Positions 1 through 38,981 of a DNA stretch of 38,981 nt are shown one piece after another. The notes under the pieces are model-generated. The model saw nothing but the letters and a program-made list of their open reading frames with translations. It searched no databases and had not been told where the DNA came from. Position 1 is the stretch's first letter, and every line of letters begins with the position of its first letter. The DNA lies in assembly GCA_015295945.1 (NCBI GenBank), contig DVED01000166.1, positions 1 through 38,981 on the forward strand, written 5' to 3'. A program made the translations under genes and the position numbers. The DNA comes from Oscillatoriales cyanobacterium M59_W2019_021. Its GTDB lineage: Bacteria > Cyanobacteriota > Cyanobacteriia > Cyanobacteriales > Geitlerinemataceae.

Positions 1-703
1 ACCCCTTCCCACCGCCGTCGCCAACCAACCCGCGACTGCTCCCGGAACTTCCCCCAAACCCGCGACCCCCACCACCCCCAACTCGCCAACTCCGACGCCA
101 ACAAATCCCGCCTCACCCGAACCCACTTCCACGCCAACCCCCTCATCTCCCACTCCAGAACCCACAGCAGAACCCACCCGCGAACCCGACCCCCAACCCA
201 CTGGCGAACCCCCTGGCGGCAACGACTCCCCCTCCGGGAACGATCCTCCGGTGACGGACGAATTTCCTCCGGACGATCCGGGAGGCAACCCCGGAGGTGT
301 GCCAGATTCATCCCCCCCGTCAGAGGATGCTGGTGGAACGTCGGGGGGAACGGGTGACAGGGATGTAGGTGCAACTGAGGGTTTCGTTGCCTACCAGAGA
401 TCGGGACTGCCTGCGGGAGGATGCGGGGGGTCGTGTCCGGACAGTCCCGCACAACCTCAAATTACCCCCGGTCAGCAGTTTGCGATTACGTACGCACCCA
501 CACAACGGTACTGTTCCGGTACGAGTCTCGTCGTTACCGTGGTGGTGAATACCGAAGGGACGATCGAACCCGATCCCGATGCCTCCGGCGATGCTTGTGA
601 GGAAATCGCGCGATCGGTCGTGAGTGGTTGGAGTTTTCAACCCGCTGAAACTGGCGGATCTCCCGTGTTTAGCGTTCTGGAAATCGATCTCCAATTTTTG
701 TAA
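1..703 (+). CDS. Proline-rich protein with TonB-C-like C-terminal domain (5' end outside window)
   Basis: The frame is open from base 2 to the TAA at 701-703, so the start lies upstream of the window; the GTG at 251 is only an internal codon. The visible N-terminal part is a long low-complexity linker rich in Pro, Thr, Ser and Glu, passing into Gly/Asp/Pro-rich sequence. The last ~75 residues form a compact domain (ITYAPTQRYCSG through SVLEIDLQF) with the beta-strand and terminal-strand pattern of the TonB C-terminal or energy-transducing family, including VVTVVVNTEGTI and VSGWSFQPA. A TonB-like protein would be inner-membrane anchored and span the periplasm through the Pro-rich linker, but any anchor lies outside the window. 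Two Cys pairs are unusual. Domain assignment is moderate; function is inferred. Confidence 0.6.
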   Translation, partial: PLPTAVANQPATAPGTSPKPATPTTPNSPTPTPTNPASPEPTSTPTPSSPTPEPTAEPTREPDPQPTGEPPGGNDSPSGNDPPVTDEFPPDDPGGNPGGVPDSSPPSEDAGGTSGGTGDRDVGATEGFVAYQRSGLPAGGCGGSCPDSPAQPQITPGQQFAITYAPTQRYCSGTSLVVTVVVNTEGTIEPDPDASGDACEEIARSVVSGWSFQPAETGGSPVFSVLEIDLQFL

Positions 704-817
704 AGATTGGAGATCGGACTCAAATCAATATCCGCCTTCACTTAACCAATTTTAACTTAACAGAAGCTAGGCAGGATAGAATGAATTTATGTCTTTTTGA
801 TGGGGAATAAACAGGGG

Positions 818-844
818 TTGACATATATTATCAAGCCGTAATAG
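818..844 (+). promoter_or_regulatory. Possible sigma-70-type promoter upstream of the antitoxin gene
   Basis: A perfect TTGACA at 818-823 is followed 15 bases later by TAATAG at 839-844, in an AT-rich stretch between the TonB-like gene and the antitoxin ORF. The spacer is shorter than the usual 17 bases, so this is only a candidate. The antitoxin starts ~95 bases downstream. Confidence 0.3.
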
Positions 845-938
845 CATTCGATAAAATCTATATATTGTACCGCAATTGCAATGCAATGGAAGACAAAGTT
901 GCTATTGTAGAAGAAAAATAAATGATAGGAAATGAGAG

Positions 939-1211
939 ATGAAAATCAATATTGAATTAAATCCAGAATACCAATCAAAGCTGGTTTACGTGCAAGAAAA
1001 AACAGACCAGCAAGATATAAAAGCTTTGATTGAGGCGGCGATCGATGCCTACTACAGTCAATTAAAAGCACCTCGTAAAACAGCACTAGAAATTTTCAGA
1101 TCTTCCGGGTTTATTGGCTGCATCCAGGCAGATGTAAACCTATTAACGAACTATAAATCTATTGTCAGATCGGCTATTCAGGAACGATTAAACCGTTCGC
1201 AAGAATTATGA
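939..1211 (+). CDS. VapB-like antitoxin of a PIN-domain toxin-antitoxin pair
   Basis: This is a 90-aa protein beginning MKINIELNPEYQSKL, the style of small cyanobacterial antitoxins encoded directly before PIN-domain toxins. The N-terminal ~45 residues read as a short strand followed by helices (QDIKALIEAAIDAYYSQL), as in ribbon-helix-helix antitoxins. The C-terminal part (KTALEIFRSSGFIGCI) resembles the toxin-wrapping tail of this group. The stop TGA at 1209-1211 overlaps the ATG of the PIN reading frame at 1208, a typical translationally coupled arrangement. The antitoxin looks intact while the toxin is broken. If expressed it could still autorepress its promoter or neutralise a related toxin elsewhere in the genome; that is inference. 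Confidence 0.65.
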   Translation: MKINIELNPEYQSKLVYVQEKTDQQDIKALIEAAIDAYYSQLKAPRKTALEIFRSSGFIGCIQADVNLLTNYKSIVRSAIQERLNRSQEL

Positions 1212-1479
1212 TTATTGCCGATACTGGTTTTTTCTTTGCCCTTGCGAGTCAGGGCGATCGCTATCACACAGCCGCGCTATGAGCCATTAATGAGCCTTTA
1301 ATAACAACTTATCCAGTGATTACAGAAACCTGTTATTTATTGCTTTCCACAGGTGGCAATTTTGCACAGTGTCGTTTTCTGAGAAATGTAGTATCAGGTG
1401 CGGTTAATATCTTTCACCTGCAAGAATCACACCTTATCCGAATGATTGAATTGCGATTTGTCAATGGACATGGCAGACG
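1208..1479 (+). pseudogene. Degraded PIN-domain (VapC-like) toxin
   Basis: The frame starts at the ATG overlapping the antitoxin stop and reads MIIADTGFFFALASQGDRYH, the classic PIN N-terminus with the first acidic metal ligand (Asp in IADTGFF). An in-frame TGA at 1280-1282 interrupts it after 24 codons. The same frame then resumes with EPLITTYPVITETCYLLLS, containing the conserved second acidic residue (Glu of TETC). Near 1452 the frame is lost again: in the next frame DLSMDMADA matches the third conserved PIN motif (LPMDLADAS in intact relatives). Homology then stops at a junction near 1479. So there is one nonsense codon, at least one frameshift with a small deletion, and loss of the C-terminal third. 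An intact PIN toxin would be a metal-dependent RNase; this one should be inactive. Confidence 0.7.
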
Positions 1480-1996
1480 CATTTTGAAGTCTATGACCTA
1501 AATGCTGACTTACAAATAATCATCGATCGTTTACGTGAAGTAGCTGAACATCCAATTGAGTTTCAAAATATATCGAGTAGTTTTATCGATCTAAAAATTA
1601 TTGAGCAGTTACGCTTAGTTAAAAGTTTTAAGTTTGACCTGTCAAAAATTGTTCAGTTCTGTGAAGAGCTAAATAGCTCATTCAATGCAGGTTATTACTT
1701 ATCGTCTGCTTTATTGCTAAGAGCGCTCATCAACCATTTGCCGCCAATTTTTGGGCATACTACTTTTCAGCAGATGGTTAGCCAAGTTTCAAAAAGTCGT
1801 CGAGAATTATTCAAGCCACTTGACGAAGTGGCAAGGGATGTAGCCGATCTTCACACACACGATTTAATACGTTTTAATACGTTCTAAAGAGATTTTGCCA
1901 ACCAGAAATCAGATTGAACCCTTTAAGGCAAACCTCGAATTTCTTCTACAAGAGGTGCTTATTGAGGTACAAAAAAGTAGTAGCGGTACAAGCTAA
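1480..1996 (+). pseudogene. 3' fragment of a hypothetical gene, frameshifted by a 10-bp tandem duplication
   Basis: From the end of the PIN homology a frame reads HFEVYDLNADLQIIIDRL and continues for ~135 codons, through VQFCEELNSSFNAGYYLS and LLLRALINHLPPIFG, to LHTHDLIRFNTF and a TAA at 1885. A perfect 10-bp duplication (tttaatacgt at 1863-1872 and 1873-1882) causes that stop. Removing one copy joins DLIR to SKEILPTRNQIEPF and carries the frame on to a TAA at 1994-1996. The restored C-terminal domain, with its HLPPIFG and HTxxIRxKExLPTxxQ pattern, looks like one shared by many bacterial hypothetical proteins, but I cannot name the family. No start codon is visible: the gene has lost its 5' end at the junction with the toxin remnant. 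I infer a non-functional remnant. Confidence 0.6.
1863..1882. repeat. Perfect 10-bp tandem duplication
   Basis: The unit tttaatacgt occurs twice back to back. Its length is not a multiple of three, so it shifts the frame and creates the TAA at 1885; collapsing it restores ~36 further codons in frame. Confidence 0.85.
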
Positions 1997-2033
1997 CAAT
2001 CGCATTGCAGTGGACAGTTGAGAGTCTTTTCAT

Positions 2034-2660
2034 CTAACATTGATCCACGATCGACTCTTCCACGACTTCGGGATCGACGATGGGAACCCCCTCTGCCAGA
2101 TCGAAACTGCCGACGAGATCGACAGTTCCGTCCTTTTGTAAAAACGAGACACCTGCCAATCCCAGGCTTCCCGTTCCCTCAATGCCACTGAGACGAACTT
2201 TGACGATTTTGGCATCGCGAACTTCTAAAATTGCCCCTTTTACCCAAAATTCCCCTTCGACCTCAAACTCCATCTCTCCGAGGGAGCGATCGGCTAAACT
2301 GGGTTCGAGGGTGGGTGCGTGACGGGTGGTCACTGAATGCTCGACTAAAGGAACGATCGCCGTTTCCTCTGGGGGATGTTTTGCGGGATCGCCATACTCT
2401 TGCAAGTCGGGATGGGTTTTCCACGCAGGAATTAACACCCCTCGGAGAAGGTCGATCTCTAACAACTCGGCTAACTTGTCCAACATCACCTGAAATAGAT
2501 CGTGGTAGAAACTGTCAGGTAAACTCACCCCCTGGCTGGCTTCTGCCATGTTTTGCTGGAGGGGTTGAAACATTTCGCTATTAGCGAGGCTTGCCACTTG
2601 ACGATCTCCGAGTTCGTTCAACCCAAAAAATTGACTGAGGGAAATTTGCTTTCCGTTCAC
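2034..2660 (-). CDS. Hypothetical protein, 208 aa
   Basis: A soluble, acidic protein with no signal peptide or membrane segment. The start is GTG at 2660, with an AAGGTG purine-rich stretch about 8 bases upstream as a plausible ribosome-binding site. The N-terminal half is helical and Gln/Leu-rich (SLSQFFGLNELGDRQV and DSFYHDLFQVMLDKLAELLE). A linker rich in Pro/Glu follows, and then a beta-rich C-terminal ~85 residues (FEVEGEFWVKGAILEVRDAK through GSLGLAGVSFLQKDGTVDLVG) that reads like a small barrel or sandwich. I do not recognise the family. It lies in the same orientation as the two membrane/envelope genes to its right, with a 68-base gap to the first, so joint transcription is possible. 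Confidence 0.6.
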   Translation of the reverse strand: MNGKQISLSQFFGLNELGDRQVASLANSEMFQPLQQNMAEASQGVSLPDSFYHDLFQVMLDKLAELLEIDLLRGVLIPAWKTHPDLQEYGDPAKHPPEETAIVPLVEHSVTTRHAPTLEPSLADRSLGEMEFEVEGEFWVKGAILEVRDAKIVKVRLSGIEGTGSLGLAGVSFLQKDGTVDLVGSFDLAEGVPIVDPEVVEESIVDQC

Positions 2661-2728
2661 GATCGAAACACCTTAATGAAATGAAGAACCCTACAAGGGG
2701 TGAGAAGTAGGAACGGGATTTCCGTTCG

Positions 2729-3790
2729 CTAATCCTGCGATTTGTCGATCGTCCCATTTGCCGATCGATCGACCAGCGACGCGGGAGATTTGAGGGATTG
2801 GCGACCGGGATCGAACTTCGTTCTCATGGCAACACGATCGACATTCATCCGCAGGGAACCGTTCCCCTTCACGGTTGGGTGGGAAGAACCCGCCATCCCC
2901 GTACCATCAAGACTCGGAAGCGGTGGAATCGGTTCGGATGGAAGAAGAGCGGCATCCGATCGAGATCGGCGTTTTTGCCACAAAAACAGGGGAATTCCCG
3001 CGAGTAAGAGTGCGATGAGACCAACGGGAATCCACCACCCAGAACGCGACTGCGATGGGGTTTCCGGGGTGGTTTCCGGGGAAATCGGGACTAATGGCGT
3101 GGCTCTGGGTGAGGGACTGCGAGTCGGGACTCGGTTGAGAGGATTGGGGGAGGCAACGGGAGGCGATGTCTGCGGTGACGGTTGGGGAGACGGCGGCGAT
3201 GCTCCTGGAGATGGTGCGATCGTCTGTTGCGGCGAAAGCAGAGACGGCAAGGGAGCCACCCTGGGAGAAGCAGCAGGCGTGGGGATGGCTTCGGGAGTGG
3301 CTTCCGGTGTGGGTGTGGGGGTTGGCGTCGTCAGTTCCGACTGGGGAACGGTCAAATCCGGTTGTAAGGTCGGTGCGATACTCTCAGAGGGAGTTGCTGG
3401 TGCAAGTGTAGGTTCGGGTTCGGGGGTGGGTTCCGGTTGCGGTTCGATCGTCGGTTCCTCTGGCGGAGGTGATGGCTTTTCGAGAAGGGGTTCTGGCGAT
3501 GCCGATTCGGTTTCTGGAATCGGTTTGGGTTGCAGGGTCGGCTCGTCAGCGGGTTCTTCCGGTGGTGGCGGCTTCTTCTGTAACGCGGGTTCCACCGGAG
3601 ACGACTCGCTCTCGTCCGGAATCGATTCTGACTCCGAGGTTGGTGCGACGGCGGGTTTGGGTCGATCTTCGAGTTCGCCGTCGGTGGGAGTTGGGTCTTC
3701 GGGTGCAACCTGAGCCAAAATTACGGTGGGTTGGAAGAGGATGAAGGAGAGGAAACTTGCTCTGAGAAACCCGAAAATCAGCGTTCGCAT
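2729..3790 (-). CDS. Proline-rich exported protein with C-terminal membrane anchor
   Basis: I chose the ATG at 3790 (MRTLIFGFLRASFLSFILF) over a TTG four codons upstream because it begins directly with a signal peptide ending near VILAQVAPED. Residues ~30-230 are a low-complexity, negatively charged Pro/Glu/Thr/Ser linker with many EPxPE and PTPTP runs. A single hydrophobic helix follows (WWIPVGLIALLLAGIPLFLW) and then a basic stop-transfer stretch (QKRRSRSD) and ~60 further residues, giving a predicted periplasmic Pro-rich region and a cytosolic tail. The composition is like that of cell-wall-spanning linkers, but there is no catalytic domain. Function unknown. Frames on the other strand over this region are composition artefacts. 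Confidence 0.65.
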   Translation of the reverse strand: MRTLIFGFLRASFLSFILFQPTVILAQVAPEDPTPTDGELEDRPKPAVAPTSESESIPDESESSPVEPALQKKPPPPEEPADEPTLQPKPIPETESASPEPLLEKPSPPPEEPTIEPQPEPTPEPEPTLAPATPSESIAPTLQPDLTVPQSELTTPTPTPTPEATPEAIPTPAASPRVAPLPSLLSPQQTIAPSPGASPPSPQPSPQTSPPVASPNPLNRVPTRSPSPRATPLVPISPETTPETPSQSRSGWWIPVGLIALLLAGIPLFLWQKRRSRSDAALLPSEPIPPLPSLDGTGMAGSSHPTVKGNGSLRMNVDRVAMRTKFDPGRQSLKSPASLVDRSANGTIDKSQD

Positions 3791-3863
3791 GATGAGTGCC
3801 AAGTAGAAGTGTATCAGGGTTGGTAATGGAGAATCGGTTCAAGGTTGCCGCCATCCCTTCAAA

Positions 3864-4424
3864 TTATTCTAGATCGTTCGGGTCGATCGATCGAGAATAC
3901 CCCCAGCACAAACCGCAATTGATTCCCAACAGCAAACCCGTTAAAATACCGAGCATCCCGAACAACTGAATGCTGCACCAAAATAGCGGCTTGATATGCG
4001 CCCCAAGCAGCAAATCCGGAGAACTGACGAGATTTTGACTGTTCATCAGCATCAGGCGAATGAAGGGGGAAAAATCGAAGCCTTTGGCTTCAATGAGACT
4101 GGGAAAAACGATCGCCGTACAGACGGCGGAAAACAGTCCGTGAATAAGGGGATGTTCGATTAAACCTTGTCCCAAGCCTAACATCAGAAAAAAGATGGCG
4201 ATCGCCCCAAGTCGATACACCGCCGTACTGGTTTCTTTCGCTGGAGCGAGCTGCCAACTCAGCCACGCCAAACTATACCCCGCACCGCCAATCCACATCG
4301 GCGTCCAACTCCACGGATATCGTTCCAATTGGCGCGTTTTTGCCAATCCCAAAATCGCTCTAACTGACTGAACTGTGCATCGTAGATACAACCCCATTAT
4401 TTCTAGGTTCTTGACTAATACCAT
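3864..4424 (-). CDS. Hypothetical integral membrane protein
   Basis: This is a ~186-aa protein with about four hydrophobic segments: around residues 45-62 (WIGGAGYSLAWLSWQL), 70-90 (LGAIAIFFLMLGLGQGLI), 93-110 (HGLFSAVCTAIVFPSLI) and 145-172 (LFWCSIQLFGMLGILTGLLL). ATG at 4424 gives the longest form; ATG at 4397 (MGLYLRC) is an alternative and removes nine residues. No catalytic motif or known domain stands out. It is transcribed in the same direction as the exported Pro-rich protein 73 bases downstream, so the two could be co-expressed. The function is unknown. Confidence 0.55.
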   Translation of the reverse strand: MVLVKNLEIMGLYLRCTVQSVRAILGLAKTRQLERYPWSWTPMWIGGAGYSLAWLSWQLAPAKETSTAVYRLGAIAIFFLMLGLGQGLIEHPLIHGLFSAVCTAIVFPSLIEAKGFDFSPFIRLMLMNSQNLVSSPDLLLGAHIKPLFWCSIQLFGMLGILTGLLLGINCGLCWGYSRSIDPNDLE

Positions 4425-4469
4425 TCTTCAAAAATAGTGAAAGACTTGGAACTTGCCCTCATCTCCTAA

Positions 4470-4497
4470 CCCCTTCTCCCAAGCTTAGGAGAAGGGG
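4470..4497. repeat. Intergenic inverted repeat (10-bp arms)
   Basis: CCCCTTCTCC at 4470-4479 and GGAGAAGGGG at 4488-4497 form a perfect stem with an 8-base loop in the spacer between the membrane-protein gene and the DUF1822 gene. From memory, this sequence style is common as dispersed intergenic repeats in filamentous cyanobacteria. It lies just upstream of the membrane-protein gene and beyond the 3' end of the DUF1822 gene, so it could terminate the latter, but it lacks a U-run. Confidence 0.6.
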
Positions 4498-4682
4498 AAT
4501 AGATCTATCTCGGAAATTTATAAAAATGGTATAACCTTAGACTGCGAGGTGAAATTAGCCCATCCCAATAGAGTTATTGACGACTAGCAACTAGCGTATT
4601 AACTCGAGTTCGCCTTTCGCTTCGTAAAGAGCCAGCGATCGCTCGATCGGATGACGAAGAATTACCCAGAATTAAAGATTGC

Positions 4683-5711
4683 TTAAATTTCAAACTCCTC
4701 CGTAACGCTAGCAGAATTGAGCGATAGAGTCGCACTAAATCGATCTCCCGGATCTCCTACTAATCGCAATTGAATGTAGTTGTCCGATTGCCGAGATTGT
4801 GTCTGCAATCGGGCATGACTCGCGCGATCTCGAACGCCTAATTGTAAGTTCGGTGAGAGATAAATATTCCCTCCCGTTGGATGCACTTGGAGGCGCACAT
4901 CTACTTTGTTATTTTCAATTTTCCTCAACTCAACCAACAGGACAACCGAACAACCCGACAATTGAATGCCGAGATCGATGGATTTACCCCGCCTCACCAG
5001 GGAACGATCGTCCGAATTCGAGGGCGAACTGGATAAATTGGGCGATCGAAACCGAAAATCTAAACAAGGTGCAGATCGCCCTAATAACCGATCAATCGCC
5101 TGCCAACCCACGTCAAAAATATCGTCAAACCATTGACTTAAATGGGTGACAGTTTCGTCAGTAATGGAACGATTCGATCTGCGAAAATCAGCTATAGTCT
5201 CATCAGAAACAGGCGGCGAGATCGTAATTTCAGAACGTTCGAGATCGTGCAACCGCACCAGTAAAGTATCGAGAGATTGCAGGCGATCGACATCAACTGT
5301 CATTTGCGCCACCTGCGGCACAAATCCTAATAGCGTTCCCTCAGAAAAATGTTCGTCCAATCGAACGATAATATAACCGATGCGATCGTGCCAAACGTCT
5401 GGAGGAATCGCACAACAGCGTTCCCCGCTTCGCAGCGATCGGCATTCTAAATGTCCGATTCCCGGAATGTCGATATCCGCAACATTTGCACACAAACGCC
5501 CCACCCGATTCCAGCTATAGCTCGATGTTAAACTCGTGGGAATTTCTAGCATTTCTAAATAGCGATTGACCACGAGAACGGCTAAGGTATTGAGATACAC
5601 TTGCTCGGATTTATCCGGGGTGGGTTGCTCTCGGGCAAATCGCAAGGCAATTTGGCGATCGGCTCGCCCAATAGGAATCGATATCGTCAGGTGTCCGGTA
5701 GAGTAAGTCAT
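4683..5711 (-). CDS. DUF1822 family protein
   Basis: This 342-aa protein has the hallmark DUF1822 N-terminus: QVYLNTLAVLVVNRYLEMLE near residues 38-57, a SYSWN motif, a VADIDIPGIGHLECR segment, and then PPDVWHDRIGYIIVRLDE followed by EGTLLGFVPQVA. This family is essentially cyanobacterial, its biochemical role is not established, and it is often encoded directly after a divergent sigma-factor-like gene, as here. The C-terminal ~150 residues include a hydrophobic strand-rich region (SIDLGIQLSGCSVVLLVEL) and end with short beta strands. It starts at ATG 5711, 45 bases after the sigma-like gene, so the two probably share a transcript. A regulator of, or effector for, that factor is a reasonable inference but unproven. 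Confidence 0.8.
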   Translation of the reverse strand: MTYSTGHLTISIPIGRADRQIALRFAREQPTPDKSEQVYLNTLAVLVVNRYLEMLEIPTSLTSSYSWNRVGRLCANVADIDIPGIGHLECRSLRSGERCCAIPPDVWHDRIGYIIVRLDEHFSEGTLLGFVPQVAQMTVDVDRLQSLDTLLVRLHDLERSEITISPPVSDETIADFRRSNRSITDETVTHLSQWFDDIFDVGWQAIDRLLGRSAPCLDFRFRSPNLSSSPSNSDDRSLVRRGKSIDLGIQLSGCSVVLLVELRKIENNKVDVRLQVHPTGGNIYLSPNLQLGVRDRASHARLQTQSRQSDNYIQLRLVGDPGDRFSATLSLNSASVTEEFEI

Positions 5712-5756
5712 GGAAATTGCGAATGTTGGATCTCAAAGGGATTTAGATGATGAGAA

Positions 5757-6431
5757 TTATAGATAACCTTGCGATCGACCGAATGCCAAAAGACGGGGGA
5801 AGCACTCTCGCTGATAAAAGTTACTGAGCGTCGAAATTCCCACCCCAAACTGTTGGGATAAATCTTCCCAAGACCTTTCAGGAGGCAAGCGATGTAAGAT
5901 TAAAACGTAACAGTTAATATCCGGGCGATTGCGGACGTGAATTTTACGCAATTGACGGCTTTCGTTTTCCACCCATTCTTTAATATCGTCTAAAATCGGT
6001 GGTGGTTCCGGCGGAGCGGCGATCGTCTCTACGGGATCTAAAGGTTCGTCGCGATAGTAAGGCATCCTTTTCTTTGCTCGTTCTGCTGCTTTCTGGAAAC
6101 GATCCTGAATGCGACGCTTGAGATAAGCGTTCAGCCAGGTGGTGATGCAACCTCGATTGGGATCGTAAGCCTGTCCCGTGGTGGGTTCGCAAAGATTGCG
6201 GCATAGGTACAGCCAAGTTTGTTGGAGGGCATCCTCGTAGTCGGAGTGGGCAAGTCCTGCCCCTCTCAAGAGTTTGCCCGATCGCTGAATTTCGCCAATC
6301 AGTTGATTGAGCCGTCTTCGACGTTCTAAGCTGCCTTTCGGGCAACAACAGGTTTTGGCAATCAGTCGATCGATATTCTCGTCCATTCTGTTGGTAGCTT
6401 GGATTGACGGCAAGTTTGGATGTTTTCTCAC
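5757..6431 (-). CDS. Divergent sigma-70 family factor
   Basis: Residues ~60-120 resemble sigma region 2: DYEDALQQTWLYLCRNL followed by YDPNRGCITTWLNAYLKRRI, the fold that binds the core-polymerase clamp and the -10 element. A Pro-rich linker follows, and the C-terminal ~50 residues (INCYVLILHRLPPERSW through GVGISTLSNFYQRE) form a helix-turn-helix like region 4. At 224 aa it has the two-domain size of alternative (ECF-like) sigma factors. The start is either GTG at 6431, which directly abuts the TAA of the MshEN gene, or ATG at 6386 (MDENIDRLIAK); neither has a strong Shine-Dalgarno sequence. A Cys cluster (KTCCCPKG) near the N-terminus is conspicuous and could be redox- or metal-sensitive. 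It sits in an operon with the MshEN protein upstream and DUF1822 downstream. Confidence 0.75.
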   Translation of the reverse strand: MRKHPNLPSIQATNRMDENIDRLIAKTCCCPKGSLERRRRLNQLIGEIQRSGKLLRGAGLAHSDYEDALQQTWLYLCRNLCEPTTGQAYDPNRGCITTWLNAYLKRRIQDRFQKAAERAKKRMPYYRDEPLDPVETIAAPPEPPPILDDIKEWVENESRQLRKIHVRNRPDINCYVLILHRLPPERSWEDLSQQFGVGISTLSNFYQRECFPRLLAFGRSQGYL

Positions 6432-6629
6432 TTACTCGATCATCCAAAATCCTTCCCTACGCCACTTTTGTTCTTGCAACACTGCCACGAGATCGGTTTC
6501 GGACACGATCCCCCGTTCGAGCAACAGTTCGCCCAGTTTCCTCGACCCTGACTGTTGCTCGGTTAACAAAGTGGAAAGCTGCTGCGAAGACAGCAATTTC
6601 TTCCGTAGAAGAATTTCTCCAATTTTCAT
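6432..6629 (-). CDS. Stand-alone MshEN-type domain protein (candidate c-di-GMP sensor)
   Basis: The 65-aa protein is almost nothing but two 24-residue repeats. Residues 2-25 begin KIGEILLRKKLL and end LLTEQ; residues 31-54 begin KLGELLLERGIV and end VLQEQ. A five-residue spacer (QSGSR) separates them. This matches the MshEN signature, the N-terminal domain of GspE/MshE ATPases: two RLGxxLVxxGxVxxxxLxxxLxxQ motifs separated by exactly five residues, known to bind cyclic di-GMP in MshE-type proteins. Here Arg is Lys in both repeats, and the Gly of the first repeat is Lys, which may weaken binding. No ATPase domain is attached. Its stop codon abuts the next gene's start, so it heads a tight operon with the sigma-like factor. 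The c-di-GMP role is inferred from the family. Confidence 0.7.
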   Translation of the reverse strand: MKIGEILLRKKLLSSQQLSTLLTEQQSGSRKLGELLLERGIVSETDLVAVLQEQKWRREGFWMIE

Positions 6630-6833
6630 GACTTTGACAATTCCCTCTATTTAAACTTCAGGTGTTAGTCACGAGAATTTTCGAGAAATTCCACGATCCG
6701 TTACAATTCTTTATGGTTTGCCTCGAGCTATTCCCCACATCCTCGATGCGTGGCGGCGGTTTGACACGATCGCCATTTCCACAATTCGCCGATGCTGCCA
6801 CACACCCTACCCCTAGAATTGATGGTGCTTTAC

Positions 6834-6983
6834 TCAAAACTCAACCTTGTCATACAAATCTGCTAACTCGAATTCTACGGCGATCGATTCCAATACCCAC
6901 TTGGCTTCCAAACCATCGAGATCCCGCAACAGCCAGCCACGCTCGGTTTTGACCCAAATTTGTCCGAACTGGTATTGCGACTG
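6834..6983 (-). pseudogene. Short coding remnant, C-terminal end of an unknown protein
   Basis: Between an in-frame TAG (6984-6986) and a TGA (6834-6836) the minus strand reads about 49 codons with natural-looking protein sequence, including QFGQIWVKTERGWLLRDLDG and VLESIAVEFELADLYDKV. No start codon opens this frame, and its upstream side abuts the palindromic repeat at 6996-7013. It may be the 3' end of a gene whose 5' part was lost. The family is not recognised; it could also be a chance frame. Confidence 0.35.
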
Positions 6984-6995
6984 CTATAGAATCAA

Positions 6996-7013
6996 AGTCC
7001 GCCGACGCGGACT
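6996..7013. repeat. Short palindromic repeat (7-bp arms)
   Basis: AGTCCGC and GCGGACT flank a 4-base CGAC loop, a perfect GC-rich hairpin. Palindromes of this type are, to my knowledge, dispersed in intergenic DNA of filamentous cyanobacteria. Confidence 0.55.
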
Positions 7014-7182
7014 CATGAATTCTTTATTTCGTGCCTGTTGCTGCGGTTGAAACCGCCGTCTGAATGGTTGCGTTTCATCTTCCCCCAATTGTAAAAAACT
7101 AAACCTATCAGCCCATCACCGTCCCACTCAGCAGCGATCGCTGTCGGTCGTGATAAAATCGGATGAATTCTTGCAGGTCGGT

Positions 7183-7274
7183 GGCTATAGCAGAAGGCTC
7201 TAGGGCAGAAGGAAAAAGGTTGATCGGTCCGGGTTTTCAGTTTTGCCTTTGTCCTTACACTCCTGGCTACAGCC
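7183..7274. repeat. Possible MITE-like element with imperfect inverted ends
   Basis: GGCTATAGC at 7183-7191 and GGCTACAGCC at 7265-7274 are near inverted copies of each other. Purine-rich agaaggcaaag-like tracts lie inside the left end, and pyrimidine-rich complementary tracts inside the right end. It has no coding capacity and no clear target-site duplication, so the call is tentative. Confidence 0.3.
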
Positions 7275-7453
7275 ATAATCAAGTAACATCCGAGCGAGTT
7301 TTCGATTTGATTTGATCGAAGCAGATTTTAGAATCATTGATTCCCGTCACCTCCAGTCCGATAACCCAAAATTTTAGAGCTTAGATCTAGGATTTTGGAT
7401 ATTTGATAGTCAATCTAAAATCTAAAATCGATGGACTTTAACTGAGGATCGCT

Positions 7454-8032
7454 ATGTTTGGAGAAAAAGCGAAGCAAAAGGAAGAAAAGATCGAACGACT
7501 AGAAGGTCAACTCGTCGCCGCGCAACAAGCCTTACAACAACAGATCGACGAGTTAAAACAGCACTGTCAAAGGCAAGATCGATGGTTAGAAGCGATCGAA
7601 CGGAAACTTCAGTATCTTTGCGCGGCAGCCGATGGAGAGTTTGCCGACGTGCGCCAGTCCATCGACGCCGGAGATCGAGACTTATCGCAAAAAGTCGAAC
7701 GACTGGACTTAGAAATTCAACGACAACACCGCTGGTTAAAACGGGGCTTCAAAAAAATAGCCCAAAATCTGAGCGAGAACCACAAGCAAAGAGAGTATCG
7801 TCTAGTGGAAGAACTGTGTCAATATTACAATCAGATGCTAGAAACTAAAATCTCCAAAGATGAGATGGCAGACATCTTATGGGAAATTTGCGATCGACTA
7901 GAAAATCGCCGCGATCTCGCCGCCAATGGCGAACGCGCCCTTGATCGTTCCGAAGCCATCCGCACCGCTCTCCACACCCCGAATTCCCATCGGTCTGGCT
8001 CGGAGTCGATCAGGCAAAAACATTTTTCCTGA
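7454..8032 (+). CDS. Coiled-coil hypothetical protein, 192 aa
   Basis: The first ~125 residues are strongly helical and charged with heptad-like spacing (KQKEEKIERLEGQLVAAQQA, QQQIDELKQHCQRQDRWLEA, DLSQKVERLDLEIQRQHRWL), i.e. a long coiled coil. A less charged helical segment follows (REYRLVEELCQYYNQMLE and DEMADILWEICDRLE) and then a polar, probably disordered tail. It has no signal peptide or membrane helix, so it is cytosolic. It lies 152 bases before the Roadblock-OmpA gene in the same orientation and may be the first gene of that transcription unit. Function unknown; a scaffold or partner of the GTPase module is only a suggestion from position. Confidence 0.65.
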   Translation: MFGEKAKQKEEKIERLEGQLVAAQQALQQQIDELKQHCQRQDRWLEAIERKLQYLCAAADGEFADVRQSIDAGDRDLSQKVERLDLEIQRQHRWLKRGFKKIAQNLSENHKQREYRLVEELCQYYNQMLETKISKDEMADILWEICDRLENRRDLAANGERALDRSEAIRTALHTPNSHRSGSESIRQKHFS

Positions 8033-8184
8033 CGCGCGTCCCCTCGATAGCATTGGGCGATCGCTCCCAGTCAAATCCCCCCAGAGGAGGAGTCCGATAT
8101 CGCCACACTTTGCCACCCCCCTGGAGTCTGTATTTTCGCTCTCGTTTCCCGTTTGAACTTCCCGCAGCCGCACTTGCTCGTTTT

Positions 8185-10524
8185 ATGACCGAAGATCGTC
8201 CTTCTCACCCTCACATTCGCGATCCCCATCGTGCAGAACGTGCAGATCGAGAACTCGAAGCCCTCCTCACCGTACTAAACGCCGCGATTCCCGAAGACCC
8301 GCTGAGGATTGCCCCAACCGACGGACGCACCACACCCACCCCAGAAACCATCCTGTCGTCTCTGGAAACGTCCCCGACAACGGCAATGGGAGGACGCTTG
8401 CTGCGGACCCTCGATCGCGCTGGCGATCCGCGATCGCAGCCTCCGACCGATCGACCGCCGGGACGCTTGCAGCGCTTGATGACCGTGCTAGAATCCACCG
8501 ATAACCCGCTGGAAGACGATCGACCCGCACCGCCTCCTGTGGAAGTGGAAGACACCCCAAACATAGAACCCGGAGCCCTCGTCGTCGAAGATGGGGATGG
8601 GACGACGTTGTATTTGCATCGTCCCGACCAATGGCAGTCCATCCACCACCAACTCGACTCCCTGGAACGCCAATTCCAACAACTTGCCGATCGCGTGGGC
8701 GAACCCACCGACCTGATTAACCCGCTCTTGCCCTTAATTAGCGAACTGCTGCGCACCAGTGCCACGAACACCCGCGAAGGCTTGTGCGATGCCATCGTCC
8801 CCATTCTTGACGAAATCGTGCGCAAACGCAGCCTGCAAGATCGCCAATCGTTGAGCGAAGCCCTTGCCGATTTAATTCCCGATGCCATCAGCCAGGAAAT
8901 TCGCAATTCCCCCGCACAAATTGCCAGTGCCATCGCCCCGGAAGTCGCGTTAGCCATCGAGAAGCAGATCCACCTCGATCGCGACGCCATTGCCAACGCC
9001 CTCGGTTCGGAAATGGGCAAAGCCATCAAAGCGCAAATTCACCTAGAACGCGACGCCATGGTAGATGCCTTGTATCCGGTGATCGGCAATACGATTTCCA
9101 AATACATGGTCGAGGTGATTCGGGAAATCAACGCCAAAGTGGAAAATGCCCTCAGTATCGAGGGGTTGCGCCGCAAAATGCGAGCTAGGATGCAGGGGGT
9201 TTCCGAAGCGGAGTTGATCCTGCGCGAATCGGTGACCTATACCGTCGAAGCCATTTTTTTAATCCACAAAAGCTCGGGATTGGTCATCGCTGAAACGCAA
9301 AAACCGCGAGACGAACGCTGGGAATCGGATATGATTGCCGGGATGCTCACCGCCATTCGCAGTTTTGCCAACGATTGTGTCGCTCAATCCGGACACACCT
9401 CGGAACTGCACGAAATTGAATATGGCAACTTGCAAATTATTTTGGAAGTGGCGGGCTATTGTTATTTAGCCGTGGTCGTTGCCGGCGATCCGTCCAAATC
9501 CTTTATCGAAAAGATGCGTCAAACCCTGAGTACGATCGTCGAAGACTACGATCGCCCTATCCAAACTTACGATGGCGATCCGGACACCATTCCCCCAGCG
9601 GTGACCCAGGCGATCGAAGCGCTGATGACCCCGGTCATCGAACCGGCAGAACCGCCCCGGAAATCCGCGCCTTGGACGTTGGGGATTTTGGGCGGATTGC
9701 TGTTGCTGGGCGTTTTGATTTGGGGGGGCAGAACTCTCTACCACCGCCATCTCGCCACTCAAGCCCTAGCGGCGATCGAAGCTACCCCGGAGTTAGCCGT
9801 ATATCGCCTCGACGCCCAAATGCGGCGGGGTCGGCTGCAACTGTCGGGCAAACTTCCCAACGCGCCCTTGTCGGCACTGGCAGAACGGGCGGTGCGACAA
9901 GCCCTGCCGCAGACCGAGATCGACAATACCATCCTCGCCGTAGACGTGCCTCCCGATCCGGTGTTGGTAGATGGGGAAGTGCAGCGTTTGGTTGCGGTCT
10001 TCAACCGGATGGCAGGCGTTGATATTTCCGCAAATTATGTGGACAATCAAGTTAGGGTTTGGGGTCAAATCGGTCGCAGCGAGGTCGCTGATCGCCTGAC
10101 CCAAGCCCTGGAGGGGATTCCGGGGGTTCGTTCGGTGGCGATCGTCGTCCGAGATCGGGATTTTTCCGAGGTCAAAGCCATCCGCATCTACTTCGACTCG
10201 GGATCGTCCCGTCCGATTTCCAACGGCTTAGACGCCAAACTCGACCTCGTTCGCCAATTGCTCGATCTCCACCCCGATCGGAAATTGCGGGTTATCGGTC
10301 ACAGCGATCGCCTCGGAACCCAGAATGTCAATCAGAAACTATCGCGCCAGCGTGCCGAAGCCGTCAAAGCACTGCTGGTCGAGCAAGGGGTTAACCCAGA
10401 CCGCTTGGACGTGGAAGGGATGCCCCAACCGCCAGCGGGAATGAGTCCCAACGACCCCTTAAGCTTGAGTCGATGCGTTCGCTTCGAGCCCCTCCAATCC
10501 GATGCCCATGGAAATGAGTTATGA
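8185..10524 (+). CDS. Trans-envelope protein: helical repeats, Roadblock/LC7-like domain, TM helix, two BON-like domains, OmpA domain
   Basis: From ATG 8185 (MTEDRPSHPH) the protein has 779 aa; a TTG 132 bases upstream gives an unlikely Pro/Arg-rich extension. Residues ~1-190 are Pro-rich and disordered with a helix. Residues ~235-320 hold about three ~23-residue helical repeats (IHLDRDAIANALGSEMGKAI, IHLERDAMVDALYPVIGNTI). Residues ~352-460 have the Roadblock/LC7 pattern (AIFLIHKSSGLVIAET, DMIAGMLTAIRSFAND, IEYGNLQIILEV, YLAVVVAGDP). A TM helix is at ~496-514, two BON-like segments at ~533-590 and 592-656, and the OmpA domain at ~664-768 with the peptidoglycan-binding GHSDRLG and LSRQRAEAV motifs. 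With no signal peptide, the Roadblock part should be cytosolic and BON/OmpA periplasmic. The stop overlaps the GTPase start, supporting a physical partnership. Confidence 0.8.
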   Translation: MTEDRPSHPHIRDPHRAERADRELEALLTVLNAAIPEDPLRIAPTDGRTTPTPETILSSLETSPTTAMGGRLLRTLDRAGDPRSQPPTDRPPGRLQRLMTVLESTDNPLEDDRPAPPPVEVEDTPNIEPGALVVEDGDGTTLYLHRPDQWQSIHHQLDSLERQFQQLADRVGEPTDLINPLLPLISELLRTSATNTREGLCDAIVPILDEIVRKRSLQDRQSLSEALADLIPDAISQEIRNSPAQIASAIAPEVALAIEKQIHLDRDAIANALGSEMGKAIKAQIHLERDAMVDALYPVIGNTISKYMVEVIREINAKVENALSIEGLRRKMRARMQGVSEAELILRESVTYTVEAIFLIHKSSGLVIAETQKPRDERWESDMIAGMLTAIRSFANDCVAQSGHTSELHEIEYGNLQIILEVAGYCYLAVVVAGDPSKSFIEKMRQTLSTIVEDYDRPIQTYDGDPDTIPPAVTQAIEALMTPVIEPAEPPRKSAPWTLGILGGLLLLGVLIWGGRTLYHRHLATQALAAIEATPELAVYRLDAQMRRGRLQLSGKLPNAPLSALAERAVRQALPQTEIDNTILAVDVPPDPVLVDGEVQRLVAVFNRMAGVDISANYVDNQVRVWGQIGRSEVADRLTQALEGIPGVRSVAIVVRDRDFSEVKAIRIYFDSGSSRPISNGLDAKLDLVRQLLDLHPDRKLRVIGHSDRLGTQNVNQKLSRQRAEAVKALLVEQGVNPDRLDVEGMPQPPAGMSPNDPLSLSRCVRFEPLQSDAHGNEL

Positions 10525-11045
10525 CAACCCTTTCAAAAAAAATTTGCATGGTGGGTGATTTTGGGGTAGGCAAAACGAGCCTCATTCGCCGTTACGTGGA
10601 AAATGCGTTTAGCGACCAGTATCTGTCCACTGTCGGCGTCAAAATTTCTCGCAAGACCCTGGAGTTGGAACGGGAAAAACCGCCGACGCCCGTGGCGTTG
10701 CAGTTGATGATCTGGGATTTGGAAGGGCATACTCGGTTTAAGTCGATCGCCCCGAGTTACTTGCAGGGGGCAAAAGGGGCGCTGGTGGTCGCCGACGTCA
10801 CCCGTCCGGAAACCATCGATCGGTTGACCGAACACATCGATCTGTTTGGCTCGGTCAATCCCGAGGGTCGGACGATCGTCGCGCTCAATAAATCCGATCT
10901 CTTACCGCGCGAGAAAACCGAGGCTTTGTTACAACAGGTATCAGGACTGGAGATCGATCGGCTGCTGTCCGTCCATCTGACCTCGGCTAAAACGGGCGAC
11001 TGCGTGAATTTAATTTTCGAGAAACTCGCCCGCCACTTGCTCTAA
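10521..11045 (+). CDS. Rab/MglA-like small Ras-superfamily GTPase
   Basis: A 174-aa GTPase with all five G motifs: P-loop GDFGVGKT at 12-19; switch I STVGVK with Thr37; WDLEGH at 65-70 (G3); NKSD at 123-126 (G4); TSAKTG at 154-159 (G5). The switch region YLSTVGVKISRKTLEL, followed by IWD and RFKSIAPSYLQGAKGALVV, is strikingly similar to eukaryotic Rab proteins. At the catalytic Gln position of Rab (WDTAGQ) it has His70. No C-terminal prenylation cysteine is present, so membrane recruitment must be by a partner. The ATG overlaps the TGA of the preceding gene (ATGA), implying translational coupling with the Roadblock-domain protein, the fold that regulates or binds such GTPases in MglA/MglB and Rag/Ragulator. 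Role in polarity or envelope control is inferred. Confidence 0.85.
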   Translation: MTTLSKKICMVGDFGVGKTSLIRRYVENAFSDQYLSTVGVKISRKTLELEREKPPTPVALQLMIWDLEGHTRFKSIAPSYLQGAKGALVVADVTRPETIDRLTEHIDLFGSVNPEGRTIVALNKSDLLPREKTEALLQQVSGLEIDRLLSVHLTSAKTGDCVNLIFEKLARHLL

Positions 11046-11163
11046 ACTGCTTTTTTGTGAATGTTTGTTATCTGAAATTCCCAAAAATTATCTCTGTCGA
11101 TCGTTTTTGTTAAGTTACTAGAAGCGGCTGCCCAGCACCAAGCGCATTCCGGAGTTCGACGAA

Positions 11164-14100
11164 ATGGAGATATTCAAACGATTTTTATCTTCCATACAAC
11201 TTGAATATCTGATTGTCGATCGCCACTTGACGACGATCGAAATGTCTCCGGGGGTGAAGAAGTATGCCGATCGACCGATTCACGTTTGTCCCGGCAGCGA
11301 CGTGCGCTCGGCGTTCCCCGAAATCGTCGGCATGGAAGCACAACTACTATCGGTCCTCGATCGGCAAACCGATAGCTGGAATTTGTGCGGGATCGATCGC
11401 AGTCCCAGTCCCGATCGACCGCTCTACTTCGATTTGTACGCGCTGGGGGACGAGGCGGGCGGCGATCGCCTGTTTCTCTTTTTTGAAGACGCCACCGAGC
11501 GCATGGTGATGAAGCAGCAATTGGTGCAGGAGCTGCACGAAACCCAACTGTCCCTCGATCGACGGGTGGACGCGCGATCGTATATCGCGCAAGCCTTCGC
11601 CGAGATCGCCGACGTGGTGTTAATCGTCTCCCCGTCGGGAAACATCGTCGCGGCTAATCCCGCTGCCCGGAATGTCTTCGGTTATACAGAAGCCGAGTTG
11701 CACGATCGTCCACTCTCGGATCTGGTCGATCGCGGCGATCGCGTTTGGCAACGATTTCGACAGTTGCTGGAAAACGACCCCGACCTCGTTCCCGGCGAGA
11801 CTTACCTCGAACTCGACTGTCGCACTCGAGCCGGAAAAACCCGCTCTCTGATGTTTTCCTGCGCTCCGATGGCCGATCTCTGCGAGAAGGCTCCCGGCTT
11901 GCTCTGTATCGGGCGAGATATGACCCGATATAAAGACAACGAACGCTCGATCGTCAGGATGAAAGAAGTCCTGACCCAAAAAGTGATTCAAAAAAATACG
12001 CAACTTCAACAAACGATCGCTCGCTTGGAAACCGAGCTCGATCGGCGCCAGCGCACCGAAGCCGCCTTGCACAATATCGTTGAAGGGACAGCAGCCGTCA
12101 CCGGAGAGGATTTCTTTCCCGCCTTGGTGCGCCATCTCGCCCATGCCTTGAACGTGCGCTACGTGCTGGTGTCCGAGACGATCGCCGAGTCTCCGGACAG
12201 CTTAAATCTGCTCGCCGGCTGGGGAAGCGGTCAGCCGATTCCGCCTCAGATTTTAGACGCTCGCCACAAACCCTGCCGCTCGATTTGCGATCGCCAAGAA
12301 CCCCTGTGCTACTCGGATAATTTGCAAGAACACTTCCCCCATCCCGATATCGAGGCGATGGGGGCCGTCTCGTATTTCGGCGCGCCTCTGCTCGATTCGG
12401 AGGGACAGTCGATCGGCAGTCTGTGCGTTCTCGACGACAAACCGTTAGAAGACGAACTGCGGACGCGATCGATCGTCAGCATTTTTGCCGCCCGTGCCGC
12501 TGCCGAACTGCAACGCCAGCGATCGGAAGTCGCCCTGCACCGCGTCAACGACGAATTAGAAGCGCGCGTCCGGGAACGCACCCTCGAACTCGAAGCCGAA
12601 ATTGCCGATCGCGTCGAAGCCGAAGCGGCTCTGCGCGAAAGCGAGGAACGGTGGCAACTGGCGCTTAAAGGCACCGGAGACGGCATCTGGGATTGGAACC
12701 CGGTCACCAATAAAGTGTTTTTCTCGACCCGGTGGAAAGAGATGCTCGGGTATACTGACGAGGAGATCGGCAATGACTTGGAAGAATGGAGTAGCCGCGT
12801 GCATCCCGAAGACTTAGAGCGGGTACTGGCAGCCGTACAAGCGCATTTGCAGGGTCAAACGGCATTTTACACCACCGAACATCGGATGCGCTGCAAAGAC
12901 GGCAGTTATAAATGGATTCTCGATCGCGGACAAGCCCAGTGGGACGCAGCGGGCAACCCGGTGCGGGTGGTGGGGTCTCATACCGATATCAGCGATCGCA
13001 AGCACTCGGAAGAAGCCTTGCAAGCCAACGAAATTCGCTTGCGCAAACAGCAACTCGCCATGGTGGAACTGGCGAAAAAACAGGCATCCTATGCGGAAAA
13101 CTTGGAAACGGCTCTCGAAGAAATTACCCAAATTGCGGCTCGCACTCTCACGGTCGAACGAGTCAGCGTCTGGTTTTACACCGACGATCGCACTCGAGTT
13201 CGCTGCGCCCACTTGTACGAACTGAGTACCGATCGCCATTCTCAAGGGATGGAGCTATCGGTTGCCGATTATCCCGCGTACTTTCAAGCCCTGCATACCG
13301 ATCCCTCCATCGCTGCTAACGATGCCCGCCAAGATCCCCGCACTTGCGAATTTGGCGCCGACTATCTCGGCTCCCACGGTATCGACGCTATGTTAGACGT
13401 TCCCATTCGGGTGGGCGATCGCATCGTGGGAATTTTTTGCCACGAACACGTCGGCGAACCCCGCGTCTGGGCGATTGAAGAGCAAAACTTTGCCAATTAT
13501 CTGGCGCACGTCATTTCCCTGGCGATCGAAGGTCGCGATCGCGCCCGCGTCGAAGCCAGCCGCCAAGCTAGCGAACACCGACTGCGACGGCAACAAAGTG
13601 CCATGTTGGAATTAGCAGCCCAATCCACCTCTTCGACGGGAGACTTCGCTAGCGCCCTGCGCGAGATCGTCGAGATCGCCACCCGCACCTTAGAAGTTGA
13701 TCGCGCCAGCGCCTGGTTTTACAACGAAGATAAATCGAAAATTCGCTGCGTCCAACTCTACCAACTGAGTACCCATACGTATTCTGACGGCGCGGAACTG
13801 TCCGAGAGCGATTATCCGGGCTATTTTCAAGCTTTAGAACGAGAAGACGCCATCGCCGCCGACGACGCCCACCGCGATCCGCGAACCTGCGAGTTTAGCG
13901 CGGGATACCTCACCCCTTTGGGCATTACCTCCATGTTGGACGTGCCCATCCGCGTGGGGGGACACACCATCGGCGTTCTCTGCCACGAACACGTTGGCAA
14001 ACCGCGTATTTGGGCGATCGAAGAGCAAAACTTTGCTAATTACCTCGCCCACGTTATTGCCCTAGCCATCGAAACTCGCGATCGCACCCGCGCCGAAGCC

Positions 14101-17100
14101 GCTCACCAAGCTTCTCAAGAACGCCTCGACAGCATTCTCGCTTCTCTCGACGACGTGGTATGGTCCATGTCCCTGACGGCAGACAAACTGCTGTACTTGA
14201 ATCCCGCCGCGCGAAAAATCTACGGCAGACCGGAGCGGGAACTCCTAGACAACCCGGAACTGTGGCGAGATTCGATCCATCCCGACGATCGATCGCTCTG
14301 GGACAACGCCCGCCGCACCGTCTTGCAAACTGGCGGCGGCACGTTTGAGTACCGCATTGTCAACCCGTTCGGGAAAACCTACTGGTTGCAAGATCGCGTC
14401 CGCCTGATTCGCGACGAGACGGGAACCCCCATCCGCCTCGATGGCATCGCCCGGGATATTACCGAGCGCAAACGCTCGGAAGAACTGCGGCGGCAAAGCG
14501 AAGTGCGCCTGCGACGGCAACAACTGGCGATTCTGGAACTGGCAAGCCAACCGGCTTTGTACGTCGGAGATCTCGAATTCGCCCTGCGAGAAATTACCCT
14601 GATTGCCGCCCGCACCTTGGATGTAGAACGAGTCAGCGTTTGGTTCTACAACAAAGAGCGCACCATCCTCTCCTGCGTGCAGCGCTACGAAAACAGTACC
14701 GGAACCTACACCCAAAACGACGACGAAATGTCGGCGGCAGACAGCCAGCAATATTTCCAGGCGATCGAGTCCGATCGGGTGATCGCCGTCGATCGCGCCC
14801 AAAACGACCCCCGCACCCACGAATACAGCCAGCGCTATCTCATCCCCTTGGGGATTACCTCCACCATCGATGTTCCCATTCGCGCCAACGGGCAAACCGT
14901 CGGCGTTTTGTGTCACGAACACGTCGGTCTGCCCCGCACTTGGACGGTAGAGGAACAAAACTTTGCCAACTACCTCGCCTATGCCATCGCCTCGGTGTTG
15001 AGCGCTCGCGATCGCGCCGTTGCCGAAGCCGCTCGCGCCGAGAGCCAGGAGCGCCTCGACAGTATTCTCGCTTCCCTGGACGACGTGGTGTGGTCGCAAT
15101 GCTACCAAAGCCAAGAATTTCTCTACATCAGTGCGGCAGCCGAAAAAATTTACGGTCGAGGGGTTTCCGAATTTTTTGCCAACCCCGACCTGCGCTTGGC
15201 GGTCGTGCATCCGGACGATCGCCCGTCGGTAGAGCGCACCCACCACCACATCTCCCAAACCCACCACTACACCATCGAATACCGCATCCTTCAACCTTCC
15301 GGAGCGGTGCGCTGGATTCAAGATCGCGCCCGCCTCATTTTCGATGCTGCGGGCGTCCCCCTGCGCCTCGACGGCATTTCTCGAGATATTACCGCTCGCA
15401 AGCGCTCTGAAGAACGGATGCGCCAGCAAATCGCCGCGATCGAAGCCGCGAACGAAGGCATCGGCATCGTCAACGAACGGGGAGAATATCTCTACGTCAA
15501 CGACGCTCACCTGCGCTTGTTCGGATACACTCGCCCCGAAGACTTACTGGGGAAAACCTGGCGCGAACTGTACGAATCCGACGAAATCGCTCGTTTCGAG
15601 TCGGAAATTTTTCCCCTGGTTGAGGAACGGGGCAAGTGGCAGGGCGAAGCCATCGGCAAACGGGCAGATTCATCTTATTTTTGTCAAGACATTTCTCTAA
15701 CTTTGATCGAGAGCGTGGGTTTGATTTGCGTCTGTCGAGACATCAGCGATCGCAAGAAGTCAGAACAAGCTCTCGCCAAACGGGAACGCTATCTAGCAGC
15801 ATTGGTGGACGTACAGCGGCGATTGCTCGCCAGCGCCGATCGGCTCTCCAGCGACGCGAGTATTCTCGAACCTTTGGGACGAGCTGCCGGCGCCGGTCGG
15901 GTCTATCTATTTGAAAATCACCTCGACGCAACCGGTCGCCTCCTCGCCAGCCAGCGCGTCGAGTGGTGCGCCCCCGGCATTCAACCGCAAATGAACGATC
16001 CGGAGGTACAAACGTTTGCCTACGACGACGCCTGTCCCCGATGGGCGAAACGACTCAGTCGGGGCGAGATCGTCGCGGGTTTGACGGCTGACTTTCCGGA
16101 GGCAGAACGCCGACATCTAGAACAACAAGACATTTTGTCGATTTTGATCCTACCGCTGATCGTCAACGGCGAATTTTTCGGGTTTATCGGTTTCGATCGC
16201 TGTGAGGACGCAAAAATCTGGAAACCCCTGGAAGTCGATTTGTTGCGGGCGGCAGCCACGGCAATTTCTCTGTGTATCGAACGCCAACTCGCCGAACAAG
16301 CCCTAGAGCAAGAGCGACAACAACTGCGCCAAATCATCACCCACGTCCCCGTGGCGATGGCAATGCTCGATACGGAAATGCGTTATTTGGCATACAGCAA
16401 CCAATGGCTCGTCGATTACCAACTTCAGGGAGAACCCCTCATCGGGCGATCGCATTTTGAGGTCATCCCTGATTTGAAGCCCGAATGGCATTCCCTCTAC
16501 CAACAAGCCTTGCACGGGGAAGTTTTGGCGCACCCCGAAGATTGCTGGCAGCGGGCGGACGGCTCTAAGGTGTACCTGCGCTGGGCACTCCAACCTTGGT
16601 ACGTGAGCGAAGGACACATCGGCGGCATCGTCGTGGTGACTCAAGTCATTAACGAATTGGTAGGCGCTCGGGAATCTGCCCTGGAAGCCTCCCGGATGAA
16701 ATCCCAATTTCTCGCCAACATGAGCCACGAAATCCGCACCCCTATGAATGGGGTGATCGGGATGACCAATTTGCTGTTGAATACCCCCCTCAATGCCGAA
16801 CAGCGCGATTTCGTGCAAACCCTCAGAACCAGCGGTCAAAATCTGCTGGTTCTCTTAAACGACATTCTGGATTTCTCGAAGTTGGAAGCGGGAGAAATGC
16901 GCTTGGAATCGATGGACTTCGATTTAAATACCTGTTTGGAAGAAGTCATCGATTTGTTAGCCGCTCAAGCGCAAGCCAAAGAGCTAGAACTGTTTGCCAT
17001 GGCAGAAAGCAACGTACCCCTGATGTTGAAGGGGGATGCCTCTCGCTTGCGCCAAGTGCTGATCAACCTTGCCGGGAACGCGATTAAATTTACCGAAACC

Positions 17101-18711
17101 GGAGAAGTGGTCATTCGCGTTGCTCTTGCCGAAAGTCCGCCGAAATTCGCGGGTGGCAGTGGGAAAATGACGTTGCGGTTTGAGGTGCGCGATACCGGGA
17201 TCGGCATCGCCCCGGAAGACCAAAAGAAACTCTTTCAGTCTTTTTCTCAAGTGGATGCCTCGACGACGCGCAAGTACGGCGGAACGGGTTTGGGACTGGC
17301 AATCTGCAAGCAATTGGTGGCGTTGATGGATGGGGAAATCGGCGTCGAAAGCCATTCGGGTCGGGGTTCGACGTTTTGGTTCACCGCTCGGTTCGATCGC
17401 GCGCAATCGTCGGCGCATCCCCAGCGGAGCAAATTATCCAACCTCGCCGGGTTGAAATTGTTGGTGGTGGATGAAAATATTACCAGTTGTCGGGCGATTG
17501 CGGCTTATGCAGCAGCGTGGAATATGGAATGTCACGTCGTTCACAGCGCCCCAGCTGCCCTCACCAAGCTGCGCCGCGCTCTCGACAGCGGTCAACCCTA
17601 TCAGGTGGTGCTGATCGACCTGCAAAGTCCGGCGCTCAATGGGGAAATCTTGGGTCAATTGATTAGCTTCGATCCAGATTTATCCGGGACGAAATGGCTG
17701 GTGCAAGCATCGATCCACCAGCACGAGCAGGTGAAGCACCTATTGGAGAGGGGCGCGTCCGGTTACATCCTCAAACCGATGAAAGCCTCTCGATTGTTGG
17801 AAACGATTCACTACGCCAGTGGCATCGAGGAGTTCGAGGAGGACATCGATCTCGATCCCGATCTCCAAGTCGTCGAAAATGCCCAGTTATCGTCCCCGTC
17901 TACTCACTCTAAACTGGCTCATCTCAAGATTTTGGTGGTGGAAGATACCCCGATCAATCAGAAGGTGATCGTCAATCAACTCAAACGGCTGGGCATTCTT
18001 TCGATCTCTTGCGTGTCCAACGGTCGGGAAGCCCTCGAGGAACTCGATCGCCACTCTTACGATATCGTGTTCATGGATTGTTTGATGCCCGTTCTCGATG
18101 GCTACGAAACGACGAAAGCGTTACGAATGCGGGAAGACTCCACGAGACACATCACGGTGATCGCCATGACGGCAAACGCGCTGAAGGGCGATCGAGAAAA
18201 ATGCTTGGCGGCGGGAATGGACGACTATCTCAGCAAGCCCGTCGATCTCGACGATTTGGTGCGGGTGTTGACCCAGTGGACGGGAGGGGTTTCGGAAACG
18301 GTCGCGCCCCCGGAGGATATTCCCAGTCCGACCCCACCTCCAACTTTACCGCCAACGGAGACCGATGTGCCCCCAGTGGATCTCGATCGCCTTGCCGAAC
18401 TGACTCAAGGGGATTGGGAGTTTCAGATGGAGGTGTTGGCAACATTCTACGAGGACGCGATCGCCAAACTCCCCTCTCTGCGACAATCTGTGCGAGATCG
18501 ATCGTGGGAAAGCACCGCCCGATTGGCTCACCAACTCAAAGGTTCCAGCAGCACGGCGGCAGTGCTCCACATTCCCGAACTCGCCGAACGACTCGAGGAT
18601 CTCGCTCGCACCCACCACCTGGACTCGTCGCGGGAATTGGTCGATCTCATCGACGAGAATTTAGAACGAGTTCGCCAGTTTATTGATCGTCACGCAGTTA
18701 CCAGTCGTTAG
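11164..18711 (+). CDS. Giant multi-PAS/GAF hybrid histidine kinase with two receivers and HPt
   Basis: 2515 aa, no signal peptide or TM helix, hence cytosolic. Approximate order: divergent PAS-like 1-115; PAS 136-256; GAF 300-450; coiled coil; PAS 492-617; GAF 629-795; GAF 806-979; PAS 983-1108; GAF 1115-1283; PAS 1294-1419; PAS 1420-1538; GAF 1538-1713; PAS 1719-1836; HisKA with phospho-accepting His1855 ([10 protein letters not shown]); HATPase with [11 protein letters not shown] and [12 protein letters not shown]1 ~2092-2220 (Asp2152, LKPM Lys); REC2 ~2252-2373 (Asp2305 in FMDCLMP, LSKP Lys); HPt ~2385-2500 with His2456 (AHQLKGSS). All phosphorelay residues are present. GAFs 2-4 are internal duplicates sharing DVPIR, CHEHVG and [10 protein letters not shown]. 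It lies 118 bases after the GTPase gene, same strand. Signals sensed are unknown. Confidence 0.9.
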
Positions 18712-18734
18712 AAGGTAGAGGGAAAAGAGAGCCG

Positions 18735-18809
18735 GGGGAGAGAACAACTAACCATCATGGTGCGTTTCGTCCCTCAACACACCCTACCTACTCACAAACC
18801 CCAAACCCC
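18735..18809. repeat. 75-bp intergenic repeat, copy A
   Basis: This segment is identical, except for one base, to 27212-27286 in the same orientation. It ends in CCCCAAACCCC and contains GGTGCGTTTCGTCCCTCAAC. A shortened inverted version, lacking the middle, occurs at 22904-22932, and a diverged copy lies near 28250-28315. It lies in the spacer ahead of the lipoate-ligase-like gene. Confidence 0.8.
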
Positions 18810-18833
18810 GAACTCCCAACCCCAAATAATGCC

Positions 18834-19643
18834 ATGCAAAACCTCTGGCGTCTGATTCCTCCGTTATCCGCACCCGGTCCCGTGCAAATGGCGATCGATC
18901 GGTGGTTGTTGGCACAATATCGATCGGGCTGGCATCCGCCGACGCTGCGCTTTTATACCTGGTCTCCACCCGCAATTTCCCTGGGATACCACCAACAGCG
19001 TTGGCCGTCCCATTGGGAAAATCTGACGTGGTGGGGGCAACCCGTGGAGTTGGTGCGCCGTCCTACCGGGGGACGGGCGGTGTTGCATCAGGGGGATCTC
19101 ACTTATGCGGTGGTGACCTCGGGGGGGGGACGGCAGCGGATGCAGTCGTACCGGGCGATTTGCGAGTTTCTGATCGCGGGTTGGCGATCGCTCGGGGTCG
19201 AATTGCACTACGGCGGCGAAGGCGACTACACCCGCAGTCCCGACTGTTTTGCCACGGCAACGAGTGCCGATTTGGTCGATCCGATGGGAGCCAAGTTCGT
19301 CGGCAGCGCCCAACTGCGCCAGGGAACGGCGATTTTGCAGCACGGCTCGATGCGGTTGGCGCAGGATGCGGCGTTATTCGAGCGGGTGTTCGGTGGGGGT
19401 TGGACGCCTGTTACTCTTCCAGATGCGGTTCGGGGAGCAGGGGCGATCGAGGTCGTCGTCGAGGCGCTAACGGCGTCAGCTTGTCAGTGTTTCGGCGCGA
19501 GCTTCTCGGTGCAGCCCCTCTCCGAGGCGGAGTGGCAAGGGGTGTATCGTCACCTTCCATGCCCTCGAGAATCTCAATTAACTCCCGAGGTTCGTGCAGG
19601 AGAAAATCGGGCTGGCGATGGGCAAGGGTATCGGGAGCATTGA
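18834..19643 (+). CDS. Lipoate/biotin protein ligase family protein (LplA-like)
   Basis: This 269-aa protein has the cofactor-transferase fold motifs: ISLGYHQ at ~48-54, RRPTGGRAVLHQGDLTYAV at 75-93, and the catalytic-type lysine Lys154 in GAKFVGSAQLRQG, followed by ILQHGSM. This family attaches lipoate, octanoate or a similar acyl cofactor to E2 or GcvH lysines, or amidotransfers it between carriers; the exact substrate cannot be told from sequence. The true domain probably ends near VYRHL (residue ~243). The last ~26 residues are the antisense of the convergent HAD gene and look like read-through after loss of the native stop. It may still be functional, since the catalytic region is intact. 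Confidence 0.8.
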   Translation: MQNLWRLIPPLSAPGPVQMAIDRWLLAQYRSGWHPPTLRFYTWSPPAISLGYHQQRWPSHWENLTWWGQPVELVRRPTGGRAVLHQGDLTYAVVTSGGGRQRMQSYRAICEFLIAGWRSLGVELHYGGEGDYTRSPDCFATATSADLVDPMGAKFVGSAQLRQGTAILQHGSMRLAQDAALFERVFGGGWTPVTLPDAVRGAGAIEVVVEALTASACQCFGASFSVQPLSEAEWQGVYRHLPCPRESQLTPEVRAGENRAGDGQGYREH

Positions 19644-20232
19644 AACCCCACCCAACGGCGATCGCCCTCACGCCGCTTTTGCGGGCGGCATCGATGTCTC
19701 GAGTTTCGTCGCCGACGTACATGAATTCATCGGGCGCGAGGTTTTCTTGGCGGAGAATTTTGCGGAGAACTTTATCTTTGCCGAAGAGAGACGATCCGGC
19801 ATAAATGCGATCGAACAGGTCTTCCATGCCGTGTTCCCGTAAAAACTTGGACACGTTTTCCTGAGAGTTTGAGGTGAGAATTCCTAACTTCAATCCCCGA
19901 CTTTTGAGGTGTTGCAGCGTTGCTTTCATTCCCGGAATGGGAGTCACGCCCTCGATTTCTCGATTCAGTTCTTTTTTGAGACGCCGAATCAAAAAGGGAA
20001 TTTGCCAAATGGGAACGGCAGAAACTCGTAAGATTTCTTTGGAACTTAATTGTCTGAATTGTTGTACGTCTTCTGGGCTGGCAACTCGGTAGCCGAATTC
20101 GATCGCCAAGCGATTGACGATCTTGACGAATTCCGTGAGGGTATCGGCGATCGTTCCATCAAAATCAAAAAATATTGTTGTAACGCCAGACCGATCGACT
20201 GCAATGGGTTTTTCTGTGAGCTTAGCGAACAT
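19411..20232 (-). CDS. HAD-superfamily hydrolase, phosphoglycolate-phosphatase-like
   Basis: Motif I is FFDFDGTIAD with nucleophile Asp23 and acid/base Asp25. A helical cap follows (residues ~40-90), then motif II GILTSNSQ, a conserved Lys region (FGKDKVLRKIL), and motif III VGDETRDIDAARKSGVRAIAV. This is the typical layout of Gph/PGMB-like subfamily I HAD phosphatases. The family's natural C-terminus is near HEPRELIEILEG (residue ~226). The remaining ~45 Arg/Pro-rich residues are translated from the antisense of the lipoate-ligase gene, so the two convergent coding regions overlap by 233 bases. Substrate unknown; phosphoglycolate removal is one family role and would suit a photosynthetic cell, but this is inference. 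Confidence 0.85.
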   Translation of the reverse strand: MFAKLTEKPIAVDRSGVTTIFFDFDGTIADTLTEFVKIVNRLAIEFGYRVASPEDVQQFRQLSSKEILRVSAVPIWQIPFLIRRLKKELNREIEGVTPIPGMKATLQHLKSRGLKLGILTSNSQENVSKFLREHGMEDLFDRIYAGSSLFGKDKVLRKILRQENLAPDEFMYVGDETRDIDAARKSGVRAIAVGWGFNAPDTLAHRQPDFLLHEPRELIEILEGMEGDDTPLATPPRRGAAPRSSRRNTDKLTPLAPRRRPRSPLLPEPHLEE

Positions 20233-20357
20233 TGGATTTGGGAGAGAAGAGAACGGTTAAATCGATTATCGCAAACTATCCGCGAGGGATAATCAATGGG
20301 TCATCGACTCTAGTAAATGCACGGGAATGTCGCTGAGAGCGATCGACAGCCTTCTCA

Positions 20358-20394
20358 TTCGCGATCCCCGATCGCGAAGCGACTCCAAAGGAGT
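20358..20394. repeat. Two adjacent intergenic hairpins
   Basis: A perfect 9-bp stem (TTCGCGATC and GATCGCGAA) with a CCC loop at 20358-20378 is followed by ACTCC aaa GGAGT at 20382-20394. I recall this composite as a widely dispersed repeat in filamentous cyanobacteria, often at gene borders. Confidence 0.6.
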
Positions 20395-20426
20395 ATCGCC
20401 CCACCTCACCCCAAAAAGGTAATAAA

Positions 20427-20455
20427 AACCTCGGATCGCGGTAGATCCAGAGGTT
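20427..20455. repeat. Imperfect hairpin with 11-bp stem
   Basis: AACCTC plus GGATC pairs with GATCC, a bulged A, and GAGGTT, around a 6-base loop. It is located in the divergent HAD/VOC spacer. It could be a repeat or a regulatory structure; no U-run follows on either strand. Confidence 0.45.
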
Positions 20456-20599
20456 GACTCGATCGCTCTAAGACAACAGCAACGATCGCTCGATCGACTT
20501 TTGCTCGTCGTTGCGATCGGTATGGTAGATTTGACCTTGTAGTTGGAATTTTAGAGATAGACTTCTAGTTAGGTTCTTATTATACTATAGTTTCGGACG

Positions 20600-20992
20600 A
20601 TGCTATCTACTGAAATCCACCACGTGGCGATTATCTGCTCGGACTATCAAACTTCTAAGCAGTTTTACGTGGAAGTCCTAGGATTTGAGATTGTTCGAGA
20701 AACTTACCGAGCATCAAGAGACTCTTACAAACTCGATTTAAAAGTGGGATCGGGAACTCAAATCGAACTGTTTTCCTTCCCCAACCCTCCCCCACGGGTC
20801 GATCGTCCTGAAGCTTGCGGATTGCGACACTTAGCATTTGCCGTAGCGGATCTCGATAACTCGGTTGCAGAGTTACAAGCCAAAGGTGTGGATCTCGAAC
20901 CCGTTCGATTGGACGAACTGACGGGCAAGCGGTTTACATTTTTTCAAGATCCGGATGGCTTGCCGATCGAACTGTACGAACGGGAGGCTTAA
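20600..20992 (+). CDS. gloA2: VOC-superfamily metalloenzyme, YaeR/GloA2-like
   Basis: This 130-aa single-domain VOC (glyoxalase-fold) protein closely follows the YaeR pattern: HHVAIICSDY at the N-terminus, FYVEVLGFEIVRETYR, QIELFSFPNPPPR, PEACGLRHLAFAV, and KRFTFFQDPDGLPIELYE. The four metal-ligand positions are His8, Glu56, His77 and Glu124, all present. YaeR/GloA2 proteins are homologous to glyoxalase I, but their physiological substrate is not firmly established, so lactoylglutathione lyase activity should not be assumed. It is 130 aa, the normal length for the family. It is transcribed divergently from the HAD gene; the next gene follows 67 bases downstream, separated by TAATAAG-type repeats. 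Confidence 0.85.
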   Translation: MLSTEIHHVAIICSDYQTSKQFYVEVLGFEIVRETYRASRDSYKLDLKVGSGTQIELFSFPNPPPRVDRPEACGLRHLAFAVADLDNSVAELQAKGVDLEPVRLDELTGKRFTFFQDPDGLPIELYEREA

Positions 20993-21015
20993 GTAATAAG
21001 TAATAAGTGATAAGT
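20991..21015. repeat. Heptanucleotide tandem repeat (aagtaat)n
   Basis: About 3.5 copies of the 7-base unit aagtaat start at the VOC gene's stop codon. Such short tandemly repeated heptamers (STRRs) are characteristic of filamentous cyanobacteria. A second array is at 27333-27357. Confidence 0.8.
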
Positions 21016-21059
21016 GTTTGCTTGCCGATTCGACTTTTACCCGATTCTGACGATCGTCC

Positions 21060-21533
21060 GTGTGTAATGCTGAAGAACGCGCTATAAAAAATCAACGATC
21101 GCTCGATCGACTTGCCAAAACGATCGTCCTTTCTCAAGGAAGATTTTCCCTGATTTTGGCGCGTGCCGATCGCCCCCAACTCCAGCGGGAAATGGTCGCG
21201 CGTTTGCGAGAAAAGGTCGATCTCGAAATCGACGAGATTCACTTATCTCCCAACAGTCAAACCCTTTACAGCACCATTCTGGCAAAATTAAACCAACGCG
21301 GCGACGCTCGAGTGCCGCAAGCGGTGGTGGTCTTCGGATTGGATGGGGTCATCGACCTCGAGCGAGTCTTGAAATCTGCCAATTTAGTGCGCAACGAATT
21401 TGTCCAACACTGTCCCTATCCCCTGTGTTTGTGGATGGCGGACGAAACCTTGCAAAAACTGCGACGATTTGCCCCGGATTTGCGCAATTGGGCAGCCAAT
21501 CCCCTGAAATTTTACGAAACCGACGAGACCTAA
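21060..21533 (+). CDS. Short protein equivalent to the N-terminal domain of large cyanobacterial TPR proteins
   Basis: Starts at GTG 21060, the first possible start after an in-frame TGA at 21048, and encodes 157 aa. The region TIVLSQGRFSLILARADRPQ, followed by LSPNSQTLYSTILAKL, PQAVVVFGLDGVIDLERVL, NLVRNEFVQHCPYPLCLWMA and LRRFAPDLRNWAANPL, resembles the N-terminal domain I recall from large cyanobacterial TPR or WD-repeat proteins, where it has an AAA-like alpha/beta look but no P-loop. Here the protein stops directly after this domain with no TPR region. It may be a natural single-domain homologue or the surviving 5' part of a truncated gene. Function unknown. Next comes the structured leader of the SLH gene. 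Confidence 0.6.
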   Translation: MCNAEERAIKNQRSLDRLAKTIVLSQGRFSLILARADRPQLQREMVARLREKVDLEIDEIHLSPNSQTLYSTILAKLNQRGDARVPQAVVVFGLDGVIDLERVLKSANLVRNEFVQHCPYPLCLWMADETLQKLRRFAPDLRNWAANPLKFYETDET

Positions 21534-21610
21534 TGCCTTATAATCAATCCATTGCGCTTCAATGCCTCATGCGAAAACCCAGCTAAAAGGTACAGGTGTA
21601 ATAAAAGATT

Positions 21611-21755
21611 GGGTCTGGGGAACCCGGACTCCTGCCATTGGAGGGAACGTTAGACCAAAAGAACTAAGGAGTTCTGGAGGCAGATCCTAATGAAGATGGA
21701 AGCTAGCGCTTCACCATAAGGTGAGCGTCTTGTAGTTCACTGTTCAGCATCTACC
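21611..21755 (+). ncRNA. Hairpin-rich leader or small RNA upstream of the SLH gene
   Basis: The spacer before the SLH gene packs several stems: 21611-21631 (GGGTCTGGG, GAA loop, CCCGGACTC; a 9-bp stem with two wobbles); an alternative CTCC/GGAG at 21629-21643; AGAACT aagg AGTTCT at 21660-21675 (perfect 6-bp); 21707-21727 (CGCT-t-CACC, ATAA loop, GGTGAGCG); and GTAG/CTAC at 21732-21754. GGTCT (21612) can also pair long-range with AGACC (21652). The first stem and the CTCC/GGAG stem exclude each other, as in a switch. It does not match a riboswitch class I know. It is either a 5' UTR regulatory element of the SLH gene or an independent RNA. Confidence 0.4.
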
Positions 21756-21767
21756 GTTCTGGACGTT

Positions 21768-22904
21768 ATGGAGGCGATCGCCATGACCAATTCCTCTCCA
21801 CAAGAACCCCAACCCCCCCGTAGTAGAGGGCTGCGGCGCGACGAACAAGTTGCGATCGTGGTTGCCTTTGCGGCGATCGGCGCGATTTTAGGGTGGGCGC
21901 TCAAACAATCACCGTCCTCCTTCAAGATGTTCGATCTCGACTCGTGGCTCAATCTCGGCAGTGCCAGCACCCCCGCCGAAAAACTGCCAACCGAGGGCGA
22001 ATCGTCCGCCACAGTACCCGGAATCCCCGGTGGAGATCGTGCGGAGATTGACTCCAACGGCGATCGCGCCGACCTCGATACCACGGGAACTCAGCCTGCC
22101 GATAGCAGTCGGGGGGGCATCGTCCCCATCCCCGTTCCCCTACCGGGTGGCGAACCCTCTACCCAGGTCGAGACGGATGCCGAAGCCACCCCAACCGAGG
22201 CAGGCGTGGCAGAAACTCCGGCTCCACTGCCGGAAATTCCCATCAACCCCAACTTGCCCGAACCGAGCCCCACTCAGCGCATTGCGTTCGCCGATATTCC
22301 CGCAGGCTATTGGGCATTACCATTTATCGACGGACTATCCGAACGCCAGGTGGTTGCCGGAGTGGAAACCACCGAAGCGAATGGCGATCCCATCGTCAAA
22401 TACGAACCGGAACGACCCGTCTCCCGCGCTGAATTCGCCGCTCAACTGCAAAAAGTCTTTGCCTTACCCGATCGCCAGGAACCCAAACAATTTACGGATA
22501 TTCCCAACGATTACTGGGCGGCTCCCGCCATTACCGACGCCAATGAAGGCGGGTACATGAACGGCTATCCCGAAGGCGATTTCCGTCCCGATCGGCAAAT
22601 CCCGCGTTTGGAGTTGCTGGTTGCCTTAGCGACGGGTCTGCAACTGCCGCTCCCGGAAAATCCCGATCCCATCCTCCAAGTGTACGAAGACGCGGCACAA
22701 ATCCCCAATTGGGCAAAACCCAAAATCGCTGCCGCCACTCAAGCGGGGTTGGTTGCCGGTCATCCCAACCCGAAACTGTTCAATCCCAGTCTCGCAGCTA
22801 CTCGTGCTGAAGTTGCCGCCACTTTATATCAAGCTTTGGTGGTGGGCAAAGAAGCCCAACCGATCGAATCGGAATACTTGGTGAAACCGAACGCGGGGAG
22901 ATAG
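21768..22904 (+). CDS. SLH-domain protein with N-terminal membrane helix
   Basis: This 378-aa protein starts at ATG 21768, with a possible alternative ATG at 21783 (MTNSSPQEP). A basic stretch (RSRGLRRDE) precedes a TM helix or uncleaved signal at ~28-44 (VAIVVAFAAIGAILGWAL). A Pro/Thr/Glu-rich linker runs to ~165. The C-terminal ~200 residues hold three SLH units: FADIPAGYWALPFIDGLSER, FTDIPNDYWAAPAITDANEG with GYPEGDFRPDRQIPRLE, and YEDAAQIPNWAKPKIAAATQ with ATRAEVAATLYQAL. SLH domains bind peptidoglycan-linked polymers; in cyanobacteria they anchor envelope proteins to the cell wall. It is probably inner-membrane anchored and wall-binding. An unusual structured leader precedes it. Confidence 0.85.
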   Translation: MEAIAMTNSSPQEPQPPRSRGLRRDEQVAIVVAFAAIGAILGWALKQSPSSFKMFDLDSWLNLGSASTPAEKLPTEGESSATVPGIPGGDRAEIDSNGDRADLDTTGTQPADSSRGGIVPIPVPLPGGEPSTQVETDAEATPTEAGVAETPAPLPEIPINPNLPEPSPTQRIAFADIPAGYWALPFIDGLSERQVVAGVETTEANGDPIVKYEPERPVSRAEFAAQLQKVFALPDRQEPKQFTDIPNDYWAAPAITDANEGGYMNGYPEGDFRPDRQIPRLELLVALATGLQLPLPENPDPILQVYEDAAQIPNWAKPKIAAATQAGLVAGHPNPKLFNPSLAATRAEVAATLYQALVVGKEAQPIESEYLVKPNAGR

Positions 22905-22932
22905 GGGTTTGGGGTTAGTTGTTCTCTCCCCC
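22904..22932. repeat. Short inverted version of the 75-bp repeat
   Basis: GGGGTTTGGGG followed by TTAGTTGTTCTCTCCCCC equals the two ends of the reverse complement of copy A (18735-18809), with the central ~50 bases missing. It starts at the SLH stop codon. Confidence 0.6.
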
Positions 22933-22937
22933 TGCCT

Positions 22938-24392
22938 TCACCTCTTCTCCCGGACTCCTTCAATTGGCAGTTCGATCGTCAATTCGGTTCCCATGCCCAA
23001 AACCGAATTACATTCGAGTTTTCCCTGGTGTTCTTCGACGACGATCGAGTAACTCACGGATAACCCCAACCCCGAACCGCTGCCGACGGGTTTCGTGGTG
23101 AAAAACGGATCGAAAATCTGCTGGCGAACTTCTTCGGAGATGCCGGAACCGTTGTCGGCAATTTTGATTTTGACGGTTTTGCGATCGCCCATTTGGGTGC
23201 GAATCCAAATGGTGGGAAACCGCTCGAGCTGATCGCTCGACTTTACCGATCGATAGTCAGCGAGAGCGTCGATGGCATTCCCGATAATATGCATAAACAC
23301 TTGATTGATTTGACTGGCGTTGCACGTCACCGCCGGAAGTTCCCCGTAGTCTTTGCAAATGGAAATTTCCGATCGATGTTTATCGGCTTTCAATTGATGC
23401 CCTAAAATCATCAAGGTGCTGTCGATGCCTTCGTGCAAATCCACCGCTTTTAGGGTAGATTCGTCCAGCCGAGAAAAATTTCTTAAGGATAAGATAATAG
23501 TCCGAATGCGATCGCTGCCCACTTGCATGGAATGATATAACTTAGGCAAATCGTCTTTGATAAACTCGAGATCGATTTCTTCCAAAACTTCCCGAATTTT
23601 GGGCGTTAGCTTGGGGTGTTCTTGTTGATAAGTTTGAACGATCTCGAGCAAATCTCGAAGGTAAGACGCAGCATGGCTGAGGTTGCCGTAGATAAAATTG
23701 GCGGGATTGTTGATTTCGTGCGCGATTCCGGCAACCATATGTCCCAAGCTCGACATTTTTTCAGCTTGAATGAGTTGTGCTTGAGTTTTTTTGATCGTTT
23801 TGATGGCTTTCTGGAGTTGCTGATTTCTCGTTCTCAGGGTAGACTCGGCTTGTTGGCGCTCGCGAACTTCCGCTTGCAGATCAACATTGCGATCGGTGAG
23901 TTCCTGATTTTTCTGTTGTAGTTGAGTTTGCAACCCTAAAATTGCAAACTGGTGCTTGACTCGAATCAAAACCTCTTGCGACTGAAAGGGTTTAGTGATG
24001 TAATCGACGCCACCCATCTCAAAGGCTTTAACTTTATTGGTCTCTTCCGTCAGCGCACTTAAAAAAATGACGGGAATGTGGCGCATTTTTTCGTCGGCTT
24101 TTAAAATTTTACACACCTCATATCCCGTGAGATCGGGCATGAGAACGTCCAGCAAAATGAGGTGAGGCGAGTGGGCGCGAATGGCATTTAAAGCTAACTG
24201 ACCCGAGATTGCTCTTTGGACGGAATAGCCGCATTCTGCGAGGATTTTAGAGAGCAATCGCAGGTTATCGGGATGGTCGTCAACAATGAGAATTTTCAGT
24301 CCGCGAGCATCTTTGGTTAGAATTCGATCGTTGGAATCCGACAAGCAAAACGGCGAGATCGTCGTAGGAGAAGACATAAGTGGAGAAGACAT
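22938..24392 (-). CDS. Response-regulator/histidine-kinase fusion (REC-HK)
   Basis: The 484-aa protein has an N-terminal receiver (residues ~32-148: LIVDDHPDN, phospho-acceptor Asp82 in [13 protein letters not shown], Lys in TKPF). A coiled coil follows (~150-215, [18 protein letters not shown]), then HisKA with His225 in [16 protein letters not shown], and a HATPase domain with [17 protein letters not shown] and [13 protein letters not shown]. The HEINNP type of H-box is common in cyanobacterial REC-HK proteins that take a phosphoryl group from another kinase or act in relays. Two candidate starts, ATG at 24392 and 24377, result from a perfect 15-bp tandem duplication. It follows the CHASE2 kinase by 5 bases, so the two are almost certainly co-transcribed. 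Confidence 0.9.
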
Positions 24393-24396
24393 AAGT
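24367..24396. repeat. Perfect 15-bp tandem duplication covering the start codon
   Basis: ggagaagacataagt occurs twice in a row. On the minus strand this duplicates the start codon and the first codons in frame (MSSPL then MSSPT) without shifting the frame. Confidence 0.85.
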
Positions 24397-24397
24397 T

Positions 24398-27118
24398 TTA
24401 GGAATCCCGTAGCACCGATTGGGTTAAGCGAACGATAACATCCAAGCGGAAATCATTCGCCAAATCTAAAAGAGATTCAGCAAGCTGAACTCGATTGTCA
24501 GGGATTTGTTCGATCAACTCAAGTACCGCGTCTTCATTGACTTGATTAGCGGCTCGATTGAGCGTTCGGACCCAGGAAATTGGCATTTCCCGCAGTTGAG
24601 CAACGATAAAAGATTCACTCTCGCTAACTTTCCGTAAAGAAAGACGAGATTCTGGCATACTTTCATAACGATAGCACACGCCCAAATAGCGAGTGAGGGT
24701 GTCGAGAGCCATCACCTCAGAAATGGGTTTGCAAACTGCATCATCGTAACCGACTGCCTTCATCGCCTCTAGATCCCGATTGTCTGGGATAGTAGTCCTC
24801 ATACCGATAATCACCGTGGGTTTGTCCCGCGTTTTGCCCCGGCGTTCCCGGGCGCGAATTTGCTGCGTGGCGGTCAATCCGTCGGCAATGGGCATGCGCT
24901 CGTCCATCCACACCAGATGGGGTTGCCAGCGTTCCCACTTCACTACCGCTTCTAAGCCATTTTCGGCACTGCGAACCTCAAAGCCGATGTTTTCCAGTAA
25001 CGTCACCAGCAACGTGCGACTGTCAGGATCGTTATCGACGACGAGGATGCGAAACGTCGGTTGACCCGGTTCTAAACCCACGGCAACCGATCGATCGATC
25101 TCGACGGCGTTTCGTTCTTCTAGAAGCGGCGTTATCGCGACATCGAAGGAGAGAGTCGTTCCCTCGCCTACCCGACTGCTGACGGAAATTTCGCCCCCCA
25201 TCAACCGCACGAACTGGCGGGTAATTGCCAACCCCAAACCCGTCCCGCTGCCGGATTGCCGTCCGGATTGGGTTTGGGCGAATGCCTCGAACACGCGATC
25301 GACTTCTTCTGGGGCGATGCCGATGCCCGTGTCGCGAATTTCTACGCGCAGATAATTGATGCGTTTTGCCCCCTTTTGTCTTTCAGTCGGACGAACGCTC
25401 GATGAAACTTTAAGGGTAATGCTGCCTTGGTGGGTAAATTTCAGGGCATTGCTGAGGGGATTGACCAAACACGATCGCAGTTTTTTGCGATCGCCTCGGA
25501 CGTAGCGAGGAACCCCAGGTTCGATACAAGAGACTAATTGTAACTCCTTTTGTTCGGCTTGGGCTTTAAATAGCTCCACCGAACTCTCGATGAGGTCGTA
25601 CAAATCGAAGTTGCTTTCGTCGAGGGACATCCGTCCCGCTTCCAGTTTGGCTAAATCCAAAATATCGTCGATCAGTTCTAACAAATGCTCGCTGCTGCGA
25701 TACACGATGTCGAGATAGTCGCGGTGGGAAGGTTTCAAGTCGGCATCGCGTCTCACAATTTGAGTGAATCCCAAAATCGCATTCAAAGGCGTTCGCAACT
25801 CGTGACTCATATTTGCCAAGAACTGACTCTTCGTTTGGGAGGCGGCTTCGGCGCGAATGCGATCGCGCTCCAGTTGGAATTGTTGCTGCTTCAGTTGCTC
25901 TCGTTCTCGTTGCAGTTGCCGCAGGTGGTACATGGTGACGGTGGTTGCCGAGGCGACCGAGGCGATAAAGGGGGCGATCGTCGGCAGCCAAACATTGGCG
26001 AGAAATGCCCCGTAGCTGCTCGTAAAAAGGACGATACAGCCGAACGCACCGCAGATAACGATCGCCCCCGTTCCCGAAGCCAGACGTCGTTCGTCGTCCC
26101 GCATGGCGAACAACTTCCAGGGAACGATCGCCCCGGCGGCAGACCACACCCCCATCCACAGCCATTCTACGGGTTCTGGCAGGGTGCGAATCGGCGATCG
26201 CCCGTCGAGTGCAGCACTGAGTAATTGACTGGCAAGGTTGGCGTGAACGACGATACCGGGAACCGCTTGGGGGGTGTTGGAGGAGCGATGGCTCAACGGC
26301 GTATAGAAGAAGTCGTTGAGGCTGGGGGCAACCGAACCGATGAGAACGATGCGATCGCGCACCCAGTCGGGATCGAGAGGATGATTTAAGACTTGAGTTA
26401 GGGAAAGAGTGCGAAAATTTTCCAAGTTTCCGCGATAGTTGAGTAAAATTTGATAGCCGCTGTCATTGGTGCGGACATAGCCCCCATTGTTACCGTCGAA
26501 GGGAACGAACGTTGCCTTTCCCAAACGGTAGCGTTTCTGGATGGGGTCGATCTCTTCTAAAGCAATGTCTCGTTTCTCGAGATACATCAATGCTAATTTG
26601 GCACCCAAACTCAATCGCAGCGATTCGTCGGGGAGGGGATGGGAGAGTAAGGCACGGCGGATAGTACCATCGGCATCAACCAATAAATCCGTCAGTGCCA
26701 CTCGATCGGTTTCCTGTAAGCTTTTCGGCGGCGGGACTCGTTCGCCAATGCCTTTCTCAACGCAAATCAAATTGGGCGTCGATGCCAGCAACGCTTGCCA
26801 TTGGGCATTTCCGGGGGCGACCGGTAAATTGCGATACAAGTCCAAACCGATCGCTGCCGGATCGTACCCTTGGAGGATGCGAATGAGACGGACGAGGGTG
26901 TCGTCGGACAGGGGCCACTGTCCCACCGTTTCGATATCCGTTTCGTCGATGGTGACGATGGTCAGGCGATCGTCGATGGGTTCGATTGCCCGCAGGCTAA
27001 GCAGGCGATCGTACACCGCCCATTCAGGGACTTGAAATAACCCGGCAAATTGCAACAACCCGGTGAGGCTTGCAGTTGCTAGGGCACAGAGCGAGACAGG
27101 CAGCCAAGGGAGATTCAT
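24398..27118 (-). CDS. CHASE2-domain hybrid histidine kinase (CHASE2-TM-HK-REC)
   Basis: 906 aa. An N-terminal membrane anchor (LPVSLCALATASLTGLLQF) leads into an extracytoplasmic CHASE2 sensor (~30-310) with the typical VYDRLLSLR, ITIDETDIE-like VTIDETDIE, IGLDLYR and DRIVLIGSVAPSLNDFFYTP motifs. Two to three TM helices follow at ~318-395 and a coiled coil at ~395-430. HisKA has His439 in MSHELRTPLN. HATPase has [21 protein letters not shown] and [10 protein letters not shown]. The receiver (~705-830) has Asp739 in VWMDERMP and Lys in CKPI. A C-terminal ~75-residue helical tail ends the protein. CHASE2 senses unknown extracellular or periplasmic signals. It forms an operon with the REC-HK gene and lies next to DUF928 and CHAT genes, a neighbourhood I recall from cyanobacterial genomes. 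Confidence 0.9.
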   Translation of the reverse strand: MNLPWLPVSLCALATASLTGLLQFAGLFQVPEWAVYDRLLSLRAIEPIDDRLTIVTIDETDIETVGQWPLSDDTLVRLIRILQGYDPAAIGLDLYRNLPVAPGNAQWQALLASTPNLICVEKGIGERVPPPKSLQETDRVALTDLLVDADGTIRRALLSHPLPDESLRLSLGAKLALMYLEKRDIALEEIDPIQKRYRLGKATFVPFDGNNGGYVRTNDSGYQILLNYRGNLENFRTLSLTQVLNHPLDPDWVRDRIVLIGSVAPSLNDFFYTPLSHRSSNTPQAVPGIVVHANLASQLLSAALDGRSPIRTLPEPVEWLWMGVWSAAGAIVPWKLFAMRDDERRLASGTGAIVICGAFGCIVLFTSSYGAFLANVWLPTIAPFIASVASATTVTMYHLRQLQREREQLKQQQFQLERDRIRAEAASQTKSQFLANMSHELRTPLNAILGFTQIVRRDADLKPSHRDYLDIVYRSSEHLLELIDDILDLAKLEAGRMSLDESNFDLYDLIESSVELFKAQAEQKELQLVSCIEPGVPRYVRGDRKKLRSCLVNPLSNALKFTHQGSITLKVSSSVRPTERQKGAKRINYLRVEIRDTGIGIAPEEVDRVFEAFAQTQSGRQSGSGTGLGLAITRQFVRLMGGEISVSSRVGEGTTLSFDVAITPLLEERNAVEIDRSVAVGLEPGQPTFRILVVDNDPDSRTLLVTLLENIGFEVRSAENGLEAVVKWERWQPHLVWMDERMPIADGLTATQQIRARERRGKTRDKPTVIIGMRTTIPDNRDLEAMKAVGYDDAVCKPISEVMALDTLTRYLGVCYRYESMPESRLSLRKVSESESFIVAQLREMPISWVRTLNRAANQVNEDAVLELIEQIPDNRVQLAESLLDLANDFRLDVIVRLTQSVLRDS

Positions 27119-27211
27119 GGTTCAGGGTTATTGGTGATTTGGGGAAATCAGTAATGTCAGTACGGGATAAGACAGTTTTTGGTGGAGAGGAGCTTTTTTG
27201 AGCTTTCTTGA

Positions 27212-27286
27212 GGGGAGAGAATAACTAACCATCATGGTGCGTTTCGTCCCTCAACACACCCTACCTACTCACAAACCCCAAACCCC
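27212..27286. repeat. 75-bp intergenic repeat, copy B
   Basis: Same orientation as 18735-18809 and identical except for one base (t for c in the ggggagagaa-taac part). It is located upstream of the CHASE2 kinase gene. Confidence 0.8.
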
Positions 27287-27332
27287 AGCAACAACAAGGA
27301 ATATAGGGTTTTGCTTAACCCGTACTGATGTT

Positions 27333-27357
27333 AAGTAATAAGTAATAAGTAATAAGT
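27333..27357. repeat. Heptanucleotide tandem repeat (aagtaat)n
   Basis: Three perfect copies plus a partial fourth of aagtaat, the same unit as at 20991-21015. Confidence 0.8.
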
Positions 27358-27367
27358 ATTTTTTGAG

Positions 27368-27457
27368 AGGACTGACGCAACGCCTCCATCTGTAGGGTGT
27401 GAAGCGCGGAGCGTAACGCACCATCACCCCCATGAGTAACGTGGCTGCGTAAGTCCT
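27368..27457. mobile_element. MITE-like element, ~90 bp, with 12-bp terminal inverted repeats
   Basis: AGGACTGACGCA at 27368-27379 and TGCGTAAGTCCT at 27446-27457 are inverted copies with one mismatch. The interior includes GTAGGGTGTGAAGCGCGG and GCGTAACGCACC, which can pair imperfectly, so the whole folds into a hairpin. There is no coding capacity. AGGACTTACGCA-type ends are, to my recollection, common in cyanobacterial miniature elements; a parent transposase is not in the window. Confidence 0.55.
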
Positions 27458-27474
27458 GTTTGACCAATTACCCA

Positions 27475-28194
27475 TTACCGATCGCCGATTAAGGGGGAAT
27501 CGGAAAGATCCTGGAGTTCGACGGAGTGGAGTAAATCGAGCCAGTTTTGCCGGACGATCGGATCGTCGGGTTGGGTTTGCACCTGTTGGGCGAGACTGTG
27601 GAGGGTGTCGTACCACAAACCCGCACTACCGTAGATAGCGGCGCGTTCGAGGAGGGTTTTCCGGTCGAGATCGGTCTCCGCTACCGCCTCGTCGGCAATG
27701 CGTTGCACGTTTCCCCGCACCCACGGAAAGTCAGTTTGAGCGGGTTGACACACCAAACCGACAAACCAGCTATAGGTTTTGCCCACCTCCAGGGAAACGG
27801 AATCGGGCAGGGGAACGGCAACAATTCCCGCTGTACCATCCAGGGGAATGGTGGTTTGATAGATGCCGCGAGAGTCTGCGGTGCGATCGCCTTCGTCTTT
27901 TAAGGTAAATTGCGCGTACGGGGCGGAGGTGGGGGGAATATAGATGTAGAAGGTGGGATGCGCCGACAGCGTTAAACCCAGGTGGGAGGTGGGAACGACG
28001 GGAGTGAGTCCCGGTTCGACTGGGGTGTCGGACTGGCATTTCGCCACCGCCGATCGCGACGTTCCACTGCGAGAATCTTCCACCGAACCTTGATCGCGCG
28101 GCTCGAAAGTCACGGTTTGCGCTCGCACCGCAGGAGCATAAATTGACGCGAACAGGGCGATCGACCCCACCCAAACCGAGAATTTGAATTTCAT
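27475..28194 (-). CDS. DUF928 family exported protein
   Basis: I chose ATG 28194 (MKFKFSVWVGSIALFASIYA) rather than the one 30 bases upstream. It gives a clean signal peptide cleaved after PAVRAQ, and a GGAG motif lies about 9 bases before it. The mature part follows the DUF928 pattern: LGLTLSAHPTFYIYIPPTSA, AQFTLKDE, a Pro-rich strand, VSLEVGKTYSWFVGLVCQPA, and then a helical C-terminal part (LDRKTLLERAAIYGSAGLWYDTLHSL). DUF928 proteins are found mainly in cyanobacteria, usually near CHAT/TPR, CHASE2 and TPS genes, and have no assigned function. It is probably periplasmic, with the same direction as the CHAT gene 142 bases upstream. Confidence 0.85.
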   Translation of the reverse strand: MKFKFSVWVGSIALFASIYAPAVRAQTVTFEPRDQGSVEDSRSGTSRSAVAKCQSDTPVEPGLTPVVPTSHLGLTLSAHPTFYIYIPPTSAPYAQFTLKDEGDRTADSRGIYQTTIPLDGTAGIVAVPLPDSVSLEVGKTYSWFVGLVCQPAQTDFPWVRGNVQRIADEAVAETDLDRKTLLERAAIYGSAGLWYDTLHSLAQQVQTQPDDPIVRQNWLDLLHSVELQDLSDSPLIGDR

Positions 28195-28249
28195 ACCAAC
28201 TATCTCCAAATTAAAAACGAACAAAACAGTTAAACAGCAGGGGGAGCAG

Positions 28250-28315
28250 GGGGAGAAAAGCGACTAACAATAATGGTGCGTTTCGTTCCGGTGGCACTCC
28301 CTACCCGCTAACTCC
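28250..28315. repeat. Diverged third copy of the 75-bp repeat
   Basis: The spacer between the CHAT and DUF928 genes contains gggagaaaagcgactaac, then a stretch with TGGTGCGTTTCGTTCC and CTCCCTACCCGC, clearly related to copies A and B but with several changes. Confidence 0.45.
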
Positions 28316-28335
28316 GAAGGTCAGTGTGTGGTAGT

Positions 28336-30960
28336 TCACAACCAATTCCCCACCAGAACGTACGGCGACCAGAAAAAGGGGTGCCGAAATTGGGGATCTT
28401 GTAAGAGAGAGCGTTGTGCCGATCGCAAGGCTTCGGCTTTACTCATGCCCGGATGTCCGGCGAGTTGCTCGTAGAATAGCACCATTAAGCGAGCCGCAGA
28501 GGCATCGCTGACTTGCCAAAGGGTTCCTACGGTACTGCGGGCGCCCGATCGCACCGCCAATCCCGCCAAACCCAGCGCTGCCCGTCGATCGCCCGTTGCC
28601 GTTTGACAGGCACTCAGCACCAGTAATTCGATGGGGAAATCGAACGATCGCCCCGCTAACAACCGATCTAAATCCTTCACGCCAAGGCGATCGTCCCAGG
28701 TCAGCAAAAAGGTATTTGCCGCTTGGGAACTGAACTGACCGTGGGTAGCCAGATGCACGATCGGGTAAGGAAAGCGGGCGATCTCGGCTTGCAGGCGATC
28801 GACGGTAAAGTCGCCATCCAGCAAGATCGCCGAGGGCAATAGATCGGCAATGCCGCGCGTTTCGGCGAGAACGGCAGGCAGGGCGGGAAAACCCTGACGT
28901 GCTTGGCTGAGTCCGCCCAGCAGTCCTTCGAGGCGATCGGCACTTAAAGGGGCGGGATCGAGCAACCGCGCTCCCGGTGCGATGGCGATACTATATTTTT
29001 CGATGGAATAGCGCTCGCCGTCGAACAGCGCGGTCATGGGTATATTTTGCAGGAGACTGTCGAGGGAAAACACCAGGGTTTGGACGTTTTGCTCTTGCAG
29101 TCGCGCGTCTGCCGGACGAATCAACCAATCGTAGAGTTGCGCTGCAAAGTTCTGGCGATCTTCATCGAAGAAGACGGGATTTAAATAGAGTTTGAATTGA
29201 TCGAGGGTGGCAGCAATTTCGCCAACGGGATGCCGCGTTTCGTAGTAAAACAAGGGGGAGTTCGGAAAGGAAACGAGAACGGCGAGGCGTTCTTCCCCTA
29301 CGGCGGGTAAAACGATCGGGTAGAAGACAGCAGCGCCATCGTCAACATCGTCGATCGATTGCGCGTAGCCCTCCCAGCACGCTTCTCGAAAGAAGTTTTC
29401 CAATTCAACCCGCTGCAAGGCGGCGATCGTCTCTTTGGCTTGTTGCAACTGCCCTTGACTGGGATTGCCGTCCAGGAACAGGGCGATCGCTTCTCGATAT
29501 AGAGGTTCGATTTCCTCAGAGAAGAAAAATTGCGCGTCGGCGTCGAGGGTCGCCCAGTCGCGGCGGATCGATTGCAGGGTCTCGATCTCCTGAGTATAAA
29601 CGGCGATCGCCTGTTGGGTTTGCCCTTGTTGCCGCAGCAGTCGCCCTAGCTGCCACTGCCAACGCACGGTCATTTCCGGTGCGGACAATCCGGCAGCAAT
29701 CGAGAGCGCCCGTTCGGTGAGGCGTTGCGCCTCTTGCCACTGTCCGGCAGCTTCGTAGAGTTTGCCCAAGGTGCCCACGGCGTAAGACTCGGCGGTGCGA
29801 TTGTCGAGTTCTCGCGCCTGGCGGACGGCTGTTGCCAACTGTTCGGCAATGGGAAGATCTGGAAATTGCAGTTGCAGTAGGCTTTCAGCAAAATTGATGC
29901 GGGCGTATGTCGAGGCGCGACTGGGGGGCAATTCCTCGATTTGGGCGGTAATGCCATCGACGAGGGTCGAGACGTCCGTTCCCGGTGCGGTGTCCATCGC
30001 CAGAGAGAGCTGATTGAGTTGCGCTTGTACTGGCAAGAGGGGATCGATCGCCGTTTCGGCAGCTTGTCGGTATGTCGCGATCGCCGCTGCGGGACGTTGC
30101 AAGGCGCGCAGGGCATTGCCCAAACTCAACAGCGTCGCGCTCAAATCGTCGTGTTTCAGGGGATCGGTAGCGGCAAGTTGCGTGCCGATTTCCACACTGC
30201 GATCGAGCCATTGTTTCCCTTCTTCTAAATTGCCCAGAGCGATAGCTGCTTCCCCCAACATCCGCCATCCCGTCGCTTTTAAAGCCGGATCGGATTGGCT
30301 TTGCAGTTGGGATAAAGCGTGTTGTAAAAGGGTTCGCGATCGCGGATACAACCCCAAATTTTGCAAGGCACGGGCGCGATCGATTTGAGTACCGAGTTTG
30401 CCGATTTCATCCCCGAGGCGATCGTATTCGGCTTCCGCTTGTTGCCAAGTTGAGAGGGCGGCTTCTGGCTGTCCTAGAGCGAGTTGAATGTTGCCGCGAA
30501 CGTTGAGCGATCGGGCTAGCAGTTGCGCTTGAGATTGCGTTAAACTAATGTTTTGAGGAAGCAGGCTCAAGACATTGTCGATGGTTTCTTCTGCTTCCTT
30601 TAAGCGATCTAAATTGAAGTAAGCGCTGGCTAAGTAACTGAGCGATCGAGCTTGGTTGAGGAGATCGCCCCGTCGGGAAAATTCCCGTGCGGCTTGCTGC
30701 CAAACCCGACTGGCTGCGGTCAATCGACCGACGGTAAATAAGGCTTTTCCCCGTTCGAGTAACGAATTGGGATCGTCGGCATCGCTGGATTTAATCTTAA
30801 AAAAGACAGTGGGTTGTGGGTATTTTTCGCGAACGATCGGGCGTTTGATTTCAGGGGAAAGTTCGATCTCGCTCGATCGACTCCCAGCCGTGCTTATTTC
30901 TATGCAAATAACTAAGGCAATTATAAAAATTACCGCAATACTAGACAAAAGCCTTTTCAT
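28336..30960 (-). CDS. Exported TPR-CHAT protein (caspase-like)
   Basis: 874 aa. A signal peptide (MKRLLSSIAVIFIIALVICI) ends near STAG. Residues ~55-450 are TPR-like helical pairs (SLLERGKALFTVGRLTAASR, SLSYLASAYFNLDRLKEAEE, LNVRGNIQLALGQPEAALST). Residues ~540-874 form the CHAT domain, a clan CD (caspase/separase) peptidase relative. Both dyad residues are present: His740 in HLATHGQF and Cys785 in LVLSACQTA, followed by GLAGLAVRSGARSTVGTLW. CHAT proteins include proven proteases (gasdermin-cleaving or type III-E CRISPR-linked), but most cyanobacterial TPR-CHAT proteins are untested. It should act in the periplasm or outside. It shares a 189-base divergent spacer with the TPS exoprotein gene, a natural candidate partner or substrate; this is inference. 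Confidence 0.9.
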   Translation of the reverse strand: MKRLLSSIAVIFIIALVICIEISTAGSRSSEIELSPEIKRPIVREKYPQPTVFFKIKSSDADDPNSLLERGKALFTVGRLTAASRVWQQAAREFSRRGDLLNQARSLSYLASAYFNLDRLKEAEETIDNVLSLLPQNISLTQSQAQLLARSLNVRGNIQLALGQPEAALSTWQQAEAEYDRLGDEIGKLGTQIDRARALQNLGLYPRSRTLLQHALSQLQSQSDPALKATGWRMLGEAAIALGNLEEGKQWLDRSVEIGTQLAATDPLKHDDLSATLLSLGNALRALQRPAAAIATYRQAAETAIDPLLPVQAQLNQLSLAMDTAPGTDVSTLVDGITAQIEELPPSRASTYARINFAESLLQLQFPDLPIAEQLATAVRQARELDNRTAESYAVGTLGKLYEAAGQWQEAQRLTERALSIAAGLSAPEMTVRWQWQLGRLLRQQGQTQQAIAVYTQEIETLQSIRRDWATLDADAQFFFSEEIEPLYREAIALFLDGNPSQGQLQQAKETIAALQRVELENFFREACWEGYAQSIDDVDDGAAVFYPIVLPAVGEERLAVLVSFPNSPLFYYETRHPVGEIAATLDQFKLYLNPVFFDEDRQNFAAQLYDWLIRPADARLQEQNVQTLVFSLDSLLQNIPMTALFDGERYSIEKYSIAIAPGARLLDPAPLSADRLEGLLGGLSQARQGFPALPAVLAETRGIADLLPSAILLDGDFTVDRLQAEIARFPYPIVHLATHGQFSSQAANTFLLTWDDRLGVKDLDRLLAGRSFDFPIELLVLSACQTATGDRRAALGLAGLAVRSGARSTVGTLWQVSDASAARLMVLFYEQLAGHPGMSKAEALRSAQRSLLQDPQFRHPFFWSPYVLVGNWL

Positions 30961-31149
30961 TTTTAGGTGTTTTTTAAAACCTTAATGACAGTTTGAAAAT
31001 AAGCAATTGATACCAATTTTCGATTTAATTTATGACAAATATTACAATTCGATCGAGAAGATTTAATTCCTACTTTTAGGCGATTCCTCACTCCTAATTA
31101 CGAAGGATTTATATTTCCGTCTTCGAGACGTTGACAAATCAACAAAAAA
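30961..31149. promoter_or_regulatory. Divergent promoter region between CHAT and TPS genes
   Basis: This AT-rich 189-base spacer separates two back-to-back genes and so must drive both. A TTGACA at 31130-31135 lies only ~15 bases before the TPS start and is too close to serve as its -35 element. The palindromic AGGTGTTTTTTAAAACCT next to the CHAT start could be an operator or an mRNA hairpin. Confidence 0.4.
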
Positions 31150-33918
31150 ATGTTAAAAAAGTTAACTTTCTCAGTAGTAGCACTCTCATTGCCCCTCGGA
31201 CTGGCTTTGCCTCCGAGAGTTTGCGCTCAGATCGTTCCCGACTCGACCTTGCCCCAACCCTCCACCGTCACCGTTGAGGACGCCCTGCAACGCATTGCCG
31301 GCGGCACTCAGGCGGGGGGCAATCTTTTCCACAGCTTCGATCGCTTCAACGTACGGGCGGGAGAAACAACCTACTTCGACAACGCCCCCAGCATCGACAA
31401 CATCATTACCCGCGTCACCGGAGGCAGCCCCTCGGCGATCGACGGTTTAATTCGCGCCAACGGTGCGGCAAATCTCTTCCTCGTCAATCCCTCCGGCATC
31501 GTCTTCGGTCTGGGAGCGCGATTGGACATCGGCGGTTCTTTCTTCGCCACCACTGCCGACAGCCTTCTATTTGCCGATGGTGCGGAATTTAACGCCGCCG
31601 AACCCAATGGGGCAGGCACGGGGGCACTGCCCCTACTGACGATAAACGTTCCCATCGGTTTGCAACTCGGCAGCAATCCGGGGGCGATCGTCAACCGCTC
31701 TACCGGAGAGGGCTTGCAAGTCCAACCGGGTCGTACTTTAGCCTTATTTGGGGGCAATCTTTTCCTCGAAGGGGGAAACCTCAGCGCCCCCCAAGGACGG
31801 ATCGAACTGAGTAGCGTTGCCGCATCTGGGACGGTGGGGATTTTGCCTGCTGACGATGCGGATTTGACCGATGGCGGGGCGATCGCCCTATCTGGCGGGG
31901 CAATTGTCAATGCCAGCGGTTTGGGCGGCGGTACGATTCGGGTGCGCGGCGGACGAGTTTCCCTCACAGAAGGATCGCGGTTAGTTGCCGATACGGTGGG
32001 GGATTTCGACGGTGCGGGAATCGACATCCGCTCTGCCAACTTGCAAATGAGCGATCGCAGCTTTATCTCCGCTTCCACCTTTGGCAGCGGTACCGGAGGA
32101 GACATTTCCATCCGGGCAAATACCCTGGATATCACCGGAACGGAACCGGGACGGCGTGTCGGCGAACTGGTGACGGCAACCTTCGACCCATTTAATTTAA
32201 AAGATGGGATTTATGCCCTCAGTTTGGGGATGGGTGCGGGGGGAAATGTTGTGATTACAGCCGATCGAGCGACAGTTCGTAACGGCGGCAGTATCTTGAC
32301 GACGCCTCTGGCTTTGGGAACAGGGGGAAACTTAACCTTTGATACCGATGTTGCCGAATTTGCCACGGGTTCCCTGATCGTCACGGGATCGGCAGGAATT
32401 GGCGACTCAGGGGATTTGACGCTGAGTGCCGATCGATTGCGGATTCTCGAGGGAACGATCGTCAGTTCCTCCCCTCTCAATGCGGGACGGGGTGGCAATT
32501 TGACCGTTCGCACCCGCGAGTTGGAATTGCAGGGAACCCCAGCCGGTGCCGCCATTCCCAACGGTTTCTTTACCTCGACTCTAGGAACGGGTGCTGGGGG
32601 GAACCTCAGCGTGACGACCGATCGATTAGTCGTTGAGGGCGGATCTCAAATTTCGGCATCGTCTTCCGGTGCTGGAACGGCCGGGAATTTGATGATCGTT
32701 GCCAACGAGATCGACTTGAATGGCATTGCTGCCGACGGTCGGTTTCTCAGTGGCGTGTATGCCTCTACCTCCCTGCTGACGGTTCCCGGAGAGCGGGGAA
32801 CGGCATCGGGGGGCGATTTAACCGTCACTGCCAACCGCCTCGTCGTCCGGGATGGGGCGCAAATTTCCACGGCGACGGGGAATGCAGGTTCGGCAGGGGA
32901 CGTGCGCATCCATGTGGCAGAGTCGGTGACCGTGAGCGGGTTGGCTACGGGGGTCGATCGGATGGTGGAATCGGTTTCCTTCGGCATTATCGGCGATGGC
33001 ATCGTTCCCAGCGCGATCGAAGCCAATACCCGCGAGTCCGGTGCTGCCGGGGATGTATACCTGCAAACCGCCCAATTGACGGTCAACGACGGAGCGGAAG
33101 TAGGGGTGCGGGGAACCAATGCTGGGGCGGCAGGCAATTTAGATATCAAAGCGGGGGAAATCTTCCTCGACAATGCCGGAAGTCTCAGCGCCTCCACCAT
33201 CGCCGGAACTGGGGGCAATATTAACTTACAGGCATCAACAATCCAATTACGAAACGGCAGTCGCATCATGACCGATGCCAATACCCGAGACGGAGGCAAC
33301 ATTGCCATCGACACCAATACCTTAGTTGCCTTCGAGAATAGCGATATTACTGCCAACGCCCTCCAAGGCAGAGGGGGTCGCGTGACCATCAACGCCCGAG
33401 GCATCTTCGGCACGCAGTTTCGGGAAGCCTTAACGCCCAAAAGCGACATTACCGCCACCTCGGAATTGGGAGCCGCCTTTAGCGGGGTGGTCGAACTCAA
33501 TACCCCCGACGTGCAATCGGCGGTGGGTGTGGTGGAACTGGAGGCACAGGCGATCGATCCCGCCACCCTGGTCACGGTCAGCTGTCGAGACTATCAAGGC
33601 AGCGAACTCATCCTTACCGGACGAGGTGGTTTACCCCCCGATCCCACCCAACCCCTGAGTAGCGATCGCCCGTGGCAGGATTTGCGCTTCTTAGAAGAAC
33701 TGCCCTCCACAAACAACTCCAGCCCCGTTCCTTCGCTCTCGGAAGCCCTGTCCCCAACCCCGAAACCCCTGGTGGAAGCCACCGGATGGCGCATCAACGA
33801 TCGCGGACAAGTGGAGTTAATCGCTGAAGTTTCCAGCCCCGTGCGATCGCCCCTCCCCAACTGTCAGGATCGATCAATGCAGGCGTCTGGCAATGGGAGT
33901 GAGAAGCTTCCTGAATGA
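31150..33918 (+). CDS. Two-partner-secretion exoprotein (filamentous haemagglutinin N-terminal domain)
   Basis: 922 aa. A signal peptide (MLKKLTFSVVALSLPLGLAL) is cleaved after VCAQ. Residues ~28-270 are a TPS domain: GGNLFHSFDRFNVRAGETTY, ITRVTGGSPSAIDGLI, ANLFLVNPSGIVFGLGARLD and GGSFFATTADSLLF, with the conserved NPxGI motif. The rest is Gly/Asn/Thr-rich repetitive beta-helix sequence (GAGGNLSVTTDRLVVEGG-type ~60-residue units) typical of TpsA passengers. A C-terminal Cys/Pro-rich tail holds SCRDYQGSELILTGRGGLPP, characteristic of cyanobacterial members. Export would need a TpsB/FhaC-type outer-membrane transporter, which is not in this window. Likely an adhesin or surface structural protein; substrate or host target unknown. 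Confidence 0.9.
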   Translation: MLKKLTFSVVALSLPLGLALPPRVCAQIVPDSTLPQPSTVTVEDALQRIAGGTQAGGNLFHSFDRFNVRAGETTYFDNAPSIDNIITRVTGGSPSAIDGLIRANGAANLFLVNPSGIVFGLGARLDIGGSFFATTADSLLFADGAEFNAAEPNGAGTGALPLLTINVPIGLQLGSNPGAIVNRSTGEGLQVQPGRTLALFGGNLFLEGGNLSAPQGRIELSSVAASGTVGILPADDADLTDGGAIALSGGAIVNASGLGGGTIRVRGGRVSLTEGSRLVADTVGDFDGAGIDIRSANLQMSDRSFISASTFGSGTGGDISIRANTLDITGTEPGRRVGELVTATFDPFNLKDGIYALSLGMGAGGNVVITADRATVRNGGSILTTPLALGTGGNLTFDTDVAEFATGSLIVTGSAGIGDSGDLTLSADRLRILEGTIVSSSPLNAGRGGNLTVRTRELELQGTPAGAAIPNGFFTSTLGTGAGGNLSVTTDRLVVEGGSQISASSSGAGTAGNLMIVANEIDLNGIAADGRFLSGVYASTSLLTVPGERGTASGGDLTVTANRLVVRDGAQISTATGNAGSAGDVRIHVAESVTVSGLATGVDRMVESVSFGIIGDGIVPSAIEANTRESGAAGDVYLQTAQLTVNDGAEVGVRGTNAGAAGNLDIKAGEIFLDNAGSLSASTIAGTGGNINLQASTIQLRNGSRIMTDANTRDGGNIAIDTNTLVAFENSDITANALQGRGGRVTINARGIFGTQFREALTPKSDITATSELGAAFSGVVELNTPDVQSAVGVVELEAQAIDPATLVTVSCRDYQGSELILTGRGGLPPDPTQPLSSDRPWQDLRFLEELPSTNNSSPVPSLSEALSPTPKPLVEATGWRINDRGQVELIAEVSSPVRSPLPNCQDRSMQASGNGSEKLPE

Positions 33919-33943
33919 CCGTCGAGCGTATAGTGTACCCTCG

Positions 33944-34030
33944 GAATTGGCAGCAGAACAACGGGCGGATGAATTGGCGGCTTTACTCGATCGCTATCGA
34001 TCGCAATTTGGAGACTTACCCACCGATTGA
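33944..34030 (+). pseudogene. Possible C-terminal remnant of an Uma2-family gene
   Basis: Right after the TPS stop, another plus-strand frame reads ELAAEQRADELAALLDRYRS and ends in TGA at 34028-34030. Such AExRAxxLAAxL tails are typical of Uma2 (DUF820) nucleases, which are abundant in cyanobacteria. No upstream body of the gene remains, because the preceding bases are the 3' end of the TPS gene, so this looks like a decayed leftover. Short length makes the call weak. Confidence 0.35.
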
Positions 34031-34033
34031 ACG

Positions 34034-34064
34034 AACCCCCAACTTCTGCGCGAAATTGGGGGTT
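34034..34064. terminator. Strong hairpin between convergent TPS and ugd genes
   Basis: AACCCCCAA (34034-34042) pairs with TTGGGGGTT (34056-34064), and TTC/GAA extends the stem inside, leaving a TGCGC-type loop. It lies between two convergent genes, as expected for a bidirectional terminator, although no U-run follows. Alternatively it is a dispersed palindromic repeat. Confidence 0.5.
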
Positions 34065-34086
34065 GAGGAAGGCAATGGAGATCGAC

Positions 34087-35460
34087 TTAGCGACCGATGC
34101 CGACGTAACGGAAGCCAACCGCCTCTAGCTTATCGCGATCGAGGAAGTTACGACCGTCGATCATCACCGGAGCGTTCATCGACTTCGACATTTCCGCATA
34201 ATCGAGATCGAGGAACTGCTGCCAATCCGTCACCAGAACTAGCGCATCGCAACCGTCAGCCAGTCGATGGGGATCGGTTTCCACCAACACCCCACTCAAG
34301 CCATCCCGCAAACCGGAACTAGAAACGATCGGATCGTAGGCTTTCACCTTTGCCCCCAAGCGGTTCAAGTTTTCGATCAGCAACAAAGACGGTGCATCGC
34401 GCATATCGTCGGTGTCGGGTTTGAACGTCAATCCCAACAACCCGACGGTTTTCCCTTTGAGGATTTTCAGTTCTTTCTGGAGTTTTTCCAACGCCAGCAA
34501 TCGTTGACGCTTGTTGACATCCACCGTGGCTTTCAGCAATTGGGCGTCATAGCCGTAGTCGTCGGCGGTGTGAACCAATGCCGATACGTCTTTGGGGAAA
34601 CAAGATCCGCCCCAACCGATTCCCGCTTGCAGGAACTTCTCGCCGATGCGGGAGTCCAAACCAATGCCCTTCGCCACCTGGGTGACATCTGCTCCCACGC
34701 GATCGCAAATATTGGCAACTTCGTTAATAAAGCTAATTTTCGTCGCCAAGAACGAATTTGCCGCGTATTTGATCATCTCCGCCGAGTTCAAATCCGTAAT
34801 CACCACCGGAACCGGAGGCAGCGAGGGATCTTCGGCAAACTTGCGCTCGACGATAGGCAGATACAATTGTTGCATCAGTTCCAGTGCTTTTGGATTGTTG
34901 CTGCCCAAAACGATGCGATCGGGATTGAAAGTATCGTAAACTGCGGAACCTTCCCGCAAAAACTCGGGATTGCTCACCACGTCGAATTCCGCCGTCGCCG
35001 CAGGCGCGCCTTCGCCGAGAGCTTTCTGGCGTTCTGCCATACCATCGAGAACGATCATCCGCACCCAGTCTCCCGAACCGATGGGAACCGTAGATTTATT
35101 GACAATCACCTTATAGCCATCGGTTAAATGAGAGCCAATGCCTCGTGCCACGGCTTCCACGTAGCGGGTATCGCTTTCTCCCGTCGGTAGCGGCGGCGTT
35201 CCCACCGCAATAAACAAGACTTCGCCGTGATTGACTCCAGCTTCCAAGTCCGTGGTAAACTCGATAGTCCCCGCCTCGATCGCCGCCTCCATGATCTCCG
35301 ACAGTCCTGGCTCGAAAATTGGGGAACGTCCGGCTTTCATCATTTTGACCTTTTCTTCGTTGTTGTCAACGCAGATGACATCGTGTCCCGTCCGTGCGAG
35401 ACACGCTCCCGTGACTAAGCCAACATATCCAGTCCCAATTACACAAACGCGCATAGTCAA
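34087..35460 (-). CDS. ugd: UDP-glucose 6-dehydrogenase
   Basis: 457 aa, normal length for the family. The enzyme oxidises UDP-glucose to UDP-glucuronate with two NAD+. The N-terminal Rossmann motif is MRVCVIGTGYVGLVTGACLA; FIAVGTPP and VNKSTVPIGSGD follow; the catalytic cysteine is Cys287 in GIGWGGSCFPKD; and the UDP-binding C-terminal domain begins with LLGLTFKPDTDDMRDAPS. It starts at ATG 35460 with the Rossmann fold at residue 4, so the start is secure. The next gene in the same direction (upstream, 203 bases away) is a UDP-glucuronate decarboxylase, giving a two-step route to UDP-xylose. These nucleotide sugars feed exopolysaccharide, sheath or LPS synthesis; which one is not shown. Confidence 0.95.
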   Translation of the reverse strand: MTMRVCVIGTGYVGLVTGACLARTGHDVICVDNNEEKVKMMKAGRSPIFEPGLSEIMEAAIEAGTIEFTTDLEAGVNHGEVLFIAVGTPPLPTGESDTRYVEAVARGIGSHLTDGYKVIVNKSTVPIGSGDWVRMIVLDGMAERQKALGEGAPAATAEFDVVSNPEFLREGSAVYDTFNPDRIVLGSNNPKALELMQQLYLPIVERKFAEDPSLPPVPVVITDLNSAEMIKYAANSFLATKISFINEVANICDRVGADVTQVAKGIGLDSRIGEKFLQAGIGWGGSCFPKDVSALVHTADDYGYDAQLLKATVDVNKRQRLLALEKLQKELKILKGKTVGLLGLTFKPDTDDMRDAPSLLLIENLNRLGAKVKAYDPIVSSSGLRDGLSGVLVETDPHRLADGCDALVLVTDWQQFLDLDYAEMSKSMNAPVMIDGRNFLDRDKLEAVGFRYVGIGR

Positions 35461-35663
35461 TACAATCCTCGATGATGAACTTAGGGGATACGATAACGGG
35501 GTTGATCGAAATCGCTCCCGTCGAAAAGTCGATCTTACTGAAACCCAAACATAACCGGGTTAGGAGGTGGGGATTTGTGACTTAATCCAATCACTAATAA
35601 CCCTTAACTGATAACGATGCTCTCAACTCCTAACAGTAGACACCCCAAATCGGACAGAATTTT

Positions 35664-36599
35664 CTATTCGGCTGCAAGGCGCTCTTGAAAATCCTCTATA
35701 GTCAACTGTAACCCGTCTTCCAAAGGAACGGTGGGTTCCCATCCCAACCAAGTTCTGGCTTTGGTGATATCCGGCTGGCGGCGGCGGGGGTCGTCTTGTG
35801 GTAGCGGCTCGAACTGAATCTCCACGTTCGGGTCGATCGCAGTTTGCACCGCTTGCGCCAACTGTAAAATCGTGTACTCGTCCGGATTGCCCAAGTTTAC
35901 GGGTCCGGTGTGTTCCTCGTTATTCATCAACCGCATGATGCCTTCGATCAAATCGGAGACATAGCAGAAACTCCGGGTTTGCTGTCCGTCACCGTAAACG
36001 GTTAGCGGAATTCCCCGCAACGCTTGGACGATCAAATTACTCACCACCCGTCCGTCATTTTGCTGCATGCGCGGACCGTAGGTGTTGAAAATCCGCGCCA
36101 CGCGAATATCGACCCCGCTTTGGTGGTGGTAGTCAAACGCCAAAGTTTCCGCCACCCGCTTCCCCTCGTCGTAACAGGCCCGCATCCCAATGGGATTGAC
36201 GTTCCCGCGATATTCTTCCACCTGGGGGTGAACGTCGGGGTCGCCGTAGACTTCGGAGGTGGATGCCAGGAAGAATCTTGCCTTGACCCGCTTGGCGAGT
36301 CCGAGCATATTTAGCGTTCCCATCACGTTGGTTTTGATGGTTTTGACGGGATTGTACTGGTAGTGGATGGGGGATGCCGGACAGGCGAGGTGGTAGATCT
36401 GATCGACTTCTAACCGAATGGGTTCGGTGATGTCGTGACGAATCATCTCGAAGTAGGGATTGCCAATCCACTTGAGGATATTGCGCTTGCAACCGGTGAA
36501 GTAGTTATCCAGGCACACGACCTCATGACCCTGTTCCATCAGTCGATCGATCAGGTGAGATCCGAGAAACCCCGCGCCGCCCGTGACTAAAATTCTCAT
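35664..36599 (-). CDS. UDP-glucuronate decarboxylase (UDP-xylose synthase), extended SDR
   Basis: 311 aa. NAD-binding [11 protein letters not shown] near the N-terminus, then the UXS-type [48 protein letters not shown], the catalytic Tyr143-xxx-Lys147 ([11 protein letters not shown]), [11 protein letters not shown], and [15 protein letters not shown]. This specific set of motifs is that of UDP-glucuronate decarboxylases rather than dTDP-glucose dehydratases or epimerases. The product would be UDP-xylose (some relatives make UDP-4-keto-pentose). Its substrate is made by the ugd gene downstream. Start ATG 36599 places the Rossmann motif at residue 7. Confidence 0.9.
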
Positions 36600-36704
36600 G
36601 CGAATGTTATCGATCTTGGGGTGAATTTCGATTCTACGGTATCCTGCGATCGATCCAACTGTCTACATCAATTTAGGCGATCGGCGAAAAATTTACGACC
36701 GGAG

Positions 36705-36871
36705 TTGGGAGTTGGGAGTTTGGGGTTTGGGGTTGGGTGTTGGTAATGGGTAATTGGTAATTGTCTTGGCAAACATCTTCTCCCCCTGCCTCCCCGGCTC
36801 TCTTCCTCCTGTAGGCGAGAAGAGTGCGAAGCACTTACTCCTGCAACTCCTGCAACTCCTGAACTCCTCTG
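36705..36871. repeat. Low-complexity intergenic repeats (G-rich tract, tandem 9-mers)
   Basis: The spacer between lepA and the UXS gene holds a G-rich tract (gttgggagtttggggtttgg...) at about 36705-36740. The 16-base ggtaatgggtaattgg follows and recurs inverted at 27464-27479. Then come TTCTCCCCCTGCC-type sequence, a small AGTGC/GCACT hairpin (36823-36835) and tandem ctcctgcaa units (36838-36871) just after the lepA stop. No coding sequence. Confidence 0.6.
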
Positions 36872-36872
36872 C

Positions 36873-38690
36873 TTACGATGCCCCCTGATCTAACTGTAAC
36901 ATCGCCATAAAGGCTTCTTGGGGAACGTCTACGGTCCCGATCGCCTTCATCCGTTTTTTCCCTTTAGCCTGCTTCTGTAACAGTTTCTTTTTCCGGCTGA
37001 TGTCGCCGCCGTAGCATTTAGCGAGTACGTCTTTCCGGATGGCGGGAATTTGTTCGCTGGCGATGACTCGAGAACCGATCGCCGCTTGGATGGGGACTTT
37101 AAACTGGTGGCGGGGAATCAATTCTTTGAGTTTGGAGACCAGAGCTCGTCCGACGGGATAAGCTTTATCACGGTGGACGATGGTTGCTAAGGCATCGACG
37201 GGCTCGTTATTCACCAATATGTCTAGCAACACTAAGGCATTTTCGCGATAGCCGATGGGGTGGTATTCCATACTGGCGTAGCCGCGCGATCGCGATTTCA
37301 TTTGGTTGAAGAAATCCGTCACCACTTCCGCTAACGGCAATTCGTAAATCAACGTCGTCCGCGTCGGCGTCAGATACTTCATATCTTTAAATTCTCCCCG
37401 CCGACTCTGGCACAGTTCCATCAGCGTCCCCACATAGGTTTCTGGGGTAATCATCTCCATTTGGATGTAGGGTTCTTCGATTTTCTCCCGTTCGTTGGGG
37501 GCAGGAAGGTGGCTGGGGTTGTCGATATTCAGAACCTCTCCTTTGATGGTGGTGACGCGATATACCACCGAGGGGGCAGTAGTAATTAAGTCCAGATCGT
37601 ATTCCCGTTCTAGGCGTTCTTGGACGATTTCCATGTGCAGCAGTCCCAGGAAACCGCAGCGGAAGCCGAATCCCATGGCACTGGAAGTTTCCGGTTCGTA
37701 GTTGAGGGCGGAATCGTTGAGTTTGAGTTTTTCTAGAGCTTCGCGCAGGTCTTCAAATCGATCGGCATCGGTGGGAAATAAGCCGCAGAAGACCATCGGT
37801 TTGGCTTCGGTGTACCCCGGTAAGGGTTCGGCGGCGGGGGTGCTGGCGAGGGTAATCGTATCCCCGACGCGAGCATCGGCGACAGCTTTGATGGCGGCAG
37901 AGAGATAGCCCACTTCTCCGGCGTGGAGGTCGCCCACTTGTTTCTGGGTGGGGGAGAGGACGCCCACTTCGTCGAGTTCGTATTCTTTGCCGGATGCCAT
38001 TAGCCGCACCCGATCGCCTTTTTTCACCGTACCATCCATCACCCGGAAATAGGCGATCGCCCCGCGATAAGCGTCGTAATAACTATCGAAAATCAACGCT
38101 CGCAAGGGTTCGGTAACGGTATCTCGCGGCGGGGGAATTAAATGGACGATCGACTCTAAAATTTCGGGAATACCGATGCCTTCTTTGGCAGAAGCTTCGA
38201 TCGCTCCGGAACAATCTAAGCCGATTAAGTCTTCGATTTCTTGCTTGACGCGATCGGGTTCGGCACCGGGTAAGTCAATTTTATTCAACACCGGAATGAT
38301 TTCCAGGTTGTGTTCTAGTGCTAAGTAAACATTGGCAAGGGTTTGCGCTTCCACCCCTTGGGAGGCATCCACCACCAACAGTGCCCCTTCGCAAGCCGCT
38401 AGCGATCGCGACACTTCGTAGGAGAAATCCACGTGTCCGGGGGTGTCGATCAAGTTGAGGACATAATCCTTGCCATCTCGCGCCTTGTAGTTCATCCGTG
38501 CGGCTTGTAACTTAATGGTGATGCCCCGTTCCCGTTCTAAATCCATATTATCGAGGAACTGTTCCTTCATCTGTCGGGCTTCCACGGTTCCCGTATACTG
38601 CAAGAGGCGATCGGCGAGAGTGGACTTGCCATGGTCGATGTGGGCGATGATCGAAAAGTTGCGAATCCGAGAGACGGGTGCGTCAGTCAT
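36873..38690 (-). CDS. lepA: Elongation factor 4 (LepA), ribosome-associated GTPase
   Basis: 605 aa, the usual size. GTPase motifs: AHIDHGKST at 16-24, [25 protein letters not shown], and [10 protein letters not shown]. The LepA-specific features follow: [28 protein letters not shown], then the EF-G-like domain V, and the characteristic basic LepA C-terminal domain ([18 protein letters not shown] and [18 protein letters not shown]). LepA acts on stalled or initiating ribosomes, probably in translation fidelity and ribosome assembly. It begins at ATG 38690. On the minus strand, ATGACG (38777-38782) and GATAAT (38756-38761), 15 bases apart, could be its promoter, a weak call. Confidence 0.97.
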
Positions 38691-38818
38691 AGACTTGTGG
38701 TTTGAAAGAAAGGCGCTGGGTCGGGGACAACCGGGTTGACACGCTGCCCCACTCGATTATCTTTAACATATTTTAACGTCATTGGTCATGTGGGGTTTGG
38801 AGTTGGGGATTCGATCGC

Positions 38819-38981
38819 TTAACGGGTCGGGTCAACGGGGTTATCTTCAGTGCGATCGCTTGCTTCTAAACTCACATCTTCGTAGAGCATTTCAAACTTC
38901 CCCGTATAGTCAATACTTTCAAACCGAAACGTTTCTCCCTCATCGTAAGTTTGGAACAGCCACAGACTGTCGGTGTGGCGG
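38819..38981 (-). CDS. C-terminal end of an Uma2-family (DUF820) protein, cut by the window edge
   Basis: On the minus strand a frame entering from the right edge reads HTDSLWLFQTYDEGETFRFE, then SIDYTGKFEMLYEDVSL, and ends in TAA at 38819-38821. The W-x-L/F-x-x-Y-x-x-G-E..ESID......LYEDV pattern is that of the C-terminal strand and helix of Uma2 (PD-(D/E)XK-like) proteins, a large, mostly uncharacterised restriction-fold family expanded in cyanobacteria. Only ~53 residues are visible, followed by an acidic tail, so catalytic residues cannot be checked. Confidence 0.6.
   Translation of the reverse strand, partial: RHTDSLWLFQTYDEGETFRFESIDYTGKFEMLYEDVSLEASDRTEDNPVDPTR

Follow-up and report, generated by a model that had tools for sequence, protein, structure and literature searches.

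A predicted longin-like domain in a membrane-spanning, putatively wall-binding protein encoded beside a Rup GTPase

What does a membrane-spanning protein with a wall-binding type of domain do beside the gene for a Rab-like GTPase, and to which fold does its cytosolic domain belong? The question is raised by a 38,981-nucleotide stretch of DNA (the window) from Oscillatoriales cyanobacterium M59_W2019_021, in which the original prediction saw a Roadblock protein wired to the cell wall. All four genes of the 'Group 1 Rup' neighbourhood, described computationally in 2014 by Wuichet and Sogaard-Andersen (PMC4316618, in the sections available to us), are present in the window. The gene set itself is thus not new and, judged by sequence, these four genes form a Group 1 Rup signalling locus. 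The original prediction knew of no experimental description of the combination, and none was found in the literature searched; the computational description had been missed.

The four genes lie on the forward strand. The first (7454..8032) encodes a small coiled-coil-like protein of 192 amino acids (aa), identified by blastp and composition, its coiled coil being called from composition and by eye only. The second, P0001 (8185..10524, 779 aa), combines a helical region, a longin-like domain, a transmembrane (TM) helix, a BON segment and an OmpA domain, as assigned from the open reading frame (ORF), Pfam and alignment. The third (10521..11045) encodes a Rup/Rab-like small GTPase of 174 aa, recognized by Pfam and motifs, with a G3 motif of WDLEGH and hence no catalytic Gln. 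The fourth (11164..18711), the output of the set according to a domain search, is a hybrid histidine kinase of 2515 aa with PAS, GAF, HisKA, HATPase, two receiver and Hpt domains. The upstream coiled-coil gene and the downstream giant kinase had been overlooked as further parts in the original prediction. For the coiled-coil-like gene, blastp at E≤1e-3 recovers a counterpart in 24 of the 30 loci L002–L031 (L002 is the window itself). Of 78 loci with enough upstream sequence, 71 have a coiled-coil-like ORF there by a crude composition rule.

The P0001 stop (10524) and the GTPase start (10521) overlap as ATGA, as had been predicted; this exact overlap is retained in 21 of 92 other loci, and stop and start are 50 nt or less apart in 67 of the 92. 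The P0001 start codon (ATG, 8185) is uncertain because the first ~150 residues are poorly conserved and a TTG lies upstream in frame at 8053. The counts of promoter-like sites (6; shuffles 3.1, sd 1.9) and of terminator-like sites (5; shuffles 6.0, sd 2.8) provide nothing to build on.

The P0001 family is found across many bacterial phyla, a spread that excludes the pair as a cyanobacterial oddity. After setting aside 13 of 123 loci with less than 2 kb of downstream sequence, a GTPase gene is found on the same strand within 1.6 kb downstream of the P0001 homologue in 90 of 110 loci, so that the predicted conservation of the gene pair is borne out. A same-strand downstream GTPase is absent within the sequence examined in 19 of the 110: eight of these have a GTPase on the other strand, and three (L022, L024 and L029) have one on the same strand ~2.7–2.8 kb beyond the gene. 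Of 347 relatives in the motif search, the analysis covered the best 80 (L059–L138). In 59 hand-sorted genomes, 39 encode both proteins, one the longin protein only, none the GTPase only and 19 neither (Fisher 1.4e-14). The distance matrices of the longin protein and the GTPase correlate with r 0.895 over 95 pairs (at most 0.76 in within-cluster shuffles), a match expected from simple co-inheritance. The gene set, the domain order and the co-inheritance are all directly observed. It is very improbable that the neighbours are unrelated and that P0001 is an ordinary wall-binding protein: some homologues do lack a same-strand GTPase nearby, but pairing over many phyla, co-occurrence in the 59 genomes and tight gene spacing speak against this reading.

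P0001 is predicted to place a Roadblock/longin-superfamily domain inside the cell and a wall-binding type of domain outside, as originally proposed. The cytosolic part before the domain (residues ~195–349; 8767..9231) is helical and partly repeated according to the model and profile matches; from residue 269 onward its helices are modelled by AlphaFold2 at low confidence, and extra matches to profile positions ~1–40 in several genomes suggest internal repeats. The best conserved stretch of the protein in 30 aligned sequences is residues ~281–440. A crude hydropathy scale gives one peak at 416, in a predicted strand of the domain, a second at 494 and none at the N-terminus, in agreement with a single TM helix (residues ~494–513; 9664..9723) and no signal peptide. 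A TM-like stretch follows the domain in 113 of 116 complete homologous ORFs. Outside, both expected modules are found: a weak BON-like segment (9751..9900; Pfam BON, residues 523–572, E 1.8e-4, below the curated cut-off) and a strong OmpA peptidoglycan-binding type domain with GHSD and RQRA (10189..10422; Pfam OmpA, residues 669–746, E 7e-15). The motifs quoted earlier (GHSDRLG, LSRQRAEAV and YLAVVVAGDP) are all present. In four Chloroflexota proteins and one unclassified protein, a bacterial SH3 domain (SH3b) replaces OmpA. The outer module is therefore exchanged between phyla, which makes the idea that the wall is the ligand directly testable; by its domain content, we infer that the outer part of P0001 should grip the cell wall.

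The identity of the cytosolic domain, an alpha/beta domain of ~130 residues (350–482; 9232..9630), was addressed with AlphaFold2 models, Foldseek and VIA structure matches. Its predicted order is b1-b2-a1-b3-b4-b5-a2-a3, with a conserved MLTAIRxF (Arg392) in the central helix a1 (residues 381–399; 9325..9381), as placed by model and alignment. Two models were made with different lead sequences, the window protein (m9ba747377b9f) and an Anaerolineae homologue (mcd7da6b9518c), from alignments that share most rows. Both predict the longin order, with a3 after a2. The best structural match of the window model is the longin Sec22b (Z 14.5 over 123 residues) and that of the Anaerolineae model is a chain of the Fuzzy-Inturned/CPLANE complex (Z 13.3 over 121 residues). 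The window model has a mean pLDDT of 68 (only ~58 in the central helix); a short helix before b1 is present in both models, at pLDDT <50 in the window model.

That the domain is instead Roadblock/LC7 (MglB-like) and acts as the GAP of the GTPase is rather improbable. Roadblock structures score below longins in both models, and over fewer residues, the best reaching Z 11.3 over 101 residues (Anaerolineae model; best Roadblock Foldseek E 4e-4). Foldseek E-values do not separate the two folds in either model. In the Anaerolineae model, longin rows extend through a3 (to residue 155–157), whereas Roadblock rows start at Roadblock residue ~16–27 and stop at 133–138, skipping the first Roadblock helix and leaving a3 unmatched, although the model has a helix (19–27) before b1. 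On the other hand, two rows of the Roadblock-type Ego3 in the window model (Z 9.9 and 9.7) begin at model residue 73, thus including the helix before b1 as a Roadblock would need, and end at 194–197, before a3. A GTPase without its catalytic Gln makes outside help plausible, and Roadblock and longin have a common core and a common mode of GTPase binding (PMC3521125 and PMC10933270, in the parts available). The 2014 survey, in the sections available, did not group this domain with MglB homologues (PMC4316618). Since longins outscore Roadblocks and the longin order appears in both models, the original 'Roadblock' assignment is valid at the superfamily level and 'longin' is the better fit: the cytosolic domain of P0001 is predicted to have a longin fold.

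Evidence for a longin from sequence alone is below significance. Pfam and NCBIfam give no domain call for the cytosolic part when searched with the window protein alone, and neither Fuz_longin_1 nor Robl_LC7 in Pfam matches the window's own P0001. Within the family, Fuz_longin_1 reaches 3.7e-5 in 2 of 135 members (7e-5 in 3 of 124 in the other scan) and Robl_LC7 (PF03259) a best E of only 0.013 in 2 of 135 (0.026 in 2 of 124), while unrelated families reach 7e-4 and 1.2e-3 in the same scans. This genome has no Pfam Roadblock match at E≤1e-3. A PDB profile search places TRAPP Bet5 first, but not significantly (E 0.08 and 0.36). The central-helix motif is widespread: MLTAIR occurs in 41 and the Arg in 43 of the 44 A2 sequences not picked by that motif, and MLTAIR occurs in 10 of 11 sequences of the phylum Chloroflexota found by profile. 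All 80 of L059–L138 carry the motif by construction, because they were found with the single pattern [GA]MLTA[IM]R[SD]F. A2 leaves out L042, L054 and L055 (matches without the full domain) and L002 and L056–L058 (copies of loci already included); A3 leaves out L139 and four duplicates.

The GTPase matches Pfam Ras (E 3.8e-25) and Roc (E 6e-25), has standard G1–G5 motifs (GDFGVGKTS, T37, WDLEG, NKSD and TSAK), and the 60 matches listed, of 203, are all Rab-family chains, including Sec4 and Ypt. His70 stands where the catalytic Gln would follow DxxG in G3. Given this Rab-like partner, the longin domain might be a nucleotide exchange factor for Rup, like TRAPP or Mon1-Ccz1, with the envelope signal turning exchange on. 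We regard this as possible but doubtful: TRAPP, Mon1-Ccz1 and Fuzzy-Inturned, all Rab exchange factors, are among the close folds, but the window model is matched equally well or better by SNARE longins and adaptor subunits, proteins without an exchange role, and P0001 shows a single predicted longin domain whereas the platform of TRAPP is a heterodimer of longins (PMC10933270, in the part available).

The G3 Gln is absent in 84 of 94 GTPases with a letter at that position, the window's included; the ten that keep it, all relatives of the window, indicate that the no-Gln rule of Group 1 Rup is not absolute. The kinase begins with an input domain (11164..11538), PAS-like by eye, that matches its profile at E 8.8e-44 (the window was one row that built this profile) and carries Gln122 in a column that is Gln in 44 of 44 aligned output domains, a count that includes rows that built the profile. 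Our reading is that this column is the invariant Gln of the 2014 logo (PMC4316618, as far as available). Wuichet and Sogaard-Andersen proposed that the output domain supplies the catalytic Gln in trans as the GAP, in which case the longin protein would be only an anchor. The invariant Gln and the many GTPases without one fit this proposal, which nevertheless seems unlikely to us: six of the ten GTPases with their own Gln had a tabulated output domain, and all six outputs also carry the Gln, so one Gln does not stand in for the other. Moreover, the output Gln lies (by eye) in a helix that follows the domain, a position in which it could as well serve signalling as catalysis.

The outputs found point to two-component, sigma-54 and cyclic-nucleotide signalling. 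Besides the N-terminal part of the window kinase, the scan covered 45 of the 55 selected downstream proteins; the other ten (L045, L066, L070, L072, L083, L087, L088, L094, L101 and L118) mostly lie more than 1.4 kb from the GTPase, except L083 (395 nt) and L101 (552 nt). Two of the 45 scanned, L076 and L080, seem to be read in the wrong frame, and by eye L053 resembles a protein kinase and L078 a phosphatase.

Taken together, we consider it somewhat probable that P0001 is a wall-anchored longin platform controlling a Rup GTPase that feeds the histidine kinase. The OmpA part would hold peptidoglycan outside, and the inner longin domain would be the platform on which the Rab-like GTPase of the next gene docks and is controlled. 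The state of the envelope may be read via the TM helix, altering the platform's hold on the GTPase or its nucleotide (exchange or hydrolysis), and the GTPase could then switch the kinase through the kinase's N-terminal domain. The wider proposal of a Rab-longin signalling pair in bacteria of many phyla, operonic with Rup and wired through the membrane to the wall, is more tentative. A role in polarity or gliding, as first suggested, is only a guess.

In eukaryotes, longin domains act as regulators of Rabs, and their origin is usually placed in archaea or in prokaryotic Roadblocks (PMC3521125 and PMC10933270, in the parts available). The longin fold is usually discussed as eukaryotic and Asgard, and Rup has been described as the nearest prokaryotic relative of Rab/Ras; a genuine longin next to these bacterial GTPases would therefore bear on the origin of membrane-traffic switches. 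If bacteria do carry such a Rab-longin pair, the partnership may predate eukaryotes; it may have started out as a switch that senses the envelope and acts on kinases, sigma-54 activators and cyclases. No Rup family member had been characterized experimentally as of the 2014 survey (PMC4316618, sections available), and no later characterization was found in the literature searched. With the predicted platform domain, Rup has a candidate partner that can be tested.

Compared with Group 1 Rup as presented in the available sections of PMC4316618, the locus has the same GTPase without the G3 Gln, coiled-coil protein, domain-TM-OmpA protein and output with an invariant Gln. What is new here is the predicted longin identity of a domain left nameless there. 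Also beyond that account, which names Nostoc punctiforme as a carrier of a Group 1 Rup, are the replacement of OmpA by SH3b, outputs that are sigma-54 activators, and the Gemmatimonadota, Planctomycetota, Acidobacteriota, Verrucomicrobiota and KSB1; the same source does not expect Rup to meet MglB homologues. The eukaryotic longin Rab regulators (TRAPP Bet5/Trs23, Mon1-Ccz1 and Fuzzy-Inturned) likewise set a longin fold beside a Rab-type GTPase, whereas in bacterial P0001 the predicted longin shares its chain with a TM helix and a wall-binding type domain and is encoded together with its GTPase. MglA-MglB and the actinobacterial conservons (CvnA-D), the latter also with a histidine kinase, similarly combine a small GTPase with a Roadblock/longin-superfamily platform. 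MglB and CvnB, Roadblock proteins that lack a wall domain, pair with MglA-type GTPases; P0001 differs in its predicted longin order, TM helix, wall-type domain and Rup/Rab-like GTPase. The Asgard longin/Roadblock proteins (PMC10933270, in the part available; PDB 8yqg) include prokaryotic longin domains that belong to this fold class (Z 10.8 and 10.7). They are archaeal, and in MK-D1 GTPase genes generally lie outside the operons of longin genes (PMC10933270, same part), whereas the predicted longin of P0001 shares an operon with its GTPase.

The P0001 gene (8185-10524, + strand) and the gene for the Rab-like GTPase (10521-11045, + strand) overlap in a shared ATGA, in which the GTPase start meets the P0001 stop; both the gene positions and the overlap agree with the original prediction. 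The predicted series of Roadblock, transmembrane (TM), BON and OmpA segments held in part. Pfam places OmpA at residues 669-746 (E 7e-15) and a BON match under its cut-off at 523-572 (E 1.8e-4), but detects no Roadblock domain in P0001 or elsewhere in its genome; the GTPase is identified by Ras and Roc matches. Hydropathy supports a TM stretch C-terminal to the cytosolic domain (peak at 494). A second hydropathy peak, at 416, lies inside a predicted strand. Conservation is highest at approximately residues 281–440 (30 aligned sequences, including that of the window).

Upstream on the other strand (4683-6431, -), a DUF1822 protein (342 aa, E 5.7e-69) adjoins a 224-aa protein that matches sigma-70 region 2 only weakly (E 0.01); these could possibly be a divergent sigma factor pair. 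Further along, a TPR-CHAT protein (-) adjoins a 922-aa TPS-secretion-domain protein (+) at 28336-33918, near a CHASE2 hybrid kinase at 24398-27118.

The cytosolic domain was modelled twice, from alignments that have most rows in common: as window residues 269-482 (124 rows; mean pLDDT 68, with approximately 78-84 in strand b1, 58-69 in b2 and helix a1, and 85-94 from b4 to a3) and as a 157-aa Anaerolineae homologue (135 rows; pLDDT 79). The first model has the order E-E-H-E-E-E-H-H beginning at residue 84, and the second has the same order preceded by a helix at 19-27. By VIA, the closest match to the window model is the Sec22b longin (Z 14.5, 123 aligned), followed by VAMP7 (13.3), Ykt6 (12.8), synbindin (12.0), Fuzzy-Inturned (11.8) and a Lokiarchaeal longin (10.8); of the 50 matches listed, the ones recognisable as Roadblock-type are two Ego3 rows (9.9 and 9.7). 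For the homologue, Fuzzy-Inturned/CPLANE chains lead (Z 13.3, 121 aligned), with a TRAPP chain (2j3t_D) at 12.9 and Sec22b at 12.8, against Roadblock3 at 11.3 (101 aligned) and MglB at 10.8.

Longins score above Roadblocks in both models, which refines the Roadblock assignment originally proposed. Longins differ from Roadblocks in having lost the N-terminal helix and gained a C-terminal one (PMC10933270). In the homologue, Roadblock rows run from Roadblock residue ~16-27 to model residue 133-138, short of a3, whereas longin rows extend to 155-157. On the basis of fold order, VIA ranking, row extents and this published distinction, we call the predicted domain longin-like. The Ego3 rows, which include a helix at residue 73 of the window model, partly favour Roadblock; Foldseek alone does not separate the two folds, and sequence profiles are only suggestive of a longin. 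The two are entered jointly as bacterial Longin/Roadblock (PMC4917890), and prokaryotic Roadblocks have been proposed as the source of longins (PMC3521125).

The gene pair, on whose conservation the original prediction depended, is widely kept. Among 123 homologous loci, 110 have at least 2 kb downstream; a matching same-strand GTPase lies within 6 kb in 91 of these and within 1.6 kb of the domain in 90. The remaining 19 lack a same-strand downstream GTPase, with one on the opposite strand in eight and upstream in one; in L022, L024 and L029 the GTPase lies approximately 2.7-2.8 kb past the gene, outside the stretch covered by the count. The ATGA overlap recurs in 21/92 loci, and spacing is 50 nt or less in 67/92. 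The distance matrices of longin and GTPase are correlated (r 0.895 over 95 pairs; within-cluster shuffles at most 0.76), which shows that the two are inherited as a unit and is no evidence of contact. Extra longin-OmpA paralogues (L049, L050, L052) occur in genomes related to that of the window, with GTPase absent downstream within the stretch covered.

At E<=1e-3, with weak generic matches counted, 43 of 59 genomes (its own and relatives) contain a match to P0001 and 45 contain one to the GTPase. After hand sorting at about E 1e-20 with the longin region required, both are present in 39, longin only in one (G042, 61% complete), GTPase only in none and neither in 19 (Fisher 1.4e-14), the last including G055 (match to OmpA only) and G057. 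The G057 copy is decayed, with longin-OmpA gene fragments adjoining GTPase fragments (G057:C1:1426489-1427311). Five genomes of one genus (g6; L013-L016, L019) have P0001 matches with one in-frame stop, probably at the extreme gene end.

The family is widespread yet patchy. A pattern scan of a genome collection of 84,980 species found 347 relatives, the best 80 of which are titled as Cyanobacteria, Chloroflexi/Anaerolineae, Gemmatimonadetes, Bacteroidetes, Planctomycetes, Acidobacteria, Verrucomicrobia, Desulfo-type bacteria, Gammaproteobacteria, Polyangia, Deinococcales, KSB1 and Calditrichaeota. Profile matches occur in 33/291 genomes of the window's phylum and in 12/251 of the phylum to which the Anaerolineae locus L107 belongs (its own genome counted).

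A TM-like stretch follows the domain in 113 of 116 complete homologous ORFs, and the outer part varies. Bacterial SH3_3 is found there in L107, L103, L125 and L137 (records named Chloroflexi or Anaerolineae) and L118 (unclassified bacterium), exceeding the curated cut-off in L103 and L137; OmpA is absent from the domain matches of all five. Among five proteins taken from outside these groups, OmpA is present in four (L085 under cut-off) and L094 has neither domain. SH3b and OmpA domains are both capable of cell-wall binding. This exchange of wall-type domains, with longin and TM retained, supports an envelope role for P0001.

At E<=1e-10 the GTPase has 203 matches in the PDB; the 60 listed are Rab-family chains (Sec4 and Ypt included) led by Rab6 (E 1.8e-20), and its own genome holds no second match at E<=1e-3. 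Across 95 GTPase sequences the P-loop, G2, G4 and G5 are kept, and the Gln position varies: His 20, Ser 16, Glu 15, Gln 10, Asp 9, Arg 8, Ile 7, Lys 5, others 4, gap 1. We scanned 46 downstream proteins (45 of 55 picked, and part of the window kinase), finding HATPase_c in 24, HisKA in 20, sigma-54 activator in 8, nucleotide cyclase in 4 and GGDEF in 2. Seven of the eight sigma-54 activators (all except L098) carry the same Rup-type N-terminal domain by eye and directly follow the GTPase: L104, L108, L112, L113 and L114 in KSB1, L127 in Calditrichaeota and the unclassified L136. The output Gln is kept in 44/44 aligned domains (43/94 loci and the window), 6 of which pair with a GTPase still having its own. 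Two relatives of the window, L039 and L040 (~3.5-6.4 kb), carry a divergent set with a cyclase-like output (by eye and domain match), then a histidine-kinase-like protein (by eye).

P0001 would most likely serve as a longin platform tethered to the wall, holding the Rup GTPase and controlling it and, through it, the kinase; it might act as an exchange factor or a GAP, or be a passive dock. Predicted helix a1 carries the conserved MLTAIRxF, and MLTAIR is present in 41/44 sequences picked independently of the motif. RB/longin platforms bind their GTPase in a conserved orientation (PMC10933270). Titles and abstract openings in the open-licence PMC literature revealed no experiment on the Rup system or on the longin domain of these bacterial proteins.

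Group 1 Rup GTPases have been reported from Cyanobacteria among others and lack the G3 Gln, and Rup was not predicted to interact with MglB homologues (Wuichet & Sogaard-Andersen 2014, PMC4316618). In that survey three conserved genes accompany the GTPase. One encodes a coiled-coil protein; in the product of another, an uncharacterised domain frequently precedes a TM helix and OmpA; the third encodes an output protein whose N-terminal region has an invariant Gln. All four genes are present in the window: the coiled-coil protein comes first (7454-8032, +), followed by P0001, the GTPase (G3, WDLEGH) and, as output, a 2515-aa hybrid kinase (11164-18711, +), whose N-terminal domain carries Gln122 and matches the output profile at E 8.8e-44 (the window being one row of that profile). 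Since the survey describes the same four genes, the set has been known since 2014; the cytosolic domain, left without a name there, here receives a predicted longin-like fold.
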